Part shown: positions 1-64,000 of the stretch, in pieces
Position numbering within the stretch: position 1 is the first letter of the stretch
Layout of the letters: every line of letters begins with the position of its first letter
Assembly (NCBI GenBank): GCA_029884335.1
Contig: JAOUIA010000006.1
Span: forward strand, 20,882-84,881
DNA: 64,000 nt
DNA from: Betaproteobacteria bacterium
Lineage (GTDB): Bacteria; Pseudomonadota; Gammaproteobacteria; Burkholderiales; Casimicrobiaceae
Direction: 5' to 3'
Translations under genes and position numbers: made by a program
The notes under the pieces: model-generated
The model's input: the letters and a program-made list of their open reading frames with translations, nothing else
What the model was told of the DNA's origin: nothing
Database searches by the model: none

Positions 1-356
1 CCGACGGCGCTTCGCGGCTGGTCGTCAACGACGCGTTCGACCGCGCGTGGCGGCGGGTGGGGCTTGCGCTCGACCGCACCGGCTTCACCGTCGTCGACCG
101 CGACCGCAGCAACGGCCTGTACTTCGTGCGCTACGCCGACCCGGACAGCGACGTCGCCAAGGCTCGCGACTCCGGCTGGCTCGCGAAGCTCATGTTCTGG
201 AAGACCGACGAGAAGGACCGCCCGGAGCAGTACCGCATCAAGGTCGCGGAGGCGCCGCCGGGCTCCCTCGTGACCGTGCAGGACACCAAGGGCGAGGCGG
301 ATCGCAGCGCGAACAGCGAGCGGATCCTCGCCCTGATACGCGAGCAGTTGCGCTAG
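1..356 (+). CDS. bamC: BamC (NlpB) outer-membrane assembly lipoprotein, C-terminal fragment
   Basis: The window opens inside this gene; the first complete codon is at position 3 and 117 residues remain. The visible part has the BamC helix-grip pattern: residues reading LVVNDAFDRAWRRVGLALDR, then GFTVVDRDRSNGLYFVRY, and later a WFW-like 'LMFWKTDEK' loop and a basic-acidic tail ending EQLR. BamC is a lipoprotein partner of the BAM complex that inserts beta-barrel proteins; the lipobox lies upstream and cannot be seen. The metallo-hydrolase gene follows 12 bp later, an order common in betaproteobacteria (dapA-bamC-hydrolase), so the two are probably co-transcribed. The identification rests on the C-terminal domain only. 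Confidence 0.85.
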   Translation, partial: DGASRLVVNDAFDRAWRRVGLALDRTGFTVVDRDRSNGLYFVRYADPDSDVAKARDSGWLAKLMFWKTDEKDRPEQYRIKVAEAPPGSLVTVQDTKGEADRSANSERILALIREQLR

Positions 357-368
357 CAGTACGCGCCG

Positions 369-1133
369 ATGCGCTTCGCGTCGATCGGCTCCGGCAGCGA
401 GGGCAATGGGCTGGTCGTCGAGGCGGGGCGCACGCGCGTCCTCGTCGATTGCGGCTTCGGCATCCGCGAGACCACGGCGAGGCTCGCGCGGCTGGGCCTC
501 GTCCCCGGCGACATCGACGCGATCCTCGTCACGCACGAGCACTCCGATCACGTCGGAGGCGTCGCCGCGCTCGCCGCGCGCCACGACATCCCGGTCTGGA
601 TCACGTTCGGCACGCTCGACGCAGTCATCGAGCGCATGGCGGCGGTGCCGCGCGTGTTCGGCTTCGACGCGCACGACGCGTTCGCGGTGGGCGACGTCGA
701 GGTGCGGCCGTTCCCGGTGCCGCACGATGCGCGCGACCCCGCGCAGTTCGTGCTGGGCGACGGCGCGAAACGGGTCGGCGTGCTCACCGACCTCGGCGTC
801 ACCACGCCGCACGTCGAGGCGAGCCTCTCCGACTGCGACGCGCTGGTGCTCGAGTGCAACCACGACGAGGCGATGCTCGCCGGCGGCCGCTACCCGTACC
901 CGCTGAAGCAGCGCATCGCCGGCCGCCTCGGCCACCTCTGCAACGAGGCGGCCGCCGACCTCCTGCGCGCGATCGACACCTCGCGGCTGGTCCACGTGGT
1001 CGCCGCGCACCTGTCGAAGGAGAACAACACCCCCGACCTCGCGCGCGCCGCGCTGGCGGGGGCGCTGGGCTGCGCGCCGGACTGGATCGGCATCGCCGAC
1101 CAGGCGACGGGCTTCGGTTGGCGGGATGTCTGA
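369..1133 (+). CDS. MBL-fold metallo-hydrolase (YycJ/WalJ-like)
   Basis: A 254-residue cytoplasmic protein with the metallo-beta-lactamase metal motif THEHSDH at residues 55-61, an N-terminal GSGSEGNG loop (residues 7-14) typical of the YycJ/WalJ branch, a second histidine at PVPHD and a conserved ECNHD (about residue 161). Members of this branch are two-metal phosphodiesterases or exonuclease-like enzymes; substrate here is unknown. It starts 12 bp after bamC and its stop overlaps the region just ahead of purC, so one transcript is likely. No signal peptide is visible. Confidence 0.85.
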   Translation: MRFASIGSGSEGNGLVVEAGRTRVLVDCGFGIRETTARLARLGLVPGDIDAILVTHEHSDHVGGVAALAARHDIPVWITFGTLDAVIERMAAVPRVFGFDAHDAFAVGDVEVRPFPVPHDARDPAQFVLGDGAKRVGVLTDLGVTTPHVEASLSDCDALVLECNHDEAMLAGGRYPYPLKQRIAGRLGHLCNEAAADLLRAIDTSRLVHVVAAHLSKENNTPDLARAALAGALGCAPDWIGIADQATGFGWRDV

Positions 1134-1149
1134 CGAGGGAGACGGACTC

Positions 1150-1884
1150 ATGCAGGACGTGGTCAGGGGCAGCGAGCTGTACAAGGGCAAGGCGAAGACC
1201 GTCTACGCGACGAGCGATCCGCGCTACCTCGTCATGCACTATCGCGACGACGTGTCGGCCTTCGACGGCGCGAAGCTCGCCAAGCTCGACCGCAAGGGCG
1301 AGACGAACAACCTGATCAACGCGTACGTGATGGGCAGGCTCGCCGAAGCGGGCGTGGCCTCGCACTTCGTGCGGGTGCTGAACGAGCGGGAGTCGCTCGT
1401 CAAGGCGATGAAGATGCTGCCCGTCGAGTGCGTCGTGCGCAACGTCGTGGCCGGGTCGATGGCCAAGCGCTACGGCATCGCCGAAGGCACGAAGCTCGCC
1501 GAGCCTGTCTTCGAGTTCTTCCTCAAGAGCGACGCGCTGCACGATCCGCTCGTGAACGACGACCACATCCGCATCCTCGGCTGGGCGGGCGCCGGCGAGA
1601 TCGCCGAGATGAAGGCGCTCACGCACAAGGTCAACGGCGTGCTGAAGCCGATGTTCGCGAAAGCCGGCATCGATCTCGTCGACTACAAGCTCGAGTTCGG
1701 TCACCCGGTCGACGACCCCAACGGCCCGATCGTGCTGGGGGACGAGTTCACGCCCGACGGGTGCCGGCTGTGGGACGCGGCGACCGGCGAGAAGATGGAC
1801 AAGGACCGCTTCCGCCGCGACCTCGGCAGCGTGATCGAGCACTACCGCGAGGTGGGCCGGCGCATCGGCGTGCCAAACATGTAA
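1150..1884 (+). CDS. purC: Phosphoribosylaminoimidazole-succinocarboxamide synthase
   Basis: PurC (SAICAR synthetase) joins CAIR and aspartate with ATP in purine synthesis. The 244-residue product has the family's N-terminal LYKGKAKTVY nucleotide loop, SAFDGAK, the VECVVRN-VVAGS strand, and the C-terminal DEFTPDGCRLWD block that binds substrate. Length agrees with the bacterial short form (about 237-240). An upstream ATG at 1126 overlaps the preceding stop codon, but the ATG at 1150 has a GAGGGAG ribosome site about 9 bp ahead and the first residues MQDVVRGSELYKG fit the family better. No other pur gene lies in the window. Confidence 0.95.
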   Translation: MQDVVRGSELYKGKAKTVYATSDPRYLVMHYRDDVSAFDGAKLAKLDRKGETNNLINAYVMGRLAEAGVASHFVRVLNERESLVKAMKMLPVECVVRNVVAGSMAKRYGIAEGTKLAEPVFEFFLKSDALHDPLVNDDHIRILGWAGAGEIAEMKALTHKVNGVLKPMFAKAGIDLVDYKLEFGHPVDDPNGPIVLGDEFTPDGCRLWDAATGEKMDKDRFRRDLGSVIEHYREVGRRIGVPNM

Positions 1885-1890
1885 CGCTCA

Positions 1891-2040
1891 AACCGCCGTC
1901 GTCCCCGCCTTAGCTGTCGTCATCCCCGCGTAGGCGGGGATCCAGCGACTTCCATCCTGCGGTAACCGGAACCCACAGAGACACTGGGTCCCCGCCCCCC
2001 GACTGCAGTCCTCGGGGGCAGGCTTCGCGGGGACGACGAC
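1891..2040 (+). repeat. Intergenic palindromic (REP/BIME-like) repeat, copy 1
   Basis: This 150-bp stretch between purC and the convergent gene at 2060 holds arms of the type GTCGTCATCCCCGCGTAGGC (1917-1936) and, inverted, CACTGGGTCCCCGCC (1982-1996) and TTCGCGGGGACGACG (2024-2038). The same words form a much cleaner palindrome at 53377-53546. It is best read as a dispersed, partly decayed REP/BIME-type element acting as a 3'-end structure between converging genes. Confidence 0.75.
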
Positions 2041-2059
2041 GATCGCGGCTTGCGAAGCG

Positions 2060-2581
2060 TCAGCCCAACCCCAGCGTCGAGCCCCCGATCGCCGGCTCCC
2101 CGGTCGCCCAGATCTCCTCGAAGCGCTCGGCCAGGGGCCGCACCGCCTGCGGCATCGAGGTGAGCAGCGTCGCGCGCGGCTGATCGACGTGGTAGCGGTG
2201 CAGCGCGTGGCGCGCGTCGACGACGAGCAAGGCGTCGTTCGCCGCCCGGGCTTCGGCGCCGGTGCGCCACACCGCCATCGCGTGCCCATAGACGCGCAGC
2301 AAGGCGAGGAGGCGCGGGCACGACGCCGCGAGGAAGCGCGTGTCGTGCACGATGATGCGCAACTCGGCGTTGCGCGACCGGCGCAGGAACGCCTTGACGC
2401 CTTCCGCGCGCTGCGCGCCGTCCCATCCCGTGTCGGCGAGGTCGCGGTCGAAGACGAGGACGCGCTGCGTGCCGAGCGCCAGCAGCGCGTCGATGGCCTC
2501 CCTCTGCTCGGCGAGCGTGGCGAGGCGCCGCTCCTCGGCGGGAGGCGTCGGAGCGTCAGTCGGCGGGGGCGAGGTAACCAT
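2060..2581 (-). CDS. Uncharacterised protein, coupled to the ribosomal oxygenase gene
   Basis: A 173-residue protein starting at the ATG at 2581, inside the last 26 bp of the upstream cupin gene, so translation is probably coupled. After a Pro/Thr-rich start it has an ordered alpha/beta pattern: VLVFDRDL, a central ELRIIVHDTRF strand, ALLVVDARHALHRYHVDQ, and a helical C-terminus. The pattern recalls the small DUF7931-type domain that is linked to GNAT acetyltransferases or stands alone in beta/gammaproteobacteria, but this is from memory and no catalytic motif is evident. Function unknown; the overlap suggests a link with ribosome modification only by position. Confidence 0.7.
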   Translation of the reverse strand: MVTSPPPTDAPTPPAEERRLATLAEQREAIDALLALGTQRVLVFDRDLADTGWDGAQRAEGVKAFLRRSRNAELRIIVHDTRFLAASCPRLLALLRVYGHAMAVWRTGAEARAANDALLVVDARHALHRYHVDQPRATLLTSMPQAVRPLAERFEEIWATGEPAIGGSTLGLG

Positions 2582-3689
2582 CGGCGTACCAGCGGTGGAG
2601 GAGGCGCAGCGCGGCCGGCCCGAGGCGGCGGCAGTCCCTTGCCGGCAGCGCGCGCTGGTCGGCAAGGCGGAGGAGCGCGGCATCGCCTGCCGCGCGCTCG
2701 ACCGGCTCTCCGTTGACGTGGATCGCCGCGTCGTCGTAGAGCATCAGCGTGCGCGCGTCGAGCGCAAGCCCGCGCTGCGCGACGCGTCGCCGGAACTCGG
2801 CAGGCGCGAGCGGCGCGCGCGGGGGATCGAAGACGACGATCGGCTTGGGCTCGGACAGCATGCGGCCGAGGAAGCGGCGCACGAGCGCGTCGTCCCAGCG
2901 CAGCGCGCGCAGCATCGCGGCGACGCGGCGAACCATCGCGTCGGGGATGCGCGCAGGCTTCGTCGTCGGCCGAAGACCCGGGTCGGCGTAGCGGCCCGCG
3001 AGGTCGACCTCGTCGCGCATGAAGTCGAGGAACGCGATCGCCAGCTCCTGCGCCGTGGCTGCGCGAAAGCCGATCGAGTACGTCGTGCAAGGCTCGAGCG
3101 CCACGCCGTCGTGCCCCCACTCCGGCGGCAGGTACAGCATGTCGCCCGGGCCGAACACGCGGTCGTGCGACGGAGCGAAGCGGCGCAGGATCCTGAGCGG
3201 CAGGCCGGGGCGGAACTTCGCGTCGTCCTGCCGGCCGTAGCGCCAGCGGCGACGGCCGAAGCCTTGCAGCAGGAACACGTCGTAGTTGTCGACGTGCGGG
3301 CCGACTCCGCCGCCTGCGACCGCGTAGCTCACCATCACGTCGTCGAGCCGCGCGTAGGGCACGAACGCGAAGTGGCGCAGCAACGCGTCGCACGCGGGCT
3401 CGTGACGGTTCACGCCCTGCACGAGCAGCGACCAGCCGGTGGCGGGCAGGCCGCGGAAGTCGGCGGCACGCAGCGGCCCGTGCCGCAGCGTCCACGCGGA
3501 CCGCTCGCGCACCACGAGGCGCGACTCGACGTCGTCGCGCGCGGCGAGGCGCTTGAGCCGCGGAAGGTCGAGCGGCCCGGTGAAGCCCGGCAGCGCCGCG
3601 GCGACGCGCAGCGCTTCCTTCTGCCAGTGGCGCGCCAGGAAACTGGCCGGCGCAAGGCCGCCGAGCAGGCGTCGGCGTGCTTCGGACAT
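2556..3689 (-). CDS. roxA: Cupin (JmjC-type) ribosomal protein arginine hydroxylase, RoxA/YcfD family
   Basis: A 377-residue Fe(II)/2-oxoglutarate oxygenase. The metal triad is visible: HVD at residues 132-134 within GVGPHVDNYDVFLLQ, and His193 in PPEWGHDG; Arg in SIGFRA (about 209) fits the oxoglutarate anchor. Length matches E. coli YcfD (373), which hydroxylates an arginine of ribosomal protein L16; the C-terminal winged-helix-like part is also present. The start ATG lies only 7 bp after a TATAAT box, so the mRNA may be leaderless. The gene is divergent from the FKBP gene and overlaps the next gene on its own strand by 26 bp. Confidence 0.85.
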   Translation of the reverse strand: MSEARRRLLGGLAPASFLARHWQKEALRVAAALPGFTGPLDLPRLKRLAARDDVESRLVVRERSAWTLRHGPLRAADFRGLPATGWSLLVQGVNRHEPACDALLRHFAFVPYARLDDVMVSYAVAGGGVGPHVDNYDVFLLQGFGRRRWRYGRQDDAKFRPGLPLRILRRFAPSHDRVFGPGDMLYLPPEWGHDGVALEPCTTYSIGFRAATAQELAIAFLDFMRDEVDLAGRYADPGLRPTTKPARIPDAMVRRVAAMLRALRWDDALVRRFLGRMLSEPKPIVVFDPPRAPLAPAEFRRRVAQRGLALDARTLMLYDDAAIHVNGEPVERAAGDAALLRLADQRALPARDCRRLGPAALRLLHRWYADGYLAPAD

Positions 3690-3696
3690 GCGGCGG

Positions 3697-3702
3697 ATTA
3701 TA
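3697..3702 (-). promoter_or_regulatory. TATAAT -10 box 7 bp before the roxA-like start
   Basis: A perfect TATAAT on the minus strand ends 7 bases before the ATG at 3689. Transcription would begin at or within a base or two of the start codon, leaving no room for a ribosome site. mutS has the identical arrangement. Confidence 0.6.
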
Positions 3703-3741
3703 GGACGCTCGCCCGAGGCGGGCCACGCGCCGCGCGGGCGC

Positions 3742-3747
3742 TACAAT
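3742..3747 (+). promoter_or_regulatory. Probable -10 box (TACAAT) of the FKBP gene
   Basis: TACAAT lies 56 bp before the ATG at 3804 in the 114-bp divergent spacer. It is the only AT-rich hexamer near the gene; no convincing -35 is seen. Confidence 0.45.
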
Positions 3748-3803
3748 GCCGCTTCCCGCTCGCGCCCCGCCAGGCGCGCTTCCCATCGACCGGACACGCC
3801 CGC

Positions 3804-4277
3804 ATGAACGTCTTCGCCAACACCGTCGTCTCGCTCACGTTCAAGCTGTTCGACGCGTCGAGCGCGCTGATCGAGGAGACGCCGGAGCCGATCGCCTACC
3901 TGCACGGCGGCTACTCGGGCATCTTCCCGAAGGTCGAGGCCGCGCTCAACTTCAGGAACGTCGGCGACACGGTGTCGGTGACGCTCGAGCCCGCCGACGC
4001 GTTCGGCGACTACGACCCCGAGCTGATCCGCCTCGAGCCCGTCGACTCGCTGCCGCCCGACGTCGCCGTCGGCGGCTACCTGGTCGCCGACGAGAACGGC
4101 GAAGAGCGCGTCTGGCGGGTGACCAGCGTCGCCGACGGCAAGGCCGTGCTGGACGGCAACCACGAGCTCGCCGGGCAGCGCCTGCGCTTCGACTGCACGA
4201 TCGTCGACATCCGGCCGGCGACGAAGGAGGAGATCGAGCACGGGCACGTGCACGGGGCACATGGGCATCACCATTAG
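3804..4277 (+). CDS. slyD: SlyD-like FKBP peptidyl-prolyl cis-trans isomerase
   Basis: A 157-residue cytoplasmic isomerase/chaperone. The FKBP half reads VSLTFKLFDASSALIEE, then YLHGGYSGIFPKVEAAL (the SlyD active-site edge with the G-x-x-x-x-F-P pattern) and the insert-in-flap domain spans roughly residues 70-120 (ADAFGDYDPELI). The C-terminus ends in a short His-rich tail (HGHVHGAHGHHH), shorter than that of E. coli SlyD but consistent with nickel or zinc binding. It is divergent from the ribosomal oxygenase and monocistronic in appearance, followed by a 290-bp gap. Confidence 0.85.
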   Translation: MNVFANTVVSLTFKLFDASSALIEETPEPIAYLHGGYSGIFPKVEAALNFRNVGDTVSVTLEPADAFGDYDPELIRLEPVDSLPPDVAVGGYLVADENGEERVWRVTSVADGKAVLDGNHELAGQRLRFDCTIVDIRPATKEEIEHGHVHGAHGHHH

Positions 4278-4283
4278 CGCGGT

Positions 4284-4347
4284 CGATGCAAATCGCACCT
4301 CGCACTGACCGTGGATGACGCAGGGTCGAGTTGCGCGATTTGCATCG
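4284..4347. repeat. 13-bp perfect inverted repeat downstream of slyD
   Basis: CGATGCAAATCGC (4284-4296) is exactly inverted as GCGATTTGCATCG (4335-4347) with a 38-bp spacer. The arms are markedly AT-richer than the surroundings. The spacer is too long for an ordinary terminator and no T run follows; an operator pair or the relic of an inserted element are possible. Confidence 0.6.
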
Positions 4348-4379
4348 AGGCTTGAATCAGGCGGGCGGCTTGGGACGCC

Positions 4380-4510
4380 GGCCTCCTTGGACCCGATTTC
4401 CCGATTCGGAGCGACGGAGTGTCGGCCGTCCAGCGTCGACTCGCAAAGGCCGTCGATCCCCACGCAAACGACGCGAGGGGCCCCTCGCCGGCCGCTCGCG
4501 CCGCGGCCCA
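4380..4510. repeat. Possible diverged copy of the 18.5-kb repeat family
   Basis: This gene-free stretch between slyD and mutS contains CTCCTTGGAC (4382-4391), TCGGCCGTCCAGC (4423-4435), CCGTCGATCCCCACGC (4450-4465) and GGGGCCCCTCGCCGG (about 4479-4493), in the same order as in the tandem repeats at 18478-18831. Between these words it does not align well. No gene was found in 4278-4567. Confidence 0.4.
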
Positions 4511-4567
4511 TTGCCGCCCGCCGGCAACGACACGAATCACCGGGCGCCGTGCGCAGGCGCGTGCCGC

Positions 4568-7174
4568 CTAGGAGTCCGCGAGCTTCTTGAGGTCGTAGAG
4601 CGCGGCGAGCGCTTCGCGCGGCGACAGCGCATCAGGGTCGAGGGCCGCGAGGCGGTCGAGCAGCGCCGCATGGGGCACCGCCGTGGGCGCCGCGACCGCC
4701 TCGGCAGCGAAGAGGTCGGGCTGGCCCTCGTTGCGCGAGGAGAACTGCTCGAGCCGCGCGAGGTAGGCGCGGGCCTGCCTGACGGTGTCGGCAGGGACGC
4801 CGGCGAGCTTCGCCACCTGCAGCCCGTAGCTGCGGTTCGCGGGGCCGTCCTCGACCGCGTGCAGGAACACGATGCCGTCCTTGTGCTCGACGGCGTCGAG
4901 GTGCACGTTCGCGCAGCCCTCCATCTCGGCGGCAAGCGCCGTGAGCTCGAAGTAGTGCGTCGCGAACAGCCCGAGGCAGCGGTTGCGCTCGGCGAGGCGG
5001 TGCGCGATCGCCCACGCCAGCGCGAGCCCGTCGAACGTCGACGTGCCGCGCCCGATCTCGTCGATCAGCACGAGGCTGCGCGGCGTGGCGCGGTTGAGGA
5101 TGTAGGCCGCCTCGGTCATCTCGACCATGAACGTCGAACGACCGCCCGCCAGGTCGTCCGAGGCGCCGATGCGTGTGAAGATCGCGTCCAGCGGCCCGAT
5201 CACCGCCTCGTCGGCGGGCACGAACGAGCCGCAGTGCGCGAGCAGCGCGATCACCGCCGTCTGCCGCATGTAGGTCGACTTGCCGCCCATGTTCGGGCCG
5301 GTGACGACGAGCAGCCGGCGCTCGCGCGACAGCGCTGCGTCGTTCGGCACGAAGTCGTCGACCTGCCGCTCGACCACCGGGTGGCGGCCGCGGCGGATCG
5401 CGATGCCCGGCTCGGCGGCGAAGCGCGGGCGCACCAGCCGCAGCGCCAGCGCGCGGTCGGCCAGGTTGGCGAGCACGTCGAGCGAGGCCAGCGCCGCCGC
5501 CGCGCGCTGCAGCGCGGGAATGGCGGGCGCGAGATCGGCGAGCAACGCCTCGAACAGCAGCCTCTCGCGGGCGAGCGCACGCTCCTGCGCGGAGAGCGCC
5601 CTGTCCTCGAACGCCTTGAGCTCCGGCGTGACGTAGCGCTCGGCGTTCTTGAGCGTCTGGCGGCGCCGGTAGTCGTCGGGCACGCGGGCGGCGTTCGCGT
5701 GCGTCACCTCGATGTAGAAGCCGTGCACGCGGTTGTACTCGACCTTGAGCGAGGCGATGCCCGTGCGCTCGCGCTCGCGCTTCTCGAGCGCGAGCAGGAA
5801 CTCGCCGCAGTTCGCGTCGATCGCCCGCAGCTCGTCGAGCTCCGGGTCGAACCCCGCCGCGATCACGCCGCCGTCGCGCAGTTGCGCCGCCGGTTCCGCC
5901 TGCAGCGTGCGCGCGAGGCGCTCGTGCCACGCCGGGTCGACGCCCAGCGCGCCGCACACGTCGTCGATGGCGTCGCCGCGCATCGCCGCAAGCGAAGCGA
6001 CGAGCGCCGGCAGCTCCGCGAGCGTGTCGCGCAGTCCCGCGAGGTCGCGCGGCCGCGCCGATCCGAGCGCCACGCGACCGGCGATGCGCTCCACGTCGGC
6101 CGTGCGCTTGAGCGCCACGGCGATCGCGCGGCGCTCCGTCGGGGCGCCGAGCAGCGCCTCCACCGCGTCGTGCCGCGCCGCCGCCCGCAGCGGATCGGCC
6201 AGCGGCTGCGTGAGCCAGCGGCGCAGCAGGCGGCTGCCGGCCGCGGTCACGCAGCCGTCGAGCAGCGAGAGCAGCGTCGGCGCGCTCTCGCCGGAGAGCG
6301 TCTGCGTGATCTCGAGCGTGCGCCGCGCGGCCGGGTCGAGGCCGAGGAACTCCCCCGACGCTTCGACGCGGATGTCGCGCACGTGCGCGAGCGAGGCCTG
6401 CTGCGTCGCTCCGGCGTAGCCGGCGAGCGCGCCCGCCGCCGCCAGCGCGAGCGGCACCTCGGCGACGCCGAACGCGGCGAGGCTGTCGAGGCCGAGCACG
6501 CGGATCAGCGAGCGCTCCGCGGCGGCGGCGTCGAACTGCCAGGCGGGCAGGGCGCGGGTGGGCACGCCGCGCTCGCGCGGCGGCGCTTCGCCGTCTTCTG
6601 CCACGAGAAGCTCCGCCGCCTCGATGCGCTCCAGCGTGGCGGCAGCTTCGGCAAGCGGCGCCTCGGCGAGCGTCAGCCGTCCGGAGGCCAGGTCGAGCCA
6701 CGCGACCCCGGCTCGCTTGCCTGAGGCGTGCCAGGCGGCGAGCAGGCACTCGCGCCGCGCATCGAGCAGGCCCGCGTCAGTGACGGTGCCGGGGGTGACG
6801 ATGCGCGCGACCTTGCGCTCGAGCGGTCCCTTCGTCGTCGCCGGGTCGCCGAACTGCTCGACGATGACCGCCGACTCGCCTGCCTTCATCAGCCGCGCGA
6901 GGTGCTGCTCGACCGCGTGGTACGGCACGCCCGCCATCGGGATCGGCGCGCCGGCCGACTGGCCGCGCGCGGTGAGCGTGATGTCGAGCAGGCGCGCCGC
7001 GCGCTCGGCGTCGTCGTAGAACAGCTCGTAGAAGTCGCCCATCCGGTAGAGCACGAGCTTGTCCGGATGTTCCGCCTTGACGCGCAGGTACTGCTGCATC
7101 ATCGGCGTGTGGGCGGCGAGCGTGCGCTGCGGCGCGGTCCCCGCGACGGTCGACGCAGGCGCGGCCTCGCTCAT
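4568..7174 (-). CDS. mutS: DNA mismatch repair protein MutS
   Basis: An 868-residue mismatch sensor (E. coli: 853). The mismatch-reading motif GDFYELF places Phe48 and Glu50 in the usual spots. The C-terminal ATPase has Walker [10 protein letters not shown] near residues 626-634, [12 protein letters not shown] (Walker B/signature) and the ATHYFEL switch, followed by a helix-turn-helix and a short acidic-tailed dimer region ending LKKLADS. The reading frame is open far upstream, but homology begins only at MSEAAPAST (7174), which sits 7 bp after a TATAAT box. It stands alone on its strand, divergent from the polysaccharide deacetylase. Confidence 0.97.
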
Positions 7175-7181
7175 CGGCGCG

Positions 7182-7187
7182 ATTATA
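7182..7187 (-). promoter_or_regulatory. TATAAT -10 box 7 bp before mutS start
   Basis: Minus-strand TATAAT followed by CGCGCCG and then the mutS ATG (7174). Spacing is the same as for the ribosomal oxygenase gene at 3689, which suggests that both transcripts are leaderless. Confidence 0.6.
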
Positions 7188-7504
7188 CGAAGGCCGCGGG
7201 GATTCACCGGGCGGCGGCGCTCATGTCCATGAAATGCAAAGGGAATCGCGCGCCGACCCGGGGTCCTGGGCGCGGCGCGGCGCGACGTGGTCGCGGCGAG
7301 GCGCTGTCGCGTTTGCGCCAACGCGTCGTAGCCCACAACGGCGGACGTCCCGCCGAAAGCGTCGCTTTCCCCGCCGTGCGCGCTCCGCCCTCGCCTGGCC
7401 CGCGTGTAACATCGGACGGCAATGAGCGAGACCTTCCGACTCTTCGTGCCGGCGGCGTCCTGGTGGCCGCATGGGCGCGCCGGGACTTCCCGCGCGGAGG
7501 CGCG
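7188..7504. other. Divergent intergenic region mutS / polysaccharide deacetylase, no gene seen
   Basis: About 320 bp without a credible gene. Open frames on both strands are high-GC artefacts with no recognisable product. A TGTAACATCGGACGG stretch near 7406 and a GCGGAGG ribosome site just before the GTG at 7505 are the only signals noted. No -24/-12 (sigma-54) promoter was recognised although one might be expected for a PrsR-controlled locus. Confidence 0.5.
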
Positions 7505-8353
7505 GTGAACGCGCGAGCGCCGAACGCAGTCATCAACGCGTTGACGGTCGACGTCGAGGACTACTTCCAGGTCTCGGCGTTCGAGCCCCACATGAGCCGC
7601 GATGCGTGGGACGCGCAGCCGCGGCGCGTCGAAGCGAACGTGGATCGCATCCTGGGCATGCTGGCCGAGCACGGCGCACGGGCGACGTTCTTCACGCTGG
7701 GCTGGCTGGCCGAGCGGCACCCGGCGATGGTCCGCCGCATCGTCGACGGCGGGCACGAGCTCGCCAGCCACGGCCACTCGCACGGACGAGCGACGGATCA
7801 GCGGCCCGTGGAGTTCCGCGCCGACATCCGGCGCGCCAAGGCCGTTCTCGAGGAGATCGGCGGCTGCGAGGTGCGCGGCTACCGCGCGCCGAGCTTCTCG
7901 ATCGGCCCCGCCAATCGCTGGGCCTTCGATTGCATTGCGGAGGCGGGCTACCGCTACTCGTCGAGCGTCTATCCGATCCGCCACGACCACTACGGCGCGC
8001 CCGACGCGCCCCGCGTGCCCCACGAGGTCGCCGCCGGGCTCGTCGAGTTGCCCGTCGCCACGGTGCGCCTGTGGAACGCGAACCTGCCGGCCGGCGGCGG
8101 CGGCTACTTCCGCCTGCTCCCCTACGTGCTGTCGCGCTGGTCGCTCGCGCGGATCAACGAGGTCGAGGGCCGGCCGGCGATCTTCTACTTCCACCCCTGG
8201 GAGCTCGATCCGGAGCAACCGCGCGTCCGCGGGCTCTCCGCGAAAGCCCGCTTCCGCCACTACCTCAATCTCGACCGGACGCAGCCGCGGCTCGCCCGGC
8301 TGATGCGCGACTTCGCCTGGGGCCGCGTCGACGACGTCTTCGCGTGCCGCTAG
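7505..8353 (+). CDS. Polysaccharide deacetylase, PEP-CTERM/XrtA-locus type
   Basis: A 282-residue NodB-fold deacetylase. The opening [18 protein letters not shown] is the hallmark of the deacetylases that sit in PEP-CTERM/exosortase A exopolysaccharide loci (VDVED holds the catalytic Asp pair). The zinc motif is [11 protein letters not shown], followed by [12 protein letters not shown] and a late [14 protein letters not shown]. The GTG start at 7505 has GGAGG 4 bp ahead and gives the usual length; no ATG suits. It probably removes acetyl groups from N-acetylated sugars of the exported polymer. It heads the exopolysaccharide block but is 526 bp from the next gene. Confidence 0.85.
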
Positions 8354-8879
8354 CGAAGCGCTGCGTAACCTCACGGCGCGCGCAGTCTCGCATGCAGGAC
8401 TAACCACAACCCGCAACTTGCAGTTCGCTCGGCTGCCCTTCGGGACGCGCTTCCCCGGGCGCCGGAGGTGTTGCGGTCTCAGTCTGGTTCCGGGGCGTGG
8501 CGCCTGCCACGCCCGGCGGACCGCGCCTGGCCATCGTCCCGGGGAAGCGCGCCGCGCATCCGCGGGTTACGCAGAGCTTCCCCAGGCGGCAATGGCCGCG
8601 GCGTCACGGAACTCCGGGGCCGGAACGGCGCCGGCGCTCCAGGGCCAGCGCGATCGGTAGCTGACAACGCGTCGGCGATCTGCCTGTGAACGACAATTGT
8701 GCGCGCAATGCGCCGTTTGACGGCAAAACGCGCACGCAGCGTCCGCGGCGGCGATCATTCGCCAACAGGCAACGCTACTATTCGGGTTTGACCGGGGGAC
8801 GGCCTGCCGTCCGTCGCATTGGCGACGGATCGGAAGCAAGGGCATTCCCCGCGCTTCCCGGCGAACGAAGCTCCGACGC
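8354..8879. other. 526-bp intergenic region ahead of the exopolysaccharide transferase
   Basis: No gene was recognised. It holds a perfect 9-bp hairpin (GGGCGTGGC at 8493-8501 with GCCACGCCC at 8506-8514, loop GCCT) that could end the deacetylase transcript, and a less GC-rich stretch (about 8680-8790) with the palindrome ACAATTGT (8692-8699) and a TACTAT hexamer (8774-8779), a possible -10 for the sugar transferase. This length and composition suit a regulatory region. Confidence 0.5.
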
Positions 8880-10262
8880 ATGTTCCGCGCACTGCGCCAG
8901 CACCTGTCACCCGCGACTCTCGCGCAACTCGCCGTCGAAGCGGTGTGGCTGTTCGTCGCGGGCATCATCGTCATGCGGGTCGCCTCGCAACTCGCCGTGC
9001 CCGCGCGCGAGTTCGTGGTGCCGGCGTTCATCTTCGCGTTCCTGATCCTCTCGCTCAACGGCGCCTTCGGGATCTATCGCCGCGGCGAGCGCGTGGGCAC
9101 GAGCTCGTACGTCCTGCGCCTGCTGCTCGCGCCGGCGATCGGCGTGCCGCTCGCCTACTTCGCCGCGAACGTGGTGCCGCACGGCGACGTGTTCCAGGAG
9201 AACGTCGGGCTGGTGGTGGTGATCGCGATCGGGGGCCTGCTGCTGCTGCGCCACGTGCTGCTGCTGCCGCTGATCACGACGCTGCTGCCGCACCGCGTCC
9301 TGGTGCTGGGCACCGGGCCCGAGGCGCGCCTGGTCGAGGCCTCGCTTGCCGCCGCGCACCCGCCCGGGCTGCGCCTGGTCGGCTTCCGGTCGCTGGAGAA
9401 GATCCCGGAGACGTCGGTGTCGCCCGGCAAGGTGATCGCCTCGCGCGGGAGCCTGCTGGACGACGCGCGCGAGCTGCGCGTCAACGAGATCATCGTCGCG
9501 GCCCGGCAACAGCGCGGCGGCGTGCTGCCGCTTCGCGAGCTGCTCGACTGCCGGCTCCACGGCGTCGAGATCACCGATCTCGCACGCTACTTCGAGCGCG
9601 TGCACAGCAAAGTCCCCATCGAGCTCGTCAAGGTCAGCTGGCTGATCTACGGCGACGGCTACCGCCAGGGGTGGCTGCGCACGCTGGTCAAGCGCACGTT
9701 CGACATCGCTGCCGCGCTGTCGCTGCTGTTCCTCACGCTGCCCATCATGCTCGCCGCCGCGGTGGCCATCCTGGTCGAAAGCGGCGCGCCCGTGCTGTAC
9801 CGGCAGCAGCGCGTCGGCCTGCGCGGGCGCCGCTTCACGGTGTTCAAGTTCCGCAGCATGGCGCAGGACGCCGAGCGCGACGGCGAAGTGCGCTGGGCGA
9901 CGGCGCGCGACCCGCGCGTGACGCGCGTCGGGCGGGTCATCCGCCGGCTGCGCATCGACGAACTGCCGCAGCTCTTCAACGTGCTGCGCGGCGAGATGAG
10001 CTTCGTCGGGCCGCGGCCGGAGCGTCCCGAGTTCGTGGAATTGCTCACCGGGCAGATCCCGTTCTACGCGGTGCGGCACAGCGTGAAGCCGGGCCTCACC
10101 GGATGGGCGCAGGTGCGCTACTCGTACGGCGCGAACGTCGAGCAGTCGGTGCGCAAGCTCGAATTCGACCTGTACTACGTCAAGAACCACACGCTCGCCC
10201 TCGACGTCCTGATCCTGCTCGAGACGGTACGGGTCGTCCTGCTCGGCGAGGGCGCGCGGTAG
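8880..10262 (+). CDS. Exopolysaccharide sugar transferase, PEP-CTERM-system type (initiating phosphoglycosyltransferase)
   Basis: A 460-residue membrane enzyme expected to load the first sugar phosphate onto undecaprenyl phosphate. Four N-terminal membrane segments (roughly residues 13-35, 42-62, 78-98, 105-130) are followed by a Rossmann-like CoA-binding part (RVLVLGTGPEARLVE), one more membrane segment (about 270-292) and the bacterial sugar transferase domain: YRQQRVGLRGRRFTVFKFRS, RIDELPQLFNVLRGEMSFVG, GPRPERPEF and KPGLTGWAQVRY. Domain order matches the transferases of XrtA-linked loci. It lies 112 bp before the sensor kinase gene. Confidence 0.88.
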   Translation: MFRALRQHLSPATLAQLAVEAVWLFVAGIIVMRVASQLAVPAREFVVPAFIFAFLILSLNGAFGIYRRGERVGTSSYVLRLLLAPAIGVPLAYFAANVVPHGDVFQENVGLVVVIAIGGLLLLRHVLLLPLITTLLPHRVLVLGTGPEARLVEASLAAAHPPGLRLVGFRSLEKIPETSVSPGKVIASRGSLLDDARELRVNEIIVAARQQRGGVLPLRELLDCRLHGVEITDLARYFERVHSKVPIELVKVSWLIYGDGYRQGWLRTLVKRTFDIAAALSLLFLTLPIMLAAAVAILVESGAPVLYRQQRVGLRGRRFTVFKFRSMAQDAERDGEVRWATARDPRVTRVGRVIRRLRIDELPQLFNVLRGEMSFVGPRPERPEFVELLTGQIPFYAVRHSVKPGLTGWAQVRYSYGANVEQSVRKLEFDLYYVKNHTLALDVLILLETVRVVLLGEGAR

Positions 10263-10374
10263 GCGGGCGCCGCGCCGTGCTGCCGCGCAGCGCCAGGCGC
10301 CTCGCCGGCTCGTCGTCGCGACGCACTGCCGCGCCGGCGGCGACGACTTCCTTCCCTTGCGCCGCCGGCACGCC

Positions 10375-12474
10375 GTGACCGAAGCAACGTTCGCCTCCAT
10401 CGGAGTGGCCAGCTATGCGGTCGCGGCCGCCGGCTGGCTGCTGCTCGCCGGCCGCGCGGCGACCGGGTTCGACGCGAGCCCGCGTCGCGCGCTCCTGCTC
10501 GGCGCGGCGCTGTCCACCGCAGCGTGGGCCGCGCTCGCCGCGTTCCACGTGCGCAGCGGCGCGTCGTGGGCGCTCGGCGGAGCGAACGCCGCCGACGTGC
10601 TGCGTTATGCGTGCTGGTTCGCTTTCGTGGCGACGTTGCTTCAAGGCGACGCCAAGGCCGGTGCGGCGTCCGGCGCCGTGCGCTGGCTCGCCTGGACGGC
10701 CGCCTCGCTCGCCGTTGCCGCGCTCGCGATGTTCGACGGCGTGCACCATCCGCGCGGGCTCCTCGAGGGCGACGCGCGCCCCGGCGCGGCCCTGAACGTC
10801 GGGCTCGCCGTCGCGGGCCTCGCGTTCGCCGAGCACCTGTATCGCCGCACGCACCCGCAGTCGCGCTGGCGCATCAAGCCGCTCGCAGCCGCGCTGGTGG
10901 CGACGTTCGGATTCGACCTCTACGTGTTTGCCGACGCGCTGCTGTTCGCCCGCGTCGATCCCGACGCCTGGGTGGCGCGCGGCGCGGCTCACGCGCTCGT
11001 CATTCCGCTGGTCGTCGCCGCGACGTCGCGCAGCGCCGGCTGGACGGCCGAGCTGCACCTGTCGCGCCAGGCGATCCTGCAGTCGTTCGCGCTGCTCTTC
11101 GCGGTGGGCCTGCTTCTCGCCATCGCGGCGGCGGGCTACCTCGTGCGCTACGTCGGCGGCGACTGGGGCCGCGTCATGCAGATCGTGGTCCTCTTCGCGG
11201 CGGTGGTGTTCGTCGTCGCGGCGGTGTCGTCGGGGAGCTTCCGCTCGTGGTTGCGCGTGTTCGCCGGCAAGCACTTGTTCCCCTATCGCTACGACTACCG
11301 CGAGGAGTGGCTGCGGTTCACGCGCACGCTCGCATCCGACAGCGCGGTGGTCGGGATGCAGGAGCGCGCGATCCGCGCGCTCGCCGACCTGGTCGAGAGC
11401 ACGGGCGGCGCGCTGTGGCTGGCCGACGAGCGCGGCGTCCTTCGCCCGGCGGCCCGGCTCAGCGCACCCACCGTCGACGGAACGCTCGCCCCCGACGCGC
11501 CGCTGCCCGCGTTTCTCGCCCGCACCGGCTGGATCGTGTCGCTGCCCGAGCTCGCGGCGCAGCCCGGGCGATACGCGGGGCTCGAAGTGCCCGAGTGGCT
11601 GCGCACGCTGCCCGGCGCGTGGCTGGTCGTCCCGCTGCCGGTGGGCAGCGACGTCGTCGGCTTCGTCGTGCTGCTCGACCCGCGCTCGCCGGTGGAGATC
11701 GACTGGGAGGTGCGCGACCTCCTGAAGGCGGCGGCGCGCGCGGCCGCGTCGTACCTGCAGCAGCTGCGCGCCACCGAAGCGCTGGTCGAGGCGCGCAAGT
11801 TCGACGCGTTCAACCGCATGTCGGCGTTCGTCGTGCACGACCTCAAGCACCTCGTGGCGCAGCTCACGCTCATGCTGCGCAACGCGGAGCGCCACCGCGA
11901 CAACCCCGAGTTCCAGCGCGACATGCTGCAGACGGTCGCCAACGTCGCCGGGCGCATGAATGCGCTGATGCTGCAGTTGCGCGCCGGGGGGGCGCCGGTG
12001 GAGCCGGCGGTCTACGTCGACCTCGCGCAGCTCGCCCGCCGCGTCGCTGCCGCGAAGGCCGGCGCGGGCCGCGTCGAGCTCGCTCTCGAAGCGGGCGCGG
12101 CGGCGCTGTGCCACGAGGCGCGGATCGAGCACGTGATCGGCCACCTGCTGCAGAACGCGCTCGACGCGACGCAAGGCGGCGGCGCGGTGCGGCTTGCGGT
12201 GCGCCGCGATGGCGCCCACGCCGTCGTCGAGGTCGAGGACGGCGGCGTGGGAATGACCGCGGACTTCGTGCGCGAGCGCCTGTTCAAGCCGTTCGAGACG
12301 ACCAAGCCTGCGGGGATGGGCATCGGCGTCTACGAGAGCCGGCAGTACGTCGCGTCGCTGGGCGGGAGCGTCGAGGTCGACAGCGTCGAGGGGCGCGGGA
12401 CGCGCGTCGCCGTCCGACTGCCTGCCGCCGACTCGGCGGCGGCGCAGCCGCGGCGAGTGGAGCAGGTGGCGTGA
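10375..12474 (+). CDS. prsK: XrtA-system sensor histidine kinase PrsK
   Basis: A 699-residue membrane kinase. About eight to nine membrane segments fill residues 1-300, a GAF-like sensor follows (GGALWLADERGVLRPAARLS, about residues 340-460), then the dimerisation/phosphoacceptor helix FVVHDLKHLVAQLTLMLRNA, and a HATPase with N-box LLQNALDAT, DGGVGMT and GMGIGVYESRQYV. This order is that of PrsK, the kinase found with PrsR beside exosortase A loci. The GTG at 10375 is preferred to a TTG 18 bp upstream. prsR follows 93 bp later; the pair is presumably one operon controlling exopolysaccharide and PEP-CTERM genes. Confidence 0.88.
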   Translation: MTEATFASIGVASYAVAAAGWLLLAGRAATGFDASPRRALLLGAALSTAAWAALAAFHVRSGASWALGGANAADVLRYACWFAFVATLLQGDAKAGAASGAVRWLAWTAASLAVAALAMFDGVHHPRGLLEGDARPGAALNVGLAVAGLAFAEHLYRRTHPQSRWRIKPLAAALVATFGFDLYVFADALLFARVDPDAWVARGAAHALVIPLVVAATSRSAGWTAELHLSRQAILQSFALLFAVGLLLAIAAAGYLVRYVGGDWGRVMQIVVLFAAVVFVVAAVSSGSFRSWLRVFAGKHLFPYRYDYREEWLRFTRTLASDSAVVGMQERAIRALADLVESTGGALWLADERGVLRPAARLSAPTVDGTLAPDAPLPAFLARTGWIVSLPELAAQPGRYAGLEVPEWLRTLPGAWLVVPLPVGSDVVGFVVLLDPRSPVEIDWEVRDLLKAAARAAASYLQQLRATEALVEARKFDAFNRMSAFVVHDLKHLVAQLTLMLRNAERHRDNPEFQRDMLQTVANVAGRMNALMLQLRAGGAPVEPAVYVDLAQLARRVAAAKAGAGRVELALEAGAAALCHEARIEHVIGHLLQNALDATQGGGAVRLAVRRDGAHAVVEVEDGGVGMTADFVRERLFKPFETTKPAGMGIGVYESRQYVASLGGSVEVDSVEGRGTRVAVRLPAADSAAAQPRRVEQVA

Positions 12475-12567
12475 GCCCGCAGGACCGCCCCGAGGGCGAG
12501 CAAGCCCCGCAGCGCGTAGCGCGGAGGGTAGTCCGATGAACCGTCGTCCGCACCGGGAGGCCGCTGC

Positions 12568-13914
12568 ATGGCGGACGCGCGCAAGCCGCTGCTGATCGTC
12601 GAGGACGACCCTGCGCTGCGCAAGCAGATGCAGTGGGCGTTCGACGCCTACGAGACCGTCGTCGCCGGCGACCGGCCAGGCGCGATTGCCGCGCTGCGCC
12701 GCCACGAGCCGGCGGTGGTGACGATGGACCTCGGCCTGCCGCCGCGGCCCAACGACGCCAGCGAGGGCCTCGCGCTGCTGGAGGAGATGCACGCGCTGGC
12801 GCCCGCCACCAAGGTCATCGTGCTGACCGGACAGGAGGATCGCGCGCACGCGCTGCGCGCCATCGCGCTCGACGCCTACGACTTCTGCACCAAGCCGTTC
12901 GAGCCGGAGGTGCTCGGCCACGCGATCGCGCGCGCGTACCGGCTCTACGAGCTGCAGGCGGAGAACGCGCGGCTGCAGGCGTCGTTGCCGGCGCGCTCGA
13001 TGGCGGGCCTCGTCACGCTCGATCCGGGCATGCAGCGCGTGTGCCGCACCGTAGAGAAAGTGGCGCCGACGTCGGCGACCGTGCTGGTGATCGGCGAGTC
13101 CGGCACCGGCAAGGAGCTGCTCGCGCGCGCGCTGCACGAGCAGTCGCAGCGTGCGGGCGCCGGCTTCGTGGCGATCAACTGCGCGGCGATGCCGGAGAGC
13201 GTGCTGGAGGCCGAACTGTTCGGCTACGAGAAGGGCGCGGTCGCCGGCGCCGTGCAGCCGGCGCCGGGCAGGATCGAACTCGCGCACGGCGGCACGCTGT
13301 TCCTCGACGAGGTCGGCGACCTGCCGCCCGCGCTGCAGGCGAAGCTGCTGCGCGTGCTGCAGGACCGCGCGCTCGAGCGCCTCGGGTCGCGCAAGGAGAC
13401 CGCCGTCGACGTGCGCGTCGTGTGCGCCACCCGGCAGGGCCTCAAGGAGCGCATCGCCGCCGGAGGGTTCCGCGAGGACCTCTACTATCGGCTCGCCGAG
13501 ATCGTGGTCGAGGTGCCGCCGCTGCGGACTCGGCACGGCGACGCCGCGCTGCTGGCGCACGCGCTGCTGCGGCGCTTTGCCGCGGAGCACCGCCGCGGCA
13601 CGATGACGCTGATGCCGGACGCGATCGCGGCGATCGAGGGCCACGCGTGGCCGGGCAACGTCCGCGAACTGGAGAACGCAATCAAGCGCGCGGTCATCAT
13701 CGCGGACGGGCCGACGGTCTCGGGCGCCGACCTCGGCCTCGTTCACGCGCCGAGCGAGGCGCTCAACCTGCGCGAAGTGCGCGAGGCGGCGGAACGCGAG
13801 GCTGTACCGCGCGCCCTCGGCCGCGCCAACGGCAACCTGACCCGCGCCGCCGAGATGCTCGGCGTTTCGCGCCCGACGCTGTACGATCTCATCCACCGCT
13901 TCGGACTGAAGTGA
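12568..13914 (+). CDS. prsR: PrsR-type sigma-54 response regulator with degenerate GAFTGA loop
   Basis: A 448-residue NtrC-like regulator: receiver domain (Asp54 in VVTMDLGLPP, Lys in CTKPFEPE), AAA+ domain with Walker A GESGTGKE (about residue 176), Walker B GGTLFLDEVGDLP and R-finger region, and a Fis-type helix-turn-helix (NLTRAAEMLGVSRPTLYDLI). GGGAGG lies ahead of the ATG. The L1 loop that normally reads GAFTGA and touches sigma-54 reads GAVAGA here (residues 223-228; codons GTC GCC where TTC ACC is expected). All other ATPase motifs are intact. It may fail to activate sigma-54, or act in another way. Confidence 0.88.
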   Translation: MADARKPLLIVEDDPALRKQMQWAFDAYETVVAGDRPGAIAALRRHEPAVVTMDLGLPPRPNDASEGLALLEEMHALAPATKVIVLTGQEDRAHALRAIALDAYDFCTKPFEPEVLGHAIARAYRLYELQAENARLQASLPARSMAGLVTLDPGMQRVCRTVEKVAPTSATVLVIGESGTGKELLARALHEQSQRAGAGFVAINCAAMPESVLEAELFGYEKGAVAGAVQPAPGRIELAHGGTLFLDEVGDLPPALQAKLLRVLQDRALERLGSRKETAVDVRVVCATRQGLKERIAAGGFREDLYYRLAEIVVEVPPLRTRHGDAALLAHALLRRFAAEHRRGTMTLMPDAIAAIEGHAWPGNVRELENAIKRAVIIADGPTVSGADLGLVHAPSEALNLREVREAAEREAVPRALGRANGNLTRAAEMLGVSRPTLYDLIHRFGLK

Positions 13915-13945
13915 CCGCGCGCCCGGCCGGCGCGCCAGCCTTGAA

Positions 13946-15288
<1,343 letters not shown>

Positions 15289-15292
<4 letters not shown>

Positions 15293-16368
15293 CGGTGGCG
15301 CGCATCGACGTCCCCGCGGCGCTCGCGGCGGCGCGGCGCGAGCTTGCCGCGAACCCGCGGCGCTGGCTCGTCACCGGGTCGGCGGGCTTCATCGGCTCCC
15401 ACCTCGTCGAGAACCTCCTGAAGCTGGGCCAGACCGTGGTCGGCCTCGACAACTTCGCCACCGGCCACCGCCGCAACCTCGACGAGGTGCGGCGCAACGT
15501 CGGCGAGGCCGCGTGGCGACGCCACGCGTTCATCGAGGGCGACATCGTCGATCGCGTCACGTGCGCCCGCGCGTGCCACGGCGTGGACGTCGTGCTGCAC
15601 CAGGCGGCGCTGGGCTCCGTGCCGCGGTCGATCGCCGATCCGATCGCCACGCACGCCGCCAACGTCACCGGTTTCCTCAACGTGCTGGTCGCCGCGCGGG
15701 ATGCCGGCGTGGCCCGCTTCGTCTACGCCGCGTCGAGCTCGACCTACGGCGACCACCCGGGGCTGCCGAAGGTCGAGGACGCGATCGGCCGCCCGCTGTC
15801 GCCCTACGCGGTCACCAAGTACGTCGACGAGCTCTACGCCGAGGTGTTCGGCCGCTGCTACGGGCTGGCGACTATCGGGCTGCGCTACTTCAACGTGTTC
15901 GGCCCGCGCCAGGACCCGGACGGCGCCTACGCGGCGGTGATCCCGCGCTGGGCGGCGCGGCTGCTCGCGGGCCGCGCGGTCAGCATCAACGGCGATGGCG
16001 AGACGACGCGCGACTTCTGCTACGTCGACAACGTCGTGCAGGCCAACCTGCTCGCCGCGACGACGGAGCGACCCGAGGCGCAGGGTGAGGTGTTCAACGT
16101 CGCCGTCGGCGGTCGGCTGTCGCTCAACGCGCTGCACGCCACGCTCTCCGGCCTCGTGCAAGGACTGCGGCCCGGCAGCGTCATGCCGCCGCCGCACTAC
16201 CGCGCGTTCCGCGAGGGCGACGTGCGCCACTCGCAGGCCGACATCGGCAAGATCGCGCGCGTGCTGGGCTACGCGCCCACGCACGACCTGCGCGCCGGGC
16301 TCGCCGCGTCGCTGCCGTGGTACGACGCGAACGCGGAGCGCGAGGTCGAGAGGGCGGCGGACGACTGA
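15289..16368 (+). CDS. tviC: UDP-N-acetylglucosamine(uronate) 4-epimerase (TviC/WbpP-like)
   Basis: A 359-residue extended SDR enzyme starting at GTG 15289, overlapping the dehydrogenase stop by 4 bp. The NAD loop is [17 protein letters not shown], the catalytic residues are in [11 protein letters not shown] and [17 protein letters not shown] (YxxxK), and [12 protein letters not shown] followed by [16 protein letters not shown] is typical of TviC/WbpP/GalE-like UDP-GlcNAc epimerases. The extra N-terminal helix before the NAD fold is characteristic of the WbpP group. It should interconvert the gluco and galacto forms of the UDP-amino sugar or its uronate. It ends the exopolysaccharide block. 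Confidence 0.9.
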
Positions 16369-16404
16369 GCGGCCGTCGCAGCGCGGCAGCGGGCATCATC
16401 GCCA

Positions 16405-16432
16405 ACGAAAACGCCCCGGCCAGCGGGGCGTT
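16405..16432 (-). terminator. Rho-independent terminator of tRNA-Pro
   Basis: Perfect 8-bp stem: AACGCCCC at 16410-16417 pairs with GGGGCGTT at 16425-16432, 7-nt loop. Read on the minus strand it ends GGGGCGTTTTCGTT, a T-rich tail 17 bp past the tRNA 3' end. It may also end the epimerase transcript from the other side. Confidence 0.75.
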
Positions 16433-16448
16433 CGCGTGCATCGATTGG

Positions 16449-16522
16449 TCGGGGTGAGAGGATTTGAACCTCCGGCCTCTACGTCCCGAACGTAGCGCTC
16501 TACCAGGCTAAGCTACACCCCG
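16449..16522 (-). tRNA. tRNA-Pro (anticodon CGG)
   Basis: 74-nt cloverleaf on the minus strand: acceptor CGGGGTG/CACCCCG with discriminator A, D arm GCTTAGCCTGGTAGAGC, anticodon stem CTACG/CGTAG with loop TTCGGGA (anticodon CGG, reads CCG), and T arm GGAGG-TTCAAAT-CCTCT. CCA is not encoded. CCG is a heavily used proline codon in this GC-rich genome. Confidence 0.97.
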
Positions 16523-16561
16523 CGGGACTGCTTTCGCGCTGCGCGTGCCTCGGATGCGACT

Positions 16562-17650
16562 CTAGAAGGCCCGGTCGGCGGCGAAAGACGCCAATTCTAG
16601 CAGCTTTTCCGCGTGCGTCGTCGGCTCGACGCCGGCGAGGCACTCGCGGGCGAGGCGGCCCTGCTCGACGGCGCGCTCGCGGGCGTAGGCAAGTGCCCCC
16701 GTGCGCTGCAGGATCTCCACGACCGGGCGGAAGTCGGTGAGGCGGCCGCCGCCTTCGACTGCGTGCCGGATCGTCGCCGCGTCGTCGGCGCTGCCGCTGG
16801 CGACGGCGCGAATCAGGGGAAGCGTCATCTTGCCCTCGGCGAGGTCGTCGCCGAGGTTCTTGCCGATCGCGGCGGCGTCGCCCGAGTAGTCGAGCACGTC
16901 GTCCATGATCTGAAATGCGGTCCCGAGGTGCATGCCGTAGCGGGCGAACGCAGCCACGCGCTCGGGCGTCGCGTTGCCGAGGACCGCGCCGAGCTGCGCC
17001 GCGGCCTCGAACAGCTTGGCGGTCTTGCGCTGGATCACTTCGAGATACGCCGACTCGTCGACGCCCGCGCGCCCCGAGTTCATGAGCTGCAGCACCTCGC
17101 CCTCGGCGATCACGTTGGTCGCGTCGGAAACGATCTTGAGCACGGCGGGCCTGCCCACGCCGACGAGCAGCTGGAAGGCGCGCGAGTGCAGGAAGTCGCC
17201 GACCAGCACCGATGGTGCGTTGCCGAACGTCGCGTTGGCGGTCGCGCGCCCGCGCCGCAGCGACGACTCGTCGACGACGTCGTCGTGCAGCAGCGTGGCC
17301 GTGTGGATCATCTCCAGCACGGCGGCGAGCAGGTAGTGCTCGCGCCCGCTGTAGCCGGTCGCCCCGGCCGTCAGCAGCAGCAGCGCCGGCCGCAGCCGCT
17401 TCCCGCCGCCGCCGATGATGTAGTCGGCGACCTGGCGGACGAGGGCGACGTCGGAGTCGAGCGAGGCGCGCAGCTCGCGGTCGACCTCGGCCATGCCGGG
17501 GCCGATCACGGGCTTGAGGAAGTCGAGCGTCACGGGGGCGGCGTCCGGTCGGGGCCGGGCGGCAGCGGAGGCGCGGGAAAGCGCCAGCCGCCCTCGCGGG
17601 CCTGCGTCCGCGGGGGATTCTAGCGGAAGGGGGTCGGTGGTCTTGTCCAT
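16562..17650 (-). CDS. ispB: Octaprenyl (polyprenyl) diphosphate synthase
   Basis: A 362-residue trans-polyprenyl synthase making the ubiquinone side chain. The two Asp-rich motifs are LLHDDVVDESSLRRGR and MDDVLDYSGD; GGGKRLRPALLLL and the KTAKLFEAA helix also fit. The first 40 residues (Pro/Asp/Ala rich) exceed the E. coli length of 323; a GTG at 17533 opening MTLDFLKPVIG would give the usual size and may be the true start. It is divergent from rplU, the classic ispB/rplU-rpmA arrangement. Confidence 0.93.
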   Translation of the reverse strand: MDKTTDPLPLESPADAGPRGRLALSRASAAARPRPDAAPVTLDFLKPVIGPGMAEVDRELRASLDSDVALVRQVADYIIGGGGKRLRPALLLLTAGATGYSGREHYLLAAVLEMIHTATLLHDDVVDESSLRRGRATANATFGNAPSVLVGDFLHSRAFQLLVGVGRPAVLKIVSDATNVIAEGEVLQLMNSGRAGVDESAYLEVIQRKTAKLFEAAAQLGAVLGNATPERVAAFARYGMHLGTAFQIMDDVLDYSGDAAAIGKNLGDDLAEGKMTLPLIRAVASGSADDAATIRHAVEGGGRLTDFRPVVEILQRTGALAYARERAVEQGRLARECLAGVEPTTHAEKLLELASFAADRAF

Positions 17651-17677
17651 GCCGCTAGCGGGATCGGAGGCCGGGTT

Positions 17678-17707
17678 TTGACAGCCTGGCCGGAAATGCG
17701 TTATTAT
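17678..17707 (+). promoter_or_regulatory. Sigma-70 promoter of rplU-rpmA
   Basis: TTGACA (17678-17683), 18-bp spacer, TATTAT (17702-17707), placed 99 bp before rplU. A perfect -35 and a 5/6 -10 make it the best consensus promoter in the window, as expected for a ribosomal protein operon. The long leader could hold post-transcriptional control. Confidence 0.8.
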
Positions 17708-17805
17708 TCAAAACTTTTCCGGGCTCGCGCGAGCCTGCCGGCGGATCGGGCGGGCGTTGGGCGCGAGGCGAAGTCTGACACATTGCAAACGAAGCGGAGT
17801 CTTCC

Positions 17806-18117
17806 ATGTACGCGGTCGTGAAAACCGGAGGCAAGCAGTACAGGGTCGCCCCCGGCGAGAAGCTCAAGGTCGAGACGCTGCCGGCTGACGTGGGCGCGGA
17901 AGTCGTCCTCGACAAGGTGCTGATGGTCGGCGACGGCGACAGCGTGCGCCTCGGCAAGCCCGTGGTGTCCGGTGCGGCGGTCAAGGCGACCGTCGTCGCG
18001 CACGGTCGCCACGACAAGGTCCGGATCTTCAAGATGCGCCGGCGCAAGCACTACCAGAAGCACCAGGGGCACCGGCAGAACTACACCGAGCTGCGCATCG
18101 ACAGCATCGTCGGCTGA
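17806..18117 (+). CDS. rplU: Large-subunit ribosomal protein L21
   Basis: A 103-residue protein, exactly the usual size. It opens [20 protein letters not shown] and contains the RNA-binding [23 protein letters not shown] block typical of bL21. It starts 99 bp downstream of a strong promoter, with GGAG about 9 bp ahead of the ATG. rpmA follows 19 bp later in the same operon. Confidence 0.98.
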
Positions 18118-18136
18118 CGCGGCGGGACTTCACACC

Positions 18137-18412
18137 ATGGCACACAAGAAAGCAGGCGGCAGCTCACGCAACGGCCGCGACTCGCAGGCGAAGCGGCTCG
18201 GCGTCAAGGTCTACGGTGGCGAGACGATCCGCGCGGGCGGCATCATCGTGCGCCAGCGCGGCACGCGGCTGCACGCCGGCGTGAACGTCGGTACCGGCAA
18301 GGACCACACGCTGTTCGCGCTCTGCGACGGCAACGTGAAGTTCGTCACGCGCGGGCCCAAGGGCGACAAGTTCGCCGACGTCGTGCCCGCTGCGACCGCG
18401 ACGACGGCGTAG
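18137..18412 (+). CDS. rpmA: Large-subunit ribosomal protein L27
   Basis: A 91-residue bL27 beginning [16 protein letters not shown], the conserved tail that reaches the peptidyl transferase centre, followed by [24 protein letters not shown] and GKDHTLFAL. The C-terminus is slightly extended by an Ala/Thr tail. In most proteobacteria obgE comes next; here a terminator and a repeat block follow instead. Confidence 0.98.
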
Positions 18413-18435
18413 CCGCCCGAAGCGAAGCTATCCCG

Positions 18436-18470
18436 CGCCCCGCGGCGCCTCACGGCCCGCGGGGCGTTTC
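18436..18470 (+). terminator. Terminator of rplU-rpmA
   Basis: Perfect 10-bp stem CGCCCCGCGG (18436-18445) / CCGCGGGGCG (18457-18466), 11-nt loop, followed by TTTCC, 24 bp after the rpmA stop. It ends the operon before any obgE-like gene. Confidence 0.75.
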
Positions 18471-18477
18471 CATTGCG

Positions 18478-18831
18478 TCACGCGGCCGCCTCCTCCTTGG
18501 ACGGCCAGCAGGGTGCAAGGCGTCGGCGTGTCGGCGTCCAGCCGCGATGAGCCTTGCCGTCGATCCCCACGCTGCGCGTGGGGCGATCGTCGAGGCGGAG
18601 CAGGGGCCCCGCTTGCGGGGATGCGACCCGAGACGATTGCTTGGGGCCGCGAAACAGCCTCGTGGACCTCCGGAACAGTCCATCGCGGCCCCTCGCCAGA
18701 GGGCTCACGCGGCCGCCTCCTTGGACCGCCTGCGCGGTTCGCGGCGTCGGCGTGTCGGCGTCCAGCCGCGATGAGCCTTGCCGTCGATCCCCACGCTGCG
18801 CGTGGGGCCCCTCGCCGGAGGGCTCACGCGG
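18478..18831. repeat. Tandem duplication of a ~227-bp intergenic unit
   Basis: Two identical segments lie exactly 227 bp apart: 18478-18499 = 18705-18726 (22 bp, ...GGCCGCCTCCTTGGAC) and 18516-18581 = 18743-18808 (66 bp). The 16 bp between them differs. The words CTCGCC(A/G)GAGGGCTCACGCGG close both units (about 18691-18711 and 18811-18831). The second copy runs into the stop codon of the TrpB2 gene, whose last codons (Ala Ala stop) are part of the repeat end. The 18413-18823 gap holds no gene; it consists of the rpmA terminator and this block. Confidence 0.85.
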
Positions 18832-20188
18832 CTACAGCCGGCAGCCCCGCGAGCGCCATGGCCAGCTCGCCCTCGTCGTAGTCGAGGTCCTTGAGCTTGC
18901 CGCCGAAGTAGTCGATGTAGGCCTGCATGTCGAAGTGGCCGTGGCCGCAGAGGTTGAACAGGATCGCCTGCGAGCGGCCCTCCTCGCGGCAGCGGATCGC
19001 CTCGTCGATCGCGCCCTTCACCGCGTGGTTCGCCTCCGGCGCGGGCACGATGCCCTCGGCGCGCGCGAACGTCACGCCGGCCTCGAACACCTTCGTCTGG
19101 TGGTAGGCGCGCGCCTCGATGAGCCCAAGTTCCTTGAGGTGCGACACCATCGGCGCCATGCCGTGGTAGCGCAGGCCCCCGGCGTGGAAGCCGGGCGGCG
19201 TGAACGTGGAACCCAGCGTGTGCATCTTGGTGAGCGGGGTCAGGTGGCCCGTGTCGCCGAAGTCGTACGCGTACGTCCCGCGCGTGAGGCTCGGGCAGGC
19301 CGCAGGCTCGATGGCGACGATGCGCATCTTCTTTCCGCCCCGCAGTTGCTGGCCGAGGAACGGGAACACGATGCCGGCGAAGTTCGAGCCGCCGCCGGTG
19401 CAGCCGACGATGACGTCGGGCGAGTCGTCCGCCAGCGCCATCTGCTCGATCGCCTCGAGGCCGATCACCGTCTGGTGCAGCAGCACGTGGTTGAGCACCG
19501 AGCCCAGCGCGTACTTCGTGTCGTCGCGCTGCGCTGCGACTTCCACCGCCTCGGAGATCGCGATGCCGAGGCTGCCCGGGTGGTCGGCGCGCTGCGCGAG
19601 GATCGCGCGGCCCGAGGCGGTCTCCTTGGACGGCGAGGGCGTGCAGCGCGCGCCGTAGGTCTCCATCAGCGCGCGACGGTACGGCTTCTGGTCGTAGGAG
19701 ACGCGCACCATGAACACCTGCACCTCGAGGCCGAAGAGGGCGCCTGCGAACGCGAGCGAGCTGCCCCACTGGCCGGCGCCGGTCTCGGTGGAAAGGCGCT
19801 TCACGCCCGCTTCCTTGTTGTAGAACGCCTGCGCGACCGCGGTGTTCGGCTTGTGGCTGCCGGCCGGCGAGACGCCCTCGTACTTGTAGTAGATGCGCGC
19901 CGGCGTCTGCAGCGCCTTCTCCAGCCGCCGCGCGCGGAACAGCGGGGTCACGCGCCACTGCCGGTAGACGTCGCGCACCGGGCCGGGGATCTCGACCTCG
20001 CGCTCCGTCGTCACTTCCTGCTGGATGAGCGCCATCGGGAACAGCGGCGCAAGGTCGTCCGGCCCCACGGGCTTGTGCGTGCCCGGGTGCAGCACCGGTG
20101 GCAGCGGCTTCGGCAGGTCGGCCTGCAGGTTGTACCAGGCCTTCGGGATGCGGGATTCGTCGAGCAGGTACTTCACCGAGTCGGTCAT
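18824..20188 (-). CDS. trpB: TrpB2-type tryptophan synthase beta chain (PLP enzyme)
   Basis: A 454-residue TrpB2 (long-form, TrpA-independent class). The PLP lysine is Lys113 in [25 protein letters not shown] binds the substrate carboxylate; [11 protein letters not shown] holds the phosphate; the extra N-terminal stretch ([19 protein letters not shown]) and LIQQE mark TrpB2 rather than classical TrpB. These enzymes join serine and indole (possibly acting on other indole-like donors), often without a TrpA partner; no trpA is here. The stop codon lies in the end of a repeat. A 61-bp gap separates it from the upstream gene at 20250. Confidence 0.92.
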
Positions 20189-20249
20189 CGTGGGCTCCGG
20201 GCGTTGCGCGCGGACGCGCTGGAATTCGGGGACGAGTGTAGCGTGCGGC

Positions 20250-21155
20250 TCAACCGGCGGCGTCGAAGTCGGAGAGCGCGGCGTCGCACCACGAGCGCAG
20301 GTCGGCAGGCACCTCGGCCATCAGAGCGACCATCCTCGCCCGCTGCGCGGCAGCCGATGCGGCGTCGCCGCCGGCGCGGTGCGCCCACGCCAGCGCCTCG
20401 TGCGCGTAGAAGCGCTCGAACGCGTCGGCCTCGGGCTCGCCGGCGTGCGCGTCGATCGTCGCCAGGCAAGCTTGCGCGTGGGCCAGCGCCAGCGCCGCAT
20501 CGCCCGCGATGGCGTGGCAGCGTGCGAGCTGGTGGTCGGCGCGCTCGGCGTTCACCCACGTTCCCGCCGACACCCAGAGGTCGCGCGAAGCGGACGCGGC
20601 GGCCAGCATCAGGGCATCGCGGGCGGCATCGCCGCGCGGGCCTTCGCGCAGGTCGGCGGCGAGGTTGTTGCAAGTGGCGGCGAGCCCGCGGCGCGCGGAC
20701 GCGTCCGGATGCGACAGGGCGGCGGGCGCCTCCGCGCGCAGCATGGCGAGCGCGTCGCCTGCGCGGCCGCGCGCGATCCAGGCGCTCCACAGGCTCTGCA
20801 GCGCGCGCCAGCGGACTCCTTCGGGGGGGGCCGGCACCGCGCGGCCGGAGAGCGTGTCGATCACCCAGCGCGCTCGCTGCAGCGCCGCCTGCGTTTCCGC
20901 CGCTGCGAGCGTGGCGGCGGGCAGGGAAGCGAGGAAGCGCTCCAGGCCTTCGGCGTCGGCGAGGTGCGCAATCCACACGTGCTCGGCGAGGACGATCGCG
21001 CCGGCGCTGTCGGCGTCGGCACGCAGCGCGGCGGCGCGCCCGGCGAGCGCGGCGGCGACCTCGCGCGGGCGCTGCGCGTGCGCGTCCCACGCGAGCGACA
21101 CGAACGTGGCGAGGTCGGCGGCGGAGGCGAGGCTTGCGGACTCGGGAGCAGTCAT
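20250..21155 (-). CDS. Uncharacterised Ala-rich helical protein (TPR-like)
   Basis: A 301-residue soluble, almost wholly alpha-helical protein. Repeating helix pairs with small residues at fixed spacing ([40 protein letters not shown]) suggest tetratricopeptide-like repeats across residues 40-290. No catalytic motif or signal peptide is visible. The ATG at 21155 is favoured over one at 21179 because GGAG lies 9 bp before it. It lies between lptG and the TrpB2 gene on one strand; no role is proposed. Confidence 0.75.
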
Positions 21156-21225
21156 GGTGCGGTCTCCATGGCGATCCATTGTCTCCCGTCGCCTGCGTCG
21201 CTGGGAGCGGGTCGGGGTGCCGGCA

Positions 21226-22308
21226 TCAGCGCCGCTCTATCCACCACAGCAGCGCGACGCCGATGCCGACGAACACGGCGATCGGGAACGCGGCGGCGAA
21301 CAGCGGCGGCCAGTCGTTGAGCACGGCGAGGTTCGAGAACAGCCGGCCGAGCAGGAAGAACGCGAGGCCGAGCATCGTGCCGGTGAAGATGCGCACGCCC
21401 ACGCCACCGGTGCGGCCCTGGAAGTGCGCGAACGGCAGGGCGAGCACCATCATCACCAGCACGGCCAGCGGGTAGAAGATCTTGTGCCAGAACGCGATCT
21501 CGAATCGCGAGGTCTTCTGCGCGTTGCCCGACAGCACGCGGATGTTGTCCCACAGCGTGCCGAGCTCGAGTCGCTCGGGCGCGACCTGGTAGACGGTGAG
21601 GATCGACGGGCGCAGCACGGTCTCCCAGACTTCCTCGGGCACCGTGACCTGGCGCGCCGAGTCGCCCGCGATCTCGGTCACATTGACGTTCTTCAGCTGC
21701 CAGCGGCCCGCCTGCAAAAAGCGCCCGGACTCGGCCCGGCGCACGCGCGCCAGCCTGAGGTCCGAGTCGAATTCGTAGATGCGCACGCCGACGATCGACA
21801 GGTCGGCCAGCACCGAGCGCACGTTGACGAACGTGAGGTCCTGCTTGAACCAGAAGCCGGAGTCGAACTGCTGCGCCACCACCGACGACACGTCGCCGCG
21901 GGCGCTTGCGCGCAGCGTCTGCGCGAGGCGCTCGGAAGGCGGGGCGATGAACTCGCCGGCGAGGAACGTGGCGATCGCCAGCGGAATGCCGACGCGCAGC
22001 ACGGCCCAGCCGACCTGCCACAGCGACGCGCCCGAGACGCGCATCACCGTGTACTCGGAATTGCTGACCAGCTGCGAGATCGCGAACAGCGTTCCGATCA
22101 GCGCGGAGACGGGGAACAGCTCGTAGGCTCGCGCGGGAAGGTGCAGCGCGACGTAGGTGAGCGCCTTGCCGATGCCGTAGGTGCCGGTGCCGACGTCGCG
22201 CAGCTCGTAGATGACGTCGAAGAACGCGAACAGCATGAGCAGGCCGCCGAACACGACCAGCGTCGAGACCAGGACCTCGCGCCCGAGGTAGCGGGTGAGG
22301 GTCGGCAT
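21226..22308 (-). CDS. lptG: LPS export system permease LptG
   Basis: A 360-residue inner-membrane permease of the LptB2FG transporter that pulls lipopolysaccharide from the inner membrane toward LptC/LptA. Three N-terminal membrane segments (YLGREVLVSTLVVFGGLLML, then about 60-80 and 100-120), a periplasmic beta-jellyroll (about 130-260) and three C-terminal segments ending WWIERR. The phrase SELYTVMRVSGAS-like 'SNSEYTVMRVSGASLWQ' marks the coupling helix to LptB. It starts 10 bp after lptF. The ATG at 22308 is preferred to a GTG 6 bp upstream. Confidence 0.94.
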   Translation of the reverse strand: MPTLTRYLGREVLVSTLVVFGGLLMLFAFFDVIYELRDVGTGTYGIGKALTYVALHLPARAYELFPVSALIGTLFAISQLVSNSEYTVMRVSGASLWQVGWAVLRVGIPLAIATFLAGEFIAPPSERLAQTLRASARGDVSSVVAQQFDSGFWFKQDLTFVNVRSVLADLSIVGVRIYEFDSDLRLARVRRAESGRFLQAGRWQLKNVNVTEIAGDSARQVTVPEEVWETVLRPSILTVYQVAPERLELGTLWDNIRVLSGNAQKTSRFEIAFWHKIFYPLAVLVMMVLALPFAHFQGRTGGVGVRIFTGTMLGLAFFLLGRLFSNLAVLNDWPPLFAAAFPIAVFVGIGVALLWWIERR

Positions 22309-22318
22309 CGCCACGGTG

Positions 22319-23413
22319 TCAGGCTGCCGAAGGAGCGGGCCGGCGCAGGCGCCAGCCGGCGACCGCCATGCGGTGGCGGAACAGCAGGAAGACGACCAGC
22401 GCCGCCGCGGCGTGGGGAACCAGGAGGCCGGTCCAGAAGCCGACCTTGCCCTGCGCGATCAGGCTCTGCACAACGTTGAGGCTGTTGCTGTACACCATGT
22501 AGATGAACGCCGCGGCGAGCAGGTTGAACGAGCGGCCCATCCGCGGGTTCACCTGCCCCAGCGGCACGGCGGCGAGCGTCAGCAGCAGGGCCATGAGCGG
22601 CACGGACAGCCGCCAGAAGAGTTCGCTGCGCTCGAAGTTGCCGTCGCGAGCGAAGAGGTCGGCGGTGGGTATCGCCTTGCGCGACGCGGGCAGCGCGCGC
22701 GCCTCCGCGGGCTCGATGCGCCGTCCGAGCCGCTCGAACTCGATCATGCGGTACTCGAGCGTGCCCGGCTTCGCCTCGTAGCGCCGCCCGTCCTCGAGGA
22801 CGAGGAAGCGGTCGCCGTTGGCGGCTTCCTCGAGCCGCGCGATGCGCGCGACGGTCGTCTCGTCCTTCGCCTCGTCGGTCGAGCGCAGGAAGACGTTGCG
22901 GATCGTGCCGTCGAACGTGTTCACGCTCTCGACGAACACGACGAGCTTGGCGCGCTTGAACTCGCGGAACAATCCCGGTGCGAGCAGCGCGATCTCCTCG
23001 CGCGACTCGAGCTGGCGCTCGAACTCGAGCTTGCGCCGTTCCGCCCACGGCGAGAGGAAGAGCGAGAGCGCCACGATGGCGGCGAGGAAGGGCGCCGCGA
23101 ACAGCAGGATCGGCTTCAGCCAGTCGGCCAGCGAGCGGCCCGCCGTGAACCAGACGATCATCTCGCTGTCCCGGTACCAGCGGGTCATCACCAGCAGCAC
23201 CGTCAGGAACAGCGCGACGGTCAGCAGGACGTTGAGGTAGAAGACGGCGTTGAAGCCGAGCAGGGCGAGGATGCCCTCGGAAGCCACGGTCCCCCCGGCC
23301 GCCCGGGCCAGCAGGCGCAGCACGAGGTTGGTGAACAGGATGGCGGTCAGGACCACGAACAGCCCGACCGCGGTCAGCGTCAGCTCGCGCACCAGGCTGC
23401 GGCGAAAAATCAT
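22319..23413 (-). CDS. lptF: LPS export system permease LptF
   Basis: A 364-residue partner of LptG with the same 3+3 membrane layout: N-terminal segments at about 15-35, 55-80 and 100-120, a periplasmic jellyroll (about 130-265) and three C-terminal segments. The coupling-helix region reads VLLVMTRWYRDSEMIVWFTAG, and PLGQVNPRMGRSFNLL is typical of LptF. It is divergent from pepA across a 101-bp spacer, the standard proteobacterial order. Confidence 0.94.
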   Translation of the reverse strand: MIFRRSLVRELTLTAVGLFVVLTAILFTNLVLRLLARAAGGTVASEGILALLGFNAVFYLNVLLTVALFLTVLLVMTRWYRDSEMIVWFTAGRSLADWLKPILLFAAPFLAAIVALSLFLSPWAERRKLEFERQLESREEIALLAPGLFREFKRAKLVVFVESVNTFDGTIRNVFLRSTDEAKDETTVARIARLEEAANGDRFLVLEDGRRYEAKPGTLEYRMIEFERLGRRIEPAEARALPASRKAIPTADLFARDGNFERSELFWRLSVPLMALLLTLAAVPLGQVNPRMGRSFNLLAAAFIYMVYSNSLNVVQSLIAQGKVGFWTGLLVPHAAAALVVFLLFRHRMAVAGWRLRRPAPSAA

Positions 23414-23428
23414 GACGGCGGGAAAACT

Positions 23429-23458
23429 TTTGACTTTTTCGCCGAAACCCGGAAATAA
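23429..23458 (+). promoter_or_regulatory. Sigma-70 promoter of pepA
   Basis: TTGACT (23429-23434), 18-bp spacer, AATAAT (23453-23458), 57 bp before the pepA ATG in an unusually AT-rich divergent spacer. Confidence 0.7.
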
Positions 23459-23514
23459 TTGCCCGGAACTCCCGTTAGCGCAAGGAATTGCGCGGGACGC
23501 CGACAGGTGACGCG

Positions 23515-25014
23515 ATGGAATTTACCATAAAAAGCGGTAGCCCCGAGAAGCAGCGCAGCGCCTGCGTCGTCGTCGGCGTGTTCGACAACCGCAAGCTGTC
23601 GCTGTCGGCCGAATTGATCGACCGCGCCAGCAACGGCTACATCGGCGAGATCATCCGCCGCGGCGACATGGAGGGCAAGCTCGGGGCCACGCTGCTGCTG
23701 CACAACGTGCGCGGCACGCTGGCCGACCGCGTGCTGCTCGTCGGCCTGGGCAAGGAGCGCGACTTCCGCGACAAGGAGTTCCGCGCGGCGGTGCGCGCGG
23801 CGGTCAAGCTGCTCAACGAGACCGGCTCCTACGAGGCGGTGATCTACCTGACCGAGGAGAAGGTCAAGCGCCGCGAGGTTGGCTGGCGCGTCGAGCACGC
23901 GGTGGTCGTGGCGATGGAGGCGGTCTACCGCTTCGACCAGATGAAGAGCCAGCCGACCGAGGTCCGCCGTCCCCTGCGCAAGCTCACGCTCTCCGTGCCG
24001 CAGCGATCCGACCTCGCGGCCGGCGAGAAGGCGGCGGCGCGCGGGCTCGCCATCGCGCACGGCGCCGACCTCGCGCGCGATCTCGGCAACCTGCCGGCCA
24101 ACGTGTGCACGCCCGGGCTCCTGGGCGAGCGCGCTCTGGAACTCGCGCAGCAGTTTCCCGCGCTCAAGGTGCAGGTCCTCGAGCGCGCCGAGATCGAGGC
24201 GCTGGGCATGGGCTCGTTCCTCTCCGTGTCGGCCGGCACCGAGGAGCCGCCGCGCTTCATCGTCATGGAGTACATGAACTCGCCGCGGAAGGCGCGCCCG
24301 TTCGTGCTGGTCGGCAAGGGCATCACGTTCGACAGCGGCGGCATCTCGATCAAGCCCGCGCCGGACATGGACCACATGAAGTTCGACATGTGCGGCGCGG
24401 CGGCGGTGTTCGGGACGCTGCGCGCCATCCTCGAGCTCGCGCCGCCGCTGTCGGTGGTGGGGCTCGTGCCCGCGTGCGAGAACCTCCCCTCGGGCAAGGC
24501 GACGAAGCCGGGCGACATCGTGAAGAGCATGTCGGGCCAGACCATCGAGGTGCTCAACACCGACGCCGAGGGCCGGCTCATCCTGGCCGACGCGCTCACC
24601 TACGCCGAGCGCTACGAGCCGGAGGCGGTCGTCGACGTCGCCACGCTGACCGGCGCGATGGTGATCGCGCTGGGTCACGTCGCCTGCGGCGTGTTCAGCA
24701 ACAGCGACGCACTGGCGCGCGAGCTGGTCGCGGCCGGCGAGGAGGCCTGCGACCGCGGCTGGCAGCTGCCGCTGTGGGACGACTACCACGAGGGGCTGGC
24801 GAGCAACTTCGCCGACTTCGCCAACGTCGGCGGGCGCGCGGGCGGCAGCATCGTCGCTGCGTGCTTCCTGTCGAAGTTCGCGCGGAAGTACGACTGGGCG
24901 CACCTCGACATCGCCGGCATCTCGCACCGCGACGGCAAGGAGAAGGGCGCGACCGGCCGGCCGGTGCCGCTGCTGACCACGTGGCTGCTGGCGCAGGACA
25001 ACGCCCCGGCATGA
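23515..25014 (+). CDS. pepA: Leucyl aminopeptidase (cytosol aminopeptidase)
   Basis: A 499-residue M17 aminopeptidase that removes N-terminal residues and in many bacteria also binds DNA. The two-metal catalytic domain shows GKGITFDSGGISIKP, DMCGAAAV, the signature NTDAEGRLILADALTYA and ATLTGAMVIALGH. Size equals the E. coli enzyme (503). The ATG at 23515 opens MEFTIKSGS; an earlier start would overlap the promoter leader. holC follows 88 bp later, the conserved pepA-holC order. Confidence 0.96.
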   Translation: MEFTIKSGSPEKQRSACVVVGVFDNRKLSLSAELIDRASNGYIGEIIRRGDMEGKLGATLLLHNVRGTLADRVLLVGLGKERDFRDKEFRAAVRAAVKLLNETGSYEAVIYLTEEKVKRREVGWRVEHAVVVAMEAVYRFDQMKSQPTEVRRPLRKLTLSVPQRSDLAAGEKAAARGLAIAHGADLARDLGNLPANVCTPGLLGERALELAQQFPALKVQVLERAEIEALGMGSFLSVSAGTEEPPRFIVMEYMNSPRKARPFVLVGKGITFDSGGISIKPAPDMDHMKFDMCGAAAVFGTLRAILELAPPLSVVGLVPACENLPSGKATKPGDIVKSMSGQTIEVLNTDAEGRLILADALTYAERYEPEAVVDVATLTGAMVIALGHVACGVFSNSDALARELVAAGEEACDRGWQLPLWDDYHEGLASNFADFANVGGRAGGSIVAACFLSKFARKYDWAHLDIAGISHRDGKEKGATGRPVPLLTTWLLAQDNAPA

Positions 25015-25102
25015 AACATCCCCTCGCACGGGCTGCGCTTGCTGCCCCCCGGCGGCCGGCCGGTGGCTTCGGACGGGCCTGCGCCACTGACGTGCGCACG
25101 CG

Positions 25103-25531
25103 ATGACCGTCATCGATTTCTACACGCACGTCGACGACCCGATCGCCGTGGCCGCGCGCCTGGTGGCGAAGGCCTGGCCCGCGCACCCGGCCGTGCGCAT
25201 AGTGACGCCCGACGCGGATGCGACCGAGCGCCTCGACCGGCTGCTGTGGACGGCGCCGGCGACCGGTTTCCTGCCGCACTGCCGCCTGTCGAGCGCGCAC
25301 GCGGACGCGACGCCGATCATCGTCGACCACGTGGCGGAGCACGACGGGCCGGCGTGCGTGCTGATCAACCTGGCGCCAGCGCCGCCGCCGTTCTTCAGCC
25401 GCTTCGAGCGGCTCGCCGAGGTCGTCGGCTCCGACGACGAAGCGGTGGCGGCCGGCCGCGAACGCTACCGCTACTACCGCGAGCGCGGCTACGAATTGCG
25501 CGCGCACAACGTCGCTGCCCTTCGACGCTGA
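25103..25531 (+). CDS. holC: DNA polymerase III subunit chi
   Basis: A 142-residue clamp-loader accessory subunit that bridges the psi subunit and single-strand binding protein. The opening TVIDFYTHVDDPIAVAARLVAKAW and the later WTAPATGFLPHCRLSS...TPIIVDH and VLINLAPAPPPFFSRFERLAEVVG are characteristic of HolC. The ATG at 25103 is in frame with no better alternative. It lies between pepA and a low-complexity protein gene that starts 4 bp after its stop. Confidence 0.92.
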   Translation: MTVIDFYTHVDDPIAVAARLVAKAWPAHPAVRIVTPDADATERLDRLLWTAPATGFLPHCRLSSAHADATPIIVDHVAEHDGPACVLINLAPAPPPFFSRFERLAEVVGSDDEAVAAGRERYRYYRERGYELRAHNVAALRR

Positions 25532-25535
25532 TCCC

Positions 25536-26879
25536 ATGCCCACCGCGCGCGAACTGCTCGAGCAGGCCGATGCGCTGATGCGGCGCAAGCAGGACGCCGC
25601 CGTGCCCCGCATCGAAGGCGGGGAGTCGCTGCAGGGGCCGACGACCGACTCGGCATTCGTGCCGACCCACGCGCCGGCGCCCGCAACGCCGTCGGCGCCC
25701 CCGTCCCCGACGGCACGCGGCGATGCGCCGCCGCCGGGTACGGCAGCGGCCGCGGTGTATTCGGCCATGCGCTGGAGCGCGCCCGCCGCGCCTGCGGGCG
25801 TGACGACGACGTCGCCGGCATTTGCGCCGCCGCCGCTCGTCTCGCCGCGCACGATTCAGCGCGAGCCGATCGCTCCGTCGGTGGCGCGCACCGCGCTGCC
25901 GGTCGATCCCACCGAGCCCCCGGCGTTCCCCGCTCCCGCGCCGGCGCTTGCGCCGGCGAGCGTGATCGAGCAGGACTTCCCGACGCTCGTCGATGCCGTC
26001 GATGAGGAAGCGATCGGCGAGCACCCGGACGACGTTCCGCTGCTTACGGACGCCGTCGATCCGCTGTCCGACGAGCCGGTTCTCGAGGATCTCGATGAGC
26101 CGTCGGTGTGGACGCCCACGCTCGGAGGCGCGACGACGGTGCGCGTCGGCGCTCCGTCGCAGTCGCCCGCGGTGCCCGTCGCGCCCCCGTCGCCGCCGAG
26201 CGGCCGCGATCCGCTTGGCCTCGACCGCCCGCCGCCGGGATTCGTTCCCGCGCCGGCGGCGCAGTGGACCGACCGCGAGCCGCCGGCGGACGGCGTACCG
26301 TCGCCCGAGCGCGTTGCGGAAACGCCTTCGGCGCCCGGCACCGCTGAAGTTCCTGTCCCGCCGGCCCCCGTCGAGGTTCCACGTCCGGTCGTCGCCGAAG
26401 CCCCGGCCGCTGTCGTCGTCGAGGTTTCTCCTGCGGTCGTCATCGACGTTCCGCCGCCGGTCGTCGTCGAGGCTCCGCCTCCGGTCGGCGAATCGCCGCA
26501 GTCCGCGGTTGTCGAGGCGGAGGCCGTCGAGGCGGAGGTTGTCGAGGCGGAGGTCGTCGAGGCGGAGGTCGTCGAGGCGGAGGTCGTCGAGGCGATGCCG
26601 GTGGCCGAAGCGGCGCCGGCGCACGCCGCGCTGGCGCCGCTCGACGACGCTCGCGTGCGCGAGATCGCCGAGGAGATCGGCATGCAGGTGCTGCAGCGGA
26701 TCGACATCTTCACCGACACCGAGCTGCGCGCGAGGCTCGGCGAGCGGCTGAAGCCGGTCGTCGACCGTGTGAGCGTCGACCTCGTCACGGCGATCAATCA
26801 GCACGTCGGCGAGTTGCTGCGCGCCTACGTCGCCGAGGCGATCGAGCGCGAGATCGACGGCTGGCGCAACCGCCAGTAG
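25536..26879 (+). CDS. Low-complexity Pro/Ala/Val-rich protein with conserved ends, holC-linked
   Basis: A 447-residue protein with three parts: an N-terminal helix (PTARELLEQADALMRRK), a disordered Pro/Ala/Val-rich middle of about 330 residues, and a helical C-terminal domain (about 370-447: REIAEEIGMQVLQRIDIFTD...HVGELLRAYVAEAIEREID). Two short acidic motifs, FPTLVDAVD and VPLLTDAVD, resemble those in the DUF2486-type proteins found after holC in Burkholderia; this link is from memory. No signal peptide or membrane segment. A 15-bp DNA tandem repeat encodes VVEAE pentapeptides before the C-terminal domain. Function unknown. Confidence 0.75.
   Translation: MPTARELLEQADALMRRKQDAAVPRIEGGESLQGPTTDSAFVPTHAPAPATPSAPPSPTARGDAPPPGTAAAAVYSAMRWSAPAAPAGVTTTSPAFAPPPLVSPRTIQREPIAPSVARTALPVDPTEPPAFPAPAPALAPASVIEQDFPTLVDAVDEEAIGEHPDDVPLLTDAVDPLSDEPVLEDLDEPSVWTPTLGGATTVRVGAPSQSPAVPVAPPSPPSGRDPLGLDRPPPGFVPAPAAQWTDREPPADGVPSPERVAETPSAPGTAEVPVPPAPVEVPRPVVAEAPAAVVVEVSPAVVIDVPPPVVVEAPPPVGESPQSAVVEAEAVEAEVVEAEVVEAEVVEAEVVEAMPVAEAAPAHAALAPLDDARVREIAEEIGMQVLQRIDIFTDTELRARLGERLKPVVDRVSVDLVTAINQHVGELLRAYVAEAIEREIDGWRNRQ
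26511..26597 (+). repeat. 15-bp tandem repeat inside the holC-linked gene
   Basis: About 5.7 copies of GTCGAGGCGGAGGTC, encoding repeated Val-Glu-Ala-Glu-Val. The last three full copies (26541, 26556, 26571) are identical, which suggests recent slippage and in-frame length variation between strains. Confidence 0.9.
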
Positions 26880-26931
26880 GATGTAGCGCGCCTCCGGGAG
26901 GGGCCGTCGGGCCGGCGCGTATCATTTGCGC

Positions 26932-27381
26932 GTGCCCGCCTTTGCCCAGCCGTCGCTCCGTGCCGTGCGCCCCGATCCGGGGCGCGCGCACGCGTTGCTG
27001 TCCGGCCGCGGCGCCCGCGCGACGCGTGCGCGGATCGACGTGCTGGCGGTGCTGCTGGCGACCGGCGACGCGCTATCGCACCACGACGTGGAACGCTGCC
27101 TGCCGCGCGGCCACGGCATCGACCGCGTGACGCTCTACCGGGTGCTCGACTGGCTGACCGCGCAAGGGCTCGCGCACAAGGTCGCAGGCGACGACCGCGT
27201 GTGGCGCTACTCGGCCGCGGGGCACGCGGCCGGCGCGCACGCGCACTTCCAGTGCAGGGACTGCGGCCGCGTGGTCTGCCTCGACGGGGCGCGCGTGCCG
27301 GCCATCCCGCTGCCGGCGGGCTTCCGTCGCAACGAGGTCGAAGTCACCGTGAAGGGCACTTGCGCTGCCTGCCGCGCGTGA
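26932..27381 (+). CDS. Fur-family metalloregulator (Zur-like)
   Basis: A 149-residue Fur-fold repressor. The N-terminal winged helix covers residues 15-90 (RGARATRARIDVLAVLLATGDALSHHDVERCL and the recognition helix GIDRVTLYRVLDWLTAQGL), and the dimer domain has a structural Cys4 zinc site, Cys108/Cys111 (CRDC) and Cys144/Cys147 (CAAC), with HAHFQ in front. It begins an apparent unit with an ABC transporter, an exported protease-like protein and DUF3299, so zinc control is inferred. A TATCAT box ends 6 bp before the GTG at 26932, so the message may be leaderless; a TTG at 26926 is the alternative start. Confidence 0.85.
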   Translation: MPAFAQPSLRAVRPDPGRAHALLSGRGARATRARIDVLAVLLATGDALSHHDVERCLPRGHGIDRVTLYRVLDWLTAQGLAHKVAGDDRVWRYSAAGHAAGAHAHFQCRDCGRVVCLDGARVPAIPLPAGFRRNEVEVTVKGTCAACRA

Positions 27382-27423
27382 CCGCGGGCCGCAGTCGCGC
27401 CGTCTGCGAGTGGACTTGCAGCC

Positions 27424-28071
27424 ATGTTCGAGCTGACCGATGTCGAGCACCGGTACGGGACCGTGCGCGCCCTCGCGGTGCCGTCGTGGCGTGCACAGGC
27501 CGGCGAGCAGTGGCTGCTCGCGGGAGCGTCGGGCAGCGGCAAGTCGACGCTGCTCCACATACTCGCGGGACTGACGACGCCGAGCGCCGGCCGCGTCGTG
27601 GTCGCAGGTCAGGATCTCGCTGCCCTTGCGGGCGGCGCGCGCGACCGCTGGCGCGGCCGCCACGTCGGCGTGGTGCCGCAGAAGCTGCATCTGATCGGCG
27701 CGGTGAGCGTGTTCGACAACCTGCGGCTGGCGTGCACGATGGCGGGGCTGCGTGTCGAAGAGGCGCGCATCCGCGCGCTGCTCGCGGCCGTGCAGGTCGC
27801 CGACCTCGCGCAGCGGCGGCCGGGGGAGCTCTCGCAGGGGCAGGCGCAGCGCGTGGCGATCGCGCGCGCGGTCGTCAACCGGCCCGCGCTGCTGCTCGCC
27901 GACGAACCCACGGCGAGCCTCGACGACGCGAGCGCAGCGGCGGCATTGGAACTGCTGCGAACGCAGGCGCGCGAGGCGGGTGCGACGCTCGTCGTCGCCT
28001 CGCACGACGCGCGCGTCAGGCCGCTGTTGCCGCGCACCTACCAGCTGTCCGAAGTCGCGGCGGCGGCATGA
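27424..28071 (+). CDS. ABC transporter ATPase, LolD/MacB family
   Basis: A 215-residue nucleotide-binding subunit with Walker A GASGSGKST (about residues 36-44), Q-loop VVPQKLHLIG, signature LSQGQAQR, Walker B ALLLADEPTASLD and the switch SHDAR. It belongs to the LolD/FtsE/MacB branch that works with FtsX-type permeases to move substrates within the periplasm or extract lipoproteins rather than import. It is 42 bp after the Fur-like gene and 109 bp before its permease; a palindromic repeat fills that gap. Confidence 0.9.
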   Translation: MFELTDVEHRYGTVRALAVPSWRAQAGEQWLLAGASGSGKSTLLHILAGLTTPSAGRVVVAGQDLAALAGGARDRWRGRHVGVVPQKLHLIGAVSVFDNLRLACTMAGLRVEEARIRALLAAVQVADLAQRRPGELSQGQAQRVAIARAVVNRPALLLADEPTASLDDASAAAALELLRTQAREAGATLVVASHDARVRPLLPRTYQLSEVAAAA

Positions 28072-28077
28072 TGCGTG

Positions 28078-28172
28078 CCCTCACCCCCAGCCCCTCTCCC
28101 GGCGTACGCCGGGAGAGGGGAGTTTTTCACGCCCCTCTCCTGCGCCAGTGGGAGAGGGGCCAGGGGTGAGGG
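28078..28172. repeat. Palindromic repeat (second family) inside the ABC operon
   Basis: CCCTCACCCCCAGCCCCTCT (from 28078) is mirrored by GAGGGGCCAGGGGTGAGGG (to 28172). Inside is a perfect small hairpin, TCTCCCGGCG-TA-CGCCGGGAGA (about 28095-28116), followed by AGTTTTT. A related element lies at 54441-54562. It separates the ATPase and permease genes and could uncouple their expression. Confidence 0.8.
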
Positions 28173-28180
28173 AAGACGCG

Positions 28181-29398
28181 ATGGGCCCCACCCGCCTCGC
28201 GCTCGCCTACGCGCGGCGCCGCCCGCTCGCGACGCTGCTCGTCGTCGCGCTCGCCGCCATCGGCACGGCGGTCGTCGTGCTGACACTCGCCGTCGGGCGC
28301 GAGCTCGCGACGCGGCTCGACCGCGACGCGCAAGGCATCGACCTCGTCGTCGGCGCGAAGGGCAGCCCGCTGCAGCTCGTGCTCGCGGGCGTCTACCACG
28401 TCGACGTGCCGCCGGGGAACATCCCGCTCGCGGCGCTCTCCGAGCTGCGCGCGAACCCGATGGTCGCCGGCGCGATCCCTCTGGCGCTCGGCGACAGCGT
28501 GCGCGGCTTTCGCATCGTCGGCACCGAGCACGCGCTGGTCGCGCACTACGGCGCGCAGCTGGCGCAGGGCCGGCAGTGGGCGAAGCCGATGGAGGCGGTG
28601 CTCGGCAGCGAAGTCGCGCGCGCGACGGGCCTCGGTGTCGGCGCGAAGTTCACCGGCTCGCACGGCCTCTCCGAAGGCGGCGGCGGCCACGACGAGGCGT
28701 CCTACGCAGTCGTGGGCGTGCTGGCGCCGACCGGGCGCGTCGTCGACCGCATGGCGCTGACGTCCGTCGCCAGCGTGTGGGCAGTGCACGACGCGCACCA
28801 CCCGCCAGAGGCTGCCGAGGAGCACGACCACGACAAGGCGGAGGGCGGGCCGGCGCGCGAGGTGACGATGGTGCTGGTGCGCTACGCGGGGCCGCTCGCG
28901 GCCGCGAGCCTCCCGCGCGCGATCAACAGCGGCAGCAACTACATGGCCGCCTCGCCGGCGTACGAGATGGCGCGCCTGCTCACCGTGTTCGGCGTGGGAC
29001 TCGACCTCGTGCGCGCGTTCGCGGCGCTGCTGATCGTCGCGTCGGCGGCGATGCTGTTCGTCGCGCTCGCGCAGGCGCTCGACGAGCGCCGCTACGACCT
29101 CGCGATCCTGCGCGCACTGGGCGCGAGCCGCGGCCAGGTCGCGTGGGTTCTGCTCGCCGAGTCGATGACGCTCGCGCTCGCCGGCGCGGCGCTCGGCTGG
29201 GTGATCGCGCAGGTCACGCTCGCGCTGGCAGGAACGTGGCTCCCCGCCGCGGCGCCGCTCGCCGCGACGGCGTGGACGCTGCGCGGCAACGAGGGCTGGA
29301 TCGTGGCAGGGGCGGCGCTGGCCGGCGCGCTTGCTGCGGCGTGGCCGGCGTGGCAGGCGTACCGTCTCGACGTCGCGGCCACGCTCGCCGACGGCTGA
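28181..29398 (+). CDS. ABC transporter permease, MacB/FtsX type, with periplasmic His-rich loop
   Basis: A 405-residue permease: one N-terminal membrane segment (LLVVALAAIGTAVVVLTLAV), a large periplasmic domain (about 45-270) and three C-terminal segments with the FtsX pattern (FVALAQALDERRYDLAILRALGASRGQVAWVLL). The periplasmic domain holds SHGLSEGGGGHDEAS and a His/Glu/Asp cluster at about residues 203-219 (HDAHHPPEAAEEHDHDK), a likely metal-binding loop. The ATG at 28181 lies just outside the repeat; a GTG 15 bp upstream falls in it. Next to a Fur-like regulator, a role in periplasmic zinc handling or metalloprotein trafficking is inferred. Confidence 0.88.
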   Translation: MGPTRLALAYARRRPLATLLVVALAAIGTAVVVLTLAVGRELATRLDRDAQGIDLVVGAKGSPLQLVLAGVYHVDVPPGNIPLAALSELRANPMVAGAIPLALGDSVRGFRIVGTEHALVAHYGAQLAQGRQWAKPMEAVLGSEVARATGLGVGAKFTGSHGLSEGGGGHDEASYAVVGVLAPTGRVVDRMALTSVASVWAVHDAHHPPEAAEEHDHDKAEGGPAREVTMVLVRYAGPLAAASLPRAINSGSNYMAASPAYEMARLLTVFGVGLDLVRAFAALLIVASAAMLFVALAQALDERRYDLAILRALGASRGQVAWVLLAESMTLALAGAALGWVIAQVTLALAGTWLPAAAPLAATAWTLRGNEGWIVAGAALAGALAAAWPAWQAYRLDVAATLADG

Positions 29399-29403
29399 TC
29401 GCC

Positions 29404-30480
29404 ATGGTCCGCGCCGCCGCCTGCCTGCTGCCGCTAGCGTGGTGTTGCGCCGTGGCCCCGCTGGCGGCGGAGGTCGGTCGATCGGCGGCGGTGCTGTGGC
29501 CTGGAGGAGCGCGCGATGTCGCCCTCGCGCAGGCGTGGCAGCGGGCCGGCGCCGGCGACGCCGCGGGCGCGCGGTCGCTGCTGGCGGGCGTCGCCGAGTC
29601 GGAGGAGAAGGGCCTGCTCGCGCGGCTGCTGGCCGGCGACGACACGCTTCCCGCCGCCGAGCTGCGCTTCGCGCCGCGGGCGGCGCGCACTTTGCTGCGC
29701 ACGGCACGCAATGGCGTGCCGATCGTCGACGCGACCATCAACGGCGTCGCTGTTGAGTTGGGTGTCGACACCGGCGCCGGCCTGTCGGTGATCACGGAGT
29801 CGACCGCGCGTCGCGTGGCCGCGCGCAGCCTGGACGGCCCGCGGCCGAAGGTGCTCGACAGCCTCGGCGAGGGCGTGGAGGCACGCCTCGCGATCGTCGA
29901 TCTCGCGCTGCCCGGCGTTGAGTTCCGCGGGCTGCCCGTGCTGGTGATGCGCGACGAGAATCTCTCGGCACGCGTGCTCGGCGTGACGCTGTTCGCGTTC
30001 GACGGCCTGCTGGGCTGGAACGCGCTCGGCCTCGCCCGCGTCGAACTCGACTTCGATCGCGGCGAGATGACGCTTCGGCCGACGCGCGCGCCCTGCGACG
30101 GCCGCAACCTGTGGAGCGTGGGCTCGAAGCCGCTGGTGGAAGCGGCGGTCGACGGAGTCCCCACGCTCGCGCTGGTCGACACCGGGGCGAGGCGCAGTTG
30201 GCTCGTTGCAGCTGGAGGGGCCGGCGCGGAGGCTGCGCCGGAGAACTCGCGCCTGGTCGCAGGCGCGAGCGGTGCCCGGGTCGTCGGCGTGCGCACGCGC
30301 GAGGACGTCCGCGTCGCCGCGGCCGGGCGCATCCTGGCGATGCGCACGCTGGATGAGCGGCCGGCCCGGGATCGCGTGCCGCTGCAGAGGGCGACGCTCG
30401 GCATGGACTTCGTGGGCCGGGGCGCTGCAGTGCTCGATCGCGGCTGCGGCGAGTTCGCCCTGTCTCCCGCGCAGCCCTGA
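29404..30480 (+). CDS. Exported retropepsin-like aspartic protease-domain protein with two DTG motifs
   Basis: A 358-residue protein with a signal peptide (RAAACLLPLAWCCAVAPLAA) and a helical linker to about residue 85. Two pepsin-like lobes follow: the first with VELGVDTGAGLSVITE (catalytic-type DTG) and a later GLLGWNALG flap-like turn, the second with ALVDTGARRSWL and TLGMDFVG. Both lobes keep D-T-G, so a single chain could form a complete pepsin-like active site. It starts 5 bp after the permease stop, so it belongs to the ABC cassette. Proteolysis in the periplasm is inferred. Confidence 0.8.
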   Translation: MVRAAACLLPLAWCCAVAPLAAEVGRSAAVLWPGGARDVALAQAWQRAGAGDAAGARSLLAGVAESEEKGLLARLLAGDDTLPAAELRFAPRAARTLLRTARNGVPIVDATINGVAVELGVDTGAGLSVITESTARRVAARSLDGPRPKVLDSLGEGVEARLAIVDLALPGVEFRGLPVLVMRDENLSARVLGVTLFAFDGLLGWNALGLARVELDFDRGEMTLRPTRAPCDGRNLWSVGSKPLVEAAVDGVPTLALVDTGARRSWLVAAGGAGAEAAPENSRLVAGASGARVVGVRTREDVRVAAAGRILAMRTLDERPARDRVPLQRATLGMDFVGRGAAVLDRGCGEFALSPAQP

Positions 30481-30573
30481 GCCCTCGGCGTGACCGGCGC
30501 GGGTATACTGGCCCCTTCGTGGCCGGGAAGGTCGCGACGTTGTGCCCGCTTGCCGCCGCACGGAGACGCCCGC

Positions 30574-31134
30574 ATGAGCTCCCGACTCTCCCTCTCGCCG
30601 CTTCCCCGCCTCGCGGCTGCCGTCGCGCTCGCCGTCGCGACCGCCGCGGGCGCCGTCACGACCGTGCCCCCCGGCGGGCTGCCGTCGGCAACCGAGTTCT
30701 CCGCGCAGATCCTCCCGGAGCGCGCGGGCGTGGTGTCGTGGCGCACGCTCGCGCAGGTCCAGCCGGTGAAGCAGGGCAACAAGATGGTTCCCGAGTTCAG
30801 CAAGGACATCCTCGCGCTCGACGCCAAGCAGACGCGGGTGCAGGGATTCATGATCCCGCTCGACGCCGGCGAGAAGCAGAAGCGCTTCCTGCTGACCGCG
30901 GTGCCGCCGCACTGCTCGTTCTGCCTGCCTGCGGGCCCGGACTCCGTCGTCGAGATCGTGGCGAAATCGCCGGTGCGCTACACGTTCGATCCCATCGTGG
31001 TGTCGGGCAAGTTCGCCGTGCTGCGCGACGACAGCGCGGGCCTCCTCTACCGCCTCTCCGACGCGACGCAGGTCGAGGTCGCGCAACTCGCGCCCGACGC
31101 GCCGAAGGGACTCGTTCCCGCGCCGGCGAAGTAG
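30574..31134 (+). CDS. Exported DUF3299 protein
   Basis: A 186-residue secreted protein: signal peptide to about residue 27 (LAAAVALAVATAAGAVT), then the DUF3299 core with VQGFMIPLDAGEKQKRFLLTAVPPHCSFCLPAGPDSVVEI, whose PHCSFC pair of cysteines with a histidine is a plausible metal site. DUF3299 genes occur with MacB-like ABC transporters and Zur-controlled operons (for example, from memory, the PA4063-PA4066 operon of Pseudomonas aeruginosa). A TATACT hexamer about 70 bp before the ATG may give it a promoter of its own. It is the last member of the probable zinc cassette. Confidence 0.85.
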   Translation: MSSRLSLSPLPRLAAAVALAVATAAGAVTTVPPGGLPSATEFSAQILPERAGVVSWRTLAQVQPVKQGNKMVPEFSKDILALDAKQTRVQGFMIPLDAGEKQKRFLLTAVPPHCSFCLPAGPDSVVEIVAKSPVRYTFDPIVVSGKFAVLRDDSAGLLYRLSDATQVEVAQLAPDAPKGLVPAPAK

Positions 31135-31159
31135 GCGCGAGGGCCGTCGCCGAGCGATC

Positions 31160-31870
31160 ATGACGGGCCGGCACCCTCCGCTGCTGCTGCTTCCGGGGCT
31201 CGTCAACGACGCGCGCGTCTACGCGGGCGTTCGCGGGCGCCTTGCGGGAGAGGCGGAATGCGTCGACGCCGACCTCACGACGCACGACACGACGGCCGGG
31301 CTGGCCGACGACGTCCTCGCGAAGGCGCCGCAGCGCTTCGCCCTCGCCGGGCTGTCGATGGGGGGCTACTGTGCACTCGAGATCGCGCATCGAGCGCCGG
31401 ATCGCGTCGTGGCGCTGGCCCTGATCGACACTTCCGCGCGGCCTGACGGCGACGAGGCCAAGGCGAACCGCGAGAGGCAGATCGCGCGGGTTCGCGCCGG
31501 CGAGCTCGACGCCGTCGTCGACGAGCTGTTGCGCAAGTGGGTGCACCCGTCGCGGCTCGCCGACGCCGCGGTCGCCGACGTCGTGCGCGCGATGGCGCGC
31601 TCGCACGGGCCGGCGGTCTTCGAGCGGCAGCAGCGGGCGATCATGAGCCGTGCCGACAGCCGCCCGCGACTCGCGGCGATCCGTTGCCCGACCGTCGTGC
31701 TCTGCGGCGCCGACGATGCGATCATGCCGCGCGAGATCCACGCGGAGCTCGCCGCCGGCATCCCCGGCGCGACGCTCGTGGCGGTGCCCGAGTGCGGCCA
31801 CCTGGCGCCCCTCGAGCGTCCCGAAGCGGTCGCGGCCGCGCTCGCCGAACTTCTGGCGAAGGCGCGCTGA
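31160..31870 (+). CDS. Alpha/beta-hydrolase
   Basis: A 236-residue cytoplasmic hydrolase. Nucleophile elbow GLSMGGYC (Ser about residue 70), acid in VLCGADDAIMPRE, and catalytic His in VPECGHLAPLERPEAV. The short N-terminus PPLLLLPGLVNDARVY fits the MhpC/BioH-like esterases. The substrate cannot be told. It is 25 bp after the DUF3299 gene and may be co-transcribed with it; valS follows under its own promoter. Confidence 0.85.
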   Translation: MTGRHPPLLLLPGLVNDARVYAGVRGRLAGEAECVDADLTTHDTTAGLADDVLAKAPQRFALAGLSMGGYCALEIAHRAPDRVVALALIDTSARPDGDEAKANRERQIARVRAGELDAVVDELLRKWVHPSRLADAAVADVVRAMARSHGPAVFERQQRAIMSRADSRPRLAAIRCPTVVLCGADDAIMPREIHAELAAGIPGATLVAVPECGHLAPLERPEAVAAALAELLAKAR

Positions 31871-31879
31871 CGCCGCAAC

Positions 31880-31909
31880 GCCCGGGCACGCAGCCCGGGC
31901 CGCTATAAT
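31880..31909 (+). promoter_or_regulatory. Hairpin and TATAAT promoter ahead of valS
   Basis: A perfect 7-bp hairpin (GCCCGGG 31880-31886 / CCCGGGC 31894-31900) is followed directly by TATAAT (31904-31909). The hairpin may end the hydrolase transcript; the -10 box would start valS mRNA near 31916, some 40 bp before the chosen ATG. Confidence 0.6.
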
Positions 31910-31956
31910 TTCGAGCTTTGCACGCACAGTCGCGCGCTCGCGCGGCTCGCCAGGTC

Positions 31957-34782
31957 ATGGAACTCGCCAAGAGCTTCGAGCCGCACGCGATCGAGGAGAA
32001 GTGGTACCCGCGCTGGGAGTCGGCCGGGTACTTCAGGCCGTCGATGCGCGCGGGCGCCGAGGCCTACTGCATCCAGTTGCCGCCGCCGAACGTCACCGGC
32101 ACGCTGCACATGGGCCACGCGTTCCAGCAGACGCTGATGGACGTGCTGATCCGCTACCACCGCATGCGCGGCGACGACACGCTCTGGCAGCTCGGCACCG
32201 ACCACGCGGGCATCGCCACCCAGATCGTCGTCGAGCAGCAACTGAAGGCGGAAGGGAAGTCCCGCCACGACCTCGGCCGCGCGAAGTTCAACGAGCGCGT
32301 CTGGGCGTGGAAGGAGGAGTCGGGCGGCGCGATCACGCGCCAGATGCGCCGGCTCGGCACCTCGGGCGACTGGTCGCGCGAGCGCTTCACGATGGACGCG
32401 GGGCTCTCCGCCGCCGTGGTCGAGACGTTCGTGCGCCTCTTCGAGGACGGACTCATCTACCGCGGCAAGCGGCTGGTCAACTGGGACCCCAAGCTCGGCA
32501 CCGCGGTGTCGGACCTCGAGGTGGACAGCGAGGAGGAGCAGGGGAAGCTGTGGGAGATCCGCTATCCGCTCGCCGACGGATCGTCGTCGCTGGTCGTCGC
32601 GACGACGCGGCCCGAGACGATGCTCGGCGACACCGCGGTCGCGGTGAACCCGCAGGACGAGCGTTACGCGCATCTCGTGGGCAAGGCGGTACGCCTGCCG
32701 CTCGCCGATCGCGACATCCCGATCGTGGCCGACGACTACGTCGACCGGGAGTTCGGCACCGGCTGCGTGAAGATCACGCCGGCGCACGACTTCAACGACT
32801 GGGCGATCGCGCAGCGCCACGCTCTGCCGGCGCTGCCGATCCTCGACCTGGAGGCGAAGGTCAACGACAACGCGCCGGCGCGCTACCGCGGCATGGATCG
32901 CTACGTCGCGCGCAAGGCGGTGCTGGAGGACCTGCGGGCTGCGGGACTCCTCGTGTCCGAGAAGCCGCACAGGATGGTCGTTCCGCGCTGCGGGCGCACC
33001 GGCGAGGTGGTCGAGCCGATGCTCACCGACCAGTGGTTCGTCGCCACGGCGAAGCCCGCGCCTGCCACGCACCCGTACTTCCCCGGCAAGTCGATCCAGG
33101 ACCTCTGCCTCTCTGTGGTCGGCGAGGGCCTGCCGCCGGGCGCGCCGGGCAGCGGCGAGAAGGTGCGCTTCGTGCCCGAGGAGTGGCTGGCGACGTACCT
33201 GCACTGGATCCGCAACCTGCAGGACTGGTGCATCTCGCGGCAGCTGTGGTGGGGCCACCAGATCCCGGCGTGGTACGACGACGAAGGCAACGTCCACGTC
33301 GCCCGCGACGAGGCTACGGCGCGCGCGAAGGCGCGCGCGAAGCTGGGCCGCGAGAGCGCCACGCTGCGCCGCGACGAGGACGTGCTCGACACCTGGTTCT
33401 CCTCGGCGCTGTGGTGCCACTCCACGCTCGGCTGGCCGGCCGACACCGCGGAGCTGCGCACGTTCCTGCCGTCGTCGGTGCTGATCACCGGCTTCGACAT
33501 CATCTTCTTCTGGGTCGCGCGCATGATCATGACGACGACCTACTTCACCGGCCGCGTCCCGTTCCGCGACGTCTACATCAACTCGATCGTGCGCGACGAG
33601 GAGGGCCAGAAGATGTCGAAGTCGAAGGGGAACGTGCTCGATCCCCTCGACCTCATCGACGGCGTGGACCTCGAGACGCTGGTGGCCAAGCGCACGGCGA
33701 ACATGATGGACCCGCGGCAGGCGGAGGGCATCGCGAAGCGCACGCGCAAGCAGTTCCCCGACGGCATCCCGTCCTTCGGCGCCGATGCTCTGCGCTTCAC
33801 GTTCGCGAGCCTCGCCACGTTCGGCCGCACGCTCAACTTCGACCTCTCCCGCTGCGAGGGCTACCGCAACTTCTGCAACAAGCTGTGGAACGCGACGCGC
33901 TTCGTGCTGATGAACGTCGAGGGGAAGGACGTCGGCCTCGACGCGGGAGCGCCGGCGACGCTGTCGCTGGCCGACCGCTGGATCGTCGCGGAGCTGCAGG
34001 ATGCCGAGAGAGAGATCCGCGCGCAGCTCGACGCCTACCGCTTCGACCTCGCCGCGAAGGCGCTCTACGAGTTCGTGTGGAACGCCTACTGCGACTGGTA
34101 CGTCGAGCTCGCCAAGGTCGACCTCGCGCGCGGCGACGAGGCGGCGCAGCGCGGCACCCGGCGCACGCTGGTGCGCGTGCTGGAGGCGATCCTGCGGCTC
34201 GCGCACCCGTTCATCCCGTTCATCACCGAGGAGCTGTGGCAGTCCGTCGCGCCGCTTTCCGGGAAGACCGGCGCGACGATCTCGCTGCAGCCGTTCCCCT
34301 CGCCGGATGCCGGCAAGCGCGACCCGGTTGCGACAGCGCAGGTCGCGATGTTGCAGGCTCTGGTCGACTCCGTGCGCTCGCTGCGCAGCGAGATGGGGCT
34401 CGCGCCCGGGCAGAAGGTCGGTGCGTTCGTGGCCGGCGACACGCGCGGCGTCGGCGAGCTCGCCGACTACGCGAAGGCGCTCGCGCGGCTGTCCGACGTC
34501 GAACTCGTCGCCGAGCTGCCCTCGCGCCACGCGCCGGTGCAGGTCGTCGGCAGCTCGCGCGTGATGCTCGACGTGGCCGTCGACCTGGCCGCGGAACGCG
34601 AGCGCGTCGGCAAGGAAATCGCGCGCGTCGAGGGCGAGATCGCGAAGGCGCAAGCCAAGCTCGCCAACGAGGGCTTCGTGGCGCGCGCGCCGGCGGCGGT
34701 CGTCGAGCAGGAGCGCGGGCGCCTCGCTTCCTTCCGCGCCACGCTCGTCGAGCTACGGGAGCAGCGCCAGCGCCTGGGCTAG
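31957..34782 (+). CDS. valS: Valyl-tRNA synthetase
   Basis: A 941-residue class I synthetase. It starts [21 protein letters not shown]; the HIGH-type motif is [14 protein letters not shown] and the KMSKS motif is [14 protein letters not shown]. The editing domain (about 190-340, [20 protein letters not shown]), the tRNA-anticodon helical domain and the C-terminal coiled coil ([23 protein letters not shown]) are all present. A TTG 39 bp upstream is in frame but adds residues not typical of ValS. In related bacteria valS often follows holC and its neighbour; here a metal cassette sits between them. Confidence 0.97.
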
Positions 34783-35138
34783 CTCGGCATCGAGCCCGTC
34801 GATCGGCGCAGGAACAGCCACGCGATGCCGGCGACGGTTTCGACCACGAGCGCCAGCACCGAGGCGACGTAGAACAGAGCGGCGAACGCGCGGGCGCCGA
34901 TCGCGGCCTCGACGCACATCGCCGTCGCGAAGCTCACGGCCACCAGCGCCAGCCAGCGGCACATGTAGACGGGCAGATGGATGCGCTGCGTTACGTTGTG
35001 CCGCCACGCGGCCGCGCGCCGCAGGACGTCGCCCCGGCTCGCGTCGTGGAAGAGCCAGCCCCAGAACCAGTAGCGGTAGAAGAGCTGCCAGAGCGGCTCG
35101 GCGGAGGAGCCGGCGAGCGAGAGGTCGAGGGCGCGCAT
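34779..35138 (-). CDS. Small inner-membrane protein, uncharacterised
   Basis: A 119-residue protein whose stop overlaps the valS stop by 4 bp on the opposite strand. A conserved-looking aromatic N-terminus ([23 protein letters not shown]) precedes two membrane segments (about 57-80 and 86-110). Similar short proteins occur in betaproteobacteria but no function is known to me. The divergent MFS gene starts 95 bp away. Confidence 0.7.
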
Positions 35139-35233
35139 CGTCGGGTCGGCAGGGGTGGCGGTACGGATTGTCGCGGCAACCGCAAGTTCCGCGCCACCCC
35201 GGCGTGCCGCGTGCCCGGGGTTACCATCGACCG

Positions 35234-36502
35234 ATGACCGCCGCCCCGGGCCGGACGTTCCGCGCGCTGCGCCACCGCAACTACCGGCTGTTCTTCATCG
35301 GGCAAGGGGTGTCGCTGGTCGGCACGTGGCTGCAGCAGGTGGCCGTCGGCTGGCTCGCCTACCGGCTGACGGGTTCGGTGTTGCTGCTCGGCGTGATCGC
35401 GTTTTGCGCGAACGCCGGCATCCTGTTCCTCGGCTCGTTCGCCGGGGTGGTGGCCGACCGCGTCGACGGGCGCCGCGCGATGTACGTCACGCAGGCGGCG
35501 ATGGCGGCGCAGGCGGTCCTGCTCGCGACGCTGACCGCGCTCGACGTCGTGCAGCCGTGGCACCTCGTCGCGCTGGCGTTGTGGATGGGGATCGTCAACG
35601 CGTTCGACATCCCGCTGCGCCAGTCGCTCTACGTGCGCTTCGTCGACAACCGCGCCGACCTGCCCAACGCCATCGCGCTCAATTCGTTCCTGGTCAACGC
35701 CGCGCGGGTCGTCGGGCCGGCGATCGCCGGCGTGCTGCTCGCGGCGACCACGGAGGCGGTCTGCTTCGCGCTCAACGCGCTGTCGTTCCTCGCGGTGTTC
35801 GTGGCCTTCGCGCGCATGCGCATCCCGCCTCGCGCGGCGGTCGCGGGGCGGCGCGGCTTGCGCGAGAGCTGGGTCGAGGGCTTCCGTTTCGTGGCGCACT
35901 TCGCGCCGGCGCGCGCGCTGCTGGCCGTCGCCGCGACCGTGTCGTTCACGATCCTGCCCTACGCTTCGCTGATGCCGGTGGTCGCCAAGGACGTGCTGCG
36001 CGGCGGGCCGCAGGCGCTCGGCGCGCTGCTGTCCGCCGCCGGCGCAGGCGCGCTCGCGTGCACGCTCTACCTCGCGCGGCGCGAGAGCGTCGTCGGACTG
36101 GGACGGGTCATCGCCGGCGCGGCGCTGGCGGCCGGCATCGCGCTCGCGGCGTTCGGGCAGGCGCGCCACATGGCGCTCGCGCTGCCGCTCGTGTTCGTCG
36201 CCGGCGGCGGCGTCATCCTCGCGGCGGCCGCGTCGAACACGATCCTGCAGACGATCGTGAGCGACGAACTGCGCGGCCGCGTGGCGGGGTTCTTCACGCT
36301 CGCGTTCCTTGGCGTCGCGCCGCTCGGAAACCTCGCCGCCGGCGCGCTCGCGGAGCGCTTCGGCGTGGCGGCGACGTTCGCGATCAACGGCGCCGCGTGC
36401 GCGCTGGTCGCGTTGTGGTTCTTGCGCCGGCTGCCGCAGCTGCGCAGGGCGATGCGGCCCGTCTACGAGAAGCTCGGCCTGCTCCCGCCGGCCGTCGACT
36501 AG
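35234..36502 (+). CDS. MFS exporter, EntS-like (MFS_3)
   Basis: A 422-residue major facilitator with twelve predicted membrane segments. The start FRALRHRNYRLFFIGQGVSLVGTWLQQVAVGWLAYRLTGS is the signature of the MFS_3/EntS group, with the loop DRVDGRRAMYVTQ between segments 2 and 3 and SDELRGRVAGFFTLAFLGVAPLGNL late. Such proteins export siderophores or drugs; no substrate gene is nearby. The ATG at 35234 is preferred because it places the conserved start 9 residues in. It converges on the outer-membrane protein gene with only 13 bp between stops. Confidence 0.88.
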   Translation: MTAAPGRTFRALRHRNYRLFFIGQGVSLVGTWLQQVAVGWLAYRLTGSVLLLGVIAFCANAGILFLGSFAGVVADRVDGRRAMYVTQAAMAAQAVLLATLTALDVVQPWHLVALALWMGIVNAFDIPLRQSLYVRFVDNRADLPNAIALNSFLVNAARVVGPAIAGVLLAATTEAVCFALNALSFLAVFVAFARMRIPPRAAVAGRRGLRESWVEGFRFVAHFAPARALLAVAATVSFTILPYASLMPVVAKDVLRGGPQALGALLSAAGAGALACTLYLARRESVVGLGRVIAGAALAAGIALAAFGQARHMALALPLVFVAGGGVILAAAASNTILQTIVSDELRGRVAGFFTLAFLGVAPLGNLAAGALAERFGVAATFAINGAACALVALWFLRRLPQLRRAMRPVYEKLGLLPPAVD

Positions 36503-36515
36503 CGCCCCGCCGTGG

Positions 36516-37367
36516 TCACTTCCAGATGTAGGCGACGCCCACGCCGCCGATCCACTGGTTGGCGTCGCCGCGGTCCTTGACGATCGGCGAGTCGCCGGCG
36601 TCGCCGGTCACGCGCGAGTACATGCCGCCGACCGCCCCGAGCCAGTTCGGGTGGAAGCGCCAGACCAGCGCGGGCCAGACGTAGACGTTGGAGACGCCGC
36701 CGCTGGGCGAGAAGCGCGGCAGGCCGCTCGCCAGCGCGTCGGCGGCCGACACGCCGAAGTAGGTCTGGTTGTAGCTGGAGCTGCCGCCGCCCAGCCCGCC
36801 ACCCAGGCCGACGAAGAGGTCCTCGCGCAGCGGGAAGAAGAACTGCCCCGATGCCCACCAGTAGGGGTCGTCGTACTCGTTGCCCAGGTTCCACTGCACG
36901 CCGGCGCTGACGCGGGCGATCCACGGGATGCCCTGCGTGTTGATGTGCTGGTAGCCGACGAAGAGGCCGGCCTCCCACGAGTTGTCGATCTCGCTCATCC
37001 GCTTCACGACGGCGTCGTCGACGTCCTTGCGGCCGGGGCGGAACTGCAAGGTCGGCCCGGCGCTCCAGGTCGGCGAATCGATCAGGTTGACGCTGCCGAA
37101 GATGCCCCACCAGTCGACGTAGCGGTTGGAGTTGCCGAACTTGTAGTAGAAGGCCGGCGCCGCCGCCCACGTGTAGTCGTCCGATCCGACGTAGTCGGGC
37201 ACGGCGCCCACGCCGATGCCGGCGAGGTTCGGCACCATCTCGGCGATCTTCTGCGGCGTGAGGCCGGCAGGAATCGAGACCTGCGCGGAGACGGCGCTCG
37301 CGTGGGCAAGCGCGGCCGCGCACGCGGCGGCGATCAGCGGGGCGATGCCGGAACGGATGCGGGACAT
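36516..37367 (-). CDS. MipA/OmpV-family outer-membrane beta-barrel protein
   Basis: A 283-residue exported protein: signal peptide (LIAAACAAALAHASAVSA), then alternating beta strands with the MipA/OmpV pattern GIGVGAVPDYVGSDDYTWAAAPAFYYKF, many aromatic girdle residues, a Gly-rich GLGGGLGGGSSSY loop and a final strand GGVGVAYIWK. MipA-type proteins sit in the outer membrane as scaffold or porin-like barrels; the ligand is unknown. The gene is monocistronic, convergent with the MFS gene. Confidence 0.85.
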   Translation of the reverse strand: MSRIRSGIAPLIAAACAAALAHASAVSAQVSIPAGLTPQKIAEMVPNLAGIGVGAVPDYVGSDDYTWAAAPAFYYKFGNSNRYVDWWGIFGSVNLIDSPTWSAGPTLQFRPGRKDVDDAVVKRMSEIDNSWEAGLFVGYQHINTQGIPWIARVSAGVQWNLGNEYDDPYWWASGQFFFPLREDLFVGLGGGLGGGSSSYNQTYFGVSAADALASGLPRFSPSGGVSNVYVWPALVWRFHPNWLGAVGGMYSRVTGDAGDSPIVKDRGDANQWIGGVGVAYIWK

Positions 37368-37418
37368 GCGGGGTCTCCTCGACGTGTGCGGGGTGCGAAT
37401 GCCGCGGCTGCCGCCATG

Positions 37419-38402
37419 TTACACAAACCGGGACGGCTGCGCGCAGCGCCGTTCCCTCGACAGGAATCCGGTCACTTCCTCGCGGTCGTGGTAGAGCTGC
37501 CGCAGCGCCAGCGCGAACGGCGTGCCGGTCGCGCGCATCCGCCTGGCGACGAGCGCCTCGCAGGCGCGCACCTCGTCGTAGCGCTTCTTCATCGGCAGCT
37601 TGAGGTTGAAGATCGCGTGGCGTGCCGCACCCTCCGCGATCCAGTCCGCCACCAGCGCGGCGATGCGCGCCGGGCGCTCAACCATGTCGCAGACGAGCCA
37701 GTCGACCGGGCGGCGCGGCCGGTAGGAGAGGCCGTCGGCGCGCACGTGCGCGATCAGCGGATCGGCCGCGGCGGCGCCCTTGAGCGGGCCGTTGTCGACC
37801 GCGGTCACCCGCAGGCCCTTGCTCGCGAGCAGCCACGACCAGCCGCCGGGCGCCGCGCCCAGGTCGACCGCGCGCATGCCCGGCCGCAGGAGCTCGCCGG
37901 CGGACTCCCCCAGGAAGACGACCAGCGCCTCGGCGAGCTTCGCCGCGGAACGCGACGGGGCGCCCGCGGGCACGCGGATGCGCGGAATGCCGAGCGGCCA
38001 GGGCGTCGACGCGGCGTCGCTGGTGCCGACCCAGGCGGTGCCGCCGTCGCGAAGGAACACGTGCAGGCGGCGCGGCGCATCGTCGCGCAGGCGTCCCTTC
38101 GCAGCCAGCGCTGCGGCGATCCGCGCGGCGAGCGCGCGGGCGAGCGGCGAGAGCGCCTTGCCGTCGTTGGTATCGGGGTGCTCGACGTACGGCGCGCGCC
38201 ATGCGGCCGAGTGCGCTTCGGGATCGAGCGCGTCGATCGCCGCGAGCAGCGGTGCGACGCGGTCGGGACGTTGCGCGTCGCCGCGGAGGAGCGCGACCGG
38301 CCCCGCGCCGACGAACAGGTTGCGCGCGGCCACCGGCCGCGCGTCGGCGAGCCGGGCTACGGCGCGCGAGGTCGCCGGTGGCAGGAGCCGGCCGACGACC
38401 AT
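37419..38402 (-). CDS. rlmM: 23S rRNA 2'-O-ribose methyltransferase RlmM, start unresolved
   Basis: RlmM methylates C2498 of 23S rRNA. The visible 327 residues include the SAM-binding DLGAAPGGWSWLL, VDWLVCDMVERP and NLKLPMKKRYDE motifs. The first ATG is at 38402, yet family-type sequence continues in frame upstream: about residues -45 to -1 read DCLVAGCRAGFEREAAADL and ALLDASIDVDAPEGEG, the normal N-terminal domain. No ATG, GTG or TTG exists in frame up to the helicase stop; the codons there are ATC GTA ACG (38543-38535). So either a rare start codon is used, the sequence has an error, or the gene is truncated. Confidence 0.85.
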   Translation of the reverse strand: MVVGRLLPPATSRAVARLADARPVAARNLFVGAGPVALLRGDAQRPDRVAPLLAAIDALDPEAHSAAWRAPYVEHPDTNDGKALSPLARALAARIAAALAAKGRLRDDAPRRLHVFLRDGGTAWVGTSDAASTPWPLGIPRIRVPAGAPSRSAAKLAEALVVFLGESAGELLRPGMRAVDLGAAPGGWSWLLASKGLRVTAVDNGPLKGAAAADPLIAHVRADGLSYRPRRPVDWLVCDMVERPARIAALVADWIAEGAARHAIFNLKLPMKKRYDEVRACEALVARRMRATGTPFALALRQLYHDREEVTGFLSRERRCAQPSRFV

Positions 38403-38536
38403 CCCTTCGCCTTCCGGCGCATCGACGTCGATCGAGGCGTCGAGGAGGGCCGCCGCGCGCGCGAGGTCGGCGGCGGCTTCGCGCTCGAAGCCGGCGCGGC
38501 AGCCGGCGACGAGGCAGTCGGGCGAAGCGTGCGGCG

Positions 38537-40051
<1,515 letters not shown>

Positions 40052-40127
40052 CAGCACTCCTGAAAGCGGCCCACTCGCGTTGCGAGTTCCGGTCCAGGCA
40101 GCGTGGTCAACAGTGGAAGGATGCGAC

Positions 40128-40160
40128 CGGAAACAAAGCTGTTGAATTATAGCAGCTTTT
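40128..40160 (-). promoter_or_regulatory. -10 box within a dyad ahead of rhlE
   Basis: Minus-strand TATAAT (40151-40146) lies inside the inverted repeat AAAGCTG/CAGCTTT (about 40135-40141 and 40153-40159). The dyad centred on a -10 box looks like an operator or a structured 5' end. Confidence 0.5.
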
Positions 40161-40237
40161 TCCGGCCGTGGGGCGCTTTCGGCGCGGTGGCCCGACTCGG
40201 GGGCGGCGGCGGGTCGCCGCAGAGGGCAGGGACGGGC

Positions 40238-40243
40238 TAAAAT
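40238..40243 (+). promoter_or_regulatory. Probable -10 box (TAAAAT) of typA
   Basis: TAAAAT lies 30 bp before the typA ATG, followed by a short GCGGG-TTTTCTT-CCCGC hairpin in the leader. No clear -35. Confidence 0.5.
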
Positions 40244-40272
40244 AGCGGGTTTTCTTCCCGCCAGGGACGCCC

Positions 40273-42174
<1,902 letters not shown>

Positions 42175-42211
42175 CGGCGCTCGCCAGGGCCCGCCCGGCC
42201 CGGAAACAGCG

Positions 42212-42232
42212 CGGGGCCCGGTGCGGGCCCCG
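42212..42232. terminator. Hairpin between typA and the cytochrome gene
   Basis: CGGGGCCC (42212-42219) / GGGCCCCG (42225-42232) with a 5-nt loop, 38 bp after typA and 63 bp from the convergent cytochrome stop. There is no T run, so termination efficiency is uncertain. Confidence 0.5.
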
Positions 42233-42294
42233 AGTGCTCCGGAAAGCTGCGGGGACTCTGAGGTCGTCTCGCGACGGCCTGCGCGCGTCTCCCG

Positions 42295-43689
42295 TCAGTC
42301 GTCGTCGTCGTGCGAATCGTCGCTGCGACCGACCTCGTGCACCCTGCGCACGTCCTTGTCCTTCCCGGGGCCGTGGCAGGACGCGCACCGCTCGCGGACC
42401 GTGACGCCGATGGCCGCCTGCGTCGTCGCGAACGAAGCGCCGCCGCGCCTCGACATGTGCGTCTTCACTTCGGCCTTGTCGTGGCACGACGAGCAGACGG
42501 CGGCCGTCGGGCTGATCTTCGAGTCGTTCGAGGGGTCGACGTCGATCGTGCGCGGCGTCGCGAGGTAGGCGCTCTGCGTCCTCGTCGTCGTCCCGAGCAC
42601 CTCGGCGCGCAGCGGCAGTTCGAACGTTCCCTTCCCGTTCGCGTCTTTGTGGCAGAGCGCGCAGTTGCGCAGCGCGTTGGGGAAGCGCACGGTGCTGAAG
42701 TCGTTGACCGAGCTGTTGCGGCCGATCACGACGAACGGCTGCGTCCGGAAGCCGCCGGCGTGGATCGAGTGGATCATGGTCTTGAAGTCTATCGGGACCT
42801 CGGGACCGGCGATGCGCGGGTCCTCCCCGGCGGCCACCGGGCGCCGGTAGGCGACGTCGGTCTGGTTCGGGTTGTGGCACACGACGCACGCGGCGAGGTT
42901 CTCGTTGCGGTTCGCGCCGTGCAGGCTGAGGCGGATCTCGTCGTGTCCGTTATGGCAGCCCTTGCACTTCGCGATGTCGACGATCGGCCTGCGCGGGTCC
43001 TGCGCGGCCGGCAGCATCGCCGCCAGCGGTGCCGACGGCGCGAACGTGAAGTTCGCGGCCGCGGTCGTCGCCGGGATGTTGTAGTCGGGCGGGACGGTCT
43101 GGTCGTCGCAATTGACTCCGGGAACGCCCACGCACACGGGCCGGCCTTCGAGCACGACGCGGCCGTACCCGGGCAGCCCGGGAAAGGCGAGCGGCGTGAC
43201 CCTCGCCAGCGCGTAGAAGCGGTTCGCGCCGGTCGGGCCGCACTCGGAGGGCGTGCACGCGAATGCCGTGACCGGGCTCGCCGCCTTGTTGACCAGGTTG
43301 CGGACCTGCACCGGCGCGGCCGCCGCCGCGCCGGGCGCCGTCGCGGCGATCGGCAGGAGCGAGCCCGTCGCGCCGCCGACGTTCGTGAAGTCGGCGCCCG
43401 GGTCCCAGCCGATGTCCAGCGTCAACTGGCCGGAGGGCGCAGGCGACGGGCGGAACGGCTGCGCGTTCTGGATGTCCCAGACCGTGCCCATCACCGGATC
43501 GGTCACCGAGAACACGACCTTGATCGTGTACGACTGGGGCGTTGCGGCCGGGCCGGGCGTGACGCCGACCTTCTCGATGTTGAACTGGAAGTGCTTCGCC
43601 GCCTCCCAGAGATCGACTGCGGCGTGCGCGGCCGTGGCCGCGAACGCGACGGCGATGGCGAGTGCCCGCGCGATTGACGTCGTCCTCAT
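42295..43689 (-). CDS. Exported five-haem cytochrome c, OmcA/MtrC-like
   Basis: A 464-residue protein starting at an ATG with AGGAGG 8 bp ahead. Signal peptide (ARALAIAVAFAATAAHA), a beta-rich N-terminal half (to about residue 235), then five CxxCH haem sites in the second half: CKGCH (~242), CVVCH (~268), CALCH (~342), CSSCH (~398), CASCH (~435). Distal-ligand segments LSLHGANRNENLAACVVCH and MIHSIHAGG are those of the OmcA/MtrC decahaem family. No lipobox is seen. It ends SHDDDD. Expected to carry electrons in the periplasm or outer membrane; no MtrA/B partners are near. Divergent from a two-component operon. Confidence 0.87.
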   Translation of the reverse strand: MRTTSIARALAIAVAFAATAAHAAVDLWEAAKHFQFNIEKVGVTPGPAATPQSYTIKVVFSVTDPVMGTVWDIQNAQPFRPSPAPSGQLTLDIGWDPGADFTNVGGATGSLLPIAATAPGAAAAAPVQVRNLVNKAASPVTAFACTPSECGPTGANRFYALARVTPLAFPGLPGYGRVVLEGRPVCVGVPGVNCDDQTVPPDYNIPATTAAANFTFAPSAPLAAMLPAAQDPRRPIVDIAKCKGCHNGHDEIRLSLHGANRNENLAACVVCHNPNQTDVAYRRPVAAGEDPRIAGPEVPIDFKTMIHSIHAGGFRTQPFVVIGRNSSVNDFSTVRFPNALRNCALCHKDANGKGTFELPLRAEVLGTTTRTQSAYLATPRTIDVDPSNDSKISPTAAVCSSCHDKAEVKTHMSRRGGASFATTQAAIGVTVRERCASCHGPGKDKDVRRVHEVGRSDDSHDDDD

Positions 43690-43960
43690 CGGATCGTCCT
43701 CCTGGTTGGTCGGACGGGCGCGGCTGCTGCGCCGCGCGTGCGTCCCGCCGCGGTCGCCGGTGCATCGGTTCCACGTCGGCGTGGGGACAACGTAGCGGCG
43801 CAAGCTGAACGGAAGCTGAACGCGTCGCGTCCCGGCGCCGTTGTCTGATCTCGATCAAGGTCGCGGTCGGGCGGCGCGCGGGGCTGCGAGTGCGCACCGT
43901 TCGGCCGCGCGTCCGGTGGAACGGCTTGGCGCGCGCACTTTGCTGGCGTAGGCTCCGCGC

Positions 43961-44644
43961 ATGCGCGTGCTGCTCGTCGAAGACGATCCCGTGCTCGCGT
44001 CGGCGGTACGCGACTACCTGACCCGCGACGGCTGGGCGGTGGACGTCGCGCCCACGCTCGCCGTGGCCAGGGGGTGCATGCCCGCGCCGTACGTGACGGT
44101 CGTCCTCGACCTCGGGCTGCCCGACGGCAGCGGGCTCTCGCTGCTGCCGCTGTTCGCGCGCCAGCCGGAGCCGCCGGCCGTGCTCGTCCTGACGGCGCAG
44201 GACCGGCTCTCGGACCGCGTGAGAGGTCTCGACGCCGGTGCCGACGACTACCTCGTCAAGCCGTTCGACCTGCCGGAGCTGTCGGCGCGACTGCGGGCGA
44301 TCGTCCGCCGGCGCGCGGGCCGCCGGACGCCGACGATCGAGCGGGGAGCGGTGACGATCGATCCCGCCGCGCGCGAGGTGAGCGTCAACGGGCGGCCGGT
44401 CGAGCTCACGGCGCGCGAGTACGCGCTCGTCGTCGCGCTCGCGGAGGCGCCCGAGCGGGTGTTCTCGCGTTCGCAGCTCGAGGACACCCTCTACACGTTC
44501 GACGGCGGCGTCGAGAGCAACATCGTCGAGGTGTACGTGTCGCGGCTGCGGCGGAAGTTCGGGCGCGCGGCGATACGCACCGTGCGCGGCATCGGCTATC
44601 GCTGGGACGCGGCGGGCGCGACCGGCGCGGAGGCCGACGCGTGA
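43961..44644 (+). CDS. OmpR-family response regulator
   Basis: A 227-residue regulator: receiver domain with Asp50 (VVLDLGLPDGSG), acidic pocket VEDD, Thr in LVLTAQ and Lys in DYLVKPFDLPEL, then a winged-helix DNA-binding domain (VELTAREYALVVALAEAPERVFSRSQLEDTLY and the wing RTVRGIGYRW). It overlaps the kinase gene by 4 bp. The 271-bp spacer to the divergent cytochrome gene (43690-43960) holds no gene and would be the natural site for it to act. Signal unknown. Confidence 0.93.
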   Translation: MRVLLVEDDPVLASAVRDYLTRDGWAVDVAPTLAVARGCMPAPYVTVVLDLGLPDGSGLSLLPLFARQPEPPAVLVLTAQDRLSDRVRGLDAGADDYLVKPFDLPELSARLRAIVRRRAGRRTPTIERGAVTIDPAAREVSVNGRPVELTAREYALVVALAEAPERVFSRSQLEDTLYTFDGGVESNIVEVYVSRLRRKFGRAAIRTVRGIGYRWDAAGATGAEADA

Positions 44645-46038
44645 CGCGTCGCGTCCGGACCGGCTCGACGACGAACGCGCTGGCGCGCAGCCTGCTCGTC
44701 GGCCTGTCCCTGCTGTGGCTGCTCGGCGTCGTCGGCAGCGGCGTGGTCCTCAAGCGCCTGATCGACAGGTACTCCGACGACGAGCTCCACGAAAGCGCGA
44801 CGATCCTCCTCTCGCTGGTCGCCTACACCGACGACCTCCTCGTCACCGCAGCGGTGCTCGGTGAGCGGGCGCCGCTCGTGGAAGGGAGGCACGAGCACGA
44901 GCGCTACGTCTTCCTGGTGCGCGACGCATCGGGTCGCGTGCTGCTGCACGGACGCGGTTCCGAGGCGGTGCCGGTCGACGCGCCGCTGCGGGAAGGCTTC
45001 GCGACGGCCGGCGACTGGCGCGTGGTCACGCTGGCCGACCCTGCGCGCCGGCGATTCGTTCAACTCGCCGATCCGCTGGCCGAGCGCCGCGAAGCGCTGG
45101 TCTCCGCGCTCGTCTGGCTCACGCTGCCGCTCGGGGCGCTGCTCGCGTTCGCCGCGTACATCGTCTACCGCGCCTCGCGCACGCTCGTCCGCCAAGTCGA
45201 GGCGACGGCGGGTGCCGTCGCGCGGCAGGACCCGAAGGCGCTCGGCGCGCTGCCGCTCGACGGCGTCGTCACCGAGATGCGGCCCGCGGTCGAGGCGACG
45301 AACGCGCTGCTCGCCCGCCTCGCGGCCGCCCTCGAAGCGGAGCGCAGCTTCACCTACAACAGCGCGCACGAGCTGCGCACGCCGATCGCCGGCGCGTTGG
45401 CGCAGGGGCAGCTCCTCGCTGCCGGCACGGCGGGGACGCCCCATCAGGCGCAGGCGGAAGCGCTGGTGGCGGCGCTGTCGCGACTCGCCCGGCTCGCCGA
45501 GCGCCTGCTCGCGCTCGCGCGCGCCGAGGGTGCGCAGGCGCTCGCCGCCGAGCCGGTCGACCTGCAGACCGTAGTGGGCCTGACGGTCGACGAGTTCGCG
45601 CGCGACTCGCGCCTCGCGGGACGCTCGCTCGTCGCCGACTGCGCGCCTGCGCGCATCCGCGGCGACCTCGACGCCGCCGGGCTCGCGCTGCGCAACCTCG
45701 TCGAGAACGCGCTGGTCCACGGCGTACCGGGCACGCGAGTTCGCGTCGGCTGCGGGACGAGCGAGGGTCGCGCGTGGCTCGCGGTCACGGACGACGGACC
45801 GGGCAGCGACCGCGACGTCGCGTCGCTGACGAGACGGTTCGTGCGCGGCGGGCACGGCGAAGGCGCCGGCCTCGGCCTTTCCATCGTCGAGACGCTCGCG
45901 CGGCGCATGGGCGCGCGGCTCACTCTCGCGAGTCCGCCCGAAGGCGCGGCACGCGGCTTCGAGGCGAAGCTGCAGTGGAGCCGGGAGGACACCGGCGATC
46001 CGGTGCGGCGGGCGCGGACGGAGCGAAGGTCCGCATGA
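44641..46038 (+). CDS. Sensor histidine kinase (QseC/TctE-like)
   Basis: A 465-residue membrane kinase starting at GTG 44641, overlapping the regulator stop (GTGA). Two membrane segments (about 14-36 and 158-180) flank a 120-residue periplasmic sensor region containing GRHEHERYVFLVRDASGRVLLHG; a HAMP-like linker, the H-box FTYNSAHELRTPIAG, and an ATPase with LVENALVHG, DDGPGS and GEGAGLGLSIVE follow. Architecture resembles QseC/TctE. Its stop overlaps the next gene's ATG (ATGA), so three proteins are made from one message. Confidence 0.92.
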   Translation: MTRRVRTGSTTNALARSLLVGLSLLWLLGVVGSGVVLKRLIDRYSDDELHESATILLSLVAYTDDLLVTAAVLGERAPLVEGRHEHERYVFLVRDASGRVLLHGRGSEAVPVDAPLREGFATAGDWRVVTLADPARRRFVQLADPLAERREALVSALVWLTLPLGALLAFAAYIVYRASRTLVRQVEATAGAVARQDPKALGALPLDGVVTEMRPAVEATNALLARLAAALEAERSFTYNSAHELRTPIAGALAQGQLLAAGTAGTPHQAQAEALVAALSRLARLAERLLALARAEGAQALAAEPVDLQTVVGLTVDEFARDSRLAGRSLVADCAPARIRGDLDAAGLALRNLVENALVHGVPGTRVRVGCGTSEGRAWLAVTDDGPGSDRDVASLTRRFVRGGHGEGAGLGLSIVETLARRMGARLTLASPPEGAARGFEAKLQWSREDTGDPVRRARTERRSA

Positions 46039-47066
46039 TCCGACCTGCCGCCCCCGCGCTCGGCGCCGCGCTCGCGCAGCGTTTCGCGATCATCGCCCTC
46101 GACAACGTCGTGCGCGAGTTCCCTCACAAGCTCGACCACACGATGGGCGGCGCGGAAGACGTCCTGCGCCCGCGCGCGCTGCACCCCGCGTTCCACGGCA
46201 GCTTCGACTGGCACTCGTGCGTGCACATGCACTGGCTGCTCGCGCGCGTGCTGCGCCGCCATCCGCAGCTGGCTTGCGCCGGCGACATCGGGCGCGTGTT
46301 CGATCGGCACTTGTCGCGCGATGCGATCGCCTCAGAGGTCGCCTATCTCCACCGGCCGGGCACGGCGTCCTTCGAACGCACGTATGGCTGGGCGTGGCTG
46401 CTCAAGCTCGCGCAGGAGGTCGGCGCAGGCGCCGGCGACGCATTCCGCCGCTGGCAGGGCGATCTCGCGCCGCTGGCCGACGCGTTCGTCGCGCGCTACC
46501 TCGACTACCTGCCGAAGGCGAACCACCCGCTGCGTACCGGCATGCACCCGAACAGCGCGTTCGGGCTCGCCTTTGCGCTCGACTACGGTCGTTCGCGGGG
46601 CGAACAGGCGCTCGTCGCGCTGTGCGAAGCGAAGGCGCGCGAGTGGTTCGGCGCCGACCGCGACTATCCCGCCGCATGGGAGCCGTCCGGGTCCGACTTC
46701 CTCTCGCCGGCCCTGATGGAGGCCGACACGATGCGCCGGGTGCTCGGCCGCGACGAGTTCGCGTCCTGGCTCACGTCGTTCCTGCCGGGGCTCGCCGATG
46801 GCGACCCGGCGACGTTGTTCACGCCGGCCGTGCCGAGCGACCGTGCCGACCCGCAGATCGTGCACCTCGACGGGCTCAACCTCTCCCGTGCCATGTGCTT
46901 CGCGGGGATGGCAGGCGCGCTTCCCAAGGGCGACGCGCGCGCGAGCCTGCTGGGCGGGGCCGCCGCCACGCATCTCGCCGCCGGCATGCAGGGGCTCGAC
47001 AGCGGCGACTACATGGGCGGGCACTGGCTGGCGACGTTTGCCGTGCTGGCCCTCGACGGGCCGTAG
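46035..47066 (+). CDS. DUF2891 protein, co-transcribed with a two-component system
   Basis: A 343-residue soluble protein of the DUF2891 family, recognised by EFPHKLDHTMGGAEDVLRPR, HPAFHGSFDWHSCVHMHWLL and ASFERTYGWAWLLKLAQE. Conserved His/Asp/Trp residues and an all-helical pattern suggest an (alpha/alpha) barrel like those of glycan-active enzymes, but activity is unknown. No signal peptide. Translation is coupled to the kinase by an ATGA overlap, which is not a usual setting for DUF2891 and may hint at a link with the sensed signal. Confidence 0.85.
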   Translation: MIRPAAPALGAALAQRFAIIALDNVVREFPHKLDHTMGGAEDVLRPRALHPAFHGSFDWHSCVHMHWLLARVLRRHPQLACAGDIGRVFDRHLSRDAIASEVAYLHRPGTASFERTYGWAWLLKLAQEVGAGAGDAFRRWQGDLAPLADAFVARYLDYLPKANHPLRTGMHPNSAFGLAFALDYGRSRGEQALVALCEAKAREWFGADRDYPAAWEPSGSDFLSPALMEADTMRRVLGRDEFASWLTSFLPGLADGDPATLFTPAVPSDRADPQIVHLDGLNLSRAMCFAGMAGALPKGDARASLLGGAAATHLAAGMQGLDSGDYMGGHWLATFAVLALDGP

Positions 47067-47108
47067 CGTTTCGCACCGCGCGCGGCCGACGCCGCGGCCG
47101 CCGGCGCG

Positions 47109-48197
47109 TCAGGCCATCGCCAAGTGCACCGGGATGCGCCGGTTGCCGAAGCTGCCGCGGTAGCGCGCGAAGCGTCCCGGGATCGGCGTGCCGCAGTGCC
47201 GGCACGCGCCGCGCTCGTCGAGCGCGTAGTCGAGGATGCGGTAGCCGTCGCGCACGATCAGCTCCGCCGAGCAGCCCGGGCAGCGCGTCGTCGCGCCGTC
47301 GATGTCGCGCACGTTGCCCGTGTAGACGTAGCGCAGACCGTTGGAGAGACCGATCGCGCGCGCGCGGGAGAGCGTCGCCGCGGGCGTGGCGCGCACGTCG
47401 GTCATCTTCCAGTCCGGATGGAACGCGGAGAAGTGCAGCGGGACGTCGGCCCCGAGCTCGTCGGCGACCCAGCGCGTGAGCGCGTCGAGCTCGTCGTCGC
47501 CGTCGTTCTTCCCGGGGATCAGCAGCGTGGTGATCTCGAGCCAGCAGCCCGTCTCGTGCTTCACGTAGCGCAGCGTGTCGAGCACGGGGCCCAGCTTCGC
47601 GCCGGTGAGCCGCACGTAGAAGTCGTCGGTGAATGCCTTGAGGTCGACGTTGGCGGCGTCCATTTTCGCAAAGAACTCGCGCCGCGGCTCGGGAGAGATG
47701 TACCCGGCGGTCACCGCCACCGTCCGCACGCCGCGGGCGCGACAAGCGTCCGCGACGTCCATCGCGTACTCGGCGAAGATCACCGGGTCGTTGTACGTGA
47801 ACGCTACCGACTCGGCGCCAGCCGCGACGGCCGCCTCCGCGATCGCCTCGGGCCCGGCCGCGTCCATCAGCGTGTCCATCTCGCGCGACTTGCTGATGTC
47901 CCAGTTCTGGCAGAACTTGCAGGCGAGATTGCAGCCGGCGGTGCCGAACGAGAGCACCGAGCTGCCCGGCAGGAAGTGGTTGAGCGGCTTCTTCTCGATC
48001 GGGTCCACGCAGAACCCGGACGAGCGGCCGTAGGTCGTGAGCAGCATCCGCTCGCCTTCGCGCATGCGCACGAAGCACAGCCCGCGCTGGCCGTCGTGCA
48101 GCCGGCACTCGCGCGGGCAGAGGTCGCACTGCATGCGGCCGTCGGGCAGCATCGACCACCAGCGGCCGGGGTGGCGGGACTCGGGGACCGCGCTCAT
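47109..48197 (-). CDS. amrS: AmmeMemoRadiSam system radical SAM enzyme (AmrS-like)
   Basis: A 362-residue radical SAM protein related to pyruvate formate-lyase activating enzymes. The cluster motif is TAGCNLACKFCQNWDIS; an N-terminal Cys set (CDLCPRECRLHDGQRGLC) and a C-terminal zinc-ribbon pair (RCPGCSAEL, CRHCGTPIPGR) frame it. GNVRDIDGATTRCPGC is typical of this subgroup. Its ATG overlaps the stop of the MEMO1/AMMECR1 fusion gene, the known AmmeMemoRadiSam partner. The biochemical role of the system is not established. Confidence 0.92.
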   Translation of the reverse strand: MSAVPESRHPGRWWSMLPDGRMQCDLCPRECRLHDGQRGLCFVRMREGERMLLTTYGRSSGFCVDPIEKKPLNHFLPGSSVLSFGTAGCNLACKFCQNWDISKSREMDTLMDAAGPEAIAEAAVAAGAESVAFTYNDPVIFAEYAMDVADACRARGVRTVAVTAGYISPEPRREFFAKMDAANVDLKAFTDDFYVRLTGAKLGPVLDTLRYVKHETGCWLEITTLLIPGKNDGDDELDALTRWVADELGADVPLHFSAFHPDWKMTDVRATPAATLSRARAIGLSNGLRYVYTGNVRDIDGATTRCPGCSAELIVRDGYRILDYALDERGACRHCGTPIPGRFARYRGSFGNRRIPVHLAMA

Positions 48198-49573
48198 GGC
48201 AGGCCGCTCTCGGACCACTTGCGCACGCGATAGCGCTGCGCGCGGCAGCACACGTCGATGCGCGCGATGCCGGCCTTGCGCGCGAGCTCGTCGAGGAACT
48301 CGCCGGGATCGGGCAGCGCGTCCCACACCTGCGGCAGGAACGTCGCGCGGCGCGTGCCGCACTCGAGGATCACGCCGTCGTCGCCGGGGCGAAGCTGCGC
48401 GGCGAGGTCGCTGCGATCGCGGAACGCGATCGGCTCCGAAGGCCCGAGCAGCGAAACTTCGACCGTGAGGGCGTCGAGCTCGTGGCGGCGCACCGGCGGA
48501 AAGCGCGGGTCGCGCAGTGCCGCGGCGACGGCGTTTGCTGCGACGTCGTCGCCGAGCGCGCGGTACGGCTCGAGCGAGCCGATGCAGCCGCGCAGGGCGG
48601 CGCCGGCGTGCAGCGTGACGAACGTCGCGCCATGCTCGCGCAGCCACGCTTCCGCGGCCACGCCGCCCCGCGAACTGCCGAGCGCCTCCTCGATCGCGCC
48701 GCGGGCCAGCGCGAGCAGCGTGCGTCCGCGCGCGGCGTCGCCATCGTCACCGCCGCTCGCGGCCGGCGGGCAGAAAGCGATGGCCGCATAGCCGACCACG
48801 CGCGCGCGGTCGCCGGCGGTGTCGCCGGAATTGCGCAGGTCGAGGAGCTGCGGCACGAGGCCGCGGCGGCGCGCGACTTCGAGCAGCCCGGCGATCGGCG
48901 TCGCGCCGCAGGCCTGCTCGTGGTCGAGGCCGGAGTCGCCGGCGAGGATCGCGCGCACCGTTGCCGCGTCGATCGAGCGTGCATCGTCGTAGCGATGGTA
49001 GTGCGAGAGGTCGGACGAGACGACGACCAGCGTCTCGTCGCCGCCCCAGAGGCGCTCGATGACCTCGGCGACCTCGGCGGCGCTCGCGTCGCCGACGGCG
49101 AGCGGCACCAGCGCGAACTCCCCGAGACGGGTCTGCAGGAACGGCAACTGCACCTCGAGCGAGTGCTCGTGCGCGTGCGCGGCATCCGACAAGACGACCT
49201 GCGGCAGGCCGGCCAGCGCCCGCATCGCGCCCTGGTCGAGCGGCACCGTGCCGAGTGGCGTCTCGAAGGCCTCCGCGCGGGGCAGCGCCAGCCCGCGCAC
49301 CGCCACCCGGTGGCAGGGGCCGAGCAGGACGACTCGGCGCACGTGCCCGCGAACGGCGTCGAGGCAAGCGTAGGCGGTCGCGGCGATCGGGCCCGAGTAG
49401 ACGTAGCCGGCGTGCGGCACGATCAGCGCCTTGGGCGGCGCCGGGAGGCTCGCCGGGCGAGCCTGGGCGAGCGCGTCGTCGAGTTCGCGGCGCAGCGCGC
49501 GCGGCGTCCCGGCGTAGAACAGCCCCGCGACCGCCGGGGGGCGGATGCTCGTGAGGGCGGGCGTGGGGCTCAT
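48194..49573 (-). CDS. AmmeMemoRadiSam system fusion: MEMO1-like (B) + AMMECR1 (A)
   Basis: A 459-residue protein with two domains. Residues 1-270 are MEMO1-like (RPPAVAGLFYAG, VPHAGYVYSGPIAATAY, HEHSLEVQLPFLQ, VVSSDLSHYHRYDDA), a dioxygenase-like fold with the conserved His/Asp pocket. Residues 280-459 are AMMECR1-like (GATFVTLHAGAALRGCIGSLEP, DPRFPPV, VSLLGPSEP, VWDALPDPGEFLDELARKAG). Translation is coupled to the radical SAM gene (ATGA overlap). In humans the two domains are separate proteins; fusion plus radical SAM defines the bacterial system, whose substrate is unknown. Confidence 0.92.
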   Translation of the reverse strand: MSPTPALTSIRPPAVAGLFYAGTPRALRRELDDALAQARPASLPAPPKALIVPHAGYVYSGPIAATAYACLDAVRGHVRRVVLLGPCHRVAVRGLALPRAEAFETPLGTVPLDQGAMRALAGLPQVVLSDAAHAHEHSLEVQLPFLQTRLGEFALVPLAVGDASAAEVAEVIERLWGGDETLVVVSSDLSHYHRYDDARSIDAATVRAILAGDSGLDHEQACGATPIAGLLEVARRRGLVPQLLDLRNSGDTAGDRARVVGYAAIAFCPPAASGGDDGDAARGRTLLALARGAIEEALGSSRGGVAAEAWLREHGATFVTLHAGAALRGCIGSLEPYRALGDDVAANAVAAALRDPRFPPVRRHELDALTVEVSLLGPSEPIAFRDRSDLAAQLRPGDDGVILECGTRRATFLPQVWDALPDPGEFLDELARKAGIARIDVCCRAQRYRVRKWSESGLP

Positions 49574-49663
49574 CGTCGGTCGGAGCGTTGTCTCCCAAGA
49601 TGCGTCCGCGGGCGCCGCAGCGCAAGAGGAGCGTCGTACCAAAGCGGTAAACTGCGCCCACCC

Positions 49664-51094
49664 ATGCCGGAAACGCCCATCCTGATCGCCATTGCGGTGC
49701 TCGCGGCCACCCTGGTCGCCATCGTCCTCCTCGTCGTCGTGCTCGTCCGCCTGGGCGCGCTCGGCGCGGACCGCGAGGCGCTGCGGCGCGATTCCGGGGA
49801 GCTGCGCACGGCGCTCGAGCTGCTTAAGGCGCAGGGGCAGGACCTCGAGCGCGACCTGAGGCAGGACCTCGCGATCGCGCGCGGCGAGCAGGCGAGCGGC
49901 GCGACGACGCTGCGCAACGAGGTCGCGGACCGCCTGGCCCGGTTCACGCAGGAGACGCGCGCGCAGCTCGCCGACGCCGCGGGCGCGCAGCTCAGGCAGG
50001 CGCAGCTCGCGGACGGGCGCATCGCCGAGCTGACCAAGGTCTCGGAGGCGAAGCTCGAGGCGGTGCGCGCGAGCGTCGAGCAGCGCCTCGACGCGCTGCG
50101 CGGCGAGAACGCGAAGAAGCTCGACGAGATGCGCGCCACCGTCGACGAGAAGCTGCAGGCAACACTCGACACGCGGCTGGGCGAGTCGTTCCGGCAGGTC
50201 TCCGAGCGCCTCGAGCAGGTGCACAAGGGCCTGGGCGAGATGCAGAGCCTGGCAAGCGGCGTGGGCGACCTCAAGCGCGTGCTGACGAACGTCAAGACGC
50301 GCGGCACCTGGGGCGAGGTGCAACTGGGCGCGCTGCTCGCCGACCTGCTGCGCCCCGAGCAGTACGCGCAGAACGTGGCCACGCGCCCGGGCAGCGACAA
50401 GCGCGTCGAGTACGCGGTGCGCATGCCGGGCCGCGCCGACGACGGCACGCCGTGCTGGCTGCCGATCGACTGCAAGTTCCCGCTGGAGGCGTGGCAGCGG
50501 CTGCAGGACGCGATCGAGCGCGCCGACCCCGACACCGTCGAGGCGAGCCGGCGCACGCTCGAGCAATTCTTCAAGGCGCAGGGCCGGGAGATCCACGACA
50601 AGTACGTCGCCCCGCCGCACACGACGGACTTCGCGATCCTGTTCGTGCCCACCGAGAGCCTGTTCGCCGAGGCCGTGGCCCGGCCGGGGCTCGCGGACGC
50701 GCTGCAGCGCGATTGCCGCGTGACGATCGCCGGGCCGACGACATTGGCAGCGTTGCTGAACAGCCTGCAGATGGGCTTTCGCACGCTGGCCATCGAGCAG
50801 CGCTCCACCGAGGCCTGGCGCGTGCTTGGCGCGGTCAAGGCCGAGTTCGGCAAGTTCGGCGACCTCCTCGCGAAGACGCAGAAGAAGCTGCTGGAGGCGA
50901 GCAACACGATCGACGAGGCGCGCGGCAAGAGCACGACCATCGTGCGCAAGTTGCGCGACGTCGAGGCGCTGCCGCTGTCCGACGCCGCGCGGCTGTTGGA
51001 GGACGCCGGCGCGGCGGTGGTCGAAGGCGAGGCGACCGAGGAGCCGCCGCTGCTGGAGTTGCCCGCCGCGGACGCGGCGCCGGACGTCAAGTAG
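49664..51094 (+). CDS. rmuC: DNA recombination protein RmuC
   Basis: A 476-residue protein with one N-terminal membrane segment (ILIAIAVLAATLVAIVLLVV), a long coiled coil (about 40-190) and the RmuC nuclease-like domain (LTNVKTRGTWGEVQLGALLADLLRPEQYAQN, WLPIDCKFPLEAWQRL, FAILFVPTESLFAEA). RmuC limits inversion between short inverted repeats, relevant in a genome full of palindromes. A TAAACT box lies 10 bp before the ATG. mtfA follows 2 bp later, so both are co-expressed. Confidence 0.94.
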   Translation: MPETPILIAIAVLAATLVAIVLLVVVLVRLGALGADREALRRDSGELRTALELLKAQGQDLERDLRQDLAIARGEQASGATTLRNEVADRLARFTQETRAQLADAAGAQLRQAQLADGRIAELTKVSEAKLEAVRASVEQRLDALRGENAKKLDEMRATVDEKLQATLDTRLGESFRQVSERLEQVHKGLGEMQSLASGVGDLKRVLTNVKTRGTWGEVQLGALLADLLRPEQYAQNVATRPGSDKRVEYAVRMPGRADDGTPCWLPIDCKFPLEAWQRLQDAIERADPDTVEASRRTLEQFFKAQGREIHDKYVAPPHTTDFAILFVPTESLFAEAVARPGLADALQRDCRVTIAGPTTLAALLNSLQMGFRTLAIEQRSTEAWRVLGAVKAEFGKFGDLLAKTQKKLLEASNTIDEARGKSTTIVRKLRDVEALPLSDAARLLEDAGAAVVEGEATEEPPLLELPAADAAPDVK

Positions 51095-51096
51095 GG

Positions 51097-51888
51097 ATGT
51101 TCGACGCGCTGCGCAACTGGCGCCGGCGGCGCGTGCTGGCGGCATCGGCGATCCCCGATGCGCTGTGGCGCGACGCGCTGGAGACGCTGCCGTTCCTTGC
51201 CATCTGCACCGAGGACGAGCTGGCGCGCCTGCGCGACCTCTGCGTGCTGTTCCTGAACGCCAAGGGCATCGTCGGCGCGCGCGGGCACGTCGTCACGCCG
51301 CGGCAGCGCGTGCTGATCGCCCAGCAGGCCTGCGTGCTCATCCTCAACCTCGACCTTGCGCTGTACGACGGCTTCGAGAACATCGTCGTCTATCCGGACG
51401 AGTTCATCCCGGGCTGGGAGTGGGAGGACGAGGCGGGCGTGGTGCACAGGAACGACGAGCCTCTGGCGGGCGAGGCGATGCCCCGCGGCCCGGTCATCCT
51501 CTCCTGGCCCGATGTCGAGGCGGCCTCGGACTGGCACGCGTCGGGCATGAACCTCGTCGTCCACGAGTTCGCCCACAAGATCGACATGGCCACGGGCGAC
51601 GCGAACGGCTGCCCGCCCCTGCCGCCGGACATGCCCGCAGCCGAGTGGACGGCCACGCTGGCCGCGGCGTTCGATCACTTCGCGGCCCGGGTCCATCGCG
51701 GCGAGCACACGGCGATCGACCCGTACGCGGCCGAGAGCCCGGGCGAGTTCTTCGCCGTGCTCTCGGAGGTGTTCTTCTCCGACCCTTCGCTGCTGGTCGT
51801 CGATTACCCGCGCGTCTACGCCCAGTTCGCCCGGTTCTACCGCCAGGACCCGGCGGCCCGCGCGGCCCTGCTCCTCGACCCCATCTGA
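51097..51888 (+). CDS. mtfA: Zinc metallopeptidase MtfA
   Basis: A 263-residue gluzincin-type peptidase that in E. coli binds the Mlc repressor. HEFAH at residues 156-160 (in NLVVHEFAHKID) supplies the zinc ligands, and ESPGEFFAVLSEVFF the third. The conserved N-terminal block (LPFLAICTEDELARLRDLCVLFLNAKGIVGARG) and VYPDEFIPGWEWEDEAGVVH agree with MtfA. It starts 2 bp after rmuC. Confidence 0.93.
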   Translation: MFDALRNWRRRRVLAASAIPDALWRDALETLPFLAICTEDELARLRDLCVLFLNAKGIVGARGHVVTPRQRVLIAQQACVLILNLDLALYDGFENIVVYPDEFIPGWEWEDEAGVVHRNDEPLAGEAMPRGPVILSWPDVEAASDWHASGMNLVVHEFAHKIDMATGDANGCPPLPPDMPAAEWTATLAAAFDHFAARVHRGEHTAIDPYAAESPGEFFAVLSEVFFSDPSLLVVDYPRVYAQFARFYRQDPAARAALLLDPI

Positions 51889-51979
51889 GGGCGAGCCTCC
51901 CGGGGGGCTTGCGGAGTGCCGGAAAACCGGTGTTGAATGGCGGCCGCCGGACTTTCGGCGCCAATCCCCAGGAACCCCC

Positions 51980-52225
51980 ATGCGCAAGATCGCACTCCTC
52001 GCCACCGCCGCCTTCTTCGTGGCCGGCTCGGCTTTCGCCTTCCACTGCCCTGCCGACATGAAGAAGATCGACGAGGCGCTCGCGAAGAAGCCGCAGCTCT
52101 CGGCGTCGCAGATGGACGAGGTGAAGAAATACCGTAGCGAAGGCGAGGCGCTGCACAAGGCCGGCAAGCACCAGGAGTCGGTCGACACGCTCGCCAAGGC
52201 GATGAAGATCCTGAACGTCAAGTAG
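51980..52225 (+). CDS. Small exported protein, uncharacterised
   Basis: An 81-residue protein with a clear signal peptide (KIALLATAAFFVAGSAFA, cleavage before FHCPAD). The 60-residue mature part is helical and Lys-rich (DMKKIDEALAKKPQLSASQMDEVKKYRSEG) with a TPR-like end (LHKAGKHQESVDTLAKAMKIL). One cysteine follows the cleavage site closely but is not in a lipobox. A strong terminator follows. Role unknown. Confidence 0.8.
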   Translation: MRKIALLATAAFFVAGSAFAFHCPADMKKIDEALAKKPQLSASQMDEVKKYRSEGEALHKAGKHQESVDTLAKAMKILNVK

Positions 52226-52246
52226 CTTCGCGTTTCCGCGTTCCGC

Positions 52247-52288
52247 AACGCCATCCGGCCGCGAGGTCGGGTGGCGTTGGTGTTTCTG
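52247..52288 (+). terminator. Terminator after the small exported protein gene
   Basis: A 14-bp stem, AACGCCATCCGGCC (52247-52260) with GGTCGGGTGGCGTT (52265-52278), two G-U pairs, loop GCGA, followed by GGTGTTTCT. Confidence 0.7.
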
Positions 52289-52389
52289 GTGTCCATGGAA
52301 CCCCGATCGCGTGGCATGCTCCAAGGCGCAGCCGGTGGCCTCCGACAGGATGTCCCTGGCGACAACAAGGACAAGTGCCGGGGAGTGCC

Positions 52390-53361
52390 GTGCTATCGAC
52401 CGTTGGAACACCTTCACTGTGGGCGGCGTTCGGCGCGCTCGTCGTCGTCGCGCTCATCGTCGACCTCGTCGTCCTGAATGCCAAGGGGGCGCAGAAGGTC
52501 GGATTCCGCGAGGCGCTCACGTGGTCGCTAGCCTGGGTCGCCCTGGCCCTGGTCTTCAACGCCTGGCTCTGGTGGCACGTCGACGGCACGGCAGGGCGCG
52601 CGGAGGCCAACCGCATCGCCGCGGAGTTCTTCACCGGCTACCTGATCGAGAAGAGCCTCGCCGTCGACAACGTGTTCGTCTTCCTGATGCTGTTCTCCGC
52701 GTTCGGCGTTCCCGCGGCCTACCAGCGGCGCGTGCTGGTGCTCGGCATCGTGGGCGCCATCGTGCTGCGCGCGATCATGATCCTGGTGGGCGCGTGGCTG
52801 CTCGCGCGCTTCCACTGGCTGCTCTACGTGTTCGGGGCTTTCCTGCTGATCACCGGGGTGAAGATGCTGTTCGCCGCCGAAGCCGAGTCGGACCTCGAGC
52901 GCAATCCCGTGCTGAAGTGGCTGCGGCGCCACGTTCGCATCACCACCGAGTTCCACGGCGAGCGCTTCACGGTGATGAAGGACGGCGTGCGCTGGTTCAC
53001 GCCGCTGTTCGTCGTCATGGTGATGATCGCGATCACCGACGTGATCTTCGCGGTGGACAGCATCCCCGCGATCTTCGCGGTGACGCTCGACCCGTTCATC
53101 GTCCTCACGTCGAACGTCTTCGCGATCCTGGGCCTGCGCGCCATGTACTTCATGCTCGCCGACCTCGCCGACCGCTTCCACCTGCTCAAGTACGGGCTCG
53201 CGTTCATCCTCGTCTTCATCGGGATCAAGATGATCCTGCTCGACATCTACAAGATCCCGATCGGCTTCGCGCTCGCCGTGGTGTTCACGGTGCTCGCGAT
53301 CTCGATGGTCGGGAGCCTGTACGTGACCCGGCCCGGCGCGAAGCGGCCGCCGGAGTCCTAG
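52390..53361 (+). CDS. alx: TerC-family membrane protein, Alx-like
   Basis: A 323-residue protein with about nine membrane segments. Start LSTVGTPSLWAAFGALVVVALIVDLVVLN and the motif EKSLAVDNVFVFLMLFSAFGVPAAYQRRVL (Asp-Asn metal site), repeated in ITDVIFAVDSIPAIFAVT, mark the TerC/Alx group, thought to export manganese or calcium to metallate secreted enzymes. GTG 52390 gives the Alx-like length and has GGGGA 5 bp ahead; GTG 52375 is possible. The 110-bp leader was checked for a yybP-ykoY manganese riboswitch; none could be asserted. Confidence 0.88.
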   Translation: MLSTVGTPSLWAAFGALVVVALIVDLVVLNAKGAQKVGFREALTWSLAWVALALVFNAWLWWHVDGTAGRAEANRIAAEFFTGYLIEKSLAVDNVFVFLMLFSAFGVPAAYQRRVLVLGIVGAIVLRAIMILVGAWLLARFHWLLYVFGAFLLITGVKMLFAAEAESDLERNPVLKWLRRHVRITTEFHGERFTVMKDGVRWFTPLFVVMVMIAITDVIFAVDSIPAIFAVTLDPFIVLTSNVFAILGLRAMYFMLADLADRFHLLKYGLAFILVFIGIKMILLDIYKIPIGFALAVVFTVLAISMVGSLYVTRPGAKRPPES

Positions 53362-53376
53362 CTGTGAAGCTTCAAA

Positions 53377-53546
53377 ACGTTGTTGCGCCGATCCATGACT
53401 TCAGTTCATGCGTCGTCCCCGCGAAGGCGAGGACCCAGGGTCTCGTCGATTCGACAGGCTGGCTGGCACGAAAGACACTGGGTCCCCGCCTTCGCGGGGA
53501 CGACGACTCATGGATGCGAGCAGCGCATGCCTTGCAGCAACAACGT
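53377..53546. repeat. Nested 170-bp palindromic repeat, copy 2
   Basis: Three inverted pairs nest around one centre: ACGTTGTTGC (53377-53386) with GCAACAACGT (53537-53546); ATCCATGA (53391-53398) with TCATGGAT (53508-53515); and CGTCGTCCCCGCGAAGGCG (53411-53429) with CGCCTTCGCGGGGACGACG (53488-53506, perfect). The inner arms share words with the element at 1891-2040. It lies between the convergent terC and EamA genes; no gene is found in 53362-53561. Confidence 0.85.
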
Positions 53547-53561
53547 CGTGACAGATGACGC

Positions 53562-54437
53562 CTAGCGCGGCGACCGCGCGAGCAGCAGCACCGCGCCGAG
53601 GATCAGCGCGCCGCCCGCCAGCTGCACGGCGGCGATGCGCTCGCCGAGCACGAGCGCCGCGAGCGCGATGGTGACGACCGGCTCGATGGTCGACAGCGTC
53701 GCCGCGCGCGTCGCCCCCACGCGGGCGAGCCCGGCGAAGAACAGCGAGATCGCGAGCACCGTCGAGACGATCGCGATGGCGACAACGGCTGCCCAGCCGG
53801 CGCCCGTCGCCGGCCACTGCGGCCCGCGCAGCGTCGCGACGCCGACGAACACGAGCGCTGCGCTCGCCGCGATCACCGCGGAGAGCGCCAGCGGCGCGAC
53901 GCGGGTGGTGAGGCGCGTGCCGGCGACGATGTAGACCGCATAGACGACGGCGGCGGCCACGCCGAAGGCGATGCCGAGAGGCAGGCGCGGGAACTCGCTC
54001 GCGCTCCCGGACAGCGCGGGAAGCACGGTGAGCGCCAGCCCTGCGAGTGCGAGGAGGAGCGCGATCACCTTCGTCCGCGTCATCCGTTCGTGGAGGAACA
54101 GCGCCGCGAGCACGGCGACGAGCGCCGGGTGCAGGTAGAGCAGGAGCGCGACGATGCCGGCGGGCGCGAGACCGAGCGCGGTGAAGAACGTCGCCGCCTG
54201 TCCGGCATATCCGACCCCGCCCATCAGGGCCGCGCCCGCGAGGTCGCGCCCGCGCGGCAGCGCGTTGCCGGCGAGCTTCGCCAGCGCGCCGAGGCAGGCG
54301 GCGGCGATCGCGAAGCGCAATGCGAGCAGCGTCCAAGTGTCGACGCCGTCGGCGTAGGCGAAGCGCGCGAAGATCGCCATGGCGCCGAACGCCGCGGCCG
54401 AGGCCGCGATGCACGCGATGCCGGCGCGCGAGGTCAC
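53562..54437 (-). CDS. EamA/DMT-family transporter
   Basis: A 291-residue drug/metabolite transporter with ten predicted membrane segments in two EamA halves (CIAASAAAFGAMAIFARFAY..., and the second from about residue 145, LGIAFGVAAAVVYAVYIVAG). The C-terminal STIEPVVTIALAALVLGERIAAVQLAGG motif is diagnostic. Substrate unknown. It starts at GTG 54437, right beside a palindromic repeat. Confidence 0.88.
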   Translation of the reverse strand: MTSRAGIACIAASAAAFGAMAIFARFAYADGVDTWTLLALRFAIAAACLGALAKLAGNALPRGRDLAGAALMGGVGYAGQAATFFTALGLAPAGIVALLLYLHPALVAVLAALFLHERMTRTKVIALLLALAGLALTVLPALSGSASEFPRLPLGIAFGVAAAVVYAVYIVAGTRLTTRVAPLALSAVIAASAALVFVGVATLRGPQWPATGAGWAAVVAIAIVSTVLAISLFFAGLARVGATRAATLSTIEPVVTIALAALVLGERIAAVQLAGGALILGAVLLLARSPR

Positions 54438-54440
54438 GCG

Positions 54441-54562
54441 GCCCTCACCCCCGGCCCCTCTCCCGCCTGACGGCGGGCGAGGGGAGAGATGTACCGGGTT
54501 AGCCGCGCTTTCCTCCCCTCGCCCCGCGGCAGCGGGGAGAGGGGCCGGGGGTGGGGGGAGGT
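54441..54562. repeat. Palindromic repeat (second family), copy 2
   Basis: CCCTCACCCCCGGCCCCTCT at 54442 is mirrored by AGAGGGGCCGGGGGTGGGGG near 54537-54556, with inner hairpins CCCGCC-TGA-CGGCGGG (about 54469-54480) and CCCCGCGGCAGCGGGG (about 54522-54537). It is homologous to 28078-28172 and lies between mog and the EamA gene, touching the mog stop. Confidence 0.8.
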
Positions 54563-55152
54563 CACTTCGCCGGCCGCACCGCCGACTTGGGCCGGAACGC
54601 CTTGCACACCGCCTCGTGCGTCTGGACGTACGGCCCGCCGATCAGGTCGATGCAATAGGGCACGGCGGCAAACACACCGTGCACGAGCACGTTGCCGTCG
54701 GCGTCCCTGACGCCTTCCAGCGTCTCGCGGATCGCCTTCGGCTGGCCCGGAAGGTTGAGGATCAGCGCCTTGCCGCGGATCGCGCCGACCTGGCGCGAGA
54801 GGATCGCGGTGGGCACGAAGCGCAGCGAGACCTGGCGCATCTGCTCGCCGAAGCCCGGCATCACCTTGTGCGCCACGGCGAGCGTGGCCTCGGGCGTCAC
54901 GTCGCGCGGCGCGGGTCCGGTGCCCCCCGTCGTGAGCACGAGGTCGCAGCGTTCGACGTCGACCAGTTCGACCAGCGTGCGCTCGATGACCGCCTGCTCG
55001 TCGGGAATGAGGCGCTTCACGGTGCGCCACGGCGAGGCGAGCGCGAGCGCGAACCACTCCTCGAGGCTCGGCAGCCCCTTGTCCTCGTAGACGCCCGCGG
55101 ACGCGCGGTCGGAGATCGAGACGAGCCCTATGGTCAGCGTGTCGTCGGTCAT
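54562..55152 (-). CDS. mog: Molybdopterin adenylyltransferase
   Basis: A 196-residue MoCF-fold enzyme that adenylylates molybdopterin before molybdenum insertion. Motifs: IGLVSISDRASAGVYEDKGLP, CDLVLTTGGTGPAPRDVTPEATLAV (the TTGGTG binding loop) and ALILNLPGQPKAIRETLE, then the Mog-specific YCIDLIGGPYVQT. Length fits E. coli Mog (195). It is 16 bp after darP on the same strand. Confidence 0.94.
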   Translation of the reverse strand: MTDDTLTIGLVSISDRASAGVYEDKGLPSLEEWFALALASPWRTVKRLIPDEQAVIERTLVELVDVERCDLVLTTGGTGPAPRDVTPEATLAVAHKVMPGFGEQMRQVSLRFVPTAILSRQVGAIRGKALILNLPGQPKAIRETLEGVRDADGNVLVHGVFAAVPYCIDLIGGPYVQTHEAVCKAFRPKSAVRPAK

Positions 55153-55168
55153 GGGATGGCGGGATTCG

Positions 55169-55684
55169 CTACGTCTCGATCGCCCCGGCGATCACGCGGA
55201 ACAGCGCACGGAAGCGGTGCGGCGGGCGATGCGCCGCGCGCTCTGCCCGTGCGTCGACGACGAGCGCCGCAAGTTCCGCGCGGTCGACCCCCGGGTGCTG
55301 CGCGAGGAAGGCGTCGAGCGCGCCGGCTTCCGCGAGCAGCCGGTCGCGCCAGCGCTCCGCGGCGGCGAAGTGCGTGCGCTCGGCCTGGCCGAGCCCTTCG
55401 AGGCGCTCGAGCGCTGCGCGAATCGGCGCGGGGTCGACGTCGCGCATCAGCCGCCCCACGTACTGCAGCTGCCGCCGCCGCGCTTCGTGCCTGGTGATCC
55501 CGCGCGCCTGCGCGACCGCATCGGCCAGCCGCTCGGGGAGGTCCAGCTTCGCCAGCGCCTTCGGATCGAGCGCGACCAGCGCCTCGCCGAGGTCCTGCAG
55601 GTCGTGCATCGCCTGCTTGCGGCGGGTCTTCGACAACGGCGGGGCATCCGTCGTCGCGGGGGCTGGAGCGGCAGGGCGTCGCAT
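55169..55684 (-). CDS. darP: Ribosome maturation factor YjgA/DarP
   Basis: A 171-residue DUF615 protein that binds the 50S subunit late in assembly. The core reads LSKTRRKQAMHDLQDLGEALVAL, ADAVAQARGITRHEARRRQLQYVGRLMRDVD and a helical C-terminus with HRFRALFRVI. The ATG at 55684 is chosen over one 30 bp upstream. Divergent from pmbA, as in most gamma- and betaproteobacteria. Confidence 0.92.
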   Translation of the reverse strand: MRRPAAPAPATTDAPPLSKTRRKQAMHDLQDLGEALVALDPKALAKLDLPERLADAVAQARGITRHEARRRQLQYVGRLMRDVDPAPIRAALERLEGLGQAERTHFAAAERWRDRLLAEAGALDAFLAQHPGVDRAELAALVVDARAERAAHRPPHRFRALFRVIAGAIET

Positions 55685-55724
55685 CGTTGAGGGTCGGCGC
55701 GCAGTTGCGCGCATAACGCTTTGT

Positions 55725-55730
55725 TATCAT
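55725..55730 (+). promoter_or_regulatory. Probable -10 box (TATCAT) of pmbA
   Basis: TATCAT in the AT-rich centre of the darP/pmbA spacer, 51 bp before the pmbA ATG; no clear -35. Confidence 0.45.
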
Positions 55731-55781
55731 AGCCCACGCGCTTCCCGACCGCGGGGAGGCGCCCCACACGAGAGTCCGTCG

Positions 55782-57182
55782 ATGACCGAGCTGCACGCCC
55801 CGGCCCACCAGTCGTCTCCCGCTGCCGACGCGCACGCTCACGCCTCCGACGGGTACTTCCCGCTGCCCACCGCCGATCTCGAGCGCGTCGCGATGCGGCT
55901 CATCGACGCGGCGACCGCCGCCGGTGCGACCGCGGCGGAGGCCGACGTGTCGCAGGCGGTCGGCGAGAGCGTCACCGTGCGCCAGGGCGAGGTCGAGACG
56001 ATCTCCTACAACCGCGACAAGGGCGTGAGCCTCACCGTGTACGTCGGCCGTCGCCGCGGGCAGGCGAGCACGGCGGACTTCGGCGACGCGTCGATCCGCG
56101 CGACCGTGGAGAAGGCCGTGGCGATCGCGCGCTACACGGCGGAGGATCCGTGCGCGGGGCTCGCCGATCCCGAGCGGCTGGCCCGTCGCTGGCCCGACCT
56201 CGACCTCTTCCATCCCTGGGAGCTGTCCGTCGAGCAGGCCATCGAGCTCGGCCGCGAGGCGGAGCGCGCCGCGCTCGCGGTCGACAAGCGGATCACGAAC
56301 AGCGACGGCGCGACGGTCGGCCGCGGCGACACCGAGTTCGTCTACGCGAACACGCTCGGCTTCCTCGGCGGCTATCGCGGCTCGCGCCACCACGTCGACT
56401 GCTCGGTGATCGGCGAGGACGCCTCCGGCATGCAGCGCGACTACTGGTACACGTCGTCGCGCGTCCCGGGCGAGCTGCTGCCGGCGGCGGAAGTCGGCCG
56501 CATCGCCGGCGAGCGCACCGCGCGGCGGCTGTCGGCGCGCAAGCTCGGGACCGTGAGCTGCCCGGTGCTGTTCGAGGCGCCGGAAGCCGCCGACCTGATC
56601 GGCGCTTTCGTTTCGGCGGCCTCGGGCGGAAGCCTGTACCGCCGGACGTCGTTCCTGCTGGACGCGCTCGGCACCGAGGTCTTCGCGCCCGGCGTGTCGA
56701 TCCGGGAAGAGCCGCACCTCCCGCGCGCGAAGGGCAGCGCGCCTTTCGACGCGGAAGGCGTGACGACCGCGCCGCGCGACGTCGTGCGCGACGGCGTGCT
56801 GCAGGGCTGGTTCCTCGGTAGCTACTCGGCGCGCAAGCTCGGCCTGCAGACGACCGGCAATGCCGGCGGTGCGCACAACCTCGTCGTCTCGCACGGCGGC
56901 GACGACCTCGCCGCGCTGATGCGGCGCATGGGGCGCGGCCTGCTGGTGACGGAACAGCTCGGCCAGGGCATCAACCTCGTGACCGGCGATTACTCGCGCG
57001 GCGTGGCCGGCTACTGGATCGAGGACGGCGCGATCGCCTATCCGGTCGAGGAGATCACCGTCGCGGGCAACCTGAAGGCGATGTTCCGCGACATCGTGGC
57101 CGTCGGCTGCGACGTCGACCGCCGCGGCTCGCGGCACGTGGGGTCGGTGCTGATCGGCGGCATGACCGTCGCCGGGCAGTGA
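55782..57182 (+). CDS. pmbA: Metalloprotease TldE/PmbA
   Basis: A 466-residue subunit of the TldD/TldE protease, which matures microcin B17-type peptides and degrades CcdA-like proteins; TldE itself lacks the zinc site. Recognised by GESVTVRQGEVETISYNRDKGVSLTVYVGRRRG, TADFGDASIRATVEKAVAIAR, and the C-terminal EQLGQGINLVTGDYSRGVAGYWIEDG. The first 30 residues are His/Ala-rich. No tldD is in the window. Confidence 0.94.
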   Translation: MTELHAPAHQSSPAADAHAHASDGYFPLPTADLERVAMRLIDAATAAGATAAEADVSQAVGESVTVRQGEVETISYNRDKGVSLTVYVGRRRGQASTADFGDASIRATVEKAVAIARYTAEDPCAGLADPERLARRWPDLDLFHPWELSVEQAIELGREAERAALAVDKRITNSDGATVGRGDTEFVYANTLGFLGGYRGSRHHVDCSVIGEDASGMQRDYWYTSSRVPGELLPAAEVGRIAGERTARRLSARKLGTVSCPVLFEAPEAADLIGAFVSAASGGSLYRRTSFLLDALGTEVFAPGVSIREEPHLPRAKGSAPFDAEGVTTAPRDVVRDGVLQGWFLGSYSARKLGLQTTGNAGGAHNLVVSHGGDDLAALMRRMGRGLLVTEQLGQGINLVTGDYSRGVAGYWIEDGAIAYPVEEITVAGNLKAMFRDIVAVGCDVDRRGSRHVGSVLIGGMTVAGQ

Positions 57183-57224
57183 CCCGATGGCCGCCGTGAC
57201 GCGCGACGGCCGGGACGGAGGCGC

Positions 57225-58862
57225 TTGATCGAACCCATCATGTCGTGGGTGCGGGGGCTGTCCGACCCGCTGCGCAGCGCGTCGCTCGCCGATCGCTGGA
57301 TCGCCGCGCTGCCCACCGGCAACGCATTGGCGGTGCAGAAGGAGGTGCTGGACCTCGTCGCCGACTTTCCCGGCGCGCGCCGCGAGATCGTGCCGGGACA
57401 GGCGGAGGCGCTGCTGCGCATCGACGCGCGGCTCGAGCCGGTGCTCGCCGAGCTGACGCGCAAGTACACGGCGACCTACCAGAAGAGCACCGCCGTCGAG
57501 TCGCGCCTGTGGCACTCGGTGTTCGACGTCGTCAAGGCCTTCGTCGCGGCGTACCACGCGACGCTGAAGGCCGGCTATCCGCGCGCGGAGAACAAGCGCT
57601 GGCGCGCGGTGCTGCCCTGGGTGCTGGTGCGGCTCGCGCACTACAAGGGCATCGACGGCAAGTTCCGGCTGTTCCGCTACGGGCACTGGGTCCCCGCGCA
57701 GTGGCGGGAGTTCCACGAGCTCTACGAGTTCGCGCGCATGCGCGGTTGGCAGCGCGAGCAGCTGGTCTACGGCGCGGCTGCGTTCGCGCGCCCCGGCGTG
57801 TCGTTCGAGCAGGAGTACCTGAAGGCGCTGATGCTGATGCGCCTCGACTCCGGGAGCTTCACGCCCGACCAGGTCGAGTGGGTCGCGCGCCAGCTCGACG
57901 ACTGGGTGCCGTCGCTCGCGCTGCAGCCGCCGCCGGGCGAGGGGGCGCAGTTCTACGTCGACCTGACCGGGACGCAGGGCCTGCGCCGGCGCGACCGGCC
58001 GAACGTCGCCGGGCGCGTGCAGATGCTCGACGCCGGGCCGGCGTATGCCCGCGTCGTCGAGCAGCTGCGCTGGCTGCCCGAGCAGGACGACGAGGTGACC
58101 AAGCCGGGCGAGCTGCCGGCGCGCGAGCAGCGGCTGCTGCTGATGCGGCTCGCTTCGCTGTTCGGCCCGGACGCGATCGCGCACGCGCCGCGCGCCGAGC
58201 GCGTCCGCACCGAGGGCGAGGTGCGCGTCGTGGTCGGCCTGCAGGCGCTCACCCGCGCGATCGCCGAGATCGAGAAGCTGCCGGAAGGCGAGCGGCCGCC
58301 CGGCGTCGCCGCGAGCTTCGACGAGGTCACGCAGATCGCGAACCCAACGGCGGCGAACCCGGAGTCGGTCGCGCGGCGCATCCGCGGGTCGACGTGGCGG
58401 ATGGTCGACCGCAGCGACACCGGTTGCCGTCTTTCCGCGCCCGGCAAGGATGCCCCGGCGCGGCTGGGCGAGCTGATCGCCATCCAGGAGGCCGACGCAT
58501 GGGTGCTGGGTGTCGTGCGCCGCATGCAGCGGCTGGAGGTCGACCGGGTCACCGTCGGCGTCGAGATCGTCGCCCGCAGGCTGGTCCGCGTGCTGATGCG
58601 AACGTGGAGCAATCCGAACGACGGCGAGTTGCACGACGGCGGCGACCGGCCCTTCTTCGGCGTCTACCTCCCCGCGCACAGCGACAACCGCGCCTCCGCC
58701 CAGCGCAGCCTGATCGGCCCCGACGAGCGCTTCCTGACCGGCGGCATGGTCGAGCTCGACACCGGCAACGCCCGCTACCTGATCCGCTTCACGCAGATCC
58801 TCGAGCGCCAGGCGGGATGGGCCTGGGCGCTGTTCAACGCGGTGCGCAAGCTCTCGTCCTAG
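57225..58862 (+). CDS. Large uncharacterised protein with PilZ-like C-terminal region
   Basis: A 545-residue soluble protein. The first 370 residues are helical with no motif I can name (ALAVQKEVLDLVADFPG..., KRWRAVLPWVLVRLAHYKGIDGKFRLFRYGHWVPAQWRE). The C-terminal 150 residues look like a beta barrel with RGSTWRMVDRSDTGCRLSAP: D-x-S-x-x-G after an Arg matches half of the PilZ cyclic-di-GMP motif, followed by LGVVRRMQRLEVDRVTVGVEIVAR. A PilZ-type sensor is plausible but unproven. Start TTG 57225 has GGAGG 3 bp ahead; ATG 57240 is the alternative. It lies 42 bp after pmbA. Confidence 0.75.
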   Translation: MIEPIMSWVRGLSDPLRSASLADRWIAALPTGNALAVQKEVLDLVADFPGARREIVPGQAEALLRIDARLEPVLAELTRKYTATYQKSTAVESRLWHSVFDVVKAFVAAYHATLKAGYPRAENKRWRAVLPWVLVRLAHYKGIDGKFRLFRYGHWVPAQWREFHELYEFARMRGWQREQLVYGAAAFARPGVSFEQEYLKALMLMRLDSGSFTPDQVEWVARQLDDWVPSLALQPPPGEGAQFYVDLTGTQGLRRRDRPNVAGRVQMLDAGPAYARVVEQLRWLPEQDDEVTKPGELPAREQRLLLMRLASLFGPDAIAHAPRAERVRTEGEVRVVVGLQALTRAIAEIEKLPEGERPPGVAASFDEVTQIANPTAANPESVARRIRGSTWRMVDRSDTGCRLSAPGKDAPARLGELIAIQEADAWVLGVVRRMQRLEVDRVTVGVEIVARRLVRVLMRTWSNPNDGELHDGGDRPFFGVYLPAHSDNRASAQRSLIGPDERFLTGGMVELDTGNARYLIRFTQILERQAGWAWALFNAVRKLSS

Positions 58863-58951
58863 GACACGACCGACCGGCCCGCCGGACTGGCGACCGGCTC
58901 CTTGGGGGCGCTTCGTCGCCGAAACCCGTTGTCGCGGCAGCCCCCAGCCCC

Positions 58952-58957
58952 TAGAAT
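58952..58957 (+). promoter_or_regulatory. Probable -10 box (TAGAAT) of the TRAP binding-protein gene
   Basis: TAGAAT 58 bp before the ATG at 59016, the only AT-rich hexamer in the 153-bp spacer. Confidence 0.45.
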
Positions 58958-59015
58958 CCCGGGCTGTCTCTCGTCAGGCATCCTGGCGGTCAACCACGCT
59001 GAACAAGGGGGAGTC

Positions 59016-60161
59016 ATGGAGCGTCGCTCGTTCATCAAGCACACCGGCCTTGCCGGCATCCTCGCGGCGGGATCGGCGCCGGCATTCGCGCAGGCGGCGC
59101 CCGCCGTCAAGTGGCGCTGCGCGTCGAGCTTCCCGAAGAGCCTCGACACGATCTACGGCGCGGGCGAGGTCATGGCAAAGACCGTCAGCGACGTGACGGG
59201 CGGCAAGTTCCAGATCCAGGTCTTCGCGGCAGGTGAGATCGTGCCCGGCCTTCAGGTAGCCGACGCCGTGCAGAACGGCACGGTCGAGTGCGGCCACACC
59301 GCTCCCTACTATTACGTGGGCAAGGACCCGACGTTCGCGTTCGGCACCGCGATCCCGTTCGGCCTCAACCAGCGCCAGTACGACGCGTGGTGGTTCTACG
59401 GCGGCGGCGAGCAGCTCTTCAACGACTTCCTCAAGAGCTACGGCATCACGTCGATGCTCTGCGGGAACACGGGCGCGCAGATGGGCGGCTGGTTCCGCAA
59501 GGAGCTCAAGACGGTCGCCGACCTCAAGGGCCTCAAGTACCGCATCGGCGGCTTCGCCGGCCAGGTGCTGGCCAAGCTCGGCGTCGTGCCGCAGCAGATC
59601 GCCGGCGGCGAGATCTACCCGGCGCTGGAGAAGGGGACGATCGACGCGGCCGAGTGGGTCGGGCCGTACGACGACGAGAAGCTCGGCTTCAACAAGGTCG
59701 CGAAGTTCTACTACTACCCCGGCTGGTGGGAGGGCGGCCCCGCGCTGCACGTGTTCGCCAACACGGCGAAGTACAACGAGTTGCCCGCGGACTACAAGGC
59801 CGCGCTGCTCGCTGGCTGCCACGCCGGCAACACGCACATGATGGCCAAGTACGACGCGCTCAATCCCGCCGCGCTTCGCCGGCTGGTTGCCGGCGGCACG
59901 CAGCTGCGCCCGTTCCCGCGCGCCATGATGGACGCGTGCTACAAGGCCGCGCTGGAGCTGTACGCGGAAACGTCCGCCAAGAACGCGAACTTCAAGAAGA
60001 TCTACGACAACATGCTCGCGTTCCAGAAGGAGCAGCTGCTGTGGTTCCGCGTGACCGAAGGCACGTTCGACCAGTACATGGCCTCCACGAGCCAGCAGCA
60101 GGCGCCGGCGAAGGCCGCGCCCGCCCCGGCGAAGGCTGCGCCCGCCCCGGCGAAGAAGTAG
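59016..60161 (+). CDS. dctP: TRAP transporter solute-binding protein (DctP family, TakP-like)
   Basis: A 381-residue periplasmic binding protein. The signal has a Tat-type twin-Arg start (ERRSFIKHTGLAG) and cleavage after AFAQA. The DctP fold shows GEVMAKTVSDVTGGKFQIQVFAAGEIVPGLQ, KGLKYRIGGFAGQVLAKLG (the substrate-gripping Arg) and ALEKGTIDAAEWVGPYDDEKLGF, close to TakP-type alpha-keto-acid binders. The C-terminus ends in an Ala-Pro-Lys repeat. GGGGGAG lies 6 bp ahead of the ATG. It converges on its permease genes across a shared terminator. Confidence 0.92.
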   Translation: MERRSFIKHTGLAGILAAGSAPAFAQAAPAVKWRCASSFPKSLDTIYGAGEVMAKTVSDVTGGKFQIQVFAAGEIVPGLQVADAVQNGTVECGHTAPYYYVGKDPTFAFGTAIPFGLNQRQYDAWWFYGGGEQLFNDFLKSYGITSMLCGNTGAQMGGWFRKELKTVADLKGLKYRIGGFAGQVLAKLGVVPQQIAGGEIYPALEKGTIDAAEWVGPYDDEKLGFNKVAKFYYYPGWWEGGPALHVFANTAKYNELPADYKAALLAGCHAGNTHMMAKYDALNPAALRRLVAGGTQLRPFPRAMMDACYKAALELYAETSAKNANFKKIYDNMLAFQKEQLLWFRVTEGTFDQYMASTSQQQAPAKAAPAPAKAAPAPAKK

Positions 60162-60182
60162 CGATACCTGCCGCGCTACGGG

Positions 60183-60208
60183 AAAGGGCCCCTCGCGGGG
60201 CCCTTTTT
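60183..60208. terminator. Bidirectional terminator between dctP and dctM
   Basis: Perfect 10-bp stem AAAGGGCCCC (60183-60192) / GGGGCCCTTT (60197-60206) with loop TCGC, T-rich tail on both strands (CCCTTTTTCG forward). It serves both converging TRAP transcripts. Confidence 0.88.
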
Positions 60209-60243
60209 CGTTGCTGCCGACGGACGGGACGCGCGGCCGCCGG

Positions 60244-61938
60244 CTACTTCGCCTTGAGCTGGTTCATCAGGTCCTCGTTGCCCTTGTCGGCGTCCTTCTG
60301 CTGCTCGTCCAGCATGTCCTTCAGCGGGTCGCCGGACTTTTCCGCCGGCGCCTGCTGCGCGTCCGGCTCGCTTCCGAACGCCGGCACCTCGATGCGGACG
60401 TCGTCGAGGTCGAGGTCGCGCTGCTTGTCGAGGAACATCGTGACCTGGTGCGGGAACGCGACGACCAGCGCGACGAGCACGAGCTGCAGGACGACCCAGG
60501 GGATCGCCCCCCAATAGATGTCCGAGCTCTTCACCTCCTTCGGCGCGACGCCGCGCAGGTAGAACAGCGCGAAGCCGAACGGCGGGTGCATGAACGAGGT
60601 CTGCAGGTTCACGCACAGCATCACGCCGAACCAGATCAGCGCCGCGTCCTCGCCCACGACCGGCGTGAGCAGCGTCTTCGCGATCGGCGCGAGCAGCGGC
60701 ACGATGATGAAGACGATCTCGAAGAAGTCGAGGAAGAACGCGATGAAGAAGACGAACAGGTTGACGACCAGCAGGAAGCCCCACACGCCGCCGGGCAGGT
60801 CCGTGAGCAGGTGCTCGAGCCAGCGCCCGCCGTCCACGCCCTGGAAGACGATCGAGAAGCAGGTCGACCCGATGAGGATGAAGATCACCATCGCCGTGAG
60901 GCGCATCGTCGCCTCGAGCGCGCGGAGCAGCAGCGCGCGCAGCTCCGGGATGAACAGGCCCTCGGCGCACAGCCAGAGAACCGCCGCGTAGAGGACGGCA
61001 ACCGCAAGCTGGAACGGCGGCGACTTGAACGCGTACGAACCGATCGCGCCGGCGACGGCGGCGGCGATGAGCCCGACGATCGCGACGGTGCGGCCGGCGC
61101 GGGAGAGCTTGGGGTGGCGAATCACCGCGAGCACGGTGGCGCCGATCGTGCCCATCGCGCCCCCCTCGGTCGGGGTGGCGAGTCCCATCAGCAGCGTGCC
61201 GAGGACGAGGAAGATGAGGACGCCGGCCGGGAGGATGCCCATCAGCGCCTTCTTCCACAGCGCCCAGCCGCGCAGCGTCAGGTCTTCCCGCGGGATCGCC
61301 GGCACCCACTCGGGCCTGAACACGCTGACCAGGAACGTGAACAAGATGAACAGCAGCACCTGCAGGAGCGACGGTCCCCAGGCGCCGAGGTACATGTCGC
61401 CGACCGACCGGCCGAGCTGGTCGGCGAGCACCACGAGCACCAGCGACGGCGGGACGAGCTGCGTGATCGTCCCCGACGCCGCCAGCACGCCCGTCGCGTA
61501 GCGCATGTTGTACTTGTAGCGCATCATCACCGGCAGCGAGATGAGCGCCATCGCGATGACCTGCGCGGCGACGGTGCCGGTGATCGCGCCGAGGATGAAG
61601 CCGACGATGATGACGGAGTAGCCGAGCCCGCCGCGCAGCGATCCGAACAGCTGGCCCATCGAGTCGAGCATGTCCTCGGCGAGGCCGCACTTCTCGAGTA
61701 TCGCGCCCATCATCGTGAAGAACGGAATCGCCAGCAGCAGCTCGTTGGCGATGACGCTGCCGAAGATGCGCCCGGGGATCGCCTGCAGGAACGAGGGCTC
61801 GAAGAATCCGTGTGCGATCGACACGAAGCCGAACGCCAGCCCGAGCGCCGCGAGCGAGAACGCCACCGGGAACCCGATCAGCATGATCAGGACGAGACCG
61901 GCGAACATGAGCGGCGGCATCCACTCGAGCGGTATCAC
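60244..61938 (-). CDS. dctM: TRAP transporter large permease subunit
   Basis: A 564-residue membrane protein with 12-13 segments, starting at GTG 61938 that overlaps the small-subunit stop. Family marks: MLIGFPVAFSLAALG, AIPFFTMMGAILEKCGLAEDMLDSMGQLFGSLRGGLGYS, GAITGTVAAQVIAMALISLPVMMRYKY, and LLMGLATPTEGGAMG. It is longer than the usual 430 residues: an extra pair of segments near 290-345 and a charged, Gln/Asp-rich cytoplasmic tail (about 505-564), as in large TRAP permeases of the alpha-keto-acid/mannitol-like class. Confidence 0.92.
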   Translation of the reverse strand: MIPLEWMPPLMFAGLVLIMLIGFPVAFSLAALGLAFGFVSIAHGFFEPSFLQAIPGRIFGSVIANELLLAIPFFTMMGAILEKCGLAEDMLDSMGQLFGSLRGGLGYSVIIVGFILGAITGTVAAQVIAMALISLPVMMRYKYNMRYATGVLAASGTITQLVPPSLVLVVLADQLGRSVGDMYLGAWGPSLLQVLLFILFTFLVSVFRPEWVPAIPREDLTLRGWALWKKALMGILPAGVLIFLVLGTLLMGLATPTEGGAMGTIGATVLAVIRHPKLSRAGRTVAIVGLIAAAVAGAIGSYAFKSPPFQLAVAVLYAAVLWLCAEGLFIPELRALLLRALEATMRLTAMVIFILIGSTCFSIVFQGVDGGRWLEHLLTDLPGGVWGFLLVVNLFVFFIAFFLDFFEIVFIIVPLLAPIAKTLLTPVVGEDAALIWFGVMLCVNLQTSFMHPPFGFALFYLRGVAPKEVKSSDIYWGAIPWVVLQLVLVALVVAFPHQVTMFLDKQRDLDLDDVRIEVPAFGSEPDAQQAPAEKSGDPLKDMLDEQQKDADKGNEDLMNQLKAK

Positions 61939-62474
61939 TGCAGCGGCCTCTCGTAGCGGGTGTCGAGGTGGACGTATCCGCGCAGCGCGGCGACGCGCTT
62001 GATCAGTTCGGAGACGCCCTGCAGAGCGACCAGCACGAACCCGGCGACCAGCAGGAACTTGACCGGCCACCGGATCAGCCCACCGGCGTTCATCGACACT
62101 TCCTGGATCGTCCACGACTCGCGGAAGAACGGCCACGCGAACCAGGCGATCAGCAGCATCGACGGTATCAGGAACACGATCGTGCCGAGGACGTCGACCC
62201 ACTCGCGGCCGCGGTCGGAGAGCTGCGTGTAGACGAGGTCCACGCGGACGTGCTCGTTGACGCGCAGCGTGTGCGACGCGCCGAGCAGCACCATCGCGGC
62301 GAACAGGTACCACTGGATCTCGAGCCAGGCGTTGCTCGAGAGGTCGAACGCGTAGCGCATCATCGCGTTGCCCGCGCTGATCACCACCGCGAGGAAGACG
62401 CAGGCGTCGGCGACGCGGCCGAGGGCGCGGTTGAAGCGGTCGATGCCGCGCGACAGGGCGAGCAGCGCCTTCAG
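61935..62474 (-). CDS. dctQ: TRAP transporter small permease subunit, CTG start
   Basis: DctQ subunit with four membrane segments. The first ATG/GTG in frame (62387) would cut off the first membrane helix. In frame upstream the sequence continues KALLALSRGIDRFNRALGRV and ADACVFLAVVISAGNAMMRY, normal for DctQ, and is preceded by a perfect AGGAGG (62485-62480), 5-nt spacer, then CTG at 62474. With CTG the product is 179 residues, the family size. The stop overlaps the large-subunit GTG. The CTG start is inferred from sequence; a sequencing error is the alternative. Confidence 0.85.
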   Translation of the reverse strand: MKALLALSRGIDRFNRALGRVADACVFLAVVISAGNAMMRYAFDLSSNAWLEIQWYLFAAMVLLGASHTLRVNEHVRVDLVYTQLSDRGREWVDVLGTIVFLIPSMLLIAWFAWPFFRESWTIQEVSMNAGGLIRWPVKFLLVAGFVLVALQGVSELIKRVAALRGYVHLDTRYERPLQ

Positions 62475-62646
62475 GGGTTCCTCCTGGCTCGAACGCGGCG
62501 GCCGTCTTCCCGCGGCCCTGCGCCGCCCGCAAGGCGGGCGTCCCGATTATACGAGCGCTTCGGTCGGCGGGTGCCCGGGGCTGCGGCCGCAGTGGCGATT
62601 CGCAAGCCCGGAGCTTGCGCACCACGGCGGTGCGCCGTCCCGGTGC
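62475..62646. other. Divergent spacer dctQ / glyA
   Basis: No gene. Minus-strand CGTATAATCGGG (a TATAAT at about 62549-62544) lies about 70 bp ahead of the dctQ CTG and is the likely -10 of the TRAP permease operon. The 62560-62640 stretch contains TGCCCGGGGCTGCGGCCGCA, GC-rich with small dyads of no clear role. Confidence 0.5.
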
Positions 62647-62652
62647 TAGAAT
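62647..62652 (+). promoter_or_regulatory. Probable -10 box (TAGAAT) of glyA
   Basis: TAGAAT followed by TTCGAATTGC, 55 bp before the glyA ATG. In some relatives glyA has a glycine-related leader; no riboswitch fold was seen here. Confidence 0.5.
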
Positions 62653-62706
62653 TTCGAATTGCTTTCGCCCATGGCGCCGTCCCGCGCGGCTGCCACTCCT
62701 GCGCCC

Positions 62707-63954
62707 ATGTTCGCCCGCTCGCTCCCGCTCGCGCAGTCCGATCCCGACGTCTGGGCCGCCATCGCCGCGGAGAACCGGCGCCAGGAGGAGCACGTCGAGC
62801 TCATCGCGTCGGAGAACTACGCGAGCCCCGCGGTGCTGGCGGCGCAGGGCTCGCAGCTCACCAACAAGTACGCCGAGGGCTACCCGGGCAAGCGCTACTA
62901 CGGCGGCTGCGAGCACGTCGACGTCGCCGAGCAGCTGGCCATCGACCGCGCGAAGAAGCTGTTCGGCGCGCCGTTCGCCAATGTGCAGCCGCACTCGGGC
63001 GCGCAGGCGAACCAGGCGGTCTACTTCGCCGCGCTCAAGCCCGGCGACACGATCCTCGGCATGAGCCTGCCCGAGGGCGGGCACCTGACGCACGGCTCGC
63101 CCGTCAACGTCTCGGGAAAGTGGTTCAACGTGGTGCCCTATGGCCTCGCCGCGGACACCGAGCTGATCGACTACGAAGCCGCGGAGGCGCTCGCGCACCG
63201 GCACAAGCCGAAGCTCGTGCTCGCCGGCGCGTCGGCGTACTCGCGCGTCATCGACTGGAAGCGCTTCCGCGCCATCGCCGACTCGGTCGGCGCGAAGCTG
63301 ATGGTCGACATGGCGCACTACGCGGGGCTGGTCGCGGCCGGCCTGTACCCGAGCCCCGTCGGCATCGCCGACTTCGTCACCTCGACCACGCACAAGACGC
63401 TGCGCGGCCCGCGCGGCGGGCTGATCCTGGCCGCGGCCGGGTACGAGAAGGCGATCAACTCCGCGGTCTTCCCCGGCTGGCAGGGGGGGCCGCTGATGCA
63501 CGTCATCGCCGCGAAGGCGGTCGCGTTCGGCGAGGCGCTGAAGCACGACTTCAAGGTCTACCAGGAGCGCGTGCTGGAGAACGCCCGCGTGCTCGCGCGC
63601 GTGCTCGCCGACCGCGGCCTGCGCATCGTCTCCGGCGGCACCGACTCGCACATGTTCCTCGTCGACCTGCGGCCGAAGGGCATCACGGGCAAGGACGCCG
63701 AGGCGGCGCTCGCGCAGGCGCACATCACCGTCAACAAGAACGCCATTCCCAACGACCCCGAGAAGCCGTTCGTCACTTCGGGCATCCGCATCGGCAGCCC
63801 GGCGATGACCACGCGCGGCTTCGGCGAGATCGAGAGCGAGGAGCTCGCGCACCTGATCGCCGACGTTCTCGAGCATCCGCGCGACGGGTCCGCCATCGCG
63901 AAGGTGCGGGGGAAGGTGGCGCAGATGACGGCGAAGTTTCCGGTGTACGGCTGA
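62707..63954 (+). CDS. glyA: Serine hydroxymethyltransferase
   Basis: A 415-residue PLP enzyme that makes glycine and methylene-tetrahydrofolate from serine. Lys230 in [14 protein letters not shown] binds [41 protein letters not shown] and [14 protein letters not shown] are standard. Start ATG 62707 gives the exact family size; ATGs at 62671 and a TTG at 62659 would add an unusual Ala/Pro-rich leader. Usually nrdR follows glyA in betaproteobacteria; the window ends in a repeat before it can be seen. Confidence 0.97.
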
Positions 63955-63955
63955 T

Positions 63956-64000
63956 CAGGGAACAGGGAACAGGGAACAGGGAACAGGGAACAGGGAACAG
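63956..64000. repeat. 7-bp tandem repeat (GGGAACA) running off the window
   Basis: Six units of GGGAACA starting at 63957, right after the glyA stop, continue to the last base. Copies are identical. The full length is unknown because the window ends here. Confidence 0.95.

Follow-up and report, generated by a model that had tools for sequence, protein, structure and literature searches.

The window analysed here is a stretch of 64,000 nucleotides on contig C80 of its source genome (3.66 Mb, 120 contigs, completeness 95.6%). On its + strand, positions 26932–31134 carry five genes that encode a Zur-like regulator, an ABC ATPase, an FtsX-type permease, a two-lobed retropepsin and a DUF3299 protein, and the five-gene observation of the initial annotation is confirmed. 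On the 5′ side the cassette is preceded by pepA, holC and then one Pro/Val-rich gene without a Pfam match, and on the 3′ side it is followed by an alpha/beta hydrolase gene and then valS.

The regulator gene (26932–27381, + strand) starts with a GTG codon at 26932, a TTG at 26926 being a possible alternative, and its Fur-family product matches FUR at 40.8–40.9 bits (cut-off 23.1) and has the two CxxC pairs of a Cys4 site. The ATPase gene (27424–28071, + strand) is of the LolD/MacB type; its product matches ABC_tran at 115.4 bits, and its top NCBIfam model is LolD, at 157.6 bits and so below that model's cut-off of 307.75. Between it and the permease gene lies a palindromic REP-like element (28078–28172, no strand assigned) with a predicted RNA fold of -85.7 kcal/mol (z -9.2). 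Its inner hairpin (28091–28120), with a T run behind it, resembles a terminator and could end the transcript; an Rfam scan of 25000–32500 gave no match.

The permease (28181–29398, + strand) is of the FtsX/MacB type. By sequence, its PDB hits comprise LolF along with further FtsX-type permeases. In NCBIfam it matches ADOP and LolCE models, every one below cut-off, and a database protein 97% identical to it carries PF02687 (FtsX) and PF12704 (MacB_PCD). The metal-binding-like loop that had been pointed out in this protein is indeed present as a His/acid-rich stretch containing HDAHHPPEAAEEHDHDK. In an alignment of 126 permeases, which replaced a regular-expression count that missed 65 of 130, the loop has 9.4% His and 28% acidic residues, as against 2.2% His elsewhere; at least one His occurs in 110 of the loops and at least three in 48, and the window permease has four. 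The DUF3299 protein (30574–31134, + strand) is predicted to be exported, matches PF11736 at 26.2 bits (cut-off 22) and contains PHCSFC within PPHCSFC; a CxxC motif is found in 59 of the 64 DUF3299 proteins that were extracted. The PA4066 structure (4hsp) is its first match by family profile (E 6.4e-6) and also the first by fold for the predicted model (E 2.7e-6), there with a TM score of only 0.42/0.51.

The remaining gene (29404–30480, + strand) begins 5 bases past the permease stop codon, and its product is predicted to be an exported aspartic protease with whole catalytic motifs. It matches Asp_protease_2 at 58.5 bits (cut-off 24.3), while the TIGR02281 score of 36.1 does not reach the cut-off of 57.95, and a putative signal peptide was read by eye. 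The two DTG motifs, at residues 122–124 and 259–261, have Asp residues that are invariant in 14 proteins, and the layout of two lobes in one chain is pepsin-like, with the DTGA of retropepsins; the predicted fold is that of clan AA. A putative endopeptidase of Bacteroides fragilis (9iy9), on which we found no paper, is 15% identical to it. Passages on RloA of Pseudomonas, from an rlo operon, describe another exported retropepsin-like protease with DTGA (PMC12239564); in RloA two one-lobed chains form a dimer, whereas the window protein has both lobes in one chain and is encoded in a zinc-type operon.

A conserved core and a variable slot

A search of 41 genomes detected the permease in 6 of the 22 that belong to the genus, source genome included, and an order-wide search detected it in 124 of 399 genomes. 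By score and neighbours the matches split into group 1, which is like the window, and group 2, at about 65–170 bits. Wider stretches were taken at group 1 and some group 2 matches, together with the best 80 of at least 573 named relatives; 41 of these 80 were assigned to Bacteroidota or kin by record title. In 122 of the 130 distinct group 1 loci, a count that includes the window, a DUF3299 gene follows the permease gene in the same orientation, which bears out the pairing of a MacB-like transporter with DUF3299 given in the initial annotation; in the other eight it was not seen there, some of these being cut by a contig end or having DUF3299 elsewhere. Of 129 distinct loci from relatives, 125 have an ATPase match above threshold. 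The grouping of ATPase, permease and DUF3299 is thus more than chance, since the three recur together in most of the 130 distinct loci. A plasmid search with the permease returned 104 records, all of them distant matches and none spanning more than 80% of the query.

The flanks of these loci often hold further genes of interest. Counted as matches over set thresholds in the available flanks of 57 distinct loci of the order, Fur-family genes occur in 25, COG0523 genes in 28, TonB receptor genes in 16, DksA and SOD genes in 6 each and DAHP synthase genes in 3. At least one Fur-family, COG0523, DksA or TonB receptor gene is nearby in 45 of the 57, and so a zinc starvation reading fits; among the best 80 of at least 573 named relatives, a zinc marker lies in the flanks of 27. 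One COG0523 protein from the relatives scores above the ZigA cut-off. The DksA encoded at one locus (L027) retains one of four cysteines, judged against what we take to be the four-cysteine zinc-finger motif, and an Fe-type SOD gene is found among the genes of the sister operons; the idea of the retropepsin as a replacement enzyme is in line with such replacement genes. We conclude that the Zur-like repressor, the MacB-type ATPase and permease and the DUF3299 protein belong to a conserved set of genes, probably an operon for zinc starvation.

The retropepsin lies outside this set. Of the families proposed to occur together, four of the five form the recurring set; the order of all five is not conserved, and the five genes as one conserved unit are ruled out, because the retropepsin is present at the operon in only 1 of 130 distinct group 1 loci (and in 1 of 22 genomes of the genus). 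The interval that it occupies, between permease and DUF3299, is variable. The gap from the permease to the DUF3299 match is under 330 bases in 84 of the 130 loci; in 28 the slot holds a small exported protein whose cysteines are conserved and whose end resembles CGMKH, in 6 a PepSY protein, in 4 a longer gap without assigned content and in 1 the retropepsin, and at the remaining loci DUF3299 is not in view. Two of the small Cys/His proteins matched no Pfam or NCBIfam family when scanned, and two of the PepSY proteins match PF13670. As the content of the slot varies by lineage (nothing, Cys/His, PepSY or retropepsin), the retropepsin appears to be an accessory rather than a part of the machine.

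A search for the retropepsin across the order found it in 6 of 399 genomes including the source, with three full-length relatives in one other genus and two partial ones, and a pattern scan of genome contigs gave 108 stretches, none of which was confirmed. Zinc genes were not seen beside the relatives from the other genus, and in one genome (G272) a retropepsin relative and a group 1 permease are present at separate places. A JGI contig of 13,231 bases probably repeats the trio of permease, retropepsin and DUF3299; the retropepsin sibling there stops early, 14 residues past the second DTG. In GC content the window gene is similar to its neighbours, and a recent foreign origin is not supported by composition, despite its having the lowest codon score of ten genes (-1.35; the ATPase gene has -1.29).

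The location between holC and valS had been read as an insertion. The cassette does separate the two genes, and the same interval also hosts the operon in four relatives (L020, L021, L022 and L112; the named records of L110 and L111 are matches to L021 and L022), so that its presence there is not new to this species. In these nearest relatives the stretch includes a DAHP synthase gene (L020, L022 and L112) and a TonB receptor gene (L020 and L021), both of which are absent from the window operon. When those of L020 were searched for in the source genome, the best match to the DAHP synthase was just 40% identical, and the TonB barrel had no match in a search run without a positive control.

The regulator and possible zinc control

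Besides the operon regulator, the source genome encodes one other Fur-family protein, a canonical Fur (155.3 bits). The best of nine listed NCBIfam models for the operon regulator is Zur (PRK11639), with 31.7 bits against a cut-off of 167, and because this cut-off is not reached we call it Zur-like. A tree was built from 28 Fur-family proteins of 12 genomes, with no named Zur reference among its rows; there the operon regulator falls in a clade of 11 (support 96/92) made up of 8 operon regulators and 3 proteins from group 2 genomes. This clade stands apart from Fur and from a PerR/Irr-like group, the group names being given by reading and the tree tool having warned of long branches. On the question of Fur or PerR versus Zur, then, the regulator groups with the regulators of zinc operons and not with Fur or the PerR-like proteins.

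In 20 of 34 relatives, the stretch 5′ of the operon regulator gene contains a palindrome, ATGCAACNNNGTTGCAT, with at most four mismatches, and in 19 of these 20 the shuffle p is 0.01 or less; regulator matches below 90 bits, loci with identical 60 upstream bases, and L087 and L092 (fewer than 100 upstream bases) were left out of this sample. The 14 misses are an upper figure, since a spurious alignment start put a few windows, such as that of L022, in the wrong place. A Zur box was looked for, as the initial annotation had suggested: none was found 5′ of 26932, where the best site scores 2.0 bits, and a good one, with a single mismatch and 19.1 bits, precedes a ZIP transporter gene elsewhere in the source genome (C83:9473), starting 24 and ending 7 bases before the start codon. 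The holC–valS relatives L020, L021, L022 and L112 gave no box either (6–7 mismatches, the L022 window being misplaced), and the pattern is not in excess genome-wide (37 matches, 34 in the control). With no box at the window operon, none at the four nearest relatives and no genome-wide excess, we only infer zinc control of this operon.

It could then be argued that the regulator is another Fur-family sensor, of iron, manganese or peroxide, and that the operon follows that signal. The missing box, the low Zur model score and the long branches of the tree speak for such a sensor, yet the genome has a separate canonical Fur, the regulator shares a clade with those of zinc operons, and COG0523/ZigA, DksA and TonB genes neighbour the operon in its relatives, so we consider this very unlikely. 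The same clade and neighbours back the zinc-starvation reading that had been proposed for the cassette.

Comparison with Zur-regulated systems

The core resembles ZrgABCDE of Vibrio and PA4063–PA4066 of Pseudomonas aeruginosa, in which, as described in passages of the respective reports, neighbouring but separate genes encode an ATPase and an FtsX/MacB-type permease with DUF3299 beside them, and which are Zur-regulated (PMC9817125; PMC11481552). The direction of transport is disputed, with uptake described for Vibrio (PMC9817125) and export of pyochelin-cobalt proposed for P. aeruginosa (PMC11481552). Unlike these systems, the window operon has its own regulator gene and a retropepsin, and its permease belongs to a different group, being 27–36% identical to the full-length group 2 matches examined. 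At the group 2 loci examined, the ATPase and permease genes are accompanied by DUF3299 and ZrgA genes; ZrgA (PF10986, DUF2796) was found next to the permease in all four group 2 genomes and in none of seven group 1 genomes, source included. The group 1 module is a ZrgA-less sister of Zrg/PA4063–PA4066 that is held by Proteobacteria and Bacteroidota.

The Zur regulon of Cupriavidus metallidurans, as passages of three reports describe it, comprises ZupT (ZIP), COG0523 GTPases, a TonB receptor and dksA1 (PMC11340326; PMC13192273; PMC6103462). These are gene kinds shared with the relatives' operons and with the ZIP gene that has a box in the source genome, where COG0523 (CobW_C) was not found; the same passages name no operon of ABC transporter, DUF3299 and retropepsin.

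Possible roles of the protease

We favor, at a probability of about one half, a likely zinc-starvation core operon with a predicted exported aspartic protease, specific to this lineage, in its accessory slot. Low zinc would free the Zur-like regulator from DNA, and the ABC pair would serve as an ATP-driven mechanotransmitter of the MacB type that moves a metallophore or a carrier of zinc on the periplasmic side, in whichever direction, with the DUF3299 protein acting alongside. The slot would host an exported accessory protein that depends on lineage (none, small Cys/His, PepSY or retropepsin). Because an aspartic protease needs no metal ion, the likeliest part for the retropepsin, if exported, is periplasmic proteolysis once zinc enzymes fail. 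ShyB of Vibrio cholerae, a zinc-starvation cell-wall endopeptidase that is active in low zinc and resists chelation (PMC6381278), offers a precedent for a hydrolase of this kind, although from a different family; among the papers listed in literature searches, none ties a retropepsin or aspartyl protease to zinc starvation or Zur. The stronger proposal, in which a one-chain retropepsin that needs no metal has become the periplasmic protease of a zinc-starvation operon under Zur control, with its place in the slot where other lineages keep Cys/His or PepSY proteins, we regard as doubtful.

The retropepsin gene may instead be a passenger in a tolerant site of the zinc operon, contributing nothing to the response to zinc starvation, and the real system would then consist of the other four. 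This has somewhat less than even odds in our estimation: its rarity (a single case both among the 130 distinct loci and among the 22 genomes of the genus), the other-genus relatives without zinc genes in view and the shortened JGI sibling are weighed against a start codon only 5 bases past the permease stop in the same orientation, a slot occupied by other exported proteins in 34 loci, a trio that probably recurs on the JGI contig, whole catalytic motifs and a GC content like that of the neighbours. A passenger gene and a retropepsin with a role in the zinc response are about as likely as each other.

Two further roles would give the protease a more specific task. It might clear or trim the peptide part of a metallophore or metal complex exported by the module, as passages of PMC11481552 propose export of pyochelin-cobalt for PA4063–PA4066, with which the operon has the MacB-type pair and the DUF3299 family in common; the window has no ZrgA, and we think this unlikely. 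The zinc recovery suggested in the initial annotation comes close to a scheme in which the retropepsin salvages zinc by degrading periplasmic zinc proteins, the metal being taken by the permease loop or DUF3299. A predicted exported protease gene within a zinc-type operon and the His enrichment of the loop would suit it, but no more than 48 of the 126 loops reach three His, the zinc-protein substrates are hypothetical, and passages of PMC11481552 report no evident zinc binding by PA4066, so that salvage in this form seems improbable.

The analysis sets apart a ZrgA-less sister group of Zrg/PA4063–PA4066 whose slot reveals small exported proteins. Such slot proteins, of which one kind gave no hit in Pfam or NCBIfam for the members scanned, are candidates for proteins that work together with the permease and DUF3299. 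Should the retropepsin be part of the response, it would act as a substitute protease, free of metal, under zinc shortage.

Repeats and neighboring genes in the window

A long palindromic, REP-like element occurs in two copies in the window, one at 54442-54557 and the other within the operon at 28078-28172, where it includes a terminator-like hairpin. Between holC and the regulator gene lies a Pro/Val-rich gene (25536-26879) that contains VEAEV repeats and is conserved in its C-terminal part; a Pfam scan of it gave no match.

Gene content of related loci

In relative L020 the gap between the regulator and ATPase genes is occupied by a DAHP synthase gene (6838-8016), which is also found at this place in L022 and L112; all three relatives are from the window's genus or close to it. 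L020 also carries a TonB-receptor gene (11223-13286) 3′ of the DUF3299 gene, in which an internal stop separates the plug piece from the barrel piece. At 28 of the 130 loci, L050, L051, L055, L069, L113, and L128 among them, the gap between the permease and DUF3299 genes encodes small, predicted exported proteins whose cysteines are conserved and whose end is CGMKH-like; Pfam and NCBIfam scans of two members gave no family match.

Among the matches listed, Bacteroidota (Algoriphagus, Pedobacter, and others; loci L122-L188) also have the ATPase-permease-DUF3299 trio, and the flanks of these listed loci are mostly without a zinc marker gene (Fur-family, COG0523, DksA, or TonB receptor).

A Zur-type palindrome at a ZIP transporter gene

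Elsewhere in the window's own genome (stretch L191; G000, contig position C83:9473), a Zur-type palindrome lies directly ahead of the start of a ZIP zinc transporter gene.
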